Under the pieces are notes generated by a model. It did not search any database, had not been told where the DNA came from, and was given only the letters and a program-made list of their open reading frames with translations. 64,000 nucleotides of DNA. Origin: Thraustochytrium sp. TN22. Taxonomy: Eukaryota > Sar > Bigyra > Thraustochytrida > Thraustochytriidae. Both the position numbers and the translations under genes were made by a program. The DNA lies in contig JABLUY010000015.1 in NCBI GenBank assembly GCA_013306675.1, positions 186,001 to 250,000 of the forward strand. The letters are read 5' to 3'. Shown here in pieces: positions 1 to 64,000 of this stretch (the first letter of the stretch is position 1; each line of letters starts with the position of its first letter).

Positions 1-3000
1 ACCGAGGAAGTCGAAGGAGAGCTCAAAGGTGCCACCTAGGGGACCAGTTGCTGCCGAAGAGCGCACCTCGAAAACGTGTGGCATGAAGCCGGCGACGCCG
101 TCAGTCTCGGTGGCGATCGAGACAGCCACAGAGTCCGCTAGCGGCGCCTGGCACGTGCCAGAGCCCACGTTCTGCGCATCGAGGCGATCGATGTCACCGT
201 TGCACAGGCTCGGGCCCGTGAAGGTTACCAGAAAGCATCCGGCATCGCAAATGTTCGCATCCTGGGTCACGGTCACCCCATCGACGGTGGCGAGGTTGTT
301 GAGAGCGAGTGCGAGGTCGTCCGCGGAGGAGTCCATGCGTAAGCACGGAGTGGTTTCGCCGCCCAGCTCGAGCATGAAGGATGCCTGCGGCTCGGTATCG
401 GCGCCTGTGAGGTTGATGGCCTGCACCTCAAAGACGCGGGTCGCGTACTCCACTTGCACAGACTCCACGCGCGCGCCATTGTTGCCGAACATATCGGTCG
501 ACGGCGGGAGCTCGTACTCAACCAGAAGGGCCCCATCGCTGGCGAAGTTCCGACGCAGCGTCACTGCACCGGGGCGGTCTGGCAGAGCCAGCGTGCGCAC
601 CGGCGAGCTGGTCGCAACCGAGACCGCACCCATGCCTTCGGAGCTGATGGCGTAGGCACGAACGTGGTAAAACTTCCCCGGAACCAGATCGTAGATGGTT
701 GTGCTCGTCGGGTACGAGGTTCCGGCGCTGACCGTGAACGAAACCTGGCGCAGCTCGTCGCTGTTGAAGGAGTCGATGGCGTCAAGCTCGATAACGAAGC
801 TCGTGACCTGGGCGCCGCCGCTGCTGTCCGGATGCTCAAGAGATACGCTAATGGCGCTCTCCGAGACCACAGAGATGGCGATGTTCTTGGGCGGCAGCGG
901 CGTGCCGAGGGCAGGAGTGATCGACGCCGGGACCGGAGCCACGAAATCGCCAGTGCCGCGCATCGCGTTGTAGGCCGCCACGCGCACGTAGTACAGCTTG
1001 CGACCCAGACCCGTGATGCGGTAGCTGTACGGAAGGCGGCCCTGCACGCCTGCGCGAACGGCCTCCACAGAGAGAACGCCAGGCGCCGGAATGCCAGCGC
1101 TGTCCACTGTGAAGCGATCACCAACACGGCCCGGGTAGAGCAGCTCCAAGAAGGTAATTGTCCATGCGTGACCGCCGTCGGCGGCCAGAACGTTGCGCTT
1201 CACATCGACGAGACCGACCGTGATGAGCGTCTCGAGCGCCGCCTTCACCTCGGCGGCAGACGCGCCCACGTTGATCGGGTCGGTGCGCTGGCCATCCACA
1301 GCGAGCTGGAAAGTGCCGGTCGAAATGCCGGTGCAGGTGATGCGGCGTACCTCCGCCACCGGCGCAGCGTCCGAGGCTTGCACGACGCCCGACCCGAGCA
1401 GACTCGAGTCGAAGAGCGGGCTCACGTCCCACTCCAGCTCATAGTGCGTGACGGCAGCGCCGCCGTTCTCGCGTGGCGCGAGCCATTCCACGAGAAGCTC
1501 AGAGCTGGACACCGTCGTGACCACTGGATACGAAACGGCGCGGGGTGCGAGCGCGATGGGCGACACGGACGCTGGTACAGTTGACTCCGGCGCGGAGAAG
1601 CCAAGCTCGTTGCCGGCCGAGACGCGCCCAAAGTAGGGCACACCACTCAGCAGGCCAGAGAACGTCGCGGTGCCCACAGCCCGGATAGCGATTTCCGCGT
1701 CGTTGTCGGGCGCGGAGAGCGTTTTCTCGTAGATTGCCACTAGCTTCCGCGGCGCGGACGTCTGCACGCTCGTGAAGGTAACCTCCCACTCAAAGCCATT
1801 GTCCACAGCGGTACGCGAGACATCCACAGTGCCAACCAGGCCGAGCTCCTCGAGCGCCGCCTCAACGTTCGCCGCGCTTGCATCATGGGCAATCTGCGAC
1901 GTCCGGGCGAGACGGTAGCACGGAACGTGCGCAAAAGTGTCGCCCGCGTGCGTGGCAGACTTTGTCGCATCTACGGCATCGGCCAGCGGCGCGCTGTAGA
2001 CGCCCCAGGAGTCGGTAAGATGCACACGGTACGTCGGGCCGTCCAATAGATCGCCGACACGCACGTAATCGCCCTCCTTCAGCGCGGGCGGTGCGAAGTT
2101 TGCATTGGCCACAGTCCCCGAGGGGGACAGCGCAAACTGGCCCGTGACAGCATTATCGCCTGGCGCGATGGAGCAGGCCCCGATGGAGGACTCGAGCTGG
2201 AAGACAGGCGTGCCCACCGCAACCGTCTCGCCGTCGTACGTCGCCGTAACGGTCGGGTCGTTGACGGAGGCCAGCGGAAGCGTGGTGGCATCCAGGGTAG
2301 CGGAAGCGTGCACGCGGTATGTGCGTCCGAGGACGCGTACGTAGTCTCCACGCGCCACGCAGGAATGGAAGCCAGCGACCACGCTTCCACTGTCCCAGGT
2401 AAGTGAGGAGCCGCCCTGCACGATGGTCACAAGGGCGTCGTCGCACAGGCGCTGCGTGAAGGCGCCCATGTCCTCGAAACTGCCGTACGCAAGTGCGAAA
2501 TCGCCGCCAATGCCGGCCGTGTACGCACTCGTCCGAATGCGCTGCACCGTGAAGTCGATCGGATTGCTCCGGGTGATCAGATTCGCGCCCTGGAAGCTCG
2601 CGGAGCGGTCGAGTTGCACGTTGAATGAGCTGACGGGCTCGCCACCGTGGTCCAGGGGCTCCTCGTACGTGATCATCACACTCTGCTCGTCGACGACGCG
2701 CATCGCGATTCCGGTCGACACCGCCGGCACGCTCTTGGGCGCGAGGCTGACGGGCGACGAAGCGGCGAGCGGGCCGCGGCCACGGTCGGTCTGCGCCGCA
2801 ATCTGCACGTAGTACTCCGTCCCGATGGCCAGGCCCTCCATCGTGTAGGTGAGCGTAGGCGCGGTCACGGTCGCGGAGCGATATGCGAGCGGCTCGACAC
2901 CAACCGAACTTGTGCTGATAAAGACGCTTGCACCTGCACCGCCCAGAAGGTTGTCGTTGTACGATAGTGCCGGCTGCGGCCCGCGCGCCGACTCGAAGGT

Positions 3001-6000
3001 GACGGTCCATTGGTACGCACCGACGGAGCCGGACCGCGTGACGGTCACGTCCCCGACAGAAGGCAACGACTCAAGAGCTTCCTCGACCCGCGCCGCGCTC
3101 GCATCAAAGTCGATGTCGGTTGTCGTGTGCTTGCCGTAGAGCGTATGCGAGCCGGTATCGCCTGCGAAGGCCGAGGCAAGCGGGAGCCGAGTCGAGCTCA
3201 GGATCTCCGACACGTCGGAATCCACCACGTACTCAGCACCATCCAGAATGACCTTATCGCCGCGCGAGAGGAAGCGCGTGAAATCGAGGCCGTCTTCCGC
3301 CACGGCGTAGGACTCCCCAACCGCGGCGTACACTGAGCCCAGCTCCACGTCAATGGCAGCGCCGTAGGAGAGCGTAAAGGTCCCCGAAGTCGCGGATGCG
3401 AGCTGTATCACCTGCTCCTCCTGGACCCCAAAGTGCGGCGTGGCCGCAGATCGCTGGTACCACTCCACAAAGTAGCGGTCCACCTGAAGACCAGCCGGCA
3501 TGACGGGTGCGGACCAGGTGGCCCTGATCGACGTGCCCGAGCCCGTGTTGGCGAGCAGCACATTTTGCACGGCTCCAGGGAGGGCGCGCGGTGTCTCTCG
3601 CTGCGGCTGTGTCAAGACGGCATCGCCAAAGCCCTTCTCTGCGTTGTACGCGGAGACCCGCACGTAATAAGGGGTGCCCGTCGCGAGCGAGGTGATAATG
3701 TACTTGACCGCAGCCGCGGCCGGGACGACGGCGCTTCCAAAGTCCGCGCTGCTGAAGCTGGCCGCGCTATCCCACTCCACCTTGAACTTGGTCACTGAGC
3801 GGCCTCCGTCAAAGAGGGGCAGCGCGAAGTGCACTTCCAGCTCGGTCGACGAGCGGAGCTTGAGAATGGGCGTCCCGCACGCCGAGGAGGAGTCGAACGG
3901 GTTGCACGGAGCGCTCGGCTCTTGGAAGGGCGGAGTCAGCGTGCTGGGTGTTGTGGCGACCGTGGCGCCGTAGCCGAGGCGGTGGCGCGCCGCGACGCGC
4001 GCATAGTACGCCTTGCCCGGTGTCAGACCTTCAATTGTGTAAGAGTTGACGCCGGCGCTCAGCGAAGGGCACACTGCCCCGGGCGCCGTCGAGCAGTGAC
4101 TAAAGTCAAAGCTCTCGATGGACTCGGTCGTGCAGTCGGTGCCAGCAGAGACGCCGCACTGAATCAGGTCGCAGCGCGCCGCAACGGCCGGGTAATTCAC
4201 GCCTAGAGACGCGGCGCCGCTCGAGGGCGTGTTGACATCAATTTCGTACGTGCGGTCAGTGGCACTCCCAACAAGCGTCACCGTCACCGAGTCAAAGAGT
4301 GAGTGCGCCTCAATGGCAGCTTGAAGCTCCGCGTCGGAGGCGTCCCATGGCACGCAAGAGGTGGTCTCGCCGTCCGGCGTTCTCAGCGTGAACGCGCCAC
4401 GGTTGCCCTCGGTCGTTGCATCCAGGTCTACCGAAGGGTTGTCGCCAGCGAGACTGAGCGTGCCGATGGACAGCGTCGGCACGTTGCCCATGCCAGCAAA
4501 GACGACTTCATAGGTCACCACGGTACCGGCGTCCACGACGTTGACCACAATGCGCGAGTCGCTGCCGAAAAGTGCACGCAGCTGAGTCTGCAGGTCACTG
4601 ACATCTGCGGCATTCACTGAGACCGGTGACTGAGCCCCGCTGATGAGACAGAGACCACAGTCGGTCGAGGCGTCGACGTTGAGGGTGTATGTGCCGCTGA
4701 TGGTGCCGCTGTCCACACTCGTTGTGATGGTCTGCACCTCATCTGTTGTCTGCATGTCGGTCGTGGCGCTCAGAACCAACTTCTGCTCCTGGAACGGGAC
4801 GGTGGCTGCCGAGGTCGACGCGACAGTGGCAGTTGGCAGCGGTCCATCCGAGGTATCGACTAGCTCAGTGTCGTCCGGTACGAGGACCGGGACAGGGCCC
4901 ACCATTGTGTCGAAGACAACCGTCCACACGCGGGAGAGGTCCACGACGTTGGGCGCGCTCACAGTCACCGTGACGGTGTCCACGTTCGGGAGGTTCTCCA
5001 GCTCTCTCTTGACTCTGGTCCCCGTCGCATCGAACGGAATGCGCGCGGTCTTGTAGATCCCCTGCACGCGGCAGTGCGTGCAGGCGACAGTATTGAAGGT
5101 GAGGCGGAAGCTCCCAGCGAGTGCGCCAGTTCCTCCATTGAGAGAAGTGGAAATGGTCTGCTCCTCCTTTGCAAAATCAGCCCACGGCGTCGAGGACCAC
5201 TCCACAATGTAACCTTCAATATCATCGCCGCCATCGTTCGTCGGGCTGGACCACCACGCATGCAGGCTCGTGCCGAGCGTCGAGGGGTCTTCCATCGCCT
5301 CGGCTGATGTAAGGAGGCGAAGCCCGACCTGGGTCGGAGCGTCCGGCGGCCGCATCGGTACTGCGCTGTAAAAGGTGGACGAAGGTCCATAGCCAAGCGA
5401 GTTGCGCGGCGTGATCCGGATGTAGTACGTGGTACCAGGCGTGAGAGAGTCGATGACGAGGCTCAGCTCGTCGCCGGGAGACGCCGCCTCATTGCGGTAT
5501 GGAGAGCCGTCAAGGCCATCAGCGTCCGAGTTAGCGTTGTTGAAAGAGAGCGGCTTGCCGTCCACTGAGTCGAAAGTCGACCGCGTATCCCATTCCACAC
5601 GGTAGCGCGTGTTGGCCACGTTATCGACAACGCTCCCGCTCGCCCAGGTCACCGTCAGCGTAGTCTCAGAGAAGGCGTTCTGGCCGTTGAGAGCTTGGTT
5701 CGAGAGCTCAACATTGGTCACCGCCTGCGGCAATGCGCGCGTCATGATCGCCGCGTCGCAGGCCTCGATGCCGTCCTCGCAGAAGGAAGAGGCGAGGCCG
5801 GCTGTGTGGCTGTTGCCTTGGTCGTTGACGGAGAAAATCCGCACGTGGTATGTCGTGCTCGAAGCCAGGCCAGTCACTTCGGTACTGAAGGACTGCAGGC
5901 TGTCGCTGTTCGATGCCACGGAAATGACTTCGGTCCTCGCGATGCTAGAGAAGTCTGAGGCAGTGCTCACATCGATGCTGTACGCGCTGACGCGAGCGCC

Positions 6001-9000
6001 GTTCGTCGACATTGGGGGCGCCCACTCCACATAGAGCGAGGTGGACGCATCCCTCACGGAGCGTGCACGCACGTTCTGCGGCGCGCCAGCCGGAGCGCGT
6101 GGGATAAGCGCCGCCGGGGAGGAGGCTGTCCCCAGGCCAGCGCCAACCTCGTTCACGGCACGCAGACGGAAAAAGTAACGGGAACCTGCATGCAGCGCGC
6201 CGCCGTCAAACTCGGTCCGCACAGTGACCTGAGCGTCGGCGAGGTCACCAGAGCCAGAAAAGGGCGTACAACTGGCAGTCGCACCAGACACAGCCACAAG
6301 TTGTGGTTCGTCGGCGTCCGAGGATGTGAACGTGATGCGATACAGGTAGCCGCTGCCAGGGCTGGTGATGGCTTCGCGCGAGACGCGTACTGTCTCGGGG
6401 GAGATGACGGCCTCGAGGCTGGACTGAACGGTCGCGCTCGTGGCGTCAAAGTCGATGCAGGCCGAGGCGGAGGATGCTCCGAGCTGCAGCGTGTAGGAGC
6501 CCGCGGAAATCGTTCCAGAACCGGCGAAGACGCGTACCTCCTGCACCTCAGCGCCGAGCGACGCGAGGATGCAGCTCCCAGAACTGCAATCATCCACATC
6601 GCCATCGCCCGTAATGGTGGAGGCATCAAAGGACCCGAGCGGAGCCCCACCAGAGCTGTCAAAGGCGGCGGTCGTATCCCACTCCAGGCGGTACGCAAGA
6701 ATATCGGCGCCACCATCCGTCGTCGGGTAGCTGAGCTCGTTGCTGACGGGAGCCTCATAGGTGGCGTGCACATGGCCTGGGATGTCCGACTGGCTGACCT
6801 CTACTGCGAGGCTGAGAGGCCGCGGCGGGACCTGCCTGACCGGCACCGCCGTGGAAGGCACACTCCGAGTGGAGGCGCCCATCCCGTGGACGCTGTAGGC
6901 GGAGACTCGGACATAGTACGTGGTACCCTCGACGAGGGAGGCGATTTCATACTGCGAGGTTCCGCCGGCGGAGAAGCTCAGGCGGCACAGCTGCGTGCCA
7001 TCACAGTCGTTAGGCGTCGCAACGTTGCAGCAGGCGGCGTGCGAGGTATCCAGCACCTCGCTGTTCGCGCCGACAAAGTTGTAGACCGTCGACCATTCCA
7101 CGAGAAAGTGCGTCGGAAGCGAGCCACCGGACACAGTGGGGAGCTTCCACGAAATCCCGAGCGCGGCGGCCCCAACGACGGTCAGCGAGGGCTGCAGCGG
7201 CTGGGTTGGAGCGCGTACGCCCAGGCGGATGACACTCGCGCTGTCCTGGCCCTCGATGAGCGTCGTCACCGTGAACGAGTTCACGTTGTCCAGCGTGTGT
7301 GTCACCGTGCAGGCGGCGAGGTCGCCCAGAGAAGGCGCGAATTGCACGGTCCAAGCGAAGCCAAAGTCCGCCATGCCGACCCCGGTCGTGGAAGACAGGT
7401 CGACGCGGGACACGCGCGGATGCGCCTGTTGGAAGGCCGCCAGGTTCGCGAGCGCGTCCGCCACCTCGGCGGCGGTCGCGTCGTGGCTTAGGGGAGTCGC
7501 GATGCTCTCCGAGGCGCACGTAATCGTAAATGTGCCGGATGTGGGCTCCGCGCTCGCGTCCAGCGTAAAGACCTGCACCTCCCCGGCGTCCTCCTGTGCA
7601 GTGCCAGCAGTGGGCTCGCTGTGACCCTCGCTGTTGAAAGCCAGTACACGGACATAGTAAGGGCTCACCGAGGAGAGGCCTGTGATGATGGTCGATGTAC
7701 CAGTGACGGTCACTTTACGAGCCGTCGACCCAAAGGTCGACGACGTGTCCACCTGAACCACGTAGCCCGCCACAGGGGAGCCGCCGGTGTGTTCGGGCGC
7801 CTCCCAAGCAACGCTCAGTTCGGTTGAAGAAAGGACACGTGCGACCACCTGTCGCGGCGCAGTCGGCGCGCGCGGACCAGGCGTGGCGAGGAAGGGCGCC
7901 ACGGTGGTCAGCACGTTCTCGCTGCTTCCGGCCTGTGAGCCCGATACGCGCACGTAGTAGCTCGTTGAGGATGAAAGGCCCTCGATCTCCGCCGAGGTTG
8001 GCAATTCGCCACCCACCACCACGGTTGCTGTCGCCACGCACGGCCGAGTCCCGGTCAGGGAGCCGTGGCATGCGGATGTGTGTGCGTCACTGCCATCCGT
8101 CGTCTGCGTCGACACGAGCAAGCTGGGAAGGGCTTGCGGCGCGCCCAAGAAGGTCACGGTCCACTCGAAGCCGGCCTCCGTGTTGACCGCGCCGGTGCTC
8201 TGCACGAGCACGCTGCGGCTCACCTCCACCTCATCGATCGGTGCAAGGCGCTCAAGATGGGTCTTGAGGTCCGCGGCGCTTGCGTCGAAGTCGATGGAGT
8301 CCGTTGTGTGGCCCAGCAGGGTCAGCACGAAGCTTCCGGCGAGGTCGTCCGCGCCGGAGGTCGTAACGCGGACGGTCTGCACAGCTCGCGTCCGTGTCAC
8401 ATCCTTGGAGCCTAGAGGCAGCACCGTGATGCCTACGGTGCCCTGGTCGAAGGCCGGCTGCGTCCCGGCAACGGCGCGCACCACACTCACGGTCGCGGAG
8501 CTGCCGGCCAGCCCGGACGCGCTGCCTGTCATGAGCGGCACCCCGCCCACGTTCGAGGCAAAAGTAACACGCCACGAGAAGGCACCGCTGCCGAGTGAGG
8601 AGCGCACCACATTCGCAACGCCAACCGTGGGGAGGGCCTCGAGAGAAGCCTGAACCTCCGACTCGGACGCGTCGAAGGCGATAGGCCCAGTGTTGAGCGC
8701 TCCGAGCGTCAAGGTGAAGGTGCCCTCGCCGCCAGTGCCGGAGGTGGACACGACCTGTACTTCCTGCACGGCCGGGTTCGTGTCCCACGCCACCGTATAC
8801 TTGTTCAGAGCGGCCGCAACCTCTCGCGCGGGCTCCGTCCAGCTCACCTGCAAGAGGTCCGGGCCAAGCGACGACAGGACGACATCCTGCAGCGCGCCTG
8901 GCATCGCCAGCACCTGCGCGGTCGCGGGCAGACCGTAGGCCGTCGGGCCGTAAGCGTGACCGATGCCGTTCCACGCGGAGACCCGCACATGATAACGCGC

Positions 9001-12000
9001 GTTGGACACGAGCATCTCCGGCACGGTGAAGGAGTACAGTGGGCCTGCACCTAGGTCGGCAACCTCCAGCACCGCGGAGCCCTTCGCGCTAGAATCCATG
9101 CTGGGCAGTGAGCCCGACACGGTTGGCACGGCCGCGACAGACGGATTTGTGCCCGTGAGGCGGTCGCCCTGGGCGGTCATGTCCGGCTGGTTGCCGAGGT
9201 TGGTCAGGAAGACCACGGTCCACTGGAAGCCCGTCGTGGTCGTGGCACGAGAGACGCGCACCGTGCCGACGCCATGGAGTGCCTCGAGCGCGGCACCGAG
9301 CTCAAACGGCGAGGCGTCGAACGGGATAGCGCGCGTCGTCTCGCCGCTGAAGGTGAGCGTGAAGGTACCGCCAAGGTCGCCCGCGGACGCGGACGCCGTC
9401 ACGGTCTGCACGTCATATCCCGCAAGGCCTTCAACGGTGGTCGTGACATCCACGACAGCACCTGTGCCGGTGAGCGTCCCGGCTGCAGCAGAAGCCGCAA
9501 AGCTCGAACCAGCATCGGTCGAGACCTCGAGCTCCTCCGCGTTCCCGTGGGCCTCGCCAAAGGTGATGAGCCACACGTAGCCCTTGTTCGCAGTCGCCTG
9601 CACGGTTCCGTCGACGCGCTTGCGGCGCGCCACCGCAATGTCGTCCGCAATAGAGGGCAGCGAGCGAAGTGCAGCCTCCATGGCCTGGGCGCTGGTGTCG
9701 TGCGCGAGCGCCGGCGTGGCGTGACCGCCGAAGCGCAGCACGAAGCTGCCTCCAAGGTCGTTCGCCGTGGCAGACGTGGTGATCGTCTGAACCTCGCGCA
9801 GGCTGTACAAGATAGCGTCGGATGCGCCAGCATCGACAGCCTCCTGCCCGAGCAGATCCCACTCCACTCGGTACTTGGTGATCGCCTCGCCACCATCGTT
9901 CGCCGGCGCTGCAAAGCTCACGGTGAGACGGCCATCATCGGTCGGGCTGACCGCGACGCTCGTGGGCCGTTGCGGCTGCGTGCAGGGCTTCTCAGAGGCA
10001 GGCACCGTAAGAGCACCTCGCACCGAGTAGCCAAAGGAGTTGTACGCGAAGACGCGCACAAATACGTCCACACCTTGCGGGAGCGAAGCGATGGTGTACG
10101 TGCAGGGCGAGTCGACGCACTCCGAGGCGAGCGTTTTGGAGACCTCATGGTAGCCCTTGCCGCTCGAGGCAGTGGACGAGAAGTCCGCCTGGACATCCCA
10201 TTCGATCTTGTACTTGGTGATGGTGTCCGCGCCGTCGCTCTCGGGTGCGTTCCAGTAGACCTTGAGGGAAGTGGCTGACTGCACCGCCAGCTGAGCGTTC
10301 TGCACGATGTCCGGCTTCTGGCGCGGAGGCGCAAGCGAAAGTGGCGTCGAGGTCTGCGCGGCGCTCCAACAGCGGTCGTTCCTGCTCCGCACGCGCACAA
10401 AGTAGGACGTGCCGGCGCTCAGCGAGGTGATGGTGTACTCGAAGGTGGTTGCAGCGAGCTCGACGGAGCCATACTCCGCGGGCAGAACACCGGCGGAGGC
10501 GTCGGCAGCCGCGAAGCTCACACTACTCACGGAGCTTACCCCGCTGACGTCGGCGGAGAAAGCAGGCTGCGGGCCGAATTCCGATTCGAAGGTCACCGTC
10601 CAAACGAACTGGGAAGTGCCCGTGGAGGAACGGAGGACGGATACGGAGCCAATGCCGCACAGGCCCTCCAGGGCCGTCTTCATGTCCTCGGCCGAGGTGT
10701 CGATGGGCAAGGCGTCCGTCTCCTCGCCGTCGAAACTCAGGATGAAGCTACCGCTCATCGGGTTCGCGCTGGAGATGGTGAGCGTCTGCTCCGCGAGCGT
10801 GGCCGCAGGCAGTGTGTACCACTCCACCATGTACGCATCCGCGGCGGAGCCTGCATCGCCAGCGGGAGCCGTCCAGGCCACATGCAGCATCTGAATCGAG
10901 TCAGCGATGCGCACAGAGCCGCCAGCGGAGCCGGCGTTGGCCGGCACTGTGCTGAGCGCGACGCGGCCATCCGCGATGGCATCGAGCGCGCGGCGCGCTG
11001 CATGCGCTGCCGGAATGGTTGAGGTACCCGTCGTATCGGCCAGCGTCCACGGGCCTCTGCCCTCCGAGTTCGTCGCGGCCACTCGAAAGGCGTAGGCCTG
11101 GCCAGGTACGAGACCCGTCACCATGTGCTCGTAGGTTGCCACGTGCAGGTCGCTCTGGAAGGTGCCCTCCTGATCGCTCGTGCTGAGCGGCCACGAGCCG
11201 GACTCGGGATCGCCGGACGTCCACGCCACCGTGTAGTCCGTAACAGGCGCGCCGTGATCGTCCTCGGGCGCGTCCCAGTACAGCTTGATGGCGGATGCGC
11301 TTCCAGGCACGAGGCGAGCGACGACATTGATAGGCGCGGTCGGGATGCTGCGAGGCATCTCTGTGACAGGGGTTGCGCGCGGGCCGTAGCTGAGACCGTT
11401 ATCGGCGTTGCCTGTGTAAGCGGCCACGCTCACGGAGTACGTTGCGCCAGCGTCGAGAGAGTGAATGGTGTATTCGTACGGCATATCGAGGTCCTGCAGG
11501 TCGAGGCTCGCGTGCGCGTTCGTGATCTCCGCCGTAGCGAGGTCCGCTGGCGCCGAGCCAGCCTGTACGGACGAGAGGCTCACCGTCGTGCCGCTGGGCT
11601 CGAGAGCCGTGCTGGCGATCGAGAGACTTCCGCTCGCGTCGCCTGGGTAGGCATCAAATACGATGTCCCATACGATGTCGAGCCCGTCAGTGCCCTTGGC
11701 AACCGACACCGCGCCAACCTCGCGCAGAGCCTCGAGCGCCGCCTTCAGCTCCCAGGCCTCCATGTCGAACGGCAGCGCCGGTGAGGTGTGAGCACCAAAC
11801 TGCAGCTTAAACGAGCCACCTGCGGCCGTGCCGTCCATGGTGATTCGCATCTCTGTCGGCGTCCCAGCAGTGGACCACCACTCCACCCGGTACTTGGTGA
11901 TCGGGGCGCCACCATCGTTGAGGGGCGGGCGCCACTGCAGTTTGAGCGCATCGGATGCTTCCACGCTGAGCTCGAGGCTCGTAGGCTGCGTCGGCGGCAC

Positions 12001-15000
12001 AGCGCGGGGCGACACAGCAAAGGGGCTGCCGGCCAGAGCATCAATCGAGTAGTAGAGTGCCGAGGCTGGCACGATCTGTTGCGGCTGCGAGGCGGAGCGC
12101 CAGTACAGCTTGCAGGTGGCGTCGTCGGTGTTTTCGCGATACTCGATCTTGATCGGCTGCAACCGGCCCGCGACGAGTGCCTCGGAGGTCTGTCCCTGGA
12201 AGACGTTGACCGTGCCGGCTTCCGCCTGCGCTTCAAAGCTGTCGATGAGCAGCTCGTCGGCCACCCAGAGCCTCACGCCATCGTTCGCGTGGATAACAAA
12301 CTCGTACGCCTCGGTGAAGCGAGGCTGCACAAAGCCCGTCCAGCGCACGGAGATGTAGTCGCGACCGGTCTCGGTGATAAAGCTCTCCCATTCGAAGTCA
12401 ACGGTGCGATCGACGCGCGTGAGGACGGGCGTGTCGAAGAGCCACCGATTGTTGAAGTACTCGCCAGAGAGGCCGCCCACATTTGCGCGACTGACGCCCA
12501 GCGAATAGGTGCCCTCGCGCGGGACCTCGTACGTGGCGTCGTAGATCCCGGCAGAGCCCGAATAGATGACGTCGCCGAGCACGGTGCTCGGACCGACCAG
12601 CTCGACAAGGAAATCCTCGCCCTGGAGGCCGGCCTGAGTACCGCTCGGGCAGAATGCCACAACATCCACGCGGGAGCCCTGGCCGGTCAGCAGGTGCGGC
12701 TCACCATACACAAGAGGCTCGCCGCTGTCTTCGCCGCTGGCGCTGGTGGATGAAAAGGTGATCGTGTAGGTGCGGCCGCCCTGGGCGTCTGCACTGCCTT
12801 CAAGGACGAGCACAGAGAAGACTGTGTCGAGGTCCTCCAGGGCGTCCTTGACCTCTTGAGCAGTTGCGGCCGCCGGAAGATCCACAGTCGCCTCGTCGCC
12901 ATAATGCAGACGAAAGCTGCCGCCGAGCGTAGTTGTCGCCGTCGTCGTCACGGTCTGAATGTAGTTGCGCCGGCACGCATGAACCTCAGCCTGCAGCGCG
13001 TCGTTCACATCGGCGACCGAAACCTGGCTTGCATCCAGATCGAGCGCCGGAAGATCGCCCTTCTCCGTGTCAAAGGTAATGCTGTACACAAAGCCAGAGT
13101 ACGCGGAGGTGGCCTTTGAAGCAGAAGTCGCTGAGCTGGTGGCGCCCCGCCATGACTGCACGAAGTGAACCGTATTCATGTCGATGGCGCTCACCTTGTA
13201 AAGCTCGTCATCGCCTGAAAAGCGCAGCAGATCACCAACGCTGATCTCGCTGCGGAGGTCAGCGCTTGACGCAGCCGCGGTGCTACCAGCGACGAGATCC
13301 AGCGTGCCGCCAGTCACGACAGTCAGCGCCTCGCTGTACAGCGAGCGAGTCACGGAGACGGCACCGATCGTGGAAAGGGACTCTAGCCTGCCTTCGAGCG
13401 TGGCGGCGTCCGCGGAGACGCTGAGGTCTACGGTCTCCTCACCTTCGAAGGACAGACGAAAGACTCCAGACAGGGTACTGGCTGAGTACATGTCGAGCTG
13501 CTGCACCTCATGCACCGGACCGGTGAAGATGCGGTTGCTGAAACGATCGCGCGACTCGATCTGGAAGCTGGCGACGCGCTCGAAGAGGCCGGTCTCCAGC
13601 CCGCAGGCGCACTCGGCGGCGAAGACCGGGCAGAGGTCCGAGGGTGCCGTGTCAAAAGGCGTGCAGTGAGCAGCGCTCAGCGACGTTGGCGACACGACGA
13701 GCTCGTCGAAAGGCGCGTACCCAGCGGTCTCCTCCGAGATGCTGATGGTCACGTCGTCCGTTCCCGAGGAGGTGAGCGCATGCGTGTAGGTCATCCTGGG
13801 CAGGTCGCCATAGGCTAGTGAGCCAACAGAGACGCCGTTCAGGTCCTCAGCGACGAAGGTCACGTCCCAAGTATAATCACTGGCGCCCGCGCCACCGGCG
13901 ATCTCGTCGACCTCAACCACGTGCACCGACCGAAGCCCAGTCAGGGCAGCGGCAAGACTTGACGTCGTGACGGAGTCGATGTCGAGCGGGTCGGTGTACT
14001 CGTTGTTCAAACCGAGCGTGAAAGTGCCTGCAAGGTCCGCAGAACCGTCGACCACGATGCGCTGCACCTCGCGAATGAGGGGCGCGCGCGCAGTCTTGAT
14101 GTGCGAAGCCTCCCCGACCGTTGGCGCAGTGACCGCAGTGGCGGCGGCGCCACCAGCAGAAGCCAGCGTGCTCTCCACAACGGTCAGGCTGTCCAGGGCG
14201 CCCGCAAAGCTCGCGAAGGTGATGTCAAAGGTCATGACGGCACCGGTCTCGACGCGCGAGACTGTCAGACCCTCGAGGTCCTCGGCAGTAAGGGTGGCGG
14301 ACGAAGTGAGCTCCGAGCCCACCAGAGCCTCGCGCAAAGCGGTCTGCATATCGGCAGCACTCGTGTCCCAGGCCAGCAGGTCTGTGAGCTGCTCGCCATC
14401 CAGCGTGAGTCGAAAGTGACCGGTACGTCCCGTGGTGCTCGGGAAGGTCATCGTCAGACGCTGCACCTCTTCGACGGTGCCCATGAGAATCGCTACGTTG
14501 TAACGACCGGCCACGGTGGGCGTGAAGCTGAACTCATAGAGACCGTCGCGGAGGTAACTTCCGGTGGCAGGGATGATGCGGGTCGCATCGCCGGGAATGG
14601 CGCTAGGGAGGCGCACTGTAGCAGACAGCACGCTGCGCGTCTGCGTCTCGAGACGATTGTTGCCCGCCGCATCCTTGGCCTGCACGTAAAAGGTAGAGCT
14701 GACGCCAGCCTCGCCAAGCATGAGTCCACGTCCGAACGCGAGCGTCATGCCCGGATCGGCCGCCGCCGGAACGACCTCAGCGCGGAACGGCGATCCGGCG
14801 ATGTGGCGCGCTCCCGCGCCCGGGACGACCTCCACCACGGAGATGGTGGCAATGTCGCCGGAAAGGAGAGACTCCGCCTCGAGCAGCGGCACGTCTCCGA
14901 GGGCGGCGTCGAAGGTGATGGTCCAGGTGCGACCCAGCGAGCTGCCCGAGGCGGCCACCGTGACGCTGCCAATGCTGGCAAAGGCAGTCTCCATGGCGGA

Positions 15001-18000
15001 CTTGAGGTCGCTGCCAGAAATGTCGTGGGCCAGCAGGCCGGTGTTCTCGGCGCCGAGGGAGAGCACAAATCCCCCGCCAAGGGCCGAACCCGCCGACGTT
15101 GTGATGGTCTGGACCTCCGACACGGCGGAAAGCTTGACGCTAATCTCGTACGATCCTCGAATGACCGGGTCGAACTCATAAAGGTAGGTGCCTGTGGCGC
15201 GGCCGACACGGTAAACTGGCGCGCCCACAACGCTAGCTCCGCGGCGAGCGTCAGACACTGGCACCGAGGCGTCGTCCAGCGTACCGGCAAGCGCCACAGT
15301 GAATCGCTCATCGCCAATCACAAAATTCTCGCCGCGAGCCAGACCGATCGGCGAGGAGGTCTGGAGGACTGAATCGCCTTCCGCCATCGTACCACAGGCA
15401 GCGCATAGCTCCACCCAGTCGACCGCGGTCTGTGTCGGGGTCAAAACCACAGGCGCACCAGAGGCGACCTCGTCGAGGCGGCCCGTCAGCGCCCAGCCAT
15501 CCACGCCAACGATGGACACCTCCACCAGATCCAGGCCAGTCACGCCGTCCGCGCCGCTCTGGAAGCGCATGTTTCCCATAGAGTCGCGCGCGTGCACCGT
15601 GAAGGAGCTGCGCACATTGGACGTGCCGGTCGCTAGGCCAGCGCCCGTGGCGGTCGTCGTAAGCGCGTCGATGGCGCCCGGGTAGATGACCACCTCAAAA
15701 GGGGACGTGCGCAGGTCGCGCTCGTACATGAGCTGCGAGGCAGGTAGAACCACCGCCGCCGCACCAGACGCGCGCATGCTCGGTGTGCGCCAGCGGAGCT
15801 TGACACGAGCCGCACCGCCACTCTGGCGGTACTCCACGCGAAGACTGGAAAGCTGGCCTGCCTGCGCCGCATTGACCGAGGCAGACCAGGTGTCGGCGCC
15901 GGCGGCGTCCTCCCAGCGGTCAATCACGAGGCTGCCGTCGAGGTAAATTCGCACGCGAGAGTCTGTCTCGACGATGAGATCGTGCAGGCCGGTCTCGGGC
16001 AGGAGCACGTAGCCATCCCAGCGAACGGAGAAGAAGTCGGCCGCGAAGCCTGCCAGCGGCGTCTGCACGCCCCAGTCGAAGTCAATGCCGGCGTCAACGC
16101 GAGTCGTGCTGCACGCATCCGCGAGGAAGCCTGGGCAGTGGAGCGCTGCCGCAGGGTGCGCGAGAATCTCCTCGGCAGTCAGATCAACCGCAGTGACAGG
16201 GTCCGTGAGGTCCTCGCGTTTGAAGTAGGTCGCCAAAAGGCCGCCCTGCGTCCGTAGACGCACCTGCAGCGCATAGGTCCCGGCGATGGTCGGCTCGTAC
16301 TGCACGGCATAGATGCCGTCGGTGTTGGGCTCGCTCGTGGTCACGCTCGCCGGGAGCACGACCTCCTGCGTGACATCTAGACCGGTCAGCGGGCTGGCAC
16401 GGCCTACCAGCTGAATCCGAAGGTGATCGGGCTGTAGCAGCGGGCCGTCAAGCTCATTGCCAAAGATGTCGATGGCCTGCACGGTAAAGGACTCCGGGAC
16501 ACCCTCCGTGGCGATCGGCCTCGCGGTGTGCGTTGACGTGTGCGGATGCGCACGGGCTGGTGCCACGAAGACGCCGGCGTCCAGGTTCGTCCGAACGTCG
16601 CTGCCGTCCACCTGCACGGAGATATCGTAGGTGCCCTTGATCGATGGCACGTATGAAACACGGTACCGCGCGTCGCCGAGGGACTCGGTCACAACGGTCC
16701 CGCGGGACTTCTCCACGACGGTGACCGTTGCGCTCCCGCCAGCGAGCAGGCTCGACGCGTACGGGAGCACCTCGAGGACCGCGCCTGGGTGCCAAGTCAT
16801 GGCGAGCTCCACTTCGCAGGTTTGCGTTGTGTCACAAACCGTCGTGCAGCCCCCCGGAAAGCTTGCGGTGATGTCGAGCCCCAGTGAGGAGGCCCCAAAG
16901 GCGTCAAGCACGGCCTGCAGGGCCGGCAGGTTGCTGGTGGCGGCGATCGGGGCGGAGGACATGCCGAGCACATGCAGCACGAACGATCCGCTCGAAGCGT
17001 CGCAGGTGAGCACCTGCACCTCGTCGGACCCAATGACGTGCGCAGAGCTAGACGTGCGGTGCACAAGCTGCACCGCGATCAAACCGCTGTCATCGTCCTG
17101 CACGCGCAGGTTTCCGGCAAGGCCCTCGACCGTTTGCAGCACCGTGATCCGTGGTGCAACCTGGCCGTTGGCAGAGAAGGCGAGACCGGAGGCGTCAGCG
17201 ACGAGGAGGGGCTGCCGGCTGCCCACATGCGGGCCTGTGTTCTCAAAGCGCACCGTCCAGATGGCACCGAGCGGTAGACCGGAGCTTGCGTCGTACCCGT
17301 AGTCGTCCTTGGACACTGTGAGCGTGTCAATCGTCGAGAGTAGCTCGAGCGCAGCCTGAACCTCCGCGGCGGTGGCGAAGGCCGAGATGGGGCCCGTCTC
17401 TTCTCCTTCAAAGCTCAGCGTGAAGGTGCCCGACGCCGGGGCCACGCCAGGAACAAGCTCCTGCACAGTGATGCCCGGGCTGCTCCCCGTCAGCGCCGTG
17501 TCTACCGTGTACGAGACGAGCCCAGTGATGTCCCCCGGGGAGTCAAGGAACTCGATCCAAACGTAAGGCACCCCAACGCCGTCTGCGCACAGGTTTGTGG
17601 TGCTAATGTCAGCGCCTGTGGAGGTACTCACGACGACGTGACCGCTGCGAATGCCATCGAAGGCGGCCTGGAGATCGCTGACCATGTCCACATCAGCGTC
17701 CAGGGTTGCGGAGATGCCCGCGACATCAGGCAAAGATACCGTGAAGGTGCCGGTATCAGCATTACAGGTGAACTCGTGAACCTCCCGGCGAGCGTTGGTT
17801 GCGCCCTTGGTGGGCTCCGCAACCTCGAAGGTCATGGACGGGTCATTTCCGGCGACGACGAGGTCTGGGAGATCGCCCCGCAGGCTCGTGAAAGTGATCT
17901 CGATGGGTTCGGGCGTACCCGCAGTGCACGCGGTGAGCTGGCTGCCGCCAATGGTGACGTCCACGGAGCCAATGGTAGGGACCGCCTCAAGGGCGGCTTT

Positions 18001-21000
18001 GATCGCGGACTGGTCGTCGCTATACATGATGAGAGCGCTCGTGTGGCCGCGAAAAGTCACCGTGAAGCCTCCCAAAGACGCGTCGCACCGAATGGTCTGC
18101 ACCTCGCTGGTCTCCGCAAGAACCTCTGCGTCCACGTAGATGACTTGCTCGTCGTACCGGGGACCGTCGCGCACTTCCACTTCAAAGGTGAAAACATCGC
18201 CGGCAACACCCCCGACGAGACCATCGCCCTCGCAGAACGAGTCGGCCGCATCAATGGCGCCAATCGCCACGGAAAGCGCAAACGGGCTGCCCTCGACTTG
18301 CAGCCCGCTCGAGCCGTCGCGAACCACCAAATCATACTCGCCGGCCTTCCAAAAGGTGTACGTGATCGGGTATGTCCCTGTGCTGGCGACCGTGGTGAAG
18401 ATGGCCGCAGCAGCCGTGCCGCCGAGCAGCGCAGTGTTGGTCGAGAATGCCGCAGGGTCCCACTCGTCCAGGTGCGAGGTGAAGGTGATGGCCCACTGGA
18501 AGCCATTGCTCGCTACTGAACGGTCAACGAGGACAGAGCGGCGCGTCCCGGCCACCTCGTTCGCCGTGCCGCCGGTGCCATAGTCATACTCGACCCAAAG
18601 CGCCTCGAGGGCGACGCGCATGGCGCTCGAAGAAATATCGTACGGGAGCTCCCGCGTGGTGCGGCCGGCCCAGGTAATGGAGAAGCTGCCGTCCAGGGAC
18701 GGATCACTGGTGGACGTGGTGAGCAGGAGCACCGCGGAGGAGCTGACCACCTCCTCGACGTCGGACCCAGTCTCACGAACCGACACTAGGAAGCTGTCCG
18801 CGGTACCAGCAAGGTCAATGTCAACGCCAGTTCCGTCGCGTGCATTGGAAAAGACGTCCCGTGCGAGAACAGTGAAGGACGCAGGCGTGCCCGAGGTGGC
18901 CACCGTGAGTCCAGCACCAGTGGCGACGGAGGAAGGTGCGTGCAGCTCAGCATGCTTGCACACGACGGTCGAGGCCACCATGGTGCTCTCCGTGAGAATC
19001 GTTTGGTCCTTGTAGGTGGCCATCACCTCGTAGGTACCCGCTTGGCGCAGCGTGTAGGTGACGGTGTAGGTGCCATCGGAATTGTCGCGCACATTTGCGA
19101 GGATCTCGTGGCCGGCAATACCGCCGGTACCGACAAGCTTGACGATCAAGTGCTCGGACTCGCCACCGACGTGCTTGAGGTTGCCGTAGGTGTCCCGCGT
19201 CGTGATGGTAAAGGTCGCGACTCGGCCCGCCACCGCGGCAGAGAGGCCTGTCTCGGCGCCCTCCTCTGTCGCGCCGGTCGTCTCGTGCGATGTCGGGCCT
19301 GGGCTGACGCGGACCGAGAAGGGCGAGCACTTGGATGCAGCGCCCAGCCCGCAGTAAATGTCGGTACCACTCTTGGTCTTGACCGAGACCAAATAATCGC
19401 CGGCGACCATGGCCGTGTAGCGTCCCACGAAGCGGCCAGCTCCAACGTACTCGGGCGTAACGGTGAGCGCCTCGGGACCCAAAAGCGTGACCTCAAATGG
19501 GTCCTCACCGGATTCGTCATTCGTCATGCGATCGTTGCCACGGCTGTCGCGGCTCTGGATCTCGAACGTGGTTTCAATGCCGGCAGACACGCCAGAAGAC
19601 TCAAGGCCCGGACCCCAAGCCGTGGTGTACGGGTAGTCCGCCGCGCCCGGTACAACCGCGACAGCAAAGGGCGAGCCAACGATGTGCTCAGCGCGGTACA
19701 GGCTCGCCCTTGGCACGGTCTGGCGCGCGACGCTGTAAGAGGACCATTCGAGGCGAACGGACGCCTCGCCGGTGAGCTCCTTGAACTCGAGCCGGATGTC
19801 GTGGAAGGCACCGGCTTGAAGGGCTACCTGCGTTGCGCGAAACTCGGACACGCTCTCATCACTGCGCGCCGCGAGGTCCCAGGCGTCAATGATGAGCTCA
19901 TGGTCAAGCCAAAGGCGAGCGCCGTCCCGGACGGTAACGTAGAAGGTGAAGTCTTCGCTGCGCGGGCCTAGCAGCTTGCCCTGCCACCTTGCGGAGACGT
20001 AATCGCGCCCGTAGGGGGTGATGGTGCCTTCGCCCCAGGAGAAATCTACAACCGGGTCCACGCGAGACAGGCTCGGCACGCCAGAGAGCCACTGGTTGTC
20101 GAAGTAGTCGGCGCGAAGGCCACCCTTGACGAGCTGCCTCACGCTCAGCGCGTACGAGCCGGTGTGCTCCGGCGTGTACGCGCCTGTGTACGACGGTAGG
20201 CCAGCCACCTTCTCCTCGATCAGCAGCGCAGGGTGATCGCCCTGCAGGGCGGCGTCTGAGCCCTCCTGCGGCTCGAGCACGAGCGCTGAAGGCGTGGTCC
20301 CGAGCAGCCCCGAGGTGTCGACGACGAGGTCGTCGAGGTTGCCCAGATCATTGTGAAAGGTGACGCGCCAACGGTAGCGACCAAAGCCTGGCGAAAGCGG
20401 GCCGTCGCGCGCAACGGTGACGGAGGTTCCGGCAAGCGGACTCAGCCCCTCCAATGCCGTTCGCATCTCGTCCGCAGTGCAGTCGAACGGGAGCGCCGCC
20501 GTGGTGTCACCGCCGAGGGAGACCGTGAACGTGCCCGAGATGGGCGTCGGGTCACCGCCGGTGATCTCGATCGACTGGATCTCGTGGCGAACCGGGCTGG
20601 CCACCATGAGGGGAAGGTTGCCAAGGTTCCTCAAGAAGGTCACGGTCCAGCGAAAACCGGAGGTGAGGTCCTCGCGCTCCACGCTAACAGAGGAGACGGT
20701 CGACAGGGCGGTGAGGCTGGCCGCAAGGTCATCCGCGCTTGCATCGAAGGGAATGTTGCCCGTGTGCGCGCCCTCGTACGTGAGCACGAAGCTGCCCTGT
20801 AGCGGGCTAACGCCTTGCTGGATCTCTTCCACGTCGGTGCATGGTGCAGACGAGCACGTGAGCCCAGTTTCGTCAATCACCAGCGGCGCGACGTCGCCCA
20901 CCGGGTCAGCGAAGGTCACCGTCCAGGTGGGCGCGGCGCCCGACACCGTCACCGAGGTGATCGTGTCGAGCGCGTTGAGCGCAATTTCGATGTCGGAGGC

Positions 21001-24000
21001 AGACGCATCGTAGTTCACGGTCGCCGCCACGGGGGCCCCGTTGAAGTTGATGTCAAAGGTGCCCGCGGTAGCGCCGGCCGTCAGTTTGATGACCTGCTCC
21101 TCTGCCACAAAGGACGAAGAAGCGGAGACCGTCACGGTCTGAACCTCGGCTACGCCGGTCTGGACTTCAAGAGTGTGGAGGGCCTGGCCTGTACCGGTCA
21201 GCGTCGTGTAGGCCGCATCCTCAAGAAGCGTGGGCAGCGGCCCGAAGTCGCCCGTGAAGGTAACATCCCACTGGAAGGCGCCGGCGCCAAGGTCAGAGCG
21301 CGTCACGTCACAGGAGACGACACCAGAGAGCAGCTCGAGTGCGTCTTTGACCTCCTTGGCGGTGGCGTCATAGTTCAGCATGGCCGTGTATTCCACCGCC
21401 CCGGTTTGCCTGGCGTAGGTGGTTGTGTCCAGCTTGAGGCGGAACTGGCCGCCCGTGACGATCGTGCCGCTCGTGTACACGCGCTGGATCGAGTAGCGAA
21501 CAGGCACGTACTGAGCGACACCGCCGTCCGCGGCCCACTCGTGCGTGCCGTCAACGACACTGACATCGGAGGTCCAGAGCTCCGTAAAGAAAATGTCGGC
21601 GCCTTGAAAGCCGGGTTGCGCGGACACATCGCGCACCGGTCCACCGGAGAGCTTTTTCGGCTCAATGGTGAATTGGTTGGCCATTCCCTTCACGAACTCC
21701 TCCACGACCGGGGTGATGACTGCAGTGGAAGAGTCCTGCAGGCTCGAGGAGTCCACCTCGATTGCATCGACGTCCCCGTGCAGATCCTCGAACGTGATAA
21801 GCAAGCGGCACCCATAGAAGCCATTCTCGTTGTCCACCACCTCGCGCGAGACGGACACGCTGCCAACGAGAGCGCCGTTTGCATCGTAAAGGCCAGAGAA
21901 GAGCGCAGCAATGGAGGACTCGCTGTCGGAGACCGGGTCAAAGGCAGCCGTTGCGGTGGCCCCGGCACCACCGACACGCAGCGAGACCGAGCCACTCCAC
22001 CCGGAGGTAGCCTCTGCATGGAGAAATGCAACACGCTGCGTCTCAAACACCAAGCCGGCAATGCCATTCGTGAGCGCGGAACCGGTTGCCGTGGTCGCGG
22101 CTGCGCTCGCACCGGCACGCGCGATGACCGTCGGCGTGGCCGGCGACAGCACGCCCTGACCCGCAGCGCTGAGTGTGGCTACCTTGAAGGCGTACGTGTT
22201 GTCCACAACGAGGCCCTCGGCGGTGAAGCGCTTCAGAGACGGGTCCTCACTGCCGTCGTACACCAGCACGGCGGGCGTGCCAGCCTGCACTTCGGCGCAC
22301 ACCACGGAGGCGGCGTTGTTGTCGTTGGCGCCCGGCACGTAGTCATAGCGCACTCCAAAGAGACGGCCCGAGGTACCCTGAAGGAGAGGGAGGTCGCCCG
22401 CCTCGGTGAGGAAGGTGACGTCCCACTGATAGCCCGGGCGCGGCAGAGTCACTGGGGTCCGGGCACCGACCTCGACTTCACCGATGGTTGAAAGGCGCTC
22501 CAGAGCGCGGCGCAGGGCGCCGGCCGAGATGTCATACGGAAGCTCCTGCGTGGTGGCGCCGCGGAAGCTCAGGGTGAAGGTCCCAGCAAGGGGGGCCACG
22601 CCTTTCGTGTACTCCGCAACGCTAATGCCAACCCCCGTACCCCCCGTGAGCGCCGAGTCGTCCACGCCAAGGGTCTCCACATCGCCGTGTTTGGCGTCAA
22701 AGGTGATGGTCCACGTGTACGAGCTGGCCGTGCCGGTGCGAACCACGGTGACGCCCTGGCCAGCGTCGGCAGCGCTAGCGACAGACGCGAGGGCGTCAAG
22801 AGCATCTTTGACGTCGTCTGCCGCAGCATTGTATGCGATATCGCTCGTGGTCTCGCCGGCAATGCTGAGGCGGAAGACGCCGCCGCTGGCGTCCGTGGTC
22901 TGAACGGTCTGCACCTCCGCCTGCTCCGCATCGGCGGTCATGAGCACTCGCTGTACCTCGGCCTTGACCGGGTCCGGGTCCGCGACAGTGTTAGGTGGGA
23001 CGGAGTCGAAGCGGTAGACCTTGAAGCCCGTAGCCGGGGAGCCACGCATGTTGGCAGATCGCGCCCAGCCGAGCGAGATGGCGGTGGCCTCCACGTCGGT
23101 GATGGAGGGCGTCGCCGGCGCGGCTGGCAGCGCCGCCGCCAGGACAGCCTGCATGGGCGAGCGCGGCGAGAGGCCCTCTTCGTTCAGCGCGCGGACGTAG
23201 AAACGGTACGGCTTGCCTTCGGTGAGCGAGCCTGAAACGTGCGAGAGCGAGCCGGCAGCAAGGCTGGTCACATCAACCTTGGGCGAGTTCGAACCCGAGC
23301 AGCTCAGCGCCGTCGCAACGGCCTTGACCAGCGGGATGGTCTCATAGTCGCCAGATGCGCCGGGAACGAGACCGCCCGTGAAGGCGATCACCTGCATGAA
23401 CTGATCCAACCCAGAACCGACCTCACGCCTGTGCACGTGCACCGAGACAGGGCCGCCCTGCGCTGAAGCGAGCGCAGCCTCGATGCCGGCCTGGACATCC
23501 GCCGCGCTAGCGTCGTGGTCGTAGGTGCCAAGGTCGATCACATCCGGAACGACGCCATTGACTGAGGTCGACGCGGACAGCTCGCCGTGCACGAGCTGTA
23601 GCGTAAATTGGCCGCTCACGACTTCGCCGCTGCACGAGGGAAGGACCGTCTGCACTGAAGGGTCGCCACCACCCGCATGCGTGGCGGCCATGCTGATGGA
23701 AGTGCCAGTAAAGCCGGCGTCGTTGACGAAGATCTCCTCAATTTCACCGTGAAGCTCCAGAAAGGTGATGGCGTAGTCGTAGACACCGGCGCTCGGGTTG
23801 GTACGAGTGACGTCGACGAGGCCGACCATTGGCTCCAGCGCATCACGGATATCGTCCGCCGCCGGCACGCTCGTGAAGTCGATGGCACTCGAGCTCATGC
23901 CCTGGTACACGAGGGTCACGGTGCCGGCAGCACTTGAGGTGGAGAGGGTCTGCACAGGCAGGTCGCCAAAGTTGGCAATCTTCGTGAAGGCGCCGCCGTC

Positions 24001-27000
24001 GCCGTCGTCGCGGTAGATTTCGTAGCCCAGGATGCGGCGGCCGCCGTTGTCCGCTGGCGCGGCCCAGAACACGCCAGCCATCGCATCGCCAGCCGCGCTC
24101 GTCCCCTCGTGAGTCATGGCTGGGTCGCGCCGAGGCTGCGTAGGGGCCGCCGGAACCTTGGGGTTCTCACGCGCCACGAAGATTGACTCCTCCGAGAAGT
24201 CGCCCACGCCGAGTGCGTTCAGAGCGCGCACCTTGGCACGGTACTTCTTACCAGGCACAATGACAAACTTGGATGCGGTGTCGAAGGCGGTGACATGATC
24301 CAGGTCGGTTCCGTCAAAGACCATGGCAAAGCCGCCCCCGGCCCAGGCATCCATCCACAGCTCGTAACCGGTGACGGGCGACCCCCCGGTGGTGGGCGGG
24401 TGCGACCAGGCCACAACGAGGGAGGAGCTCGTGGACGCGCGCAGCACGGGTGCCGCCGGGCGGCCAGGCACACCATGGGTGGGCGACGCGAAGCGCGGCA
24501 AGGTCTCGAGCGGCGTTCCGTATGAGCAGCACCCCGGGCACGTGTCCTCGCACGTGGTCTTGGCCGAGACGCGCACGTAGTAGTTCTGGCCGAGCACGAG
24601 GTTGGTGATGTCGAAAACAAAAGGAGCACCAGAGCTCAGATCAGTGATTTCGGCCGTAGAGGCTGCCCCGCCGGTGCCGGCTCGTGTTTGGGAGATCGTG
24701 ACGCTCGCCAGGTTGCCCACGTAGCCACCTGTGAGTGCCGATTCGACCTTGTCGAGGATCCGTACATTACCGATATTGCACACAGGCGCCGTATCGAGGC
24801 GGCAGGCAGAGAAGGTAATGTCCCAGCGGATGAAGGAGCCGTCCACGGCGTCCACCACGCGGTCCACCTCGACGGTGCCGACGGCAGACAGGAGCTCCAG
24901 CTCGGCCTTGACGACGGCGGCAGAGGCGGTGGCAGGGATGCTCGAGGTCGTCTCCGTGGCGCCCAGGTCGTCCTCAAAGATGAGCTGAAAGCTGCCGCCG
25001 AGCGGGTCACTGCCATCCTGCGTGCTGACAACGCCGAGGCTGGGCGACTCACCGGAGGCCGTCGCGGTGAGGCGGGTCGCGTCGGGGACGAGATCCTCAC
25101 GGTCAAAGCTCGCGAAGGGAAAAGCACCCGGGTTCGTGCTGAAGGTGACCGTCCACGTGTAGGCACCGCCCGGTGCGTCAGGGCCGGAGCGCACAACGTC
25201 GACCACCCCGACATTCGGAAGCTCCTCGAGGCGGCTCTTGAGCACGGACGCCTCAGCGTTGTACTCAATGTCACGCGTCGCGTGACCGCGCAGTGCCAGG
25301 ACAAAGCTGCCACGGATCGAGTTACCCTGTACGCTGGTGACGGCGGCGCCACTGCAATCGCCGGCCGTATCGCCGTCCGCGCAGACTTGCACGCGCGCGT
25401 CATTGCCGCGCAGATCGGCAACGCTCGCCACAGTCAGCGCGGGCAGGTCGCCATCGAGCGAGTCCGCCGTGAAGGTGACGGCATAGTCCGCGCCGTTGAG
25501 GGCCACGGCGATGTTCCCCGACCCGATGGACGGCAGGAGCTCCAGCGCCTCCTGGAAAGTAGTCGCGTCAGCGTTGGTCGCAATGCTGCCCGTGGTGAAA
25601 CCCCCGAAGGCGAGCTTGAAGGAGCCAGAGACATCGGCCTCGCCCTGAACCACCTCAGCAACCTGAACGATGCGGTTGCCCTCTAGACCCTCGAGGTCCG
25701 TCTCGAGCAGCGGCATGTCGCCGGCGTGCGTGGCGACATCGTCAAAGGTGATGAGGACCCGTTCCGGGTAGATGGGCGTACCGGAGTTGTCCAGGAGCGC
25801 GCGACAAATTTGCGACTGCGAAACGGCGGTCTCCGAGAGGATGCTCACGGTGACCTGGTTGATGGAGGTCAGGCTGTTAAGCTTGTCCTCAAGGTCCACC
25901 TGCGTGGCGTCCCACTGAATCGGATCCGTCCACTCGCCGTTAAAGCTGAGGCGGAAGGTGCCGCCGGAGCTGTCGCATTGAATTGATTGCTGCTCCGTAA
26001 CCGTATTTCCTGAGGTCTGGCCAAGAACGCGCACGACCTGGATCTCGTCCACGTTGTTGGCGCTTGTGCTAATCTCCTGCACCTCCGGCTGAAAGGGTAC
26101 GTCGACCTGCACGGACTGCACCTCGGGCAAAATCTCTGCTGTGTCCCACTCGATGCGAAAGGCTTCGAGGTCACCGCCGCCCAGAAGAGCAGGCGGTTGG
26201 ATCGAGACGCGCAGCGTGGAACCGTCCACAACCTCGAGCGAGGCGGAGGCTGGCGCGCCGGGCGGCACGTTCCGGGGCGCAAGGTTGGGCGGCGCCGCCA
26301 TGGCGTAGCGACCGCGGCCCTGGTCGTTGGCTGCGGCGACGCGCACCCAATAGGTCACGCCCTGCTGGAGCCCCACAATCTCGTGGTGCAGCGAGGACAT
26401 GTCGGTGAGCGTGAATGAACCAAGGCTGCCCGTGTTGAAGGGCGGCGCAACACCCGTGACGAGCTCAGACACGCCGCTTGCGATGCCGGCGAAGGTGCCG
26501 GTGAGGGCACGCACGTCCATCTCCAGCACGTTGAGCGCGCCATCCTCATTCGGGCCCAGTAGTTCCGAGAGGAAGGTGACGCTCCACTCGTAGCCACCGT
26601 TCTCGTCCGCGTCGCTGCGCACAACATCCACCTCCCCGATGGTGCTCAGCCTCTCGAGGGCCTCCTTGACGGCGAGCGCAGTGGCGTCGTGCGGGAGGTA
26701 ACCGGTGACCTGGCCCTCGTACGCAAGCGTGAAGTAGCCGCCCAGCGCGGTGGAAGTGCCGGCCTGATTCGGAGAGACGGCAGCGGTGGCATCCGAGGCG
26801 AGGGAGTCGTCCACGGTCATTGTCAGGCTGCTGCCGGCCTTGGTGTCAAAGGTGATCTCCCAGACGCAGTCACCGTAGGAGCCAACCGACGCGGTGGTGA
26901 CGGTGACAGAGCCGACGGACGCGAGGAGCTCGAGCTCGGACGCAATGAGCGCCGCCGACGTGTCGCAGTCGGAGCCGGCGCCGAGATCGGCCGGGTTGAC

Positions 27001-28410
27001 AGCGATCGGGTTCGTGGTGTCGGCATCGTGCGTGAGCGTAAAGGTGCCGCCCACTGCTGCGGTGGACGTCGCCGTCACAGTGAGGTCGAGGATGTGCTTG
27101 TCCGTGCCCTTGTGCACCTCGGAGATGCTGACGGCGGAGTTAGAGCCGCCCAGCCCGGAGACGTCTGAAATCATGTCGCCAATGTCGCCAGCGTCGCCTG
27201 TGAAGGTGACCAACCAGGCGTTTCCGCCGTTGCGGTCGGGCGAGCCGTCTGCAAGGGTGACTTTGACGGTGGTGACTGTGCTGAGCACCTCGAGCGCATT
27301 CTTGATGTCGCTGGGCGAGGCGTCAAAGTCGATCGGTGTCGTGGTGTCAGCACCGACCTGCAAGGTGAAGTCACCGGAGACCTCGTTCCCTTTCACACTG
27401 GTCACCACATCGCAGGGGGCGACGGTGTCGCCGTCGACGCAGACGACGACCTGGGCGCCGGTACCGCCAAGGCCTGCGCCGTCGGGCACCATGGCGTCGA
27501 GGTCGCCCGCATTGGCGTCCGACACAAAGGTCACAGACCACGCGTAGCCCTTCTCACCATCCGGGCCTGCGCGCGTCACCTCGACGATGTCAACGGCGGG
27601 CAAGAGCTCGAGCGCCTCCTTGACCTCCGCTTCGGTAGCGTCGAAGGGGATGGCGGTGGTCTGGTCCCCGGCGTAGGAGAGGGCGAAGCTACCCGAGACC
27701 TCGTTGCCATCCTGATTCGTGGCGAAGCTGACCATGGCTCCAGCACCGTACAGCTCGTTGGTCCCGAGCTCCATCTCGGGCAGATCGCCATCCATGTCGA
27801 GGAAGGTGACGGTCCACGTGTAGCCGCCGTTGCCGTCGGCCGTGCGAACGACGTTGACAGTGCCAACGTTTGGCATGGCCTCAAGGATTTCCTGCATCGT
27901 GGTGCGTGCTGCGGCGCCATTGTCACCGGCCATCGCCTCAGCGTCGTGCATGATGTACCCTGAGGTGTGGAAGCCCCCGCCCTGAGCAGTGTTGTCGAAA
28001 ACGACCGTGAACCAGCCTCCGTCGACAGTGGGCGACCCGGACGTGGTGATGGTCTGCCGCTCGCGGACCTGTGTAGCCAGCGTGCGCACGACCTGCACCT
28101 CGTCGATGTGGTCGCTGGTGATTTGCACCAGCTGCACCTCATTCGGGCCGAGGTCCACATCAGTCTTCACGACCTGCACCTCGCGCGTGCCGGGCGCGGT
28201 ATCCCACTCCACAGTGTACGAGGTCACCTCAGAGCCGCCATCGTCGAGCGGCGCTGCGAAGTCCAGGAACAGGCTCGTGGCCGACCGCAGGTGCAGGTCC
28301 ACGTCTGTCGGGGCGCTCGGCACCGCCAAGCCCAGCGCCAGATTCACCGTGCTGGCCGCGACCAGCACCAGCAGCACCGCGGCGCAGACCGCCGGCGCCG
28401 CCCTAATCAT
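1..28410 (-). CDS. Giant secreted/surface protein of FN3, filamin, PA14 and FTL-type repeats (C-terminus beyond window)
   Basis: The ATG at 28410 opens a frame that runs 9,470 codons to base 1 without a stop or visible intron; the protein is incomplete and exceeds roughly 1 MDa. Residues 1-27 are a signal peptide (MIRAAPAV then a long hydrophobic run ending LALGLAVP). Three zones follow: residues about 30-2100 with FN3 and FTL modules; about 2100-5470 with clustered FTL modules, at least seven filamin-type Ig repeats and three PA14 domains; about 5470-9470 with FN3 and FTL modules again. About 44 FTL modules were counted by eye. Their consensus is GGTFTL-FxG-TTxPIxFDAS, then xxVxxALExLxxVGxVxVxR, then GxxWxVTF. 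About 22 FN3 C-terminal halves end in YYVRVSAYN-like strands. The frame at base 1 is still inside an FTL module (TFELSFDFLG). Likely an extracellular adhesive, matrix or glycocalyx protein; function not shown by sequence. No transmembrane anchor is visible in the part present. Confidence 0.93.
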   Translation of the reverse strand, partial: MIRAAPAVCAAVLLVLVAASTVNLALGLAVPSAPTDVDLHLRSATSLFLDFAAPLDDGGSEVTSYTVEWDTAPGTREVQVVKTDVDLGPNEVQLVQITSDHIDEVQVVRTLATQVRERQTITTSGSPTVDGGWFTVVFDNTAQGGGFHTSGYIMHDAEAMAGDNGAAARTTMQEILEAMPNVGTVNVVRTADGNGGYTWTVTFLDMDGDLPEMELGTNELYGAGAMVSFATNQDGNEVSGSFALSYAGDQTTAIPFDATEAEVKEALELLPAVDIVEVTRAGPDGEKGYAWSVTFVSDANAGDLDAMVPDGAGLGGTGAQVVVCVDGDTVAPCDVVTSVKGNEVSGDFTLQVGADTTTPIDFDASPSDIKNALEVLSTVTTVKVTLADGSPDRNGGNAWLVTFTGDAGDIGDMISDVSGLGGSNSAVSISEVHKGTDKHILDLTVTATSTAAVGGTFTLTHDADTTNPIAVNPADLGAGSDCDTSAALIASELELLASVGSVTVTTASVGSYGDCVWEITFDTKAGSSLTMTVDDSLASDATAAVSPNQAGTSTALGGYFTLAYEGQVTGYLPHDATALAVKEALERLSTIGEVDVVRSDADENGGYEWSVTFLSELLGPNEDGALNVLEMDVRALTGTFAGIASGVSELVTGVAPPFNTGSLGSFTLTDMSSLHHEIVGLQQGVTYWVRVAAANDQGRGRYAMAAPPNLAPRNVPPGAPASASLEVVDGSTLRVSIQPPALLGGGDLEAFRIEWDTAEILPEVQSVQVDVPFQPEVQEISTSANNVDEIQVVRVLGQTSGNTVTEQQSIQCDSSGGTFRLSFNGEWTDPIQWDATQVDLEDKLNSLTSINQVTVSILSETAVSQSQICRALLDNSGTPIYPERVLITFDDVATHAGDMPLLETDLEGLEGNRIVQVAEVVQGEADVSGSFKLAFGGFTTGSIATNADATTFQEALELLPSIGSGNIAVALNGADYAVTFTADSLDGDLPALTVASVADLRGNDARVQVCADGDTAGDCSGAAVTSVQGNSIRGSFVLALRGHATRDIEYNAEASVLKSRLEELPNVGVVDVVRSGPDAPGGAYTWTVTFSTNPGAFPFASFDREDLVPDATRLTATASGESPSLGVVSTQDGSDPLGGSFQLIFEDDLGATETTSSIPATASAAVVKAELELLSAVGTVEVDRVVDAVDGSFIRWDITFSACRLDTAPVCNIGNVRILDKVESALTGGYVGNLASVTISQTRAGTGGAASTAEITDLSSGAPFVFDITNLVLGQNYYVRVSAKTTCEDTCPGCCSYGTPLETLPRFASPTHGVPGRPAAPVLRASTSSSLVVAWSHPPTTGGSPVTGYELWMDAWAGGGFAMVFDGTDLDHVTAFDTASKFVIVPGKKYRAKVRALNALGVGDFSEESIFVARENPKVPAAPTQPRRDPAMTHEGTSAAGDAMAGVFWAAPADNGGRRILGYEIYRDDGDGGAFTKIANFGDLPVQTLSTSSAAGTVTLVYQGMSSSAIDFTSVPAADDIRDALEPMVGLVDVTRTNPSAGVYDYAITFLELHGEIEEIFVNDAGFTGTSISMAATHAGGGDPSVQTVLPSCSGEVVSGQFTLQLVHGELSASTSVNGVVPDVIDLGTYDHDASAADVQAGIEAALASAQGGPVSVHVHRREVGSGLDQFMQVIAFTGGLVPGASGDYETIPLVKAVATALSCSGSNSPKVDVTSLAAGSLSHVSGSLTEGKPYRFYVRALNEEGLSPRSPMQAVLAAALPAAPATPSITDVEATAISLGWARSANMRGSPATGFKVYRFDSVPPNTVADPDPVKAEVQRVLMTADAEQAEVQTVQTTDASGGVFRLSIAGETTSDIAYNAAADDVKDALDALASVASAADAGQGVTVVRTGTASSYTWTITFDAKHGDVETLGVDDSALTGGTGVGISVAEYTKGVAPLAGTFTLSFRGATTQELPYDISAGALRRALERLSTIGEVEVGARTPVTLPRPGYQWDVTFLTEAGDLPLLQGTSGRLFGVRYDYVPGANDNNAASVVCAEVQAGTPAVLVYDGSEDPSLKRFTAEGLVVDNTYAFKVATLSAAGQGVLSPATPTVIARAGASAAATTATGSALTNGIAGLVFETQRVAFLHAEATSGWSGSVSLRVGGAGATATAAFDPVSDSESSIAALFSGLYDANGALVGSVSVSREVVDNENGFYGCRLLITFEDLHGDVDAIEVDSSSLQDSSTAVITPVVEEFVKGMANQFTIEPKKLSGGPVRDVSAQPGFQGADIFFTELWTSDVSVVDGTHEWAADGGVAQYVPVRYSIQRVYTSGTIVTGGQFRLKLDTTTYARQTGAVEYTAMLNYDATAKEVKDALELLSGVVSCDVTRSDLGAGAFQWDVTFTGDFGPLPTLLEDAAYTTLTGTGQALHTLEVQTGVAEVQTVTVSASSSFVAEEQVIKLTAGATAGTFDINFNGAPVAATVNYDASASDIEIALNALDTITSVTVSGAAPTWTVTFADPVGDVAPLVIDETGLTCSSAPCTDVEEIQQGVSPLQGSFVLTYEGAHTGNIPFDASADDLAASLTALSTVSSVSVEREDLTSGFRWTVTFLRNLGNLPLMVASPVRHEIQSIEITGGDPTPISGTFTVSLGGDTTAALPFDCTADEMRTALEGLSPLAGTSVTVARDGPLSPGFGRYRWRVTFHNDLGNLDDLVVDTSGLLGTTPSALVLEPQEGSDAALQGDHPALLIEEKVAGLPSYTGAYTPEHTGSYALSVRQLVKGGLRADYFDNQWLSGVPSLSRVDPVVDFSWGEGTITPYGRDYVSARWQGKLLGPRSEDFTFYVTVRDGARLWLDHELIIDAWDLAARSDESVSEFRATQVALQAGAFHDIRLEFKELTGEASVRLEWSSYSVARQTVPRASLYRAEHIVGSPFAVAVVPGAADYPYTTAWGPGLESSGVSAGIETTFEIQSRDSRGNDRMTNDESGEDPFEVTLLGPEALTVTPEYVGAGRFVGRYTAMVAGDYLVSVKTKSGTDIYCGLGAASKCSPFSVRVSPGPTSHETTGATEEGAETGLSAAVAGRVATFTITTRDTYGNLKHVGGESEHLIVKLVGTGGIAGHEILANVRDNSDGTYTVTYTLRQAGTYEVMATYKDQTILTESTMVASTVVCKHAELHAPSSVATGAGLTVATSGTPASFTVLARDVFSNARDGTGVDIDLAGTADSFLVSVRETGSDVEEVVSSSAVLLLTTSTSDPSLDGSFSITWAGRTTRELPYDISSSAMRVALEALWVEYDYGTGGTANEVAGTRRSVLVDRSVASNGFQWAITFTSHLDEWDPAAFSTNTALLGGTAAAAIFTTVASTGTYPITYTFWKAGEYDLVVRDGSSGLQVEGSPFALSVAIGAIDAADSFCEGDGLVGGVAGDVFTFEVEVRDGPRYDEQVIYVDAEVLAETSEVQTIRCDASLGGFTVTFRGHTSALIMYSDDQSAIKAALEAVPTIGSVDVTIGGSQLTACTAGTPEPIEITFTSLRGDLPDLVVAGNDPSMTFEVAEPTKGATNARREVHEFTCNADTGTFTVSLPDVAGISATLDADVDMVSDLQAAFDGIRSGHVVVSTSTGADISTTNLCADGVGVPYVWIEFLDSPGDITGLVSYTVDTALTGSSPGITVQELVPGVAPASGTFTLSFEGEETGPISAFATAAEVQAALELLSTIDTLTVSKDDYGYDASSGLPLGAIWTVRFENTGPHVGSRQPLLVADASGLAFSANGQVAPRITVLQTVEGLAGNLRVQDDDSGLIAVQLVHRTSSSAHVIGSDEVQVLTCDASSGSFVLHVLGMSSAPIAATSNLPALQAVLDAFGASSLGLDITASFPGGCTTVCDTTQTCEVELAMTWHPGAVLEVLPYASSLLAGGSATVTVVEKSRGTVVTESLGDARYRVSYVPSIKGTYDISVQVDGSDVRTNLDAGVFVAPARAHPHTSTHTARPIATEGVPESFTVQAIDIFGNELDGPLLQPDHLRIQLVGRASPLTGLDVTQEVVLPASVTTSEPNTDGIYAVQYEPTIAGTYALQVRLRTQGGLLATYFKREDLTDPVTAVDLTAEEILAHPAAALHCPGFLADACSTTRVDAGIDFDWGVQTPLAGFAADFFSVRWDGYVLLPETGLHDLIVETDSRVRIYLDGSLVIDRWEDAAGADTWSASVNAAQAGQLSSLRVEYRQSGGAARVKLRWRTPSMRASGAAAVVLPASQLMYERDLRTSPFEVVIYPGAIDALTTTATGAGLATGTSNVRSSFTVHARDSMGNMRFQSGADGVTGLDLVEVSIVGVDGWALTGRLDEVASGAPVVLTPTQTAVDWVELCAACGTMAEGDSVLQTSSPIGLARGENFVIGDERFTVALAGTLDDASVPVSDARRGASVVGAPVYRVGRATGTYLYEFDPVIRGSYEISVKLSAVSEVQTITTSAGSALGGGFVLSLGAENTGLLAHDISGSDLKSAMETAFASIGSVTVAASGSSLGRTWTITFDAALGDVPLLEAESLLSGDIATISVVEVVPGAGARHIAGSPFRAEVVPAAADPGMTLAFGRGLMLGEAGVSSTFYVQAKDAAGNNRLETQTRSVLSATVRLPSAIPGDATRIIPATGSYLRDGLYEFSFTPTVAGRYNVAILMGTVEEVQRLTMTFPSTTGRTGHFRLTLDGEQLTDLLAWDTSAADMQTALREALVGSELTSSATLTAEDLEGLTVSRVETGAVMTFDITFASFAGALDSLTVVESTLASAGGAAATAVTAPTVGEASHIKTARAPLIREVQRIVVDGSADLAGTFTLGLNNEYTDPLDIDSVTTSSLAAALTGLRSVHVVEVDEIAGGAGASDYTWDVTFVAEDLNGVSVGSLAYGDLPRMTYTHALTSSGTDDVTISISEETAGYAPFDELVVSPTSLSAAHCTPFDTAPSDLCPVFAAECACGLETGLFERVASFQIESRDRFSNRIFTGPVHEVQQLDMYSASTLSGVFRLSFEGEETVDLSVSADAATLEGRLESLSTIGAVSVTRSLYSEALTVVTGGTLDLVAGSTAAASSADLRSEISVGDLLRFSGDDELYKVSAIDMNTVHFVQSWRGATSSATSASKATSAYSGFVYSITFDTEKGDLPALDLDASQVSVADVNDALQAEVHACRRNYIQTVTTTATTTLGGSFRLHYGDEATVDLPAAATAQEVKDALEDLDTVFSVLVLEGSADAQGGRTYTITFSSTSASGEDSGEPLVYGEPHLLTGQGSRVDVVAFCPSGTQAGLQGEDFLVELVGPSTVLGDVIYSGSAGIYDATYEVPREGTYSLGVSRANVGGLSGEYFNNRWLFDTPVLTRVDRTVDFEWESFITETGRDYISVRWTGFVQPRFTEAYEFVIHANDGVRLWVADELLIDSFEAQAEAGTVNVFQGQTSEALVAGRLQPIKIEYRENTDDATCKLYWRSASQPQQIVPASALYYSIDALAGSPFAVSPRAVPPTQPTSLELSVEASDALKLQWRPPLNDGGAPITKYRVEWWSTAGTPTEMRITMDGTAAGGSFKLQFGAHTSPALPFDMEAWELKAALEALREVGAVSVAKGTDGLDIVWDIVFDAYPGDASGSLSIASTALEPSGTTVSLSSVQAGSAPADLATAEITNAHASLDLQDLDMPYEYTIHSLDAGATYSVSVAAYTGNADNGLSYGPRATPVTEMPRSIPTAPINVVARLVPGSASAIKLYWDAPEDDHGAPVTDYTVAWTSGDPESGSWPLSTSDQEGTFQSDLHVATYEHMVTGLVPGQAYAFRVAATNSEGRGPWTLADTTGTSTIPAAHAARRALDAIADGRVALSTVPANAGSAGGSVRIADSIQMLHVAWTAPAGDAGSAADAYMVEWYTLPAATLAEQTLTISSANPMSGSFILSFDGEETDALPIDTSAEDMKTALEGLCGIGSVSVLRSSTGTSQFVWTVTFESEFGPQPAFSADVSGVSSVSSVSFAAADASAGVLPAEYGSVELAATTFEYTITSLSAGTSYFVRVRSRNDRCWSAAQTSTPLSLAPPRQKPDIVQNAQLAVQSATSLKVYWNAPESDGADTITKYKIEWDVQADFSSTASSGKGYHEVSKTLASECVDSPCTYTIASLPQGVDVFVRVFAYNSFGYSVRGALTVPASEKPCTQPQRPTSVAVSPTDDGRLTVSFAAPANDGGEAITKYRVEWDLLGQEAVDAGASDAILYSLREVQTITTSATANDLGGSFVLRFGGHATPALAHDTSAQAMEAALRSLPSIADDIAVARRKRVDGTVQATANKGYVWLITFGEAHGNAEELEVSTDAGSSFAASAAAGTLTGTGAVVDVTTTVEGLAGYDVQTVTASASAGDLGGTFTLTFSGETTRAIPFDASPFELGAALEALHGVGTVRVSRATTTTGFQWTVVFLTNLGNQPDMTAQGDRLTGTNPSVAAVPTVSGSLPSMDSSAKGSAVLEVADLGAGPLYSFTVPEMLVSNARYHVRVSAWNGIGHAYGPTAYGLPATAQVLAMPGALQDVVLSSLGPDLLQVSWTEPAREVAAALNKYTVAWDTNPAVQEVQVVSTSGTGGEGTFTLTLGALNTGPIAFDASESEVQASLEALPTVGVANVVRSSLGSGAFSWRVTFASNVGGVPLMTGSASGLAGSSATVSVVRAVAGTQPAFDQGTVGITVLPLGSKDVTRTRAVQTVRVTTSGADDLAGSFVLTLLGHTTDSIDFDASAADLKTHLERLAPIDEVEVSRSVLVQSTGAVNTEAGFEWTVTFLGAPQALPSLLVSTQTTDGSDAHTSACHGSLTGTRPCVATATVVVGGELPTSAEIEGLSSSTSYYVRVSGSQAGSSENVLTTVAPFLATPGPRAPTAPRQVVARVLSSTELSVAWEAPEHTGGSPVAGYVVQVDTSSTFGSTARKVTVTGTSTIITGLSSVSPYYVRVLAFNSEGHSEPTAGTAQEDAGEVQVFTLDASAEPTSGTFTITCASESIATPLSHDATAAEVADALANLAAFQQAHPRVSRVDLSSTTGVGMADFGFAWTVQFAPSLGDLAACTVTHTLDNVNSFTVTTLIEGQDSASVIRLGVRAPTQPLQPSLTVVGAAALGISWKLPTVSGGSLPTHFLVEWSTVYNFVGANSEVLDTSHAACCNVATPNDCDGTQLCRLSFSAGGTSQYEIASLVEGTTYYVRVSAYSVHGMGASTRSVPSTAVPVRQVPPRPLSLAVEVSQSDIPGHVHATYEAPVSNELSYPTTDGGADILAYRLEWDTTAAFDSSGGAPLGSFDASTITGDGDVDDCSSGSCILASLGAEVQEVRVFAGSGTISAGSYTLQLGASSASACIDFDATSATVQSSLEAVISPETVRVSREAITSPGSGYLYRITFTSSDADEPQLVAVSGATASCTPFSGSGDLADAQVTVRTEFDGGALHAGSRYFFRLRAVNEVGAGLGTASSPAALIPRAPAGAPQNVRARSVRDASTSLYVEWAPPMSTNGARVSAYSIDVSTASDFSSIARTEVISVASNSDSLQSFSTEVTGLASSTTYHVRIFSVNDQGNSHTAGLASSFCEDGIEACDAAIMTRALPQAVTNVELSNQALNGQNAFSETTLTVTWASGSVVDNVANTRYRVEWDTRSTFDSVDGKPLSFNNANSDADGLDGSPYRNEAASPGDELSLVIDSLTPGTTYYIRITPRNSLGYGPSSTFYSAVPMRPPDAPTQVGLRLLTSAEAMEDPSTLGTSLHAWWSSPTNDGGDDIEGYIVEWSSTPWADFAKEEQTISTSLNGGTGALAGSFRLTFNTVACTHCRVQGIYKTARIPFDATGTRVKRELENLPNVDTVTVTVSAPNVVDLSRVWTVVFDTMVGPVPVLVPDDTELVDTSDGPLPTATVASTSAATVPFQEQKLVLSATTDMQTTDEVQTITTSVDSGTISGTYTLNVDASTDCGLCLISGAQSPVSVNAADVSDLQTQLRALFGSDSRIVVNVVDAGTVVTYEVVFAGMGNVPTLSIGTLSLAGDNPSVDLDATTEGNRGAFTLRTPDGETTSCVPWDASDAELQAAIEAHSLFDSVTVTLVGSATDRTYEIDVNTPSSGAASLGVNYPAVAARCDLIQCGVSAGTDCTTESIESFDFSHCSTAPGAVCPSLSAGVNSYTIEGLTPGKAYYARVAARHRLGYGATVATTPSTLTPPFQEPSAPCNPFDSSSACGTPILKLRSSTELEVHFALPLFDGGRSVTKFKVEWDSAASFSSADFGSAVVPAAAAVKYIITSLATGTPYYVRVSAYNAEKGFGDAVLTQPQRETPRALPGAVQNVLLANTGSGTSIRATWSAPVMPAGLQVDRYFVEWYQRSAATPHFGVQEEQVIQLASATSGTFTLSYGAAIDVELGSVYAAVGESYAVAEDGLDFTRFLSRGDKVILDGAEYVVDSDVSEILSSTRLPLASAFAGDTGSHTLYGKHTTTDIDFDASAARVEEALESLPSVGDVTVTRSGSVGAYQWTVTFESARGPQPALSYNDNLLGGAGASVFISTSSVGVEPLAYRSATVTAPTLTYTMEGLAIGTEYYVQIAAQTDRGRGPLAASSPVSLAPKSVPAVSTGIAMRVVDEQSVMITYEEPLDHGGEPVSSFNVQLDRSASFQGANLITRSNPIDFTVQRIRTSAYTAGIGGDFALAYGSFEDMGAFTQRLCDDALVTIVQGGSSLTWDSGSVVAGFHSCVARGDYVRVLGRTYRVHASATLDATTLPLASVNDPTVTATYDGETVAVGTPVFQLESSIGACSIAPGDNAVTGQFALSPSGTVANANFAPPALKEGDYVRVGDLLDGPTYRVHLTDSWGVYSAPLADAVDATKSATHAGDTFAHVPCYRLARTSQIAHDASAANVEAALEELGLVGTVDVSRTAVDNGFEWEVTFTSVQTSAPRKLVAIYEKTLSAPDNDAEIAIRAVGTATFSGLLSGVPYFGRVSAGNELGFSAPESTVPASVSPIALAPRAVSYPVVTTVSSSELLVEWLAPRENGGAAVTHYELEWDVSPLFDSSLLGSGVVQASDAAPVAEVRRITCTGISTGTFQLAVDGQRTDPINVGASAAEVKAALETLITVGLVDVKRNVLAADGGHAWTITFLELLYPGRVGDRFTVDSAGIPAPGVLSVEAVRAGVQGRLPYSYRITGLGRKLYYVRVAAYNAMRGTGDFVAPVPASITPALGTPLPPKNIAISVVSESAISVSLEHPDSSGGAQVTSFVIELDAIDSFNSDELRQVSFTVSAGTSYPTSTTIYDLVPGKFYHVRAYAISSEGMGAVSVATSSPVRTLALPDRPGAVTLRRNFASDGALLVEYELPPSTDMFGNNGARVESVQVEYATRVFEVQAINLTGADTEPQASFMLELGGETTPCLRMDSSADDLALALNNLATVDGVTVTQDANICDAGCFLVTFTGPSLCNGDIDRLDAQNVGSGTCQAPLADSVAVSIATETDGVAGFMPHVFEVRSSAATGPLGGTFELSFDFLG
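12000..20200 (-). other. Filamin/PA14 block inside the giant gene
   Basis: This central part of the giant frame carries three PA14 carbohydrate-binding-type domains. They start near 20126, 16243 and 12478 with the signatures GGLRADYFDNQW, GGLLATYFKRED and GGLSGEYFNNRW. Each has the typical DGARLW/DSRVRIY/DGVRLW core and ends in an EWSS/RWRTP/YWRSA strand. Filamin-type repeats (AxVxxTFxIxxRDxxGNxR, GSYxLSV, GSPFxVxVxPGAAD) surround them. Each PA14 is preceded by a filamin F strand (GSYALSV, GTYALQV, GTYSLGV) and followed by its G strand (GSPFAV, TSPFEV, GSPFAV), so PA14 appears nested in the filamin fold. The PA14 starts are about 3.88 and 3.77 kb apart, suggesting duplication of a unit of about 1,270 residues. 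Identification is by motif reading only. Confidence 0.75.
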
Positions 28411-28566
28411 CGTGCGCCTTGCGCGCCTCGCTCACCCTCTCTTCTTCTCTTCTCTTTTCTTTTTCCCCCAAGCTCTTCTCTTCGTTCGCAGGCCTTCCGT
28501 TGCCCCAGCCAGCCCGCCAGCCAGCCAGCCAGCCAGCAAGCAGCGCCGAGCGATGCCGAATGCCGC

Positions 28567-28663
28567 CAGCAGCAGGCCGCCCTCGCCGCCGCCGCCGCCG
28601 CCGCCTCGCCGGGCCCAGCCGCGGACCGCCGCGCGGCGCGCTCTTGCGCCGCGCCGCCGCGCC

Positions 28664-28694
<31 letters not shown>

Positions 28695-28700
28695 GCCTCT
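28567..28700. repeat. GCC/CGC triplet-rich low-complexity tract
   Basis: Runs of GCC repeats, for example near 28575-28600 and 28665-28695, lie 150-300 bases upstream of the giant-gene start and probably in its leader. They generate artificial poly-Ala/Arg/Pro frames on both strands. Confidence 0.7.
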
Positions 28701-29129
28701 CCTCGCGCGCGCCGCCGGAGCGAGCGCCGCTGCGGATCTGCTGATGGCGCGCGCGTCCCACTGCGTCCCAGCGCTGCCGGGTCCTGTGCGATGCGCAACG
28801 CGACATTGACAAGGGACAAAGTTGGCGTTGCGTGGCGCGAGCCATACCGAGCCCGAGTCCAGTAAGCGAGGATATCCTCGCGACCGTTGGTTCTACACGC
28901 GTTCTTGGCGTTGTGCAATGCCTTCAGGTTCAAGTTGGCTGTGAGTCATGAGCCTTCGTTCGCATTGCACATGGCATGGCACGATGCTTTTAAAACTTAA
29001 AACTCGTCAAGAAGGACAACCTAGCCTAGTAAGGGAGTGCGGTCCGTCCGTGCACGGGTCGCACGCGCACTGCAACGCAACAGAGCAACCAAGCAAGCGA
29101 CTGATCACTGGCGGCCCAAGCCCGCAGTG

Positions 29130-29139
29130 CTGACAGTGA
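29130..29139 (+). promoter_or_regulatory. CTGACAGTGA motif (candidate regulatory element)
   Basis: Exact copy of a decamer that recurs in several intergenic regions of this window on either strand. Here it is about 720 bases upstream of the giant-gene ATG. Its role is inference only. Confidence 0.2.
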
Positions 29140-29353
29140 TGCGAGTGCTGTGCTGTGCTGGCTGCCATCGGTCGGGGCCGAGGTTGCCACTGCCTTTCAA
29201 CCAGATTGACTGTCATGCTTAGTCATAGAGGCTTCGGCCCGGGCCGGGCTCGGACTTGGACTCGGAAGGGTTGGCCTGCGCCTCGTGCCGATTCAACCGC
29301 CGCCGCGGGTCAGTGCAAAGAGACCGCGCCGGTAGCTGGCTGGGTCCATGGAG

Positions 29354-29398
29354 CGGGGGGGGGGAGGGGAGAAAGGGGGGGGGAGACGAGGGGGAGGG
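29354..29398 (+). repeat. G-tract cluster
   Basis: Several runs of four to ten consecutive G separated by short A/C-containing spacers on the + strand. The pattern could form G-quadruplex structure. It lies between the giant gene and the RIB72-like gene; no function can be assigned. Confidence 0.6.
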
Positions 29399-29726
29399 AA
29401 AAACTGGCAAGCCGCTTAGCAGCTCTGGCTGACGGTGCGTCGTAGGAAGCGCGATTCATGAATGCAGGGCATTGATGCGCATTTACTGTCCGTCAGCCCG
29501 TGCAGCGGGAAGATCTGGTTGGCTAGCTGTGAATCTGCTCGAAGGCCTAAGTTAGCATTCCTCCCTCCGCTGACCGCAGGCCTATGTAGTCACCTCTGTT
29601 TACTGCTGGAGCTCGCACGAAGGCGAGGCCTCCGACACCGCGATGGCCGGTGAACTGTAGTTGCTATGACACCGCACTATCCATCTCGCTGAACAAGCTT
29701 GCCTGAGAGGGAAACCTGATTCTCTT

Positions 29727-32700
29727 TTATGTTGAAAACGAAGAGGGAAGGACAGCAAAGACTGAGGAGGCACGCGAGACATCCTGAGTGGAGAAGATGT
29801 CGAGGAAGTCGTGGAAGGCGACGGTGGACGTGGAGGTGGGGCAGACGATGCCGACGATTTGGTCTCGCAGCGCTTGCGGAAAGTCCGAGTTAGCCTCAGC
29901 GAGGCAAGCAGCGAAGTCGGCACGAGAGACGTGGGCCGTGTTATCCGGGTCGTAGGATGCAAAGTGGCGCAGCAAGGCCGGGCGACGGCGCGCATAGGCA
30001 GCGTTGAAGGCGCGCATGAGGCGACGCAGTTTATCGGCCAGGTCTTCTGCGGCCTGCGCAGCCTCGACGACGGCCTGGTACTGCAGCACGTTGGATTCGT
30101 TGTTGCGGTCATCTTCGTCGAGGTCCGGAACCTCGCCGGAGACTACGGCCGCCAGAAGCTCACCGTAGTCAATGAGGCCGTTGCCGCTTTTGTCAAAGAT
30201 GCGCATGAGCGCAGCCTTGTCGCGGTCGTTGTTGAGGTAGATGTCGAAGCGGCGCAGCATGCTGCGGAACTCGTCCCATGAGACATTGCCGGATGCATTG
30301 AGATCGATCTCCTTGAACTTTGCGAGGATGTTCGCGTTGGTCTGGCGCAGGTTGGCCAGCTTTTGGAAGAGCACAGAGGTGGCTACCTCAAGCGAGCCGG
30401 TCGGTGTAGGCGAGGCGAGGCTGACTGCGCTGCTGGCGGCGCCGGCAGCGTTTGCATGGGCGACGCTGTAGAGCGGCTTGGCCTTGCGCAGGGCTGCGGC
30501 GAACTCGTGGTAGTAGATGCGACCGTCGCCGTCGCGGTCGTAGTGGCGCACGAGGGTGAGGCGTTCGTGCTCGGTGAGCTGCTCCCCGATGAGCCCAAAG
30601 TCGAGCGCCCATTTGGCGACGAGCTCGCCGAGCTGCGTGGGATGGATGAAGCCCTTGCCATCGCGGTCAATGACGCGAAAAGCCTCGGTCACATTGACAT
30701 GGTTCTCAGCGAGGACCTCGGCGAGCATGGACGCGATGACTTCAACGTTGCTCTGCGGGAAGAGGTCCGGGTGCTCTGACATGAGGTCAAGAGTGTTCTT
30801 GTCGGCGCTGATGATCTCGAATTCCTGCGTGCGAGCGCCAGTCTGCGGAAACATGAACTGAATGCGGGCGCCAACGTAAAAGTCGGATGAGCGCAGGTAG
30901 CGTGAGGTGAAGTTGCTCTCGTTGGATGCAACGGCCTTGTCCTGCATGACTTGCTCGACGAACTCCTTGTAGTCAATGGCCTGGTCGCCGGAGTGGTCGT
31001 ACATGTTGAAGAGGCCGGACAGGTCTTCGTCCGAAAAGGCGGCCGGGAGGATCCCGATGGAGCGCAGCCCAATGCGGAAGTCATCAAAGGAGATTCGGCC
31101 GTGCTCGTCGGTGCCAAACTTGCGAAATGCGCGCAGCAGGCCGTACGGCCCGCCCACCATGCGGGACTGGATCTTGTCGAGGATCGTGTCCTTGAGTGCC
31201 TGCTGCTGCGCCGTGTGCTTGCGTTCCTTCTCCAGGACTGGCTTTTTGTAGCGACCGCGCGCAAGAAACTTGCCGCCAACCACACCCGTGTTGGGGATGG
31301 GCGGCTCGTAAATGGCGCAGGTGTCATCGTCCATGTAGTAGCTGATGAGAAACTTCCGTCCCTGGTCTTCCGGGCGCGTCTCGATGAAGCGCGCGGAGAA
31401 CTTGAGGACCTTGCCCGTGTTGTTCAGGTAGCGATGCAGGTCTTGCGTGACAGCCTTGGGGATGAGGTTGATGCAGTTCGCTAGCGAGTCCGCCTCGGAG
31501 CCCCAGCCGTTGTATGGCGGAATGACCTTGGTAATGACCTTCTCCGGCGGCTCCTGAACGTCGACGATGGGCTGCGTGAGGCCAAGCATGCGCTCAAAGT
31601 ATCCGCGCGTGTACTCGTTGAGGCACTCAAGGAGGAGGAGCCGGTGCCCATTGCAGACCAAGTAGCTCCCGCACACCAGATCTGCGGGCTGCACAAAGCC
31701 GCGCGCGGGCGCGTCCTTGTCCTTGGGCAGCTTGGCCCGCTTCATGAGGGTCGACGCCGTACCCTTGGCGTAGATGGCCACCGTGTCGTCCTCCAGATAG
31801 TAGTTGAGCTGGTAAAAGTGCTTCTCGCCGTACAGTCGTGCTGTGTCGTCCCAGACACAGGTGAGGCGCAGCACACCCTTCGCATCCTGCAAAGAGCGCG
31901 CCGGCCCGGTGCCGACGGTACCCCCACCGACACTCGCGGCGCCGCCCAGGGATGGAAGGATGGTGTTCTTCGCGCCGAGGCCGGAGCGCGCAAGCATGGA
32001 CCTGTGCGGGTCTTCCGGGTACGGCTCTGGCACGCCGGCATCCACACCGCGCTCCGCCAGCCACAGTCTGGTTCGCGCGTCTACATCGACAACGTGGTAG
32101 CGCACGCCGTAGAGCGCGAAGTCCTGGCCAGCGTGAAGCTGGGCCGGGTCAAACGGCGAGCCGTCCTCGAGTGTGAGCGCCATGCGCTTGAGGAGGACAC
32201 CCTGCGGCAAGCCGGAGTTCTCCTCCTTGGGCTCGCGAATGGCGACCTCTTCGCTCTCCAGGTAGTAGAGGAGCACACAACGCCTGATGCGGAAAGTCTC
32301 GAGCGCGCTTTCCGTGACAGGCTCGCGAAAGAACATGAAGAACCTGAGGACGTCCTTGTCATGCTTGAGCCAAGATGGCTCGAGACGCAGCGCAGGTGCA
32401 GACTTGCAAGCCGCTAGCGCGCGCCTGCCCGTGGGCGTCGCTGAGAGGCTCTTGAGCTCCCGCTTGATGGCAAGCTGGCTCTCGATGGTCTGGAACTTCG
32501 TCAGGAGCGCGTCGCGATGCTCCTCGAGCTCCTGCACGCTAGCGTCCGGCACAGGCACCGAGGCGAGCTCAGCCAGTCTCGGCTTGCCACGCATCAACTT
32601 CGCGTCGGCCTGCGCCTGCAGCACAGCGTTACTCCGTCGTGCGTGACCCAAGGGGTTCTTGCCGTCCTTGCTCGGCGGCCGCAGGCCAGGCACAGCCGGC

Positions 32701-32816
32701 ACCTTGCCGATGGTCATGGCCCTTTGCAGCTGTCTCGTCCGGTCCTCCTCATCCTGCAGCGCCTGTTGCGGCGCCGTGCCCGTCACCATGCCCTGCGAGC
32801 TCTGCGAGCTGGCCAT
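29727..32816 (-). CDS. RIB72/EFHC-like flagellar doublet-microtubule protein with extra EF-hands
   Basis: 1,029 residues, ATG in a good context (GAGGATGGCC). DM10 domains lie at about 154-255, 311-412 and 467-690. DM10 is the hallmark of EFHC1/EFHC2/RIB72, inner proteins of ciliary doublet microtubules. DM10-3 starts like the family (GKVLKFSARF..YYMDDDTCAIYEPP..GGKFLARGRYKKP). It is then interrupted at about 529-627 by a segment with two EF-hand-like motifs, and resumes with RYLRSSDFYVGARIQF. Further EF loops begin at D717, D760 (DRDGDGRIYYHE, fully canonical), D838 and D875, with a degenerate one at D956. Known members are about 640 residues with one or two C-terminal EF-hands, so this is considerably enlarged. 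Expected role: calcium-responsive stabilisation of flagellar doublets in motile zoospores. The family call is firm; orthology to RIB72 rather than to another DM10 protein is less so. Confidence 0.93.
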   Translation of the reverse strand: MASSQSSQGMVTGTAPQQALQDEEDRTRQLQRAMTIGKVPAVPGLRPPSKDGKNPLGHARRSNAVLQAQADAKLMRGKPRLAELASVPVPDASVQELEEHRDALLTKFQTIESQLAIKRELKSLSATPTGRRALAACKSAPALRLEPSWLKHDKDVLRFFMFFREPVTESALETFRIRRCVLLYYLESEEVAIREPKEENSGLPQGVLLKRMALTLEDGSPFDPAQLHAGQDFALYGVRYHVVDVDARTRLWLAERGVDAGVPEPYPEDPHRSMLARSGLGAKNTILPSLGGAASVGGGTVGTGPARSLQDAKGVLRLTCVWDDTARLYGEKHFYQLNYYLEDDTVAIYAKGTASTLMKRAKLPKDKDAPARGFVQPADLVCGSYLVCNGHRLLLLECLNEYTRGYFERMLGLTQPIVDVQEPPEKVITKVIPPYNGWGSEADSLANCINLIPKAVTQDLHRYLNNTGKVLKFSARFIETRPEDQGRKFLISYYMDDDTCAIYEPPIPNTGVVGGKFLARGRYKKPVLEKERKHTAQQQALKDTILDKIQSRMVGGPYGLLRAFRKFGTDEHGRISFDDFRIGLRSIGILPAAFSDEDLSGLFNMYDHSGDQAIDYKEFVEQVMQDKAVASNESNFTSRYLRSSDFYVGARIQFMFPQTGARTQEFEIISADKNTLDLMSEHPDLFPQSNVEVIASMLAEVLAENHVNVTEAFRVIDRDGKGFIHPTQLGELVAKWALDFGLIGEQLTEHERLTLVRHYDRDGDGRIYYHEFAAALRKAKPLYSVAHANAAGAASSAVSLASPTPTGSLEVATSVLFQKLANLRQTNANILAKFKEIDLNASGNVSWDEFRSMLRRFDIYLNNDRDKAALMRIFDKSGNGLIDYGELLAAVVSGEVPDLDEDDRNNESNVLQYQAVVEAAQAAEDLADKLRRLMRAFNAAYARRRPALLRHFASYDPDNTAHVSRADFAACLAEANSDFPQALRDQIVGIVCPTSTSTVAFHDFLDIFSTQDVSRASSVFAVLPSSFST

Positions 32817-33403
32817 CCTCTTTTCTCGCGCTCGAGACCTCGAGTACCAGGCTAGCTTAGAGCTAGAGCTCAGGTCCGGGTCCGCGTCGCTTTGGTGCGC
32901 TCGGTCCGCGCTTGCGCACGCGTGCCTGCGCTACGCTGCACTCCTGCGTGCGCGCGCGGGTGCGCTCGCACGCAGGCAGGCAGGCAGGCGACCGACTGAG
33001 CAAGCAAGCGACCAGGCAAGCTTGCTCGCTTGCAAGCTTGCTAGCGTGCCCGTCCGGCGCCCCGAGGCGGCGTCCGAGTCCGTGGCAGCTCCTTTTTGGT
33101 CGGAGCTCTCCGAGTCCGGCTAACCTGTAGGCAGGCGTCGACCGCCGGACCGTCAACGGTCATGGAAACGGGATTACGGGGAACACTTGGATGTGAAAAG
33201 TTCACTGTCAGTGATGCCATGTGCCACGCCGTGTCGGTGGCGCTCGTGGACGTTACAACTTGAAGAAGGGCCCGCTTGCGGGCGTCAACAAGGAGGAGTT
33301 TTGCAAAAGAGGAGTAACTATCAGTACGGTAGTGACGCGGCCCCGGCGCTCTTCTTGCCAGCCGCGTGTTCACTTTGCAACCTCGCTTTCTCACCCGGAA
33401 TGA
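32817..33403. other. Intergenic: upstream of RIB72-like gene, downstream of SH3 gene
   Basis: No gene seen. Contains a (CAGG)n tract at about 32973-32990 and a perfect 13-base palindrome at 33202-33214. As the upstream region of a minus-strand gene it should hold the RIB72-like promoter. Confidence 0.5.
33202..33214. promoter_or_regulatory. Palindrome TCACTGTCAGTGA
   Basis: Perfect inverted repeat with a single central base, 386 bases upstream of the RIB72-like ATG. It is the fullest copy of a motif found in many intergenic regions here and has the form of a dimeric DNA-binding-protein site. The regulatory role is inferred. Confidence 0.3.
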
Positions 33404-34524
33404 TCATGAGGATGCAGAGACGGCGGACCCGTTCTCAGGGCCAGTGCCAGAGTACAGGCCGGAGAGGCGATCGGCGAGAGTCTTGCGATCAGTTTGGATC
33501 TGCTGCTTGAGCTGCTGCTTGAGAGAATTGACCTGCGCGTCGATGCTGGCCACCTTGCTGAGAATGTCTTGGTTCTTGTCTTGCGCATTGGATAGCGCGC
33601 TGGCCACGCCGTCGAGGGAGCTCTCAAAGGCGCCGAACTCCTCTTCACGCTCGCGCATGATCTTGTCGAACCACGCGTCGTGCTGCGCGAAGAGCTGGGT
33701 AAGGTCAACTCCAGCGTCGCCCGCATCGCCGCCGCCCATGCGGCGGCTGTCTTGCTGCGGTAGTTGCTGTTGGAAGGGCTGCAGCTGCTGGTTGTGCGGG
33801 CCATGGGCATCAGCGTCGCCACCATAGTGCGTCGGGGTAAAACTCGGCCCGCCACCATGGTGGCCCAGATCAAGGGTTGCATCCGTGGCCTCAAGTGTCT
33901 CGAGCAGGTGCTGCGGGAGGCGCGGGTCGGAGAGCCGCCGAATCGGCCCGAGCCGCGAGGACTGCGTGGGTGAGCTCTCGCGTGGGCTGCCAAGCTGCCT
34001 GGGCCGGTTCGAGGACGAGGACCCGCCGTGGTCTGAGCCGGCTGTCGGCGGCCGCCGCTGCTGGGGCGGCTGCTGCCGCTGGCCTCCTGGCGTTGCTGTT
34101 GCTGTTGTTCTTGTAGCGGTGGGCGAAAACGGTGCCTGCGAGGCGCCGTTGCTGTGGCCGCCGCCATGGTGGTCTTCCACCTTGACAATGTAATCTGCAG
34201 GGTTAGAAACGCGCGCGCGCGCGCGCGGAGAGAGAGACAGAGAGAGGCACGGTCAGCAAAACGAACTTGTTGCATGCGCTTGCGCTTTTGATTGATCGCG
34301 AAGCAACTGAACTTACTGGTGGGCACGTAGCCCTTACGCAACGGTGGCGCGAGGGTCCGAACGCGATTCCACCCGCTCTGGGAGAGCCTCTCGGCCGTGA
34401 GCTCCTCGCCCGCGGCTACGTCGACATCGTCCGGGTCGAGCTCCACCAGGGCGCCCTTACCCACGGAGATCTCGCCCTCGCCGGCCGCCTTGAACTCGTA
34501 CTTGAGCTTGTACACCGGCGCCAT
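33404..34524 (-). CDS. SH3-domain and coiled-coil protein (two exons)
   Basis: Exon 1 is 34524-34317 and exon 2 is 34194-33404; joined they give 999 bases, 332 residues. Exon 1 encodes most of an SH3 domain (VYKLKYEFKAAGEGEISVGKG, then GWNRVR and KGYVPT). Splicing restores the classic final strand GYVPTNYIVKVE, which strongly supports the junction. The middle (about 80-230) is Gln/Pro/Ser-rich and probably disordered. The C-terminus (about 243-325) is a charged coiled coil (WFDKIMREREEEFGAFESS, SLKQQLKQQIQ). SH3 domains bind proline-rich ligands, so an adaptor role in cytoskeleton or membrane traffic is plausible, but no specific family is recognised. It is divergent to the cyclase-family gene, whose start lies 472 bases away. 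Confidence 0.85.
34195..34316 (-). other. Spliceosomal intron of SH3 gene
   Basis: 122-base GT-AG intron. The donor reads ACCA|GTAAGT and the acceptor CCCTGCAG|ATTAC. It contains a (GC)n run next to a purine-rich GA tract at about 34209-34245. It splits a codon after its first base and removal rejoins an intact SH3 strand. It is the only intron established in this window. Confidence 0.88.
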
Positions 34525-34996
34525 GCTGGCACAGGAGCTCCACGCCCACTGCTGGCCGCCCCTTTTTGCGTTTACCTACGCGAAGCGCTGGGTTTGGGCG
34601 GAGCGGCGCCCGAAGGTGCGCGACGCTGGCGCCGCGCGCACGCGCGCGCTCGCGCGAGGCAGACGCAGCGCAGAGCGCGTCGGACTCGCTGGCAGCCTGA
34701 CCACAGCCGGGCGGTCGTTGGCGATTTGATTGATGTCAGAGAATCTGTGTCGATCGGGCGATGCCAGGCAGGCAGGCAGGCAGGCAGGCAGGCAAGCAGG
34801 CAGGCAGGCGCTTTGGAGTGGAGTTGCTTGGCCTCGATCGGTAGACTCGCCTGCAGAGGCCGGCGGAGCGCGCGCGCGAGGCGGGGAAAGGCGGCGGCCG
34901 AGGCGGCGAGGCGGAGAGCGGCGGCGGGCAGGCGCTGCGACTTGCTTTTGTTCTCTCTCTCTCTCTCTCTGTGTGTGTCTCTCCACGGCCAGGCTC
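34525..34996. other. Divergent promoter region with CAGG and CT microsatellites
   Basis: Lies between the divergent SH3 and cyclase-family genes. Contains (CAGG)n at about 34765-34810 and (CT)n/(GT)n at about 34951-34982, directly before the cyclase ATG. The cyclase frame is open upstream to 34730, but the added sequence is repeat-derived (GRQAGRQAG) and was not included. Confidence 0.55.
34765..34810. repeat. (CAGG)n microsatellite
   Basis: About eleven tandem CAGG units with one CAAG variant, in the divergent promoter region. The same tetramer recurs at about 32973, 40200 and 43072. Confidence 0.9.
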
Positions 34997-36136
34997 ATGG
35001 GCGGCTTCTTGCTGGAGTCTGGCAGCACGGCGGGCGACGGCGTGCTGGTGCGCGTGGGCAGCGAAGAGCCCAGCGCAGGCGGACGGCAGGTGAGCGCGTG
35101 GATCGACGTGTGTCACCCAGTGCGGCCGTACGAGGGTCGCGAGGGGCAGCTGGAGGCGTTTGGGCTGCCCGAGGCGGTGGCCGTGCCGGTACGCTTCGGC
35201 GATGTGGAGCTCGACGTGCGCGCCGGTGCGAGCGTGAACTGCCACGAGGTGACACTCTGCGCACATGGGTGCGGCACGCACACGGAGTGCGTGGGCCACG
35301 TCACGGAGCAGCGCGTCTGGGTGACCTCGTGCGGCGTGCCGGTGCTGGCCAGTGCCGTTCTGGTGTCGGTGCGAGCCCGTCCTGCGCGCGAGGAGGATCT
35401 CGAGGACGCCATGGAGGTGGGCGACCGCATCATCACGCGCAGCATCTTGGAGACGGCCGTATGCGCGCAGCTGAGCACCTTTAGCGGGCAGCGGCAGCTG
35501 GACGCGCTTTGTGTGCGCGCGCTCGGCACGTACAGCCGTGACCTGCACCGTGCGCGGAAGTACACCGGCACGAACCCGCCGTACTTTACACGCGGCGCTG
35601 CCCGCTACATGCTGGAGCTCGGTGTCCGGCACCTGCTCGTGGACCTGCCCTCCGTGGACCGCGAGGAGAGTGGGCCGCTGATGCCCATCCACTGCATGTT
35701 CTTCGGGCTGGAGCCCGGATGCCGCGACGCGCAAACGGCGATTCGGCCGCGCGCCACCATTACGGAGAGCTGTAACTTTCACCACGGCGCGCCGGACGGC
35801 GAGTACGTATTGTCTCTGCAGGTAGCTCCGATTGAGATGGATGCTGCGCCGTCTCGACCTCGGCTTCTCCCGTTGCGGGAGACCGCGGCATCCTCGTGGT
35901 TTGGCAGCAAGGCTACGAACCGCAGCAGCAGCAGCAGCAGCAGCAAATTTGCTCCTTGGGCTGCTGCTCTCTCTGTTGCCTGCGCACTCGCGTCCATCGG
36001 AGCGTGGGTGATGCTGCGTGGCCATGGACCGGGTGCTAGTGCCACCTCGGACTCGTCTACCGCCGGCAATGGTTCAACCTCATCTACCATGTTGTCATCG
36101 TCCCGATGGCAAGCACCACGTGGCAGCTTCCGCTGA
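34997..36136 (+). CDS. Cyclase / kynurenine-formamidase family protein with C-terminal membrane anchor
   Basis: 379 residues from the ATG at 34997. The metal-binding signature is H90-G-C-G-T-H95-T-E97-C-V-G-H101, matching the 'HGNGTHTECVGH' variant I recall from bacterial cyclase-family (PF04199) proteins rather than the usual HxGTHxDxPxH. A second family motif is LVDLPSVDR (215-222, family LxGIDTPSVD). Relatives hydrolyse N-formylkynurenine or other amide/lactone substrates using a divalent metal; the substrate here is unknown. After the catalytic domain (about 1-285) come a poly-Ser stretch encoded by a (CAG)n run and a hydrophobic helix (about 318-341), followed by a short Ser/Thr-rich tail. 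This suggests membrane attachment with a small tail, which is unusual for this soluble family. The bacterial-type motif raises the possibility of past transfer from bacteria. Confidence 0.82.
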   Translation: MGGFLLESGSTAGDGVLVRVGSEEPSAGGRQVSAWIDVCHPVRPYEGREGQLEAFGLPEAVAVPVRFGDVELDVRAGASVNCHEVTLCAHGCGTHTECVGHVTEQRVWVTSCGVPVLASAVLVSVRARPAREEDLEDAMEVGDRIITRSILETAVCAQLSTFSGQRQLDALCVRALGTYSRDLHRARKYTGTNPPYFTRGAARYMLELGVRHLLVDLPSVDREESGPLMPIHCMFFGLEPGCRDAQTAIRPRATITESCNFHHGAPDGEYVLSLQVAPIEMDAAPSRPRLLPLRETAASSWFGSKATNRSSSSSSSKFAPWAAALSVACALASIGAWVMLRGHGPGASATSDSSTAGNGSTSSTMLSSSRWQAPRGSFR

Positions 36137-36312
36137 AGCGGAGCAGGCTGGCGCGCCGCGAGGTGGGGAATGTAGCAGTTGACTAAAAGTTTTTGAATCG
36201 ATCGAGGAATGTGCAGCTAACGTAGGGGCGAATTACAGGGTTGCTTGCGCGCAATGGGCGTAGGTGTGACACTAACGAGCAGGATTGTCTTGTCTGATGG
36301 TCACGTCAGAGT

Positions 36313-37425
36313 TCAGAGCGCCAGGGCGGCGACGGCGCTGGCCAGGAGTGCCGAGGCGGCCACCGAGGCTGCGCCCGAGGGCACCTCGGTCGAGGTGCCG
36401 CCGTTGCCGGCAATCGTGGTGGGCGAGCTCGTGGCGTCCGCGGCCGTGGGCGAGGCGGTGGTGGGGCTCGCGGTCTCGCCGGCGGCAGTGGGCGCCGCGG
36501 TGTCCGGAGCGGCAGTCGGGTCCGCGGTCGGAGTCGCGGTCTCCGAGGCCTCCGTGGGCGTCGCGGTGGGCTCAGCCGTCGAGGCCGTCGGGGACGCGGT
36601 CTCCACCTCATAGGGATCGAGGGCATCCTGGCAAAAGCCCCACTCGTAGACCTTATCGTCGTTCTCCTTGTTCGGGTTGTAGCCGACAGAGTCGCCGTCG
36701 CCGAGGAAGCACCAGTAGGCCTGGTACTCCTCAGGGATGTCAGAGAAGTTGAGACCGGCGGTGTGCGGCGGGTACTCCTCAAAGGAGAGGCAGGAGTTCT
36801 TGACGCCAAAGTTGTTCGCGCCAGTGCCGTCGTTGTAGTTCCACTCACCGGCGCAGGCGTAGCCGTTCACGTTCTTGTCTTCATCGGTCTTGCTGAAGCC
36901 GATGATGCTCGTGTAGCGGATGCCGGACACATCCTCGCCTTCCTGCTGGCAATAGGCCCACTGATCGTACTTGGTCTGGCTGACGCCGTCCTTGGCGTTG
37001 TAGATGGCCAGGCCCTTGTTACTCGAGCTGGCGCCGCCATCATTCACTTCGCCGATGAAGCAGAAGGCCGAAGTGTTGGAGAAGGCGGTAGGGTCAAAGG
37101 ACGAATCACTGAGGTCGGCGCGCGGCACCGAGTCGTCGGCGTTGTCGCCGGCGTCAACGAGCACGCAGCCCTCAACGTTGACGGTGCCGTCGTTGTCCTT
37201 GATCTGCCACGAGTTGACCGTGCCGGTTTGGAACGTGCAGTTGCCGGCATCGAGGCCGGAAGGGCCGCCACTTGCGACGTACGTCGCCGCGCTCAGCACG
37301 ACCTCCTCCTGCTCGGCGTACGAGGAGTACTTGTCGGTCGTCTGGTCCTCAATCGTCATGCCCTGCGATCCGGACGCCAGCGCGAGGACGGCGACCAGGG
37401 CCAGCTGCGCGGCGGAGCTCTTCAT
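36313..37425 (-). CDS. Secreted Thr/Pro-rich protein with GPI-anchor-type C-terminus
   Basis: 370 residues. Residues 1-22 are a signal peptide (MKSSAAQLALVAVLALASGSQG). The mature domain (about 23-275) is acidic, aromatic and rich in paired cysteines (GNCTF, VEGCVL, AFCFIG, WAYCQQ, YACAGEW, NSCLSF, YWCFLGDG, WGFCQDA), with N-glycosylation sequons. A stalk follows (about 277-335) with repeated SPTA/TPTE/DPTA units typical of O-glycosylated mucin-like linkers. The protein ends in a small-residue hydrophobic tail (SGAASVAASALLASAVAALAL), the pattern of a GPI-attachment signal. The domain family was not recognised. It is probably a cell-surface glycoprotein. It is convergent with the cyclase-family gene, with 176 bases between stops. 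Confidence 0.85.
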   Translation of the reverse strand: MKSSAAQLALVAVLALASGSQGMTIEDQTTDKYSSYAEQEEVVLSAATYVASGGPSGLDAGNCTFQTGTVNSWQIKDNDGTVNVEGCVLVDAGDNADDSVPRADLSDSSFDPTAFSNTSAFCFIGEVNDGGASSSNKGLAIYNAKDGVSQTKYDQWAYCQQEGEDVSGIRYTSIIGFSKTDEDKNVNGYACAGEWNYNDGTGANNFGVKNSCLSFEEYPPHTAGLNFSDIPEEYQAYWCFLGDGDSVGYNPNKENDDKVYEWGFCQDALDPYEVETASPTASTAEPTATPTEASETATPTADPTAAPDTAAPTAAGETASPTTASPTAADATSSPTTIAGNGGTSTEVPSGAASVAASALLASAVAALAL

Positions 37426-37530
37426 CTTGCTGCTGCTCGTGCTGGTCCTCCTACTGGCTGCTGCTGCTGCTGCCGCTGCTGCTCGACGAGCCTGACGCTG
37501 CCGCCGCTGCTCTCGCTGCCGCTGCCGCTG

Positions 37531-37577
37531 CTCGCTCGCTCGATCGCTCGATCGCTCGCTCGCTCGCTCGATCGATG
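37531..37577. repeat. (CTCG)n/(ATCG)n microsatellite
   Basis: Interrupted tetramer array of CTCG and ATCG units, about 100 bases upstream of the secreted-protein ATG. Confidence 0.85.
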
Positions 37578-38670
37578 GGTTGATCCTGTTGAAGTGGGTT
37601 TGCTGCTGCGGCTGCCGCGGCCTTGACGGCCCGCCATTGCTCGCCTCCCCTCCCAGGCATCCGGGTTAGCACCCCCCGCCCTCCTTCCTGCGTTCCCGCT
37701 CCCATCGCGGAGCTGTGGGCGTTCCCCTCCCCCCGACGCGCGCTTCCTGTCCCTCCCCGCCACTGGCGATAGCCGGCCATGATGGCGGCTCCGTGATGGC
37801 GCCTAGGTCGGCGCCTCTGCGCGTCGCCGTCTTGGACTCGCCCCAGGTGTCCAGCGCGCCGCCCTGCCGCCCCCCCCGGCGCCGCGGCCCGCAGCGCCCG
37901 CAGCTGCCTGTCTCGGCGCTGGAGCCGGCTTCTGTGTCGAGTCAAGTCGGTCTCGTCTCGCGGCGCGCCGCCGCCGCCGCTGTGCTTGGCGCCACGGGCG
38001 CTGCCGCGCTGCGGCCAGCTGCAATGCGGCTGGGGAGTCGCGGGGCGGCTATGCCGCTGCGGCCACGCGACGGCGCGGCTGCGCTCCGTCGCGCGACCGC
38101 CCGCCCTGTCGTCATCGCCGCCGCGCCGTTGCTCGTCCAGGTCTTCAGCAGCGCCGGCCCCGTGCCGCGCATCCCGCTCGTGACGCGAGCTGAGAAAAAC
38201 AGGACGAGTGAGTCTCCGATTCTCCGATCCCGCCAGCCAGGCCAGGCTGCGTGCAGGCGAGCGTCAAGTTGCCTGCCGTGGTGGACGACGAGAGCCACGA
38301 CCGTACGTCGGAGCTGCCGCCTCAGCTCTGGCTGTGAGCTGGCTGTGAGTGAGCTGACGCGAGCAGACAGAGCCTCAGTGCTGTGGCTGGCTGGCAGAAT
38401 CCATCTTCAAGACTTCAACCAAGTTGGTGCGCTGCGCCTCGGCGGCCTCGCCGCTCGTGGCCAACTTGAAGATGCCCAGAGGCTTCTAACTCATCACTGT
38501 CACTCATCAGGCTGTGTCAGCAAGGAGGTCGCTCGCTCGCTAGCTCGCTCGCTCGCTCGCTCCGCCGCCGCAGGCTCGCTGGCCTCCTTGCCGCAGCGCT
38601 CGTGCGCGCTCCAAGTCCGAGTCGCAGCCGCGCCGCGAGAACCCGGAAGACCGGCCGCGGGCTGCTCAGC

Positions 38671-38728
38671 CTGGCTGACTGGCTGGCTGGCCGGCTGGCC
38701 GGCTGGCCGGCTGGCCGGCTGGCTGGTT
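38671..38728. repeat. (GGCT)n/(GGCC)n array
   Basis: Tandem GGCTGGCC octamers with flanking GGCT units. A second (GGCT)n run lies at 38759-38781, and a related (CTCG)n run at 38529-38562. Confidence 0.85.
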
Positions 38729-39603
38729 GACCGCCGCAGGCAGGCTCACTGACTCAGCTGGTGGCTGGCTGGCTGGCTGGCTGTCCTCACTTGTCAAGCT
38801 GGGCCGGCCCGAGGCTCGCTGTGCCCACGTGGTTGATCACGGCGTCGCTGGACTCGGCTCGGACTCGCGCAGTACCTGGCCACAGCCTCGCGCGATCCCG
38901 CTCGCTGGCTAGCGCCGCGCCGCGCCGCGCCAAAGCGTTCGTTCAAGTTGCCATGCGATAGTCGTGACGGTCGCGGCGCGGTAGTTAGCTAGCTAGCGTT
39001 CGTCGCAGAATCCATCAATGGAGCGGCCGCCATACTGCGCCACGCATGTGTCAAGCCCACGTCGCGTCGGCGAAGCGGGCAGCGTAGTACGCAAGGCATG
39101 ACAGCAGGCCCAACGCGAGCCTGAGGTGGGACTGGCCTGGCTGGCATCCTCGGGGCCCGGCGTGAGGCGCTCGCCGCCAGCGCAGGCCAGCGCAGGCGCT
39201 GCGCCCAGTGCGCCGCCGCTGCGTGACTCGGACTGATGGCACGGCTGGCGAAGTTCGGAAAACTGCGGCGAAATGTGCGTGGCGCAGTCTGATCGATGGC
39301 GCCCCAGTCACGCCTGGCCGGCCAAAGAGATCGCGAGTCGCGAGGCGCAGGCCGCGGGTGGACAGCGCAAGAGGGAGCTGAGCATTTCCGCTGACGGCCG
39401 GACACATCGGCGGCGGCGCGGCGCGACGCTGCGTTCGGCAGCTGGCGCCGAGACCCGATGGCATCGTGGAAGCAGCTTTGACCCTAACGTTACGCTTGAA
39501 GAGCTCCCGTCCTTTAATTTAGCTAAAGTGAGTGAGGCCGGCCTGGCCTCGCTAGCTAGCAGGACCGGCACAACAGTTGGTCGGTCCGTGACCGTGACCG
39601 TCC

Positions 39604-39627
39604 GTCGGTCGGTCGGTCGGTCGGTCG
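39604..39627. repeat. (GTCG)n microsatellite
   Basis: Six tandem GTCG units in gene-poor DNA. Confidence 0.85.
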
Positions 39628-39747
39628 AACGCTGCGATGGCCGGCACATGAGTAAGTTACTTCAAAAGTCTTCGAACTAGGCCCTAGGCCTGGCCTAGTT
39701 GAGAAAAAAAGAGCGAGATGGTCACTCCGTGTACGAGTGAGGCCCTG

Positions 39748-39760
39748 ACACTGACAGTGT
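39748..39760. promoter_or_regulatory. Palindrome ACACTGACAGTGT
   Basis: Perfect 13-base inverted repeat around a single A, a variant of the intergenic palindrome at 33202. It lies about 490 bases beyond the alpha/beta-hydrolase stop and is not close to any gene start, so a promoter role is uncertain here. Confidence 0.22.
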
Positions 39761-40261
39761 GGCACGAGCCGGGTCCTTGGTCCGGAGATCGAGTGGCCCT
39801 CCACTGCGGACCGGCGACCGGAGGCGAGCGAGCTTGTGTGGCCGGTCACGTTGCTCAGATTGCGGCGCTGACCATCTTGTCGCACTGTAGTACTGCGCTG
39901 CACTGCAAGTAGTAGCTTGTGCTAGCCTGCGGTCGCGGTTCGTCGTGCCGTGAATGCCTTGGGAACCACCAAAAGCCGTGATGGAGGCTGGTTGCTTGAA
40001 CGTAAGAAGACTTGGCGAGGACGGCCCGTCTCCCTATACTGGACGCGTGCCAGGATGCTAGCCGGTCTGGGCGCAACACCGACTGTGCAGGAAGGCGACT
40101 GACGCTGAGAGTGAGCCAAATCGGCCGGGAAGCCACGTACAGGCTCATGAGGGACCAAGGTACGCAGGCCAACTGCTCGCACTGTAGCTTGGTTGCTTGC
40201 CTGCGTGCCTGCCTGCCTGCGTGCGTGCTCGACTACCCGTCTTTTCGGCTTGCATGCAAAC

Positions 40262-41395
40262 TCAGCTCCTGACCTTGCTTTCGACGAGTTCCGATTCAGG
40301 TGGTGCTTGCGGCTGACCCTTGTTGGCGCCCGTTAGGGCCTTGGACCGCACCTTGGCAGAGAGATCCTTCGCGGCGTCGTGGCCGGCGACAAAGAGGGGG
40401 CCTGAGCGTGGCTCGTCACCTGCGAAGACGCCATCAAAGAAGCCCACAATGCGGCGCGTGTACTCCTTCTCGTCCAGGAAGAACGACTCAATGTGCTCAG
40501 CGTTTTTGACAATGAAGAACTGTTTCTCCTGCGACCCCGAGAGCGAGTGCACCTCGAAGCCGTGCGTGAGAGGCACAACGCTGTCCTTCTCACTGTGCAC
40601 GACGAGCAGCGGCACCTGGATCCGGTCCAGCACGGGTCGCGGGCCGACCTGCGCCGGATCATACCCGTAAAAGATCTTCGTCATGAGGCAAATAGATTCC
40701 AGGAAGAGCACGTGCAGCGGCAGGACCGAGTCCATCCCGAAGAGGCGCGTCGTTGGGAACATGCGGTCCAGGCGCGTGCCTACGACGTCACGTAGGCAGG
40801 AGAATGCGCAGTCCGTGGCGCAGCCAATCACCTCTGGGCGTTGCTCTGCCGCCAGCATGAGCGCCACGGCGCCGCCCATGGACGCGCCGACGAGCCCGAT
40901 GCGGCCGCCCTCCGGCTTGTTGGCGCACAGCCAGTCCAGCGCAGCGTCGCCATCGCGCTTCTCCAGGTACCCAATGGTCTGCTTGGTCTCCTTGTGCGCG
41001 TGGCTGCGGAAGTCGAAGAGCAGCACGGAGTAACCCGAGTCCCACAGCCCGCGCGCCACGCCCAGCAGCGATGACTTGTCCTGGTTGTACGGATTGCAGC
41101 AAAGCACCAGCTTGGAGCTTGCCTTGCCGCGCACAGTCTGCTCGATGAACCAGGCATCCAGCTCCACGCCATCCTCCGTTTCCAACTGGACCCTTTTGAA
41201 CGGGAGCCGCATCGTCTCGGGCGTCAGCACGAAGTTGTCCGTGAACCAGCGCTGCCGCGACTGGTTGATGGAGTAGGCACCGTAGGCGCCGACCACGGAA
41301 CAAAGCCCTGCAGTCGCCACCGTGGCGCCCGCAACGCCCTTGCCCAGCAGCACAAAGGCTTGCCGCGCCGTGCGCCCGCCCAGCAGCCGCGACAT
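40262..41395 (-). CDS. Membrane-anchored alpha/beta hydrolase
   Basis: 377 residues from the ATG at 41395. An N-terminal hydrophobic segment (about 14-40) probably anchors the protein. The alpha/beta-hydrolase fold follows, with the nucleophile elbow GASMGG (Ser172), the acid in HSEKD (Asp271) and the base in KNAEH (His301). These form a complete serine-hydrolase triad in the expected order and spacing. The oxyanion-side strand is LVLCCNPYNQDKSS. The family resembles ABHD12/17-like and bacterial cell-surface hydrolases; the substrate cannot be told. The same frame is open upstream to 42343, but that part is repeat-rich and overlaps the VDAC gene in another frame, so the internal ATG is used. 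Confidence 0.87.
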   Translation of the reverse strand: MSRLLGGRTARQAFVLLGKGVAGATVATAGLCSVVGAYGAYSINQSRQRWFTDNFVLTPETMRLPFKRVQLETEDGVELDAWFIEQTVRGKASSKLVLCCNPYNQDKSSLLGVARGLWDSGYSVLLFDFRSHAHKETKQTIGYLEKRDGDAALDWLCANKPEGGRIGLVGASMGGAVALMLAAEQRPEVIGCATDCAFSCLRDVVGTRLDRMFPTTRLFGMDSVLPLHVLFLESICLMTKIFYGYDPAQVGPRPVLDRIQVPLLVVHSEKDSVVPLTHGFEVHSLSGSQEKQFFIVKNAEHIESFFLDEKEYTRRIVGFFDGVFAGDEPRSGPLFVAGHDAAKDLSAKVRSKALTGANKGQPQAPPESELVESKVRS

Positions 41396-41867
41396 GCCTC
41401 CTTGCTGCCCTGCCTCGCCCCTTTGCCGTGCCTCGACCTCTTTCTTCCCTGGACCGGCCCCTACGCCTCGTCGCCGCGCCTCGGTGGCCGTTGCCGTCGC
41501 CGTGGCCGTGGCCGTGGCCGTCGCCGTGGCCGTCGCCGCCGCTTGCTGGCCGCCGCCGCTTTCTACAGCTGCGTAGACAGTCTGGTCTGCCCGGCCGCTC
41601 TCGGATCCTCGGCGACCTCGCCAGGAAGCGAAGCTCACCGCGGCCAGCAGCAAGCAGCCTTTGCCCTCCAGGCAAACAAAGACTGCTGGCCGAACCGAAT
41701 GGCAAGTCAGAAGAGGACCAGTGTCGAAGCAAAGCTGCAGCAGCAGCAGTGTGGAAGCATAGAGAAGAGGCAAGGCATACGATGCAGCAGCAGCAGCAGC
41801 AGATGACGCTCGATAAAAGATAAAAGAGTGCGAGGCAGCCGCAGGCGGCAGGCACGCGCTAAACTTC
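41396..41867. other. Intergenic between VDAC stop and hydrolase start, with GCCGTG/GCCGTC hexamer repeat
   Basis: About 95 bases upstream of the hydrolase ATG is a hexamer array (about 41490-41540), and (CAG)n runs lie at about 41737-41752 and 41780-41800. It serves as the promoter and leader of the hydrolase gene. No gene seen. Confidence 0.6.
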
Positions 41868-42710
41868 TTAGCCGAGGATGAGCTGGAGGCCGAACTTGTG
41901 CGAGTCGCCGGCGAAGTTCTTGGCGTCGACCTCAACGGAGGTGATGAGCTTGACGGCCGGAGACACCTTCTGGATGGCGTTGGCCGAGACAATGCCCTTG
42001 GAGTTGAGCTTGCCCTGGAGGAGGGTGGCCTGGTCGAGCTTGTAGATGCCACCGACGGTGAGGAGCTTGGAGGAGTGGTTGTAGGTGGTGGCGAGCTCGA
42101 CGTCCTTGGAGTAGCGCTGGTGGAGGTTGAAGGTGATGTCCGAGAGCTTCTTCTTGGTGGTGAGCGCCGCCACGAAGTCGCCGCCGTGGTAGGCGAGAGC
42201 GGCGTTGTAGTCGACGACCGACGGGGACCCATCCGTCGAGTCGAACGCGGTGTTGTACTTGACCTCGCCACCGATAAGGAAGTTCTCGTACGCGAGGGTC
42301 GAGGCGCCGTACAGGGTCGGGCCGTTGGCGTCGCACACGTCAACGCTAGTGTTGACGGTGGCGTTGGCCGACTTGTAGTCGACGCACAGCTCGCCAGCGG
42401 GCGGCTTGTTGGCGCCGTCCTCGGCCTTGACCGTGAAGGTCACGCCCTCCAGCGCGTTGTCCAGGGAGGCCTCGGTCTGGAAGCGGCCCTCCGTGGTCAC
42501 GCACACCTTCTTCATGGTGATGCCATCGAAGGGGCTGAAGGTGGCGGACAGCTTGCCGGCCACGTTCTTCGGCTTGAGGGTGCCCTCGGTCGTCAGGACC
42601 AGGCCGTTCACGGACTTGGTCTTCAGCTTGAACTTGCGGTCGAAGCAGTAGTCATTGTTGATGAGGTCGCTCGCGGCGCCGCCCACGTCACGGAACTTGC
42701 TCGGGGCCAT
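41868..42710 (-). CDS. Mitochondrial outer-membrane porin (VDAC)
   Basis: 280 residues, the normal VDAC length. It starts MAPSKFRDVGGAASDLINNDYCFDRKFKLKT, i.e. the short N-terminal helix followed by alternating beta strands. It ends with the final beta strand HKFGLQLILG, which fits the C-terminal beta-signal used by the SAM complex. Strands such as LTTEGTLKPKNVAGKLSATF and KLLTVGGIYKLDQATLLQGK alternate hydrophobic and polar residues throughout, as expected of a 19-strand barrel. Role: voltage-dependent passage of ATP, ADP and other small metabolites across the outer mitochondrial membrane. No introns. Codon use is strongly biased to G/C-ending codons, consistent with high expression. Confidence 0.93.
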   Translation of the reverse strand: MAPSKFRDVGGAASDLINNDYCFDRKFKLKTKSVNGLVLTTEGTLKPKNVAGKLSATFSPFDGITMKKVCVTTEGRFQTEASLDNALEGVTFTVKAEDGANKPPAGELCVDYKSANATVNTSVDVCDANGPTLYGASTLAYENFLIGGEVKYNTAFDSTDGSPSVVDYNAALAYHGGDFVAALTTKKKLSDITFNLHQRYSKDVELATTYNHSSKLLTVGGIYKLDQATLLQGKLNSKGIVSANAIQKVSPAVKLITSVEVDAKNFAGDSHKFGLQLILG

Positions 42711-43810
42711 CTTGCTTTTTCTGGGTTCCTGCTCGTGCTCTCAGCGTTAGTCCTTTTCCGACTCTTCTTTTTCTCGTAGCGGCCAGCTGGCGGCAGCGGC
42801 AGCGGCAGCGGCAGCGCCCGGCGGGCGCTTCTCCTGAGGCGGAGACGAGTCTGCACGATGCCACAGCGACGCCTCGTACCTGCCGTGCGCCTGCCGTGCG
42901 TCTGCCTCGCGCTCCCGCCGCTCGCCCCCGCCCCCCCCCCCCCCGCGTGCGACCTCTGCCGCCAGCCGCCAGGCTTCGCGCGCGGCGGTGGGCATTCAGA
43001 CCGTGAGGCGGAGGCGGCACCGGCCGGCGCAGAGCACAGAGCAGTGGAGCGCGCAGGCAGACACGGGCAGACAGGCAGGCAGGCAGGCAGGCAGCTGGAG
43101 CTTCGCGCGAGCTTCGCGCTCGCAGCCGCCGGCGCTTGCTTGCGCGCTCGCTCGCCGCTCACCGCTCGCCGCGCGCCGCTCGCGCCGCGCGGAGTCACAT
43201 ACCTGGTCGCGCGAAGAGGAGTGCTGCCTAGGCTTGGATTGATTAGGAGTTTGATGGATGATCCAGAGAAAGCAGCAGCAGGCCCTTCTGGACCGCGCCT
43301 CTGCCCCCCTCCCACTACGCCCTTGCGCGCTTGTGCCACGTCCCCCAAGCCGCCAATTTACGCGACGTTCTGGACACAACGTCCCCTCGCTCCACTGCGC
43401 CAGCCAACATGGTGATCGCATATGAATCGGCCAGTGGAACTGGAGGGCGGTCTCACGGCGAAGCTCACGCGCAGAGGGAGAGGCGCAGGGTAAATCTTTG
43501 TGCAGTGAGGAGACTAAATCCATGTGTCCGGAGTGACTCCCACTGGAGGCTCTCGTCCTCGGAAGATTCCGATACGGGTGGCGAGCAGATAACGGACGCT
43601 TCTCCGATTGCGAGCCGCTGCACTGCGCGCTGGTGGATGCGAGAGCTTCACGCCTGAGATGCCGAAGAGAGGGGGAAAAACTCTTGATCTGAAACGATCA
43701 TTCACCGCCACGCCACGGTCAATACAGCGATGTAGCAGCAACCATTGCAAAACAAAACTTGAATTCACGATAGATCTACCTACGGTGGTACTGTGGCCGG
43801 CCTGGCGGGT

Positions 43811-43850
43811 ATGACACGGAGCCTGCCAGTATGACTCGGAGCCTGCCAGT
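43811..43850. repeat. 20-base tandem duplication
   Basis: Two adjacent 20-base copies (atgacacggagcctgccagt and atgactcggagcctgccagt) differing at one base, 80 bases beyond the alpha-galactosidase stop. Confidence 0.9.
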
Positions 43851-43895
43851 GTACCCTACCAGCAAAGGATAAGGCCCTTGGGCTCGCTGACAGTG

Positions 43896-43916
43896 TAGCT
43901 AGCTAGCTAGCTAGCT
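43896..43916. repeat. (AGCT)n microsatellite
   Basis: Five tandem AGCT units immediately downstream of the alpha-galactosidase gene. Confidence 0.9.
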
Positions 43917-43929
43917 GGACTACTCGCGC

Positions 43930-45240
43930 TCACGCCTCGCTCACAGTCAATGTGGAGGAGTTCACGTGATAGGAGACCTTGAGGAAGACGCAAGCGTGGC
44001 CGGCAACGCTGGCCTCTAGCATCGCCTCACCGTCAGCGTCGGCATTCGCGCGCCTGAGGACCGTGGCCAGGACGTCCTTGCCAGACCACACATCGACGAC
44101 CTTGAGAACGGCCGCGTCGGCGGCAATCCGGAGTTTGGTGAGTGACACGCGTACGGTCTCCTGGACGCCGACATCCTTGTTGCTAATGAAGAGGACCGCC
44201 ACGTTCTGGTCCGGCAAGGGCTTGGCCCACACCTGGACGGCGCCGTCGGCGGCCGTCGTGTCCGCCAAGAAGCCCGGGTGGCCGGCCCAGGCCTGATTGA
44301 TGGAGATGGCGAGCTTGTTGGAGATGATGGGCCAGATGCGCGCCGTGACGACTGGATCTGTGATGCGGTGCCCGAGAATGAGCGGCGCGCTGGTCACCGC
44401 CCAAGCTGCAAAGTGCGCCCAGTCCTCGTCCGCGTTGGCGAGATTGCCCACCTCGAGCATGTCCGGGTACGCCCAGCAGCCCGGGCGCGAGAGCGGCTGT
44501 GGGCCCAGGTAGGGCAGCATCGACTGCAGGTTGAGGAAGACGCTGTCCCATTTCCCGTAGATGTCGCCACTCGTGCGGAACATGTGGTACGGGCAGCTCT
44601 CCAGCGTCGGCACCGTCTCGCCCCAGTGGCAGTTCTCAATCATGATCGTGCCTTGGTGGCCTGGCGCGTTGAAGAGCTTGTAAAACATGTTCATGTCGCG
44701 GAAGATCCCGCAGCCGTCCAGCTTGGTCGAGTTGAAGCCGAAGTCAAAGTGCGCCTGCACGTCGCCCTTGTAGTGCGCGTCCCCAGACCACAGATTTTGC
44801 GTCTCTCTGCAGATGCAATTGTTCGCGTACCATCCTGCCTTGAGACCATACGCCTGGATCTCTGCCGTCATCTTCTTCAGGTCTGGGAATGCCTCCACCT
44901 TGATGATCGGGTAGCCGTTCTCGCTGTGGAAGCTCTTCATTAAGCCCGCACCGCACAGCTGGTAGTTATCGTCCAGGCCCACGTCGTTGTAGCCAAGGTC
45001 CAGCAGCGACACCCCGTCTTGGACGCCGTCCTTGACAGGCCAGCCCTGCGGGTCGCGCTTTCGTGACATCTCCCACGCGGCCTGGACTATGATGGCCTGC
45101 GTCACGTCCCCTCCGTACGCGTTCCACGACCGCCATCCCATCGGCGGCGTCCTGGCTAGGCCGTCGTCCGCGCCGTGGCTAACCGGCAGGGTCACGGCCA
45201 CTGCCGTGACGAGAACCGCCGCCGTCGCCGCTCCCCGCAT
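43930..45240 (-). CDS. Secreted GH27 alpha-galactosidase
   Basis: 436 residues with a signal peptide (about 1-23, ending VSHGA). The catalytic barrel begins with the GH27 signature ARTPPMGWRSWNAYG. The nucleophile is Asp175 in KLDGCG and the acid/base is Asp226 in RTSGDI. Other conserved stretches are DLGYNDVGLDDNY, GLKAGWYANNC and WAYPDMLEVGN. A C-terminal beta domain (about 330-436) completes the usual GH27 architecture. It should release terminal alpha-linked galactose from oligosaccharides or glycoconjugates outside the cell or in a lytic compartment. GH27 also contains alpha-N-acetylgalactosaminidases; I did not attempt to separate the two specificities. Typical of an osmotroph feeding on plant or algal polysaccharides. 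Confidence 0.93.
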   Translation of the reverse strand: MRGAATAAVLVTAVAVTLPVSHGADDGLARTPPMGWRSWNAYGGDVTQAIIVQAAWEMSRKRDPQGWPVKDGVQDGVSLLDLGYNDVGLDDNYQLCGAGLMKSFHSENGYPIIKVEAFPDLKKMTAEIQAYGLKAGWYANNCICRETQNLWSGDAHYKGDVQAHFDFGFNSTKLDGCGIFRDMNMFYKLFNAPGHQGTIMIENCHWGETVPTLESCPYHMFRTSGDIYGKWDSVFLNLQSMLPYLGPQPLSRPGCWAYPDMLEVGNLANADEDWAHFAAWAVTSAPLILGHRITDPVVTARIWPIISNKLAISINQAWAGHPGFLADTTAADGAVQVWAKPLPDQNVAVLFISNKDVGVQETVRVSLTKLRIAADAAVLKVVDVWSGKDVLATVLRRANADADGEAMLEASVAGHACVFLKVSYHVNSSTLTVSEA

Positions 45241-46129
45241 CTTTTCCGTCGGCTAGGGCAAGCGAGCTAGGTTGCTGCCCCTTACGCGCGCGGTGCCGCG
45301 CGCGTGCTGCTACTCGCGCCGCTGCTCGCGCCGCCGCTCGTGCAGCGCACCCCGCCGTCGCGTCTCTCGCGAGTGATTGATCGATCGATCGATCGATCAA
45401 TTGATCGATCGGATTTTGGATCCTGGAGCCAGGGTCTGATGAGCCTGAGACATGCAGACATTTTGGATGTTGCGGCCGTTGCCCGCTGCGGCCTATTTGC
45501 CAGGGCCCGGGGCCGTGAGCTTCTCTCTGTCACGGTCTCATCAAATTGTCTCATCGCTTCCTCGCTCGTTTTTAGCGTTTTCACGAACGAGCCTGCACTT
45601 GTAGTCGTGCGCCTGCGGCATCGCGGGCTCAGCTGGCCGGGTGCCGCCGTGCACTGACTGGGCGAGAGGTGAAGCAAAGCCCAAGAATTTTGATTGAGCA
45701 AGCAAGCAAGGAACCACTGGCAGGCAAACTCGCTTCATGTGAAACGCAGCTTTGTCACGCTACTCACACACGTGTCATCGCGTACACGAGCAACTTCATT
45801 TCCGTGCGCTTCGTCGACGTGGCGACTTTTGTGGCAGCCAGCCAGCCTGATGAGGCACGACCGAGCCAGTGTGGCTTTTCGAACACACGCGTCCCAACAT
45901 TCTGTCACGTTGTGCGTGTGCGTGCGAAAGCTGGCTCCCGTTGAGTCGGGTGATTCGCGTCGCAAGCGTCCAACTCCTTCGTGGCGGAGGGCATGCGCGG
46001 CGCCAGGGGCGGCGAGCGCAGAGTTTTAAAACATGTAAATACCTTGAGCTCGTTTGAGCTCAAGCCAGCCAGCCAGCCAGCTTGCTAGCTAGAGAAGCTT
46101 CCTCGAAGTGGCGCTCCTCTGAAGGCTCA
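45241..46129. other. Intergenic between acylphosphatase stop and alpha-galactosidase start
   Basis: Contains (GATC)n at about 45376-45411 just upstream of the alpha-galactosidase gene and (CCAG)n at about 46063-46080. Short frames lack protein-like composition; no gene seen. Confidence 0.6.
45376..45411. repeat. (GATC)n microsatellite
   Basis: Tandem GATC units with one AATT interruption, about 140 bases upstream of the alpha-galactosidase ATG. The unit is self-complementary. Confidence 0.9.
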
Positions 46130-46726
46130 TCAAGCCCATTGCTTTCCGTTAGCAAGGAGGATCTTGTTGACCGAGAAGCCGTCGCCGCGTGCAGTGGCCT
46201 CGCGCGGCTCGGAAAAGGTGGCACGATCGATGCGTGCTTTGGGAGAACCTTCGGCGCGCAGCCACTGCTGCATGGCGCGAAGCGCTGACTCGGTCCCGAT
46301 CAAGGTGCCTCGCACTGTCTTGCGCTCCGTGTTCTCAATGTGTCCTGCGACGCCCAACTCGTCTGCTTTGAGCTTCGTGTACTTGCGCATCGACACCTTC
46401 TGCACCTTGCCAAAGCATTCAAAGTCCACCTGGAGGAGCGCGGGCTCTGTGCCGGCCTGGCGTGCTTCACGCAGACGGCCTGGCTCAGCGGCCCTCAGGC
46501 GTGCTGCCGTCCGGGCCGAGTCGGCCTGCACGCTGCCGCTCATCGCGCCACCAGCGCCTACCCGCCAAAGCAACAGCGTCAGCAGCAGCGCAAAGCCCAG
46601 TAGTAGGAGCGCGCGTCGCGCACCCGTGCGCGCCTGTGTCAGCTGCTTCGCTCGCGCCCGCTCGCCTGCCGAGGCGTTGAGCCCTCCGCGGCGTTTCTTC
46701 GTGCTCTTGGTCGTCTTCTTCTTCAT
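46130..46726 (-). CDS. Acylphosphatase with N-terminal membrane anchor
   Basis: 198 residues from the ATG at 46726. Residues 1-38 are very basic, 39-56 form a hydrophobic helix (ALLLLGFALLLTLLLWRV), and an Ala/Arg-rich linker follows. The acylphosphatase domain (about 99-190) has the phosphate-binding segment FGKVQKVSMRKYT with catalytic Arg114 and the helper Asn132 in HIENTERKTVRG. It closes with AMQQWLRAEGSPKARIDRATFSE, which closely matches eukaryotic ACYP. Classical acylphosphatases are soluble proteins of about 90-100 residues that hydrolyse carboxyl-phosphate bonds such as 1,3-bisphosphoglycerate or acetyl phosphate. The extension predicts a signal-anchored form, topology unknown. In the usual G(R/K)VQGV(F/C)(F/M)R loop the second glycine is Lys here (VQKVSMR). 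Confidence 0.88.
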   Translation of the reverse strand: MKKKTTKSTKKRRGGLNASAGERARAKQLTQARTGARRALLLLGFALLLTLLLWRVGAGGAMSGSVQADSARTAARLRAAEPGRLREARQAGTEPALLQVDFECFGKVQKVSMRKYTKLKADELGVAGHIENTERKTVRGTLIGTESALRAMQQWLRAEGSPKARIDRATFSEPREATARGDGFSVNKILLANGKQWA

Positions 46727-47069
46727 CACGAAGTGCGACTGTGACTCGGACAGCCAACGAGCAAGTGCGGTGGTGCGCGGGGCGCACCAGTGGCAGCCAG
46801 GAGGGAGGACATGGACGATTTTTCAAGACAGTACATGCGCTGCGGCTCGCTGACAGTGAGATTCTCGCCTTCCTTTCTTGCTCTGTGATGAGAAGAAGAA
46901 GAGAGCTCACAGGCAAAGCCCAAGCCTTGGCAAGCAAGCATCCAGAAACGAAAGAGGCACCTCGAGGGGCCCGGGGAAGCTTTCTCGAAGCTCACCTAAC
47001 TCAGTCCTTTCAATAAGAGAGCCCGAACCCGGCATGTGAGAAACCTCGGCACTGAGTGTGACCTCAACG
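46727..47069. other. Intergenic upstream of acylphosphatase
   Basis: Promoter interval of 343 bases. A CTGACAGTGA motif at 46850-46859 lies 124 bases upstream of the ATG. No gene seen. Confidence 0.5.
46850..46859 (+). promoter_or_regulatory. CTGACAGTGA motif upstream of acylphosphatase
   Basis: Exact copy of the recurring decamer, in the near-palindrome CTCGCTGACAGTGAG. Promoter-proximal position. Role inferred. Confidence 0.28.
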
Positions 47070-47822
47070 TCAGAGCTTGGAGCTCGGCTCAACGGACGAC
47101 ATCCTCACCTTCCTGGCGAGCTCAATGCCCTTCTCCAGAGAACCGCGCGTCTCCGCGCAGCCCGGCGTCGCACTCATCGCTTGCATCCAGCGGCGCACCT
47201 GCGGATACGTGCTGGCAAACCTGGTAGGCTCGAACGGCCCGTTCACCATGATGTGCAGCTGGTCGACCTCGGTGAAGAGGGCCACGTCGGCCAGCGTTGG
47301 GCCCTCGTCGCCCGCGATGAAGCGCGTGCGGCCTAGTTGGTCGTCCATGACAGCCAGCGACGAGCGCAAGATGCGCTCCTCGCGCTCGGCAGGGATTTCC
47401 ACCAGGTCGTACCGCATGCTGTGCTTCGATGGGTCGCGCATAATCTTGGCCAGCACGTGTCGCCGAATGACTCCGCAAGCACCCACGCGCACGTTGGTAT
47501 GCTTCCAGTCCAGCCACGCGTCCACAAGCGCCCGCTGCTGCAGGTCCGACGGATACAGCTGCTCCTGCACGTCCGTGCTGCCAAACCTGGTCAGCACATA
47601 CCGCATGATGGCGTGGCTCTCCGCCACCGCGAAGCTGTCGTTCTCCACGAGCACCGGGAACTTGCCGTTCGGATTTAGGCGTAAGAAGTCTGGCGACACG
47701 TGGTCGCCTGCGCTCGTGTCTAGCGGCCTGAAGTCCACCTTGACGCCCGCCAGCCTGCACGTCCACAGCACCGCGCGCGTAGGCTGGGACAGCCCAGCGC
47801 CGAACACCTTCAGGCTCGCCAT
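47070..47822 (-). CDS. Glutathione S-transferase, theta-like (copy 1)
   Basis: 250 residues from the ATG at 47822. The thioredoxin-fold N-domain (about 4-82) starts LKVFGAGLSQPTRAVLW with the theta-type catalytic Ser12. It includes the glutathione-binding strand GKFPVLVEND and the turn AESHAIMRYV. The all-alpha C-domain contains WLDWKHTNVRVG and the folding motif GPTLADVALFTEVDQL. The role is conjugation of glutathione to electrophiles, or peroxide detoxification. It is a tandem paralog of the next gene, with about half of positions identical by eye. A (GCGCCT)n array lies immediately upstream in the same open frame (Ala-Gln repeats); there is no ATG beyond it, so it is treated as leader. Confidence 0.92.
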   Translation of the reverse strand: MASLKVFGAGLSQPTRAVLWTCRLAGVKVDFRPLDTSAGDHVSPDFLRLNPNGKFPVLVENDSFAVAESHAIMRYVLTRFGSTDVQEQLYPSDLQQRALVDAWLDWKHTNVRVGACGVIRRHVLAKIMRDPSKHSMRYDLVEIPAEREERILRSSLAVMDDQLGRTRFIAGDEGPTLADVALFTEVDQLHIMVNGPFEPTRFASTYPQVRRWMQAMSATPGCAETRGSLEKGIELARKVRMSSVEPSSKL

Positions 47823-48136
47823 CCTCTGCCTCTGCGCCGGCGCCTGCGCCTGCGCCTGCGCCTGCGCTTGCGCTTGCGCCTGCGCCTGCGCCTGCGCCTG
47901 CGCCTGCACTTGCGCCTCCGCCTGCACCGCTCCGCCACGCCTTTTTGGTTTGGCCCCGTTCGAGAGTGAATCGTCATGATCAGACCGGCCAGGCCAGGAC
48001 GACGTCGGTCCGGCCGACCCTCTCCCTCGCGGCTTTTGCGACGACCCGGGGCCGGGAGCAGCCAGCGGCCACTGCACGATTTGCAGTGGATCGACCCCCA
48101 AAAGATCCTCGGCAAATTATTTTTACCAGGCTTCCG
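47823..48136. other. Spacer between tandem GST genes
   Basis: 314 bases holding the hexamer array and the presumed promoter of copy 1. No other gene. Confidence 0.6.
47833..47926. repeat. (GCGCCT)n hexamer array upstream of GST copy 1
   Basis: About fifteen tandem hexamers with a few substitutions, starting 11 bases upstream of the GST ATG. On the minus strand it would encode alternating Ala-Gln if translated. Confidence 0.88.
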
Positions 48137-48883
48137 TCAATCAGAGTTGCTGGCGCGCTTCTTGGCAACCTCAACGAGGCTATCGAGAACCTCCTGGGTC
48201 TCCGCGTAGCCGTCAAGGTCGCGCAAAGAGGCCAGCCAGCGGTAGATGTTGGGGTAGGTGGTCTCGTACGTGGTCGGGCAAAAGGGCGCGTCGAGCAGCA
48301 CCTTGAGCTGCTCCACCTCGGTGAAGAGCGCAATATCGGCCAAAGTCGGACCGTGATCCCCGGCGATAAACTGCGTGCGGCCCAGCTGATCGTTCATGAT
48401 CTCGAGCGACTGCGACAAGATGCGCTCTTCGCGAGCCTCAGGGATCTCCTCCAGGTCGAAGCGCATGCTATGATTGGGCAGGGCGGCCGCGTTGATCTTG
48501 GCCATGAAGCGTCGTCGGATGAGCCCTGCAGCGCCGGCACGGATGTTGGTGTGCTTCCAGTCGAGCCAGCTGTCCACGGAAGCGCGTTCCTCGAGGCTGG
48601 CCGGGTACAAGCTTTCAAGCGTCGCGGCGCTGGCCCACTTGCACGCCACATAGCGCATGATGGCATGGCTCTCATGCACGGCAAAATCACCATGCACGAG
48701 GACCGGGTACTTGGCGTTCGGGTTGAGCCGCAAGAACTCGGCCGTCTGGTTCTCCCCGGCGCCCACATTCACCTTTTTGAAGTCCGTGTCCACGCCGGCC
48801 AGCCTGCAGATCCACAGCACCGCCCGCGTTGGCTGCGACGCCGGCCCGCCCAGCACTTGCACCGTGGGCCTCTGCGCCGCCAT
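48137..48883 (-). CDS. Glutathione S-transferase, theta-like (copy 2)
   Basis: 248 residues from the ATG at 48883. Catalytic Ser16 lies in GGPASQPTRAVLW. The glutathione-site strand is AKYPVLVHGD with HESHAIMRYV. In the C-domain are WLDWKHTNIRAGAAGLIRR and GPTLADIALFTEVEQL. It is paralogous to the neighbouring gene on the same strand, with strongest identity in the active-site half and the ADxALFTE motif, which indicates an old tandem duplication. The frame is open upstream to 49315, but that part is Arg/Ala-rich without an ATG and is regarded as non-coding. The upstream region has two copies of the palindromic motif (48969, 49092). Confidence 0.92.
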   Translation of the reverse strand: MAAQRPTVQVLGGPASQPTRAVLWICRLAGVDTDFKKVNVGAGENQTAEFLRLNPNAKYPVLVHGDFAVHESHAIMRYVACKWASAATLESLYPASLEERASVDSWLDWKHTNIRAGAAGLIRRRFMAKINAAALPNHSMRFDLEEIPEAREERILSQSLEIMNDQLGRTQFIAGDHGPTLADIALFTEVEQLKVLLDAPFCPTTYETTYPNIYRWLASLRDLDGYAETQEVLDSLVEVAKKRASNSD

Positions 48884-48968
48884 GCTGCGCAAGGCCGCCG
48901 CAGGCTGTTTGTTCGCCTGTCGCCGGGCGTGCCTGCCGACGCAAGCCGCCTCCTGCGCGGCAGCAGAA

Positions 48969-48978
48969 TCACTGTCAG
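48969..48978 (-). promoter_or_regulatory. TCACTGTCAG motif (CTGACAGTGA on minus strand), 86 bases upstream of GST copy 2
   Basis: Exact reverse complement of the recurring decamer. It faces the second copy at 49092, so the promoter carries an inverted pair 123 bases apart. Role inferred. Confidence 0.28.
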
Positions 48979-49091
48979 CGCAGAGAGATTGGGGTCTGCC
49001 GCGCTGCTCTGCGCCCGGCCGCGGCCGTGCGGCGTGCGCCGCCGCCGGCGACGGCGTGCGCCGACCGCCGGGCCGTAAGTTACCTTTATTA

Positions 49092-49101
49092 CTGACAGTG
49101 A
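49092..49101 (+). promoter_or_regulatory. CTGACAGTGA motif, 209 bases upstream of GST copy 2
   Basis: Exact copy of the recurring decamer, flanked as TTACTGACAGTGAGG. Role inferred. Confidence 0.28.
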
Positions 49102-49324
49102 GGTGAGGAGGGAGTCTGGGTACAACCCCCTTTATGTGAAGCGTCTTCCCTGCACTGTCTGACAGGCATCTCGGCTTCCGAGTCCCGGATCTTTGCGCAA
49201 AGCCGCCGCTCGCCGGCCGTCCCGGCAGCCGCGCAGGTGCACTGCAGTGCCCGGCCCATCCCGGGCGACGAACAGTAGTACTAAGCAGCTGGCAGCACAC
49301 AACAAAGAAGAACAAAATTTATCG

Positions 49325-50860
49325 TCACAGGTCCAGAGCATTGTAATGCACGCCGCCACAGTAGAGCACATTAATCGTGCGTGCCCGGGCCGCCGCAGCG
49401 CCGGGCAGGTCGAAGCACGAGATGCGCTTGTAGCCAGAAGATGCCGTGGTGTACTTGGTTCGCCCAAAGCGGGTCCGCTCGCGTTCGTAAATGTGCACGT
49501 TCACGCCCATGAGGCGAGAGCAGGCTGCACACTCAATGCCACCGCCCCAACCCGTCACAGCCATGCGCCTTGCATACTGCGCCACAGACAGCTTGCTGTC
49601 CCAGCGGATCCAGTCCTCCAGCGGCGTTTCTGCGATCTCCAGGCGCGGGTTGCGCCCAATGAACTCCGCGATCTGCCTGCGCAGCTGCGTGGCGCTCACC
49701 GCGCGGCCCAGTCCATACGAGAGCGAGTGGAAGAGACAGTTCCCATCTCCGGGCATGGTCACGACGCGCGCCTTCTGCAGGTAGACCACCTTGCCGCCGC
49801 CATCGCCTCCCAAGTGTCCAGCTTTGCGCCGCTGCGCGTCCGGATGCTTGTCGCGTTGCTTGCCAAAATGAGGGCAGGCCTCCGTTACGTGCTCACAGCT
49901 ATCGCAGCGGTCGCAGCGACCGCCTGGCAAGCCCTGGCCCGACGCCGCCGTTTGGGCGATGGCGCGGCGCCCCCGTTTCTCCTCATGGCCTGACCTGCCG
50001 CCTTTAGCATCCGAGAGCTGCGCGACCCTTGCGCTCAAGTCCTCCGAGTCTGCATACTTGTGCTCGTAGTCCCACGACGACGATGGCGGAGCCACCACAC
50101 GCATGCGCCTGCCAGTGCTGCCCTTGGCGTCCTCTGCACCAGCCCACTCATTTGACCTGTGGCGATAGGGACGTCCGCTTGCTTGTGACGGAGGAGTACC
50201 ATCACAGTATTGCTGGGCGGAGCTACGGGGTGAGCGGGATTCCACCGAGGAAGACCGCTGCGCGCGCCGCGCGCGAATCAGATCCAACCGCGGCACAGAA
50301 TCATTGTCCCCTTGACTCGACGTGCGGGCCAGCCCGCTTGCAGCGTACTCCTCGAGCGGACCAAATGACGCGGAGCACTTGGCCGACCCAGGCGAGCCGC
50401 GCCGCGCCACTTGAACGGACTGCCGCTCACACTGCTGATGGCGCTCTTGGAGGCCGTACGTCTGCGCCTGCGCCTGCGCCGCTTGCTCACGCCGGCGGGG
50501 CTGTGGCGAGAGGTGTCCACTCGGCCCTTGCCCGAGCACGTTACGCTGGTGGGCATACGCTTCTTGCGAAAGGTGTCGTCCTCGCTGGCGCTCCCCGTAG
50601 TAGGCATGCTCGTACGAGTCGTCTCGATGCTGTGGCGGTGCAGATCTGCGGCGCAAGCGTGAGTCGTCGTGGCCGCCGCCGTCCGCTCCATCGTACATGC
50701 CACGGCCCAAGCCAATCGGGTCCTTGGCCTCGCTCCGCGAGCTGGTGTACCGGGAGAACCGCGACGTGGACAGGGATTGGCGTGCGGACTCGCGCGAGCT
50801 TTCCAGGTCGCTCAAAAATTCTTGTTGCACGTGGCCCCTTGCCGCACCGCGCAGCTCCAT
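49325..50860 (-). CDS. OTU-family cysteine protease (deubiquitinase) with CCHC zinc knuckle
   Basis: 511 residues. The C-terminal OTU domain (about 357-511) has the catalytic block MPGDGNCLFHSLSYGLG with Asp372 and Cys375, and the histidine in GGVHYNAL (His505) three residues before the usual small-hydrophobic end. Such enzymes cleave ubiquitin chains. Just before it, residues 316-329 form a perfect C-x2-C-x4-H-x4-C zinc knuckle (CDRCDSCEHVTEAC), a motif common in nucleic-acid-binding proteins. Residues 1-300 are Arg/Ser/Gln-rich and predicted disordered, with many possible phosphorylation sites. The combination suggests deubiquitination at RNA- or DNA-bound complexes, but this is inference. 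Single exon. Divergent to the BART gene. Confidence 0.88.
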   Translation of the reverse strand: MELRGAARGHVQQEFLSDLESSRESARQSLSTSRFSRYTSSRSEAKDPIGLGRGMYDGADGGGHDDSRLRRRSAPPQHRDDSYEHAYYGERQRGRHLSQEAYAHQRNVLGQGPSGHLSPQPRRREQAAQAQAQTYGLQERHQQCERQSVQVARRGSPGSAKCSASFGPLEEYAASGLARTSSQGDNDSVPRLDLIRARRAQRSSSVESRSPRSSAQQYCDGTPPSQASGRPYRHRSNEWAGAEDAKGSTGRRMRVVAPPSSSWDYEHKYADSEDLSARVAQLSDAKGGRSGHEEKRGRRAIAQTAASGQGLPGGRCDRCDSCEHVTEACPHFGKQRDKHPDAQRRKAGHLGGDGGGKVVYLQKARVVTMPGDGNCLFHSLSYGLGRAVSATQLRRQIAEFIGRNPRLEIAETPLEDWIRWDSKLSVAQYARRMAVTGWGGGIECAACSRLMGVNVHIYERERTRFGRTKYTTASSGYKRISCFDLPGAAAARARTINVLYCGGVHYNALDL

Positions 50861-51741
50861 GCCGGCACGCCAGCTTCCGCCAGCTCGCTAGTAGCTAGCC
50901 AGCGGAATCGTCACGCAGACGCACTTTGACGCACGCGCGCGCCTGTGCGCTGCGTCACGCCAGTCTATCTATCTATCTGTCTGGCGGTGTGGATGTACTC
51001 GCAATCGGCGCCGTCAACGTGACGCGGCGTGTGCGGCTCCCGGACCTGCCAATGACGGTGTCGATTCGACCGCTGGCAGTATCCGTTGGGTAACATCGTG
51101 CACGCTGACGTTCTCCGAACTTTTCGAACTTTCGGATCATGCTGTGTCTAGCTAGCTACTAGCTAGAGCTACTAACTTAGGTACTAAGACTTAACTTACG
51201 TGTGTCTGTCAGATGGTGACAGTGAGGTTGGCTGCGGTCTGTGCTGCCAGTGGGCCAGGCTGAGGCTGACAGTGCCACAGTGGCCATCTTGGTGGGCGGG
51301 GCTTTGCGCACTGGCACCGCCGCGCCGCGCCGCCGCGGGTGGCGCACACCCCCTCCTTCCTCCCTCCCGAGTCCCGCCCCATGATCGTGACCGTGACGCC
51401 GTGACTGGCCCGCCCGGGGCCCGTGCACTGCAGTGGCCAGGGTGGTCTGCGGATGGACCCCGCGCCGCGAGAAGGAATCCACTCGGTCAAGTCGCGCGTC
51501 AAGTTGCACCCGCACCCGAAGGCGAGCCCATGTGGACCCTGGTACGTCTGGCTGAAGTGCAGGCTTGCATCCAGGCCTGGGCAGAGCCAAACTAGCCAGC
51601 TGGATAGCTCAAGCTTGCTTGCTCGTGCCCGGGCGCGCAGCAAGCCAACTCAGCGAGCAACCCAGCAAGCGCAGACGTCGCAGGCATCTGCGCCAGCGAC
51701 CTCACGCCGGAGCGCATCTTGCCGCCAGGTCTTTCAGCGTC
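50861..51741. other. Divergent intergenic region between OTU and BART genes
   Basis: 881 bases with (TCTA)n at about 50965-50985, an (AGCT)-type run at about 51146-51170, and near-copies of the palindromic motif at 51216-51225 and 51266-51275. No gene seen. Confidence 0.55.
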
Positions 51742-52365
51742 ATGGAGTCAAAGTTTGCGGAGCCCTCCGAGGTGCGGCGCGGGAGCTCGTCCAAGCCCGG
51801 CTGTGAGAGCAAGTTCGCAGACGAGGGCGAACCGCTCGAGTTGAGCGAGTCGAAGCGCGGCGACAGGGATGATGACGGCGTCGAGTCTAAGTTCGCGGAT
51901 GGCATGGACGCCACGCCAGCAGACGAGGAGACGCAGCTGACCAAGGCGACCAGCATCTTCGGCGATGACCTCATTGTGGCCAAGCTAGTGGAGTTCTGGG
52001 GTCAAGCGCTTTCCGAAGACATCAACACCTTTTTTTCGGACTACTGCGCGGAGTTTGATGACGACAGCGAGAATAAGCTCGTGTACACCAAGATTCACAA
52101 GCGGTACGAGACGATCATGGAGGGCCACCTGCAGACCTTTCGTAAGGAACAGGGCATCACCGAAAGCGAGTTTTACAGTCGCGTTCGCAAGGCCACCGAC
52201 AAGAGCGAGCTCGCACAATTGGTCGTCGAGCTCGTGCTCAGTTGCGCCGACTTTGAGTGCTTCGTGGACATCATGCGTTCCAAGCGCCGTCAGCTGGAGG
52301 ACTCCGAATCGCGCTTTGAGGTACTTCATGAGGACGACCGCGCCTCCTGCGAAGCCAAGACGTGA
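51742..52365 (+). CDS. BART-domain protein (ARL2/ARL3 effector type, CFAP36/ARL2BP-like)
   Basis: 207 residues from the ATG at 51742. The BART domain (about 76-185) reads LVEFWGQALSEDINTFFSDY, then EFDDDSENKLVYTKIHKRYE and ELVLSCADFECFVDIM. These are the conserved features of ARL2BP and CFAP36, which bind the small GTPases ARL2/ARL3 and are found in cilia or mitochondria. The ENKLxYTxIHxxY signature is closer to CFAP36, but that protein is longer, so I do not choose between them. The acidic N-terminus contains three copies of an ESKFA(D/E) peptide at residues 2, 22 and 48, not a family feature known to me. The neighbour 4.4 kb downstream is an RP2-like protein of the same ARL pathway. Confidence 0.88.
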   Translation: MESKFAEPSEVRRGSSSKPGCESKFADEGEPLELSESKRGDRDDDGVESKFADGMDATPADEETQLTKATSIFGDDLIVAKLVEFWGQALSEDINTFFSDYCAEFDDDSENKLVYTKIHKRYETIMEGHLQTFRKEQGITESEFYSRVRKATDKSELAQLVVELVLSCADFECFVDIMRSKRRQLEDSESRFEVLHEDDRASCEAKT

Positions 52366-52872
52366 TTGTTGCACATGAGCGATACTTTTCGAGAATGTGG
52401 CTTTTGAACATCTTGCCCAGTACTGCCCTGCAGGTGCTGGCCTTGAGATTGGCCACAGCCTGTCAGAGTCACGGACCAGTGCCAGTAACTTAGTGCCAGG
52501 CTCACTGCCAGACTCAGGACGGCCCTCACCCTGGCCCGTCACGGTCCGGCAGATGACTCCGGCGCTTGTTACGAGTACTACGAGACGACCACTGCCTGCA
52601 CTGTGGCGCCGCTGGCAGCGAGGACGCGGACGGTCAGGTTCGTCGCGCCACGCCAAAACCAAAGCCAAGCGGCCGAGATCCAAGCCGGCAGGGCAGGCAA
52701 AGCTCGCAAGCAGCCTGACATCCGGGCGCGAGTGCGGCGGCCGGCGGGCGCGCGCGCGCGCGGGCGGGCCGGGCGGGCGGGCGAGGGGGCGGGTGGACTG
52801 CGGCAGCGGGCCAACGACAGCGGCAGCAGGGTCGGCTGCTGGGGCGGGGGCAGCGAGCGCCGGGCGAAGGAA
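52366..52872. other. Intergenic between BART and PP2C genes
   Basis: 507 GC-rich bases. The PP2C frame is open upstream to 52603, but that part is Arg/Gly-rich without conserved features. No separate gene seen. Confidence 0.55.
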
Positions 52873-54130
<1,258 letters not shown>

Positions 54131-54373
54131 NNNNNNNNNNNNNNNNNNNNNNNNNNNNNNNNNNNNNNNNNNNNNNNNNNNNNNNNNNNNNNNNNNNNNN
54201 NNNNNNNNNNNNNNNNNNNNNNNNNNNNNNNNNNNNNNNNNNNNNNNNNNNNNNNNNNNNNNNNNNNNNNNNNNNNNNNNNNNNNNNNNNNNNNNNNNNN
54301 NNNNNNNNNNNNNNNNNNNNNNNNNNNNNNNNNNNNNNNNNNNNNNNNNNNNNNNNNNNNNNNNNNNNNNNNN
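54131..54373. other. Assembly gap (243 N)
   Basis: Undetermined bases between a pentamer array and a dinucleotide array; sequencing or assembly evidently failed in the repeat. The stated length may be an estimate. Confidence 0.98.

Positions 54374-54374
<1 letters not shown>

Positions 54375-54425
<51 letters not shown>
54375..54425. repeat. (TC)n dinucleotide array
   Basis: About 25 TC units on the right flank of the gap. Confidence 0.95.
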
Positions 54426-54428
<3 letters not shown>

Positions 54429-54550
54429 ATCTCTGCTCCATCCAATCCCTCTTTGTGTGTATTATCGAAGTCACTAAGCAATTGCCTTTATTTCCGCCCG
54501 CCGGGGCTGCTGCCCGGACGCCACTGCACATCACGAAAAGAAGGGCTGAC

Positions 54551-55969
54551 TCATGGCTCGCGCTGCAGGCCACGTGTCGCCTCCATGCACACGAGCAGTT
54601 GAGCGACGAGAACCGCGATGCCAGAGACGGCGCCGAGCGAAAACTGCACGGCCTCCGTGGAGCGCGAAGTGGAGGTGAGCAAGCTGTCGTGCGGATGGAT
54701 CCCGGGCTTTGCGCCAAGGTCCGCGCCGTGCTCGATGCCCGCCCGGCCACACTTGCCGCGCGCAGGCCGCGCAAAGCCAATGCGGCGTCGCGCAACGTCA
54801 AAGAAGGTGTAGTATGCACGCATGAAGGTGTCGCCCAGAACCGTGCGGTCGTTTGCGGGCTGAATGCCCAGACAGTAAACGGCCGGCTCGTAGCGAATAA
54901 AGTACATGGAGGGTGGCAAGTCCAGACGAAGACCGGCAAAATCAAAGCTCAGTGTCGGGAAGCCCTCAGGCGGCACGGTGAGACAGACGCCCTGGTCGAA
55001 GATGGTCTCCTCCGTGCATACGCCGGGCAGCCGGCAAAAACGGCCCTGGAAGAAATCCACCAGGCGGTCCCACAGGTCTCTCTCCAAGAGCAAAAGCGTC
55101 GTGCCGCTGTCCACGATGGCCTGCCGCGGAGCCTCGCCGTTCCCGCCCTCCACCTGCTGGCCTCCGACCGAGAGCCCGGTCAGCCCGATGGAGTAGTACG
55201 TGCCGAAGAGCCCCGCGCTGAGCATCGGCACGCTTCGCAGCTGGCCTTCATACAGGCCCTCTGCCTTGCCATCACTGCCCAGCACGAGCTGCCCCCCTTC
55301 GTCGCCAAGGCACATCCCAAAGGCCCACAGATTGTCGCGGTCCGCTGCCAGCACTGCCTCATACGAGGGCGGCGAGCAAGTCGGGTTGCAGTTGAGCCGT
55401 GGAAGCCCAAGCCCCCAGATTCCATCCACGCGCGTTGGCCACGGCCCGGTCTCGCGCAGCGCGCGGTAAAAGACCACCTTACCGAAGCTCTCGTTGTTGA
55501 GCGACAGCCGGTCGATCTCAAGGATGCCCTCTGAAGACACGTGGTAGTCCGAATCGCCGCCGTACTCGAGGTAGAAGCCACAGTACGCCGGCGCCAGGCC
55601 CGCGCAGCACCGCGTCCCGTTCGACTCGCCGCGCCTGCACATCCACGTCCCAGCCGTGTTCGCGCCGCAGTGCTCGCTGCCGCATTCCACAGGCTCGCCG
55701 CTACGAAAGCCGCTGGTCGTGCTCAACACCAGCGAGCTTGACCCGGTATCCACCTGCAGCCGCAGGTCCTTCGTGTCGCCCACCCCCACATACGCCCAGT
55801 ACTCCCCCAGCGTCGCAATGCCGCCGTGCAGCTCCACCACCACGCCGCCCTTGCCGTGATCGCTCGAGCTCACAGCGCCGCTCGCGCCACCTCGCGCCAG
55901 TACCAACGCCACCGTCGCTAGCGTCGCCCAGCGCGCCGCCCAGCGCGCTGCGCACGCGCGTCGCCCCAT
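54551..55969 (-). CDS. Membrane-anchored pepsin-family aspartyl protease
   Basis: 472 residues from the ATG at 55969, chosen because a signal peptide follows directly (about 1-32, RWATLATVALVLARGGASGA). Two catalytic motifs are present in the right order: VDTGSSSL (Asp74) and VDSGTTLL (Asp287). The flap region (FYLEYGGDSDYHVSSEG) and the C-terminal FDVARRRIGFAR strand are typical of family A1. Several cysteines (95, 101, 111, 121, 122, 130, 194, 198) suggest an extra disulphide-bonded insert after the first active site. A C-terminal helix (about 441-463, VQFSLGAVSGIAVLVAQLLV) predicts type I membrane anchoring, as in BACE- or nepenthesin-like surface proteases. No separate propeptide is obvious. 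The frame is open upstream to 56236 and includes another ATG, but that sequence is not conserved-looking. Confidence 0.9.
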   Translation of the reverse strand: MGRRACAARWAARWATLATVALVLARGGASGAVSSSDHGKGGVVVELHGGIATLGEYWAYVGVGDTKDLRLQVDTGSSSLVLSTTSGFRSGEPVECGSEHCGANTAGTWMCRRGESNGTRCCAGLAPAYCGFYLEYGGDSDYHVSSEGILEIDRLSLNNESFGKVVFYRALRETGPWPTRVDGIWGLGLPRLNCNPTCSPPSYEAVLAADRDNLWAFGMCLGDEGGQLVLGSDGKAEGLYEGQLRSVPMLSAGLFGTYYSIGLTGLSVGGQQVEGGNGEAPRQAIVDSGTTLLLLERDLWDRLVDFFQGRFCRLPGVCTEETIFDQGVCLTVPPEGFPTLSFDFAGLRLDLPPSMYFIRYEPAVYCLGIQPANDRTVLGDTFMRAYYTFFDVARRRIGFARPARGKCGRAGIEHGADLGAKPGIHPHDSLLTSTSRSTEAVQFSLGAVSGIAVLVAQLLVCMEATRGLQREP

Positions 55970-56722
55970 CGCCGCCCGCGCGCAGAGGCGCGCGCAGGCG
56001 CGGGATCGCCGTTGGCCTTTTACTGTGCTTTTGCTGATCAGATGGCTCGGACTCAGTTGATCTTTCTTGCAGTGGCCACTGGCCAGTGAACAGTCGAGCC
56101 CGAGGCACTCCGAGGAGCCTTCAAGTTGCCAGTGGCAGAGGGCCAGATTGACAAGAGAGCTGAAGAGATCGAGACCGACCGGGCTGACCGGCGATCGGGG
56201 CTTGGAGCGCGGCTCCATTCGCCGGGTCCTTGTCACCTCGAAAGAAGAGTGACTCGAACTTGGCCGGTGTCACCTGGCTGCTCGCCCAGCCAGGCCAGCC
56301 CGCTGCATACGATCTCGGAGTGAGGCGGATGAGGCGGGCCGTGGCTTCAACTCGAAGTGGTGGATCGACCCTTGGCAGGCCTTAACTTACCAAGACGGGC
56401 CTGACAGCGCTTGCGCACGCCCGCCTGCCACTCACTGACTGACAGAGACTGCCCTGCTTGCTCCTGGCGTCCCGAGTCCTAGGACCGTGACTGGCGGGTG
56501 GCGGTTCACCGGTCAAGTCGCGGTCACGGTCGCTGCTCCGACTCGGAGTCGGACGCCCAGCATGAAACGCCCGCCATGGCCGGCACGGCGGCAACACGGC
56601 CTGTCCGCTGACTCACAGCTTTGCGAAAGCATGCGGCTGGCCACTGGTTGCGCACACAGAACGGCTTCGGAGGAGTGAGTCTGCGTGAGTCGCGTGTTGC
56701 GCACAGGCTTATTCGGGGCAGG
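55970..56722. other. Divergent promoter region between aspartyl protease and RP2-like genes
   Basis: 753 bases without a recognisable gene or strong repeat. Contains CACTGACTGACAG near 56431-56443, a loose relative of the intergenic palindrome. Confidence 0.5.
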
Positions 56723-57853
56723 ATGATGAACATGCTCAAGAAGGTGTCGCCCACCCCGGCCGGGGTCGAGGCGGCCAAGGCACAGGCGCACGCCACAGGC
56801 GCCAAGGTAGAAGCCAAGGTCAAGGGCTGGAAGAAGTTCTACAAGGGCACCATCACGGCGTACGATGCCGCGAGCGGCACGTACAGCGTGGAGTTCGAAG
56901 ACGGCGATAAGAAGGATGGCGTCAAGGGCTTCAACATCCGCCCTCTTGTCACCGCGCAGACGTACACGGCCCCGGACGGGAAGGTCTTCGAAGACCGCGC
57001 CGTGTACCGCAAGTACGTGAGTGACACGTTCTACACCTTTCGCGGTCAGCAGGGCGCCACGCTTGCCAAGAAGGAGGGCGAGATTGCTGGCCAGTCCTTT
57101 ACGCTCGACGGACTCAAGGACTGCACCGTTCAGCTCATGGACCACGCCGACCAGGTCTTGGTTGACGGCCTTGAGAATTGCAAGGTCCTCATCGGCCCCA
57201 GCAGCGAGTCCGTATTCGTACGCCGCGCCAAGAACTGCGAGTTTTACATCGCATGCAAGCAGTTCCGGTGCCGCGACTGCGAGTCCTGCACGGTGTCCCT
57301 CTACTCCAAGACCGAGCCTGTCGTGGAGACGTCCACCAAGATGCGCTTCTATCCGTATGCCGCCGCGTACCCGGGCCAGACGGCGCACTTCGCCAAGGCC
57401 AACCTCGTGCCGGACCATAACCACTGGTGCAACGTCTTCGACTTCAACAAGGGCGACAGCTCCATCCCCGAGCCGCACTGGGAGTGTATCCCGGAGGCCG
57501 AAGGCTGGCCTTCCTGGGACATGGGTGAGGCGCCGGAGAATCCGGTGCCGAGCTCCGCGAGGGCTGTTGTTGAGCCCAAGGAAGGAGGCTTCGCCATTGG
57601 TACGTCGCAACAAGATGCTCAGCGCGTCTTCGAGGAGACCCATGCCGTTCAAGCGCCGCTCGCACCGCTCGCACCGCCCGTCTCTGCCGCCCCAGCTACC
57701 GAGGCTCCTCCTGCCGCCGAAGAGGAGGCCGCCTCGTCGGTCGTCGAAGCCGACAAAGAGGAGGCCGTCGAGGCATCGTCCGCGGCAACCCCTTCTGAAG
57801 TCTGTGAACGAGAGCAGGTAGAGCAGCCGCTGGCAACCACCACGGAAGAGTGA
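56723..57853 (+). CDS. RP2-like TBCC-domain protein (candidate ARL3 GTPase-activating protein) with Tudor/SH3-like N-domain
   Basis: 376 residues. The TBCC/C-CAP beta-helix (about 105-240) matches XRP2: KKEGEIAGQSFTLDGLKDC, LVDGLENCKVLIGPSSESVFVRRAKNCEF, IACKQFRCRDC and VETSTKMRFYPYAAAYP. Arg167 in SVFVR aligns with the arginine finger of human RP2 (Arg118 in SVFFR), so ARL3-GAP activity is likely. Instead of the MGC myristoylation/palmitoylation start of RP2, residues 28-75 form a Tudor- or SH3-like barrel (VKGWKKFYKGTITAYDAASGTYSVEFEDG). The C-terminal 90 residues are Ala/Glu/Pro-rich and disordered. RP2 releases lipidated cargo into cilia by stimulating ARL3; the changed N-terminus implies another means of localisation. 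Two adjacent ATGs (56723, 56726) are possible starts. Confidence 0.9.
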   Translation: MMNMLKKVSPTPAGVEAAKAQAHATGAKVEAKVKGWKKFYKGTITAYDAASGTYSVEFEDGDKKDGVKGFNIRPLVTAQTYTAPDGKVFEDRAVYRKYVSDTFYTFRGQQGATLAKKEGEIAGQSFTLDGLKDCTVQLMDHADQVLVDGLENCKVLIGPSSESVFVRRAKNCEFYIACKQFRCRDCESCTVSLYSKTEPVVETSTKMRFYPYAAAYPGQTAHFAKANLVPDHNHWCNVFDFNKGDSSIPEPHWECIPEAEGWPSWDMGEAPENPVPSSARAVVEPKEGGFAIGTSQQDAQRVFEETHAVQAPLAPLAPPVSAAPATEAPPAAEEEAASSVVEADKEEAVEASSAATPSEVCEREQVEQPLATTTEE

Positions 57854-58029
57854 GTGGTCGGCTCGGCACTCTCGGAAGCATAGGATTCCAAATGGTAAGG
57901 GAAAGTCAGTTTCTTCGCCTTGGCTGTCCTGCCGTGCCACGGTGGTACCATATCGTCAAGTCACCAGAGCTGAGTTTGAAAAAAGCTTAGTCAGAGAACC
58001 ACCAGGTGACGATTTACAAAGGTAGTCTT

Positions 58030-61000
58030 CTATGTTAGCATGGACCTCACTGGCGACGCAGAAAGGAGCTGCTCCACCACGGCATTCGCGCTCTCTCGCG
58101 CCTCTTGGTGGCAAGCACGTAGCTTGTCCAGCGCTTGCGCGAGCTGCTTGCGGTCCAACGCGCTCGCAATCTTGAGTGTGGCGTGAAGGTCCGCCTGCGT
58201 CAGCTCAGCAAGCATGACGCCGTCGACCTTGTTGCGGTCAAAAGTTGCGATCGTTGCCGGCGCGAGCCCAGGAATGCCGCGTAGCCACTGCATCACCTGC
58301 GCGGACGTCCAGGATTCTAGGTGCGCGCCACCAGAGCCACGGGCCCCGCTGGCGCCCTGCGCTTCGTCATGTGAGGCCAACTGTGCTAGTGCCTGTGAAG
58401 CACGCATGTTTGCGCGGTTCTTGCTGCATCGCGCTTCGTGCTTGGGCACGTCGCGCTGAATGATCACCATCTCGCAGAACTGGCACTTGGACGGAAGCCA
58501 GTCGCACGATAGGCGGTGCCCCTCAACCTCCGCCGCGCTGATGTATTCATCGCAGTGCTCGCACTTGTTTCCCAGATGTGCTGCGGGAGAAGCTCCGATG
58601 CTTGAGGCACTCGGACCGCTGCTGGCTGTGCTGCCAACGCAACGCCTCTCATGCGCCCGGAGCTCTGGCGCCGGCATTGACTTCCCACACTGCGAGCACG
58701 ACACCGGCCGCTTGTCGCAGACCTTTTCATGCAGTGCGGCCGTGTTCTTGCCGGGCAGGATGCGCTTGCAGTATTGGCACGGAACCGTGCCTGCAATAGG
58801 CTTGGGCGGGAGCCTCTGAGCCGCCGCCGTACGTGCGGTTCCGGACGCCACTGCCGGCGCTGGGATGCTGTCCTCGCTTGCATCATCGCTCACGGACTCG
58901 CAGTCCTCACCGGCGGCCTTGGCCGCTTCCTCATCGTCCTCGTTCTCATCTTCACCGGAAGCTTCTTGATCCTCTCTCGTGTCTCCAATCTCTTGGTGCA
59001 TGTTCTGTGCACAGTCTTCCTCTTCGTCCCCATCTTCGTCTTTGACTTCGTTCTCGATCTCGCCCTCGCCCTCGTCCTCATTCTCGTCCTCATCCTCGCT
59101 TCCGTCGCCGTCTTCATCCTCGTTATCCTCATCCTCATCCACATCCTCATCCACATCCTCATCCACATCCTCGTCCACATCCTCGTCCTCATCCACATCC
59201 TCATCCACATCCTCGTCCTCGGCCTTGTCCTCGAGCGTTCCAAACCCTTCGACCTCGTTCTCGTCTTCGCTGCTGACCTGCCGCGCCACGGCTGCCAACT
59301 TGGGCGCCTCACGAGGTGCTAAAGGTTGAGCCTGCGCATGGGCATATGTGCGGAGCGCGTGAGGTGGAGGAGGTGTCTTCGGTGGAGGTGGCTGAAAACG
59401 AGCTGCGGGCGCAGCTCCGGAGCGGGGCGCCGTCTGGTGGGATACACCAGACGCTCCGCGCGCCACCTGGGACTCGCCAGACACTCTGCACGCGGCTTGG
59501 GAGACTGGAGTGCCGGACGCTCCGCGCGTCACCTGGTTCTCCTTCCACTTCTTCTCGAACTGCTCCAGGCGCTTGCGGACCGCCGCGAGCTCCTCCTGGC
59601 GCTTCGCCTCCCGCTCAAGTTGCTGAGGCGTGCGCGCAGACGCGGACGCCGTCGTGCTCGAGGCCGAGGCCGATGAGACGGCCCGCGCGGACTGCGGACG
59701 GGCGGCAGGCCTGGCCGTCACGCCTGGTATCGTGTATCCAAGGGTCTTAGCACCGGCGGTCGGATCGCGTCGAGGCGAAGCGAGATCCTGCTGACTCACA
59801 GTTGTGGTGATGGGTTCCGGGATGAGTCCAGCGCTGTTGGTCGTCGTCTTGTTGCTGGCGCGCTCCTGGGCGCGCGCAAGCGCCTCGAGGTGCTCATGAT
59901 TCGCCTTCTCTTGAAGTGCCTGGTTGGAATGGCAGAGCCGCTCCACGCGGCCAAGGCGCTCACCGGAGCGCTTCTGATCGATCACAAGCCGAGCTACCTC
60001 CGCCATGAGCTGCTCGACCCTGGTATCCGGTGCAGCCGGAGCACGCGCTAACTCCCGGAGATTCTCTTGCTCGCGCGAGAGCGCCTCCACACTCTCCTTT
60101 TGCTCACGCGAGAGCGCCTCCACACTCTCCTTTTGCTCGCGCGAGAGCGCCTCCACACTCTCCTTTTGCTCGCGCGAAAGCGCCTCCACACTCTCCTTGG
60201 TCTGCCGCGCTTGCTCCCTCGCTTGATTGGTGAGTTGCTCCAGCTCGCGCTTGAGCCCCTGCAGCTCCATATCAAGGCCTCCGAGAGCCTCCTGCAGCTT
60301 TGGCGCGATAGCCGACGCGTTCTGCTCCTGTGTGTCTTTTGCCTCGCGCTGCATTGTGGTAAGCTCCGCCTTCAGAGCATGCAAGTCGGCCCGCACCATG
60401 GTCCTGAGGTCGTCTGCGCCGGCCTGTGCTCGTGCAGCATGTTTTGCATCCAAATCTGCGCAAGCTGCCTCCAGCATCTGCACAGTGAGGCGGCGGACAA
60501 CCTCCTCGATATGGCCGTCGTCCTCAGGATCCCCCTTGCACGCGCTGCACGGGCGCTGTTGAAATTCCTCAAGTCCCTGCTCGAGCGCCGCAAGGCGCTG
60601 CATCAGTTCCGCAGCAGGGAGCATAGAAGGCGGCGCGAGTTGCGGCGTTGGGGGTTGCGGTGGTGGCGGCGGTGGCGGTGGCGTTGGCGGCAGCGCCCCG
60701 GCCGCGCTTGGCTGGCCCTGCCGGGGCGCGGGTGGAGTGCAACTCGGGCCCGAACTCGGACCAGGGATGTGGGCATTGAGAGCACTTGCTGGGCTGCGCG
60801 TAATGAGCCCAACGTATTGGCGCTGGCACTCGTGCAGACGCTTGTCGAGGTGCTGTGTCTCGCGCAGCAACGAGAGCGCCGCATCCTTCTCGACGCTATG
60901 GATGCGCTCAGAGAGCTTGGCCTCGACAACCTCCAGACGACCCATGAGCCACTCGCGTACCTCGATAGAGCCCTGCTGCACAGCAGAAGCCGTAGCGCCG

Positions 61001-61803
61001 CGTGGGCTGTCGTGGATCAGCGTCCTTGCAAGTGCCGCGTCGGCCTCAGCACGGGACACGCGCATCTGCAGCTCACGGAGGTTTTGCGACCAGTCCGCCG
61101 CGAAGACCTCAAACATCTGTGCTAGTGCCCCATGCAGGCCGTCGCGCGACGGTCCCCATGCACCGCTGCCTCCCACAGTTTCCACGCGCCCCCTGAGAGT
61201 CTCGCACGTGGCCCCGAGCTCCTCGGTGATGACCTGCGTCCGCTGCAGAGCAGCGGCGGTCTGGCGCTTCCAACGTTCGGAGGCAGCAAGCTCGGCCTGG
61301 AGTCGCAGTAGGTGAGCATGATCCTCGTCTCGTGCTTGTTGCAAGGTCTGACACATGGCCGCCACCTCCTCAAACTTGCCCAGGAGCTCCTGTACGAGTC
61401 GCGCAGAGCTGCGCGCGTCCTCGCGCGTCTCGTGCAGCGCCTGATTCACGGAAGCCGCAGAGGCGCAACGCTCCTTGCTCTCGAGGCGGATTTGCCCGAC
61501 AAGGTCGTCCAACGCGCCCTCGGTGCTGGAGTGCGAAGTCCACCACTCCTGGCCATCCTTCAGACTGGGCGACGAAACGAACGCCACCGTTGTGACTGGC
61601 GACGAATCGGAGGCCGCCGCGTCGCAGCACTGCCGGTGCGAGCCACGGTCACGGCTGCATCCACGCCTCCTCGCCTTGGTCTCCTCCACGCGCAGACCGT
61701 CTTGCAGCGCAAAGGTAGCCGGGTCGTCGAGAATGGTCGCGAGCTTGCGCTCCCAGGTTCTGCGCGAGGATGTGGACGGCGCGAACGAAGAGGGCGAGTC
61801 CAT
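58030..61803 (-). CDS. Large coiled-coil scaffold with acidic repeats, CX2C zinc fingers and C-terminal SAM domain
   Basis: 1,257 residues from the ATG at 61803. Order: coiled coil with many charged heptads (about 90-345), a proline tract (about 350-385), more coiled coil including four 11-residue ESVEALSREQK units (about 535-578), a Ser/Pro/Ala region, an Asp/Glu repeat (about 858-935, DEDVDEDVDE), then four zinc-binding modules. Each module is CX2C plus H and C. The first two are at about 1005-1055 (CQYCKRILPGKNTAALHEKVC; CSQCGKSMPAPELRAHERRC) and the next two at about 1077-1132 (CEHCDEYI; CQFCEMVI). A SAM domain (about 1163-1232, WTSAQVMQWLRGIPGL) follows. The fingers resemble C2HC or TRAF-type modules used in protein interaction, and SAM domains oligomerise. 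A scaffold or signalling role is likely; no named ortholog recognised. Confidence 0.87.
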   Translation of the reverse strand: MDSPSSFAPSTSSRRTWERKLATILDDPATFALQDGLRVEETKARRRGCSRDRGSHRQCCDAAASDSSPVTTVAFVSSPSLKDGQEWWTSHSSTEGALDDLVGQIRLESKERCASAASVNQALHETREDARSSARLVQELLGKFEEVAAMCQTLQQARDEDHAHLLRLQAELAASERWKRQTAAALQRTQVITEELGATCETLRGRVETVGGSGAWGPSRDGLHGALAQMFEVFAADWSQNLRELQMRVSRAEADAALARTLIHDSPRGATASAVQQGSIEVREWLMGRLEVVEAKLSERIHSVEKDAALSLLRETQHLDKRLHECQRQYVGLITRSPASALNAHIPGPSSGPSCTPPAPRQGQPSAAGALPPTPPPPPPPPQPPTPQLAPPSMLPAAELMQRLAALEQGLEEFQQRPCSACKGDPEDDGHIEEVVRRLTVQMLEAACADLDAKHAARAQAGADDLRTMVRADLHALKAELTTMQREAKDTQEQNASAIAPKLQEALGGLDMELQGLKRELEQLTNQAREQARQTKESVEALSREQKESVEALSREQKESVEALSREQKESVEALSREQENLRELARAPAAPDTRVEQLMAEVARLVIDQKRSGERLGRVERLCHSNQALQEKANHEHLEALARAQERASNKTTTNSAGLIPEPITTTVSQQDLASPRRDPTAGAKTLGYTIPGVTARPAARPQSARAVSSASASSTTASASARTPQQLEREAKRQEELAAVRKRLEQFEKKWKENQVTRGASGTPVSQAACRVSGESQVARGASGVSHQTAPRSGAAPAARFQPPPPKTPPPPHALRTYAHAQAQPLAPREAPKLAAVARQVSSEDENEVEGFGTLEDKAEDEDVDEDVDEDEDVDEDVDEDVDEDVDEDEDNEDEDGDGSEDEDENEDEGEGEIENEVKDEDGDEEEDCAQNMHQEIGDTREDQEASGEDENEDDEEAAKAAGEDCESVSDDASEDSIPAPAVASGTARTAAAQRLPPKPIAGTVPCQYCKRILPGKNTAALHEKVCDKRPVSCSQCGKSMPAPELRAHERRCVGSTASSGPSASSIGASPAAHLGNKCEHCDEYISAAEVEGHRLSCDWLPSKCQFCEMVIIQRDVPKHEARCSKNRANMRASQALAQLASHDEAQGASGARGSGGAHLESWTSAQVMQWLRGIPGLAPATIATFDRNKVDGVMLAELTQADLHATLKIASALDRKQLAQALDKLRACHQEARESANAVVEQLLSASPVRSMLT
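59111..59230. repeat. Coding repeat: Asp/Glu-Val hexa- to octadecanucleotide array
   Basis: Repeated cctcatccacat-type units on the + strand encode the DEDVDEDVDE run of the SAM/zinc-finger protein. Low sequence divergence among units indicates recent expansion. Confidence 0.85.
60069..60200. repeat. Coding repeat: four tandem 33-base units
   Basis: Four 33-base copies differ by only one or two bases and encode the 11-residue unit ESVEALSREQK in the coiled coil. This is an exact 11-residue hendecad, compatible with a continuous coiled coil. Confidence 0.92.
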
Positions 61804-62297
61804 CGCCCCGAAACCCACTCGGCAGCGCCGCGCCGCGCCGTCGCGTCGCGTCGCGTCGCGTCGCGCGCCTCGCGCGCCACGGAGGCGCTCTGCGTCTTCA
61901 CGCGCCCCCCGCCCACCTAGCCGTTGCTGGCGAGGACGGCAGCGTAGTGACCACTAGCCTAACGTTACATGTGAATGGTGGGTGACCCCCCGCCGGCCGG
62001 GCCGGCGCGGGGGCAGGCCGCCGTGGCCGTGACCTTGACACGACACTGCAGCGTCAGCAGTGCGAGTGATGCCACGGCGAACACGATTGCAGCCGCCTCC
62101 AAAGACTCCGACTGCAAAGATGCAAGGAAAAATCGCCATGCAGCTGCAGCGGCCCGTGCCCGTGCCAGAGGTGCGTGTTCAGGACTGACAGCGAGACAAA
62201 AAAAAAGATGAGGAATCAAGAGAGAGGATAGAGGGAACATGATCGCAAGTGCGTTATCGAGCATTCATGCTTGTCCATCCGCGTCGAACGGGGACGG
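61804..62297. other. Intergenic between PUM3-like stop and SAM-protein start
   Basis: 494 bases. A (GCGTC)n run at about 61840-61866 lies just upstream of the SAM-protein ATG, and a CTGACAGCGA near-copy of the motif is at 62185-62194. No gene seen. Confidence 0.6.
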
Positions 62298-64000
62298 TCA
62301 GGCGGCGAGCTTTGTCCTAAGTACACTGAGGCCGGCCGACGTAGCGGCCAACTTGGCCTTTTTGGTCTCCTTGGGGACAAGCTCGGCGAGCGAAGCTCGG
62401 ACCGAAGCCTCCGTGTCGGGGTGGTCCAGGAGCGCGATGAGCAAGAAGCAGGCGGCGTTGACGGCGAGCATCTCGGAGGCGCGCGGCTTGAGAGTCTCCC
62501 AGAGGCGCTGCGCGAAACCGGCCCGGTCGTCAGCATCGCGCTGCGCCTCGGCCACGAGAAGGCGCTTGAGCGCGCGCTGCTGCAGAGGCTGCTCGGCGAG
62601 CTGCGGCTGCGCCGTAATGACTGCCAGCACCTCTTCCATGAGCGAGGGAGCCCAGGTCGCCACGAGGACCTCGACGAGCAGCTCGAGCCCACGCGGCTCG
62701 CCGATCAGGGCCTCGACGTTGTCCTGCAGCGCCTTGGCCAGAGGGAAGCCAGCGTCCTCGCGCAGCTCGGCAGCGCGAGCCTCCGAGTCCTTTTTGGAGG
62801 TCCCGGGCGCCGGCTGGATGGCCTCGAACTCGAGACGCCCAAAGTAGCGCTTGACTTCGTGCGTGAGCGCTTGCATGTAGACGAGGCGGGCCGACGCCGC
62901 AGTTCCGGGCACCTGCACCGAGGCGACAAGTCGTGCGAGGACTTGCTCGTCGAGCATCTCCGGGAGGACACTCTTCTTGAGGAGCACGGTATCGTCGACC
63001 GTCGCAAAGAGCGCCGCCACAGCCAAATAGCCGGACTCGTGGAAGCAGAGCTCGGCGAGGTGGCCCTTGAAGAGGCGAACATACTTCTTGCGTTCCTTGG
63101 CTGGCGCGTGCGCGATGCAGCGCGCCACGGTGAAGGCGCCGTCGGGGGTGGAGATCATGGCGAGCGAAGCCTCTGCCACAAGCGGCACGAGCTCACTCAG
63201 CATGGTGGCCTCCGGAGCCACCTTGGACGTGCTATCTTCAGCGTCGCCAACTTTGTCCCCTTCAGCAGCCCCCTCCGATTGGACGGTCTCCGCCTCTTGT
63301 GCGAGATTCACCTCGCAGAGCTCCACAAGCGAGCGCGCGATGGTGTGAGCGAAAGCGTAACGCAGAATGCCCTTCTCGGCCTGCTTCACAACGATTCGAT
63401 GCAGGTTGGCCAGCGCGGCGCGGCGCTTCTTGAGGTCCATGCCCAGGAACATGGCCCGCGCGTTGGGCTTCTTGGCCACGCCCGAGGTCTCCTGCTGGCC
63501 GAAGATGACGAATTCGTGGCCAAAAAACTCGAGGCGCAGCTTCGCAAGCAGGACGGGCACGGACACCGCTGCCGCGGGCGCGGCCGGCGTCTCGGCGCCC
63601 TCGCGCTTCTGACGCTTGAGCGCGGCACGGCCGCGCTTTGTCTTGGCCACCTCCACGTCGCAATGCGAAAAGGCGTAGTCTAGAACACGCGAGCCGCAAT
63701 TGTGCGTCGCGAGGCGGCCCACATGGCCGCGCAGCTCGTTGAGCAGGCGCACGCGCTGGCGCTCGTCCGAGTAACGCAGGAGCGCAATGATCAGGAAGCA
63801 GGCGTACTTGTCTTTGGCCAGCGTCACGACCTTGCCGTCAAGCTCCGTCAAGATGGCCTCCTGCGCCTCGGCGTCGCCGTACCGGAAGCATGTCTGCACG
63901 CTGCGGCTCGCGTCGTGCTTCATGACGAACTTGTGCATGCGGCCCTTGAGCATGCGGAAAATGTCCCGCGCAGCCTTGCGCTTATCCTCCTCGCTCGTCT
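62298..64000 (-). CDS. PUM3/Puf6-family Pumilio-repeat protein (5' end beyond window)
   Basis: At least 566 residues are visible; the frame continues upstream off the right edge (TSEEDKRKAARDIFRMLKGRM), so the N-terminus is missing. Puf repeats begin with KFVMKHDASRSVQTCFRYGD, then KDKYACFLIIALLRY and LATHNCGSRVLDYAFSHCDVE. These match the PUM3/Puf6 subfamily rather than classical 3'UTR-binding Pumilio proteins. The later part includes the CPL-type region (RYFGRLEFEAIQP and the C-terminal ACFLLIALLDH helix). The protein binds rRNA or other structured nucleic acid without sequence specificity and acts in large-subunit ribosome biogenesis in the nucleolus. An Ala/Arg-Lys-rich insert (KRGRAALKRQKREGAETPAA) separates early repeats. 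It ends LRTKLAA. Confidence 0.9.
   Translation of the reverse strand, partial: TSEEDKRKAARDIFRMLKGRMHKFVMKHDASRSVQTCFRYGDAEAQEAILTELDGKVVTLAKDKYACFLIIALLRYSDERQRVRLLNELRGHVGRLATHNCGSRVLDYAFSHCDVEVAKTKRGRAALKRQKREGAETPAAPAAAVSVPVLLAKLRLEFFGHEFVIFGQQETSGVAKKPNARAMFLGMDLKKRRAALANLHRIVVKQAEKGILRYAFAHTIARSLVELCEVNLAQEAETVQSEGAAEGDKVGDAEDSTSKVAPEATMLSELVPLVAEASLAMISTPDGAFTVARCIAHAPAKERKKYVRLFKGHLAELCFHESGYLAVAALFATVDDTVLLKKSVLPEMLDEQVLARLVASVQVPGTAASARLVYMQALTHEVKRYFGRLEFEAIQPAPGTSKKDSEARAAELREDAGFPLAKALQDNVEALIGEPRGLELLVEVLVATWAPSLMEEVLAVITAQPQLAEQPLQQRALKRLLVAEAQRDADDRAGFAQRLWETLKPRASEMLAVNAACFLLIALLDHPDTEASVRASLAELVPKETKKAKLAATSAGLSVLRTKLAA

What the first reader, a model, noticed from the sequence alone, without database searches (positions are those of the whole stretch)
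8250..11500. FN3 domains split by inserted FTL modules
The first FN3 half (SLxVxWxxPxxDGGxxITxYxVEWDT) is followed not by the second half but by EVQTITTSA plus one or more FTL modules. Only then comes YTITxLxxGTxYYVRVSAYN. Clear cases are at about 10850-10390 and 28330-26290; in the latter about five modules (over 500 residues) separate the halves. Nested insertion at one fixed FN3 loop, repeated many times, is an unusual architecture.
Basis: partly seen in the sequence, partly recalled or inferred. Interest (0 to 1): 0.8.

Follow-up and report, generated by a model that had tools for sequence, protein, structure and literature searches.

The report
FN3 domains with nested guest modules
A protist gene encodes a secreted-looking protein of about 16,300 amino acids in which more than half of the fibronectin-type domains are interrupted, nearly always at the same loop, by runs of a second, differently folded module that phages also carry on their shells and tails, so the protein appears to be built by stacking domains inside domains.

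Summary
The window carries the first 9,470 residues of one uninterrupted 16,295-residue frame with a signal peptide. Half-domain profiles find FN3 halves in N-C alternation 37 times: 16 intact, 21 split by FTL hits, gaps 126-2,481 residues (2 of 37 C-halves are weak). AlphaFold2 of the named case gives FN3 strands on both sides of a separate beta-beta-alpha-beta-beta domain (pLDDT 89.5, pTM 0.80), so FTL is not an FN3. Both models suggest the C-C' loop rather than C'-E; EVQTITTSA is FTL's own first strand.

FTL is a generalist guest: the same genome has it inside filamin, FG-GAP and (by reading) TIG domains and at EGF junctions; it hosts a small module, S. It is homologous to phage tail and capsid domains, including solved Bxb1 proteins, one of which has FTL parts in nested order. 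A diverged copy probably lies in a solved tubular mastigoneme protein, 9ufe.

Best reading: a secreted structural or adhesive giant whose beta-sandwich backbone carries FTL side arms. Architecture well supported; function inferred.

The parts
1..28410 (-). Window part (aa 1-9470) of a single open frame of 16,295 aa; stop codon lies outside, at contig position C66:165523 (window -20477)
   Evidence: translation; 16302-aa open frame
28327..28410 (-). Signal-peptide-like N-terminus (aa 1-28); the most hydrophobic stretch of the protein
   Evidence: best 19-residue hydropathy 2.45 at aa 8; next 1.63; cleavage site by eye
26275..28323 (-). FN3 no. 1 (aa 30-712) split by five FTL hits (aa 123-656)
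24562..26265 (-). FN3 no. 2 (aa 716-1283) split by four FTL hits
23158..24156 (-). FN3 (aa 1419-1751) split by two FTL hits
22132..23130 (-). FN3 (aa 1761-2093) split by two FTL hits; its C-half is weak (-0.7 bits)
12001..20193 (-). Filamin/PA14 block (aa 2740-5470): filamin repeats interrupted by FTL, S and PA14
19714..20121 (-). PA14 domain (aa 2764-2899) between a filamin-like end (aa 2740-2759, weak) and a GSPF strand
   Evidence: placement by reading
12070..12474 (-). PA14 domain (aa 5313-5447), same placement, after the filamin body ending at aa 5314
   Evidence: placement by reading
13117..13338 (-). S module (aa 5025-5098) inside an FTL (halves at aa 4976-5024 and 5096-5135) that lies inside a filamin repeat (4935-4972 / 5261-5314)
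11353..11997 (-). FN3 (aa 5472-5686) split by one FTL
11038..11343 (-). Intact FN3 (aa 5690-5791)
10327..10905 (-). FN3 (aa 5836-6028) split by one FTL; the modelled case
10477..10803 (-). FTL module (aa 5870-5978), including its EQTLTISS first strand
9985..10314 (-). Intact FN3 (aa 6033-6142)
8917..9975 (-). FN3 (aa 6146-6498) split by two FTL hits
7942..8904 (-). FN3 (aa 6503-6823) split by two FTL hits
7213..7866 (-). FN3 (aa 6849-7066) with one FTL (window 7261-7584) read as sitting in the F-G loop
   Evidence: loop assignment by reading
3931..5349 (-). FN3 (aa 7688-8160) split by three FTL hits
2737..3582 (-). Three-level nest: FN3 (aa 8277-8558) containing FTL containing S
3151..3375 (-). 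S module (aa 8346-8420) in the first hairpin of that FTL; its fold is not resolved
1..585 (-). N-terminal part of a split FN3 (aa 9276-9856) that runs off the window

Best explanation
The locus encodes a secreted, acidic protein of about 16,300 residues whose backbone is a chain of FN3 (and some filamin) beta-sandwiches. FTL is an independently folding domain of about 100 residues, beta-beta-alpha-beta-beta plus further strands, that behaves as a portable guest: it stands in a surface loop of a host domain, and the host folds from its two separated halves around it. In FN3 the loop is nearly always the one after strand C, most likely C-C'. Once inside, FTL multiplies in tandem, so single FN3 domains carry from one to about twenty FTLs; FTL in turn carries a smaller module, S. 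Shown here: the split, its recurrence, the different fold of FTL, more than one kind of host, and homology of FTL to phage virion domains. Likely but weaker: a diverged FTL in a tubular mastigoneme protein. Inferred: that the FTL runs stand out as side arms from the FN3/filamin backbone, giving a branched, bottle-brush-like extracellular protein of the cell surface or flagellar hairs used for structure and adhesion.
For: (N C) x 37 order with 21 split pairs; Pfam fn3 fragments broken near column 42; AlphaFold2 model of aa 5828-6032 from 24 rows none of which is an intact FN3, pLDDT 89.5, pTM 0.80, FN3 strands on both sides of an alpha/beta domain; second model with FTL blocks at pLDDT 86-98 and FN3 blocks at 74-94 apart from the two ends. 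In the tightest case, aa 5864-5991, the residues before and after the FTL profile match add to 24, against a median of 27.5 between the same anchors in intact FN3. Other hosts: filamin parts around FTL, TIG by reading, FG-GAP_2 cut at column 38 of 49, EGF junction. FTL in phages: PHROG tail families 2.6e-44 and 6.5e-43, PDB 9d93 1.2e-41 and 9d9w 4.8e-6, 60 phage records when a phage FTL is the query; the profile built only from this protein gives 47.6-73.1 bits on 7 of 8 phage or prophage proteins that I had picked as FTL carriers and 53.0 at best on the eighth. N-terminal signal-like stretch and no second one as hydrophobic; D+E 1951 against K+R 807. Mastigoneme link: 8.4e-24, largely EGF; insert 18.4 bits; best of 500 shuffles 5.0; E 0.019.
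Against: No coordinates were available, so strand pairing, the distance between FTL termini and the direction of the arms were not measured. Halves separated by about 600 or 2,481 residues were paired by order and profile only, and 2 of 37 C-halves are weak. The flanks of the inserts vary widely (10-215 residues before, -8 to 86 after the profile match), so 'same place' is exact only for the tight cases. Five FTL hits (aa 2135-2719) have no identified host on their N side. S is poorly predicted (pLDDT blocks 39-57). FTL is not always nested: in phages it also stands at or near the C-terminus (3 of 8 proteins), and at EGF repeats it lies at a junction where 'inside' is debatable. The match to the mastigoneme insert is weak in a PDB-wide search (E 0.019), and a single C44 FTL searched alone did not find it up to E 1. 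The giant itself matched no mastigoneme chain in the parts searched. No expression, localisation or function data exist here.
Confidence: 0.7

Rival explanations
1. The FTL runs have no role of their own: loops of secreted beta-sandwich domains tolerate a compact domain, tandem copies grow by unequal recombination, and the giant protein is mainly a neutral product of that growth.
For: Copy number per FN3 varies from 0 to about 20; FTL occurs in unrelated hosts.
Against: The reading frame and motifs are kept over 48.9 kb; DNA tandem-repeat search finds one short array in the window part of the gene and none in the next 20 kb, so copies are old and diverged, yet most still score 30-92 bits, which suggests they are maintained.
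Confidence: 0.22
2. The two 'halves' belong to different, complete but diverged domains, or the FTL module is itself an FN3/Ig fold, so there is no nesting.
For: FTL begins and ends with beta strands; many phage surface domains are called Ig-like in print (PMC9230969, PMC13033339, passages).
Against: Alternation of N and C halves; the FTL model has a central helix between strand pairs; the model matches phage proteins over about 100 columns, the length of FTL: 101 columns at 2.9 A for 9d9x, and 5 rows of 98-111 columns at 2.1-3.7 A and one of 104 at 4.3 A in BFVD; the tool does not say which part of the model is aligned.
Confidence: 0.03
3. Assembly or gene-model artefact: separate genes or exons joined, or FTL runs removed at RNA level.
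For: Only one assembly is held; no transcript evidence.
Against: One frame of 16,295 codons without a stop in DNA of 62-64% G+C; interrupted host domains recur on contigs C90 and C93.
Confidence: 0.03

Closest known systems
Mycobacteriophage Bxb1 virion domains: tail-tip cage gp23 (PDB 9d93), major capsid protein (9d9w/9d9x), tail tube gp19
   Same: Same domain by sequence (1.2e-41, 4.8e-6, 4.8e-4) and probably by fold. In gp23 the profile finds three N-parts then two C-parts; its full-length relative in L021 (1.5e-281) shows the same order, with a third C-part by eye: FTL nested in FTL. [quoted passage not shown] that these are the FTLs is my inference
   Different: Virion proteins of phages, few copies, in a tail protein or appended; no FN3 half found in the eight proteins scanned and no runs of up to about twenty
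Tubular mastigoneme proteins, PDB 9ufe (chains named OCM3, OCM5, OCM6 and 'tubular mastigoneme protein'; a link to Ochromonas is recalled)
   Same: EGF repeats with an insert that scores as a diverged FTL; the genome of this window has a homologue on C44
   Different: Host is EGF, chains of 209-748 residues; the giant itself matched none of them in the 11,333 of 16,295 residues searched (one search shows 60 of 63 matches)
FliD flagellar cap D2-D3 domains (e.g. 5h5t, 5h5v)
   Same: Among the best Foldseek matches of the model (from 8.4e-5)
   Different: TM-scores by query length 0.23-0.33 and rmsd 9.8-12.7 A in the FliD rows of the top 18: a lead for a shared small fold, not a demonstrated relation
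Domain insertion architectures A1-B-A2 surveyed in ECOD (PMC13114784; abstract and passages read)
   Same: Discontinuous host with inserted domain; recursive nesting (six levels in a cyanobacterial RNA polymerase)
   Different: There inserts are smaller than hosts in 77% of events (median 115 against 199) and insert sites are spread evenly; here the insert block reaches 2,481 residues, about 26 times an FN3 of about 95, and 21 of 23 runs use one gap (21 of 24 if the filamin stretch is counted as one run)
Pfam fn3 PF00041, Filamin PF00630, PA14 PF07691, TIG PF01833, FG-GAP_2 PF14312
   Same: Host and neighbour domains match these above the curated cut-offs
   Different: Many copies are interrupted

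Membership tests
FN3 (PF00041), for the interrupted host | Sequence match to the fn3 profile above cut-off | tested here: met
   halves also match as fragments 2-42 and 42-82
FN3 (PF00041), for the interrupted host | Seven-strand beta-sandwich formed by both halves | tested here: inconclusive
   Seven strands in the expected order, at pLDDT blocks of 76-94 and 66-68 at the C-terminal end, and 74-94 apart from both ends; coordinates and pairings were not available
FTL / Bxb1-type phage tail and capsid domain, for the guest | Significant sequence similarity to the phage domain | tested here: met
FTL / Bxb1-type phage tail and capsid domain, for the guest | Same fold | tested here: inconclusive
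   9d9x_Ha 101 columns at 2.9 A, probability 1.00, and BFVD rows of about 100 columns fit, but the aligned part of the model is not given
FN3 or Ig-like fold, for the guest | All-beta sandwich | tested here: not met
   Helix 80-88 in a beta-beta-alpha-beta-beta order
Named Pfam or NCBIfam family, for the guest | Match above a curated cut-off over FTL stretches | tested here: not met
   Only sub-threshold matches, e.g. CBM_2 0.33, HMA 0.34, ribosomal L23 0.0062, POTRA_1 0.00052 at 20.7 of 23 bits (NCBIfam for aa 1-9470 only)
Tubular mastigoneme protein, for the giant itself | EGF repeats and similarity to 9ufe chains | tested here: not met
   No EGF family reported by Pfam over nearly the whole protein; no 9ufe chain for aa 1-4000, 4001-8000 and 9471-12803 up to E 0.01 (one search shows 60 of 63); the rest was not searched. 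Only the separate C44 protein matches
Tubular mastigoneme protein, for the giant itself | Location in flagellar hairs | not testable with these tools
   needs proteomics or microscopy
A1-B-A2 domain insertion (ECOD sense) | Host discontinuous in sequence, insert complete in the gap | tested here: met
A1-B-A2 domain insertion (ECOD sense) | Insert termini about 10-15 A apart (PMC13114784, passage) | not testable with these tools
   model coordinates are not given

The most novel reading that the evidence does not exclude
FTL is a wandering guest domain shared between phage virions and stramenopile surface proteins. In this lineage it entered loops of unrelated secreted domains again and again, bred in tandem there and accepted guests of its own, so that the genome builds branched proteins: an FN3/filamin backbone with folded side arms of up to 2,481 residues leaving from one loop, with FTL inside FN3, S inside FTL, and at aa 13304-14025 probably FTL inside S inside FTL inside FN3.
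Probability: 0.4. Interest if true: 0.85.

Novelty: new variant of a known kind. Interest (0 to 1): 0.72.

Why it matters
Giant proteins are usually pictured as linear strings of domains. This one suggests that very large branched proteins can be coded in one chain by nested insertion at a single tolerant loop, and that the guest is a phage virion domain, unnamed in Pfam, that probably also occurs in stramenopile flagellar hairs. It gives a natural test set (16 intact and 21 split copies of one domain in one protein) for how a discontinuous domain folds around inserts of about 100 to 2,400 residues, and a possible insertion site for protein design.

Tried and rejected
Rejected: FTL as FN3. FTL as a named family: only sub-threshold matches over FTL stretches (listed under Membership tests; the tools list one best stretch per family). 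Rejected as drift: the S hit at aa 7618-7684, which overlaps an FN3 C-half. Alignment A3, with an intact FN3 ahead of the split one, misaligned the halves and was not modelled. A single FTL query found one locus each in the bacterial-genome and viral collections, so those scans say little about distribution. DNA tandem repeats are almost absent in the gene (the last 0.5 kb on L009 not scanned), so no recent duplication could be dated. Literature: ten searches of an open-licence library; no row listed describes FTL inside FN3 or such a giant. Not every match was listed (for example 12 of 146, 12 of 18), most subscription papers are not in the library, and the papers behind 9d93 and 9ufe were not seen. 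Four papers were opened, for passages only and one outline with abstract. The rest of the window (28.5-64 kb) was not studied beyond an ORF list and repeats.


Full report
WHAT IS THERE. The window is G000:C66:186001-250000 of a 37.9 Mb, 453-contig genome. The finding lies in one frame on the minus strand that starts with M at window 28410 and runs without a stop for 16,295 residues to C66:165523, 20.5 kb beyond the window. The first 28 residues look like a signal peptide; the next most hydrophobic stretch is much weaker (1.63 against 2.45), and acidic residues outnumber basic ones 1951 to 807. Pfam sees fn3, Filamin and PA14 and gives only sub-threshold matches over FTL stretches.

CHECKING THE SPLIT. 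I built profiles from the protein itself for FTL, for the FN3 half before the insert (N, strands A-C) and after it (C, strands E-G). FTL: 90 hits, 85 of them at i-E below 1e-4; some modules cut by S are counted as two hits, so there are a few fewer modules than hits. N and C halves alternate 37 times (two hits dropped and two weak C-halves kept). 16 of 37 are intact, 21 of 37 hold FTLs: 1 to 5 hits in twenty of them and 20 hits (gap 2,481 residues) in one, aa 11506-14060, outside the window. 64 of 85 FTL hits lie in N-C gaps, 21 of 85 do not: 16 in aa 2135-5256 (the filamin stretch and just before it), 1 at aa 6952-7050 after a C-half, 4 at aa 14162-14529. I read the last two groups as F-G and A-B loop insertions, because the missing G strand and the missing A strand stand on the far side of the FTLs; this is by eye. 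Controls on reversed and shuffled protein are near empty.

STRUCTURE. AlphaFold2 on aa 5828-6032, with 24 rows from the window and no intact FN3 among them: pLDDT 89.5, pTM 0.80. Strands 2-7, 14-19, 32-38 (A, B, C by order), then strands 47-54 and 59-66, helix 80-88, strands 96-102, 107-114, 125-127, 137-145 (FTL), then 154-159, 164-168, 175-183, 197-200 (C', E, F, G by order). The second model, aa 8272-8560, repeats this with S in the first FTL hairpin; S is not resolved (pLDDT blocks 39-57), overall 75.3 and 0.63. The strand between FTL and E suggests C-C' rather than C'-E; pairings were not measured. Foldseek against the PDB: FliD D2-D3 at 8.4e-5 with poor superposition, Bxb1 tail tip 9d93 at 1.7e-4, Bxb1 capsid 9d9x over 101 columns at 2.9 A; against viral models, a Mycobacterium phage minor tail protein at 2.7e-7 leads and 10 matches are at or below 0.001.

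A GENERALIST GUEST. Filamin: four bodies are uninterrupted (2921-3019, 3037-3139, 3952-4058, 4548-4650) and four are cut, by FTL (3156.. / ..3367; 3384.. / ..3934, whose first part scores only 2.0 bits; 4935-4972 / 5261-5314) or by an S-like stretch (4244-4303 / 4364-4434). TIG: on C90, in a frame of 12,321 codons with TIG repeats and a laminin-G domain, 15 FTL hits in two runs, each standing by my reading between the part ending in a C-x-x-P motif and the last strands of a TIG. FG-GAP: on C93 an FG-GAP_2 match stops at column 38 of 49, FTLs follow, then by reading the repeat resumes. EGF: on C44, FTL and one S stand between neighbouring tenascin-like EGF repeats. On C446 and C126 no Pfam host is named in the pieces held. 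FTL also matches C146, C100 and C114, not examined. S hits in or beside FTLs: aa 5034, 8357, 8661 (1.0 bit), 9549, 10252, 10998, 13357 and 14885; in several the first FTL part is weak or seen only by reading.

PHAGES AND FLAGELLAR HAIRS. PHROG tail sheath and major tail families match 11 and 12 stretches in the first 4,000 residues. PDB: 9d93 gp23 1.2e-41, 9d9w capsid 4.8e-6, 9d93 tail tube 4.8e-4. With the protist FTL as query 6 phage records match; with a Gordonia phage FTL as query, 60: Mycobacterium 30, Gordonia 24, Microbacterium 3, Microcystis 2, Skermania 1. Of eight phage or prophage proteins that I picked and scanned with the protist profile, seven hold one FTL (47.6-73.1 bits) and the L021 protein holds three N-parts then two C-parts, a third C-part by eye; another L021 frame has one partial FTL of 23.3 bits. 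The L021 protein matches Bxb1 gp23 over 6-718 at 1.5e-281 and the Douge distal tail protein at 6.4e-27, and gp23 shows the same order: FTL nested in FTL, in a protein with a solved structure. No FN3 half was reported in the eight (limit E 0.1). [quoted passage not shown] The C44 protein matches six 9ufe chains at 8.4e-24 to 4.6e-17, largely through EGF; the insert of 9ufe_BA scores 18.4 bits with the FTL profile (best of 500 shuffles 5.0) and E 0.019 in a PDB-wide search; a single C44 FTL searched alone did not find it up to E 1. This makes a stramenopile likely; no direct taxonomic test was made.

HOW IT PROBABLY WORKS. A compact domain that folds alone can stand in a loop if the host can still close. 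In the tight cases the host loop keeps about its normal total length, so FTL is added, not exchanged; in others the flanks are long. In tandem runs the last strand of one FTL often flows straight into the next (by reading), and an EVQ-type strand is seen in 36 of 56 fresh starts but 6 of 22 contiguous ones, 78 of 85 hits being usable for this. The outcome would be a chain of FN3/filamin sandwiches with FTL side arms. Phage surface domains, in Douge called Ig-like, bind mycobacterial glycans (PMC13033339, passages); whether those are FTLs was not tested. Adhesion or a structural coat are therefore the likeliest uses, by inference only.

COMPARED WITH THE KNOWN. A survey of 48,551 insertion events finds inserts smaller than hosts in 77% of events and no preferred site (PMC13114784, abstract and passages). 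This case departs in the size of the insert block, the number of copies per loop, the favoured loop and the number of hosts in one genome. Domain insertion and the guest domain are known; their combination here was not found in the searches listed under Tried and rejected. Hence 'new variant of a known kind'.

Noticed in passing
window 28036-28188 (aa 75-125), 26011-26130 (aa 761-800); also aa 11684-11750 and 14083-14109 outside the window: The EVQTITTSA-type strand alone is repeated head to tail with a period of 13-14 residues, 4, 3, 6 and 3 times, ahead of full FTLs. Possibly a small beta-solenoid or strand ladder.
   Followed up: partly
window 12001-20193; PA14 at aa 2764-2899, about 4062-4225, 5313-5447: By reading, all three PA14 domains sit between a filamin body and its GSPF-like strand, so PA14 may be a third guest.
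   Followed up: partly
L010, aa 13304-14025 of the giant protein: Likely four-level nest: FN3 containing FTL containing S containing FTLs; FTL and S appear to host each other (partly by eye).
   Followed up: partly
L021:4762-6915 (Mycolicibacterium houstonense) and L061: Full-length relative of Bxb1 gp23 in which three FTL N-parts are followed by C-parts: FTL nested in FTL nested in FTL.
   Followed up: partly
L022-L029 (contig C90:24204-61166): Second giant frame, 12,321 codons: laminin-G, many TIG domains, FTL runs in TIG, several hydrophobic spans near the C-terminus.
   Followed up: partly
L059 (C126, 7,961-codon frame) and L056/L058 (C93, 3,698-codon frame): Two more giant frames with FTLs, C93 in FG-GAP repeats, C126 in a host without a Pfam name in the piece held.
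   Followed up: partly
L042:1348-3309: Homologue of tubular mastigoneme proteins (PDB 9ufe) with FTL and S between EGF repeats.
   Followed up: partly
L001 (C260) and L007 (C401): FN3s in unrelated contexts, by reading: a J-domain-like protein with two FN3s, and a leucine-rich-repeat membrane protein.
   Followed up: no
window 54003-54129 and 60067-60198: Simple DNA arrays: GAGCA x 25 and a 33-base unit x 4.
   Followed up: no
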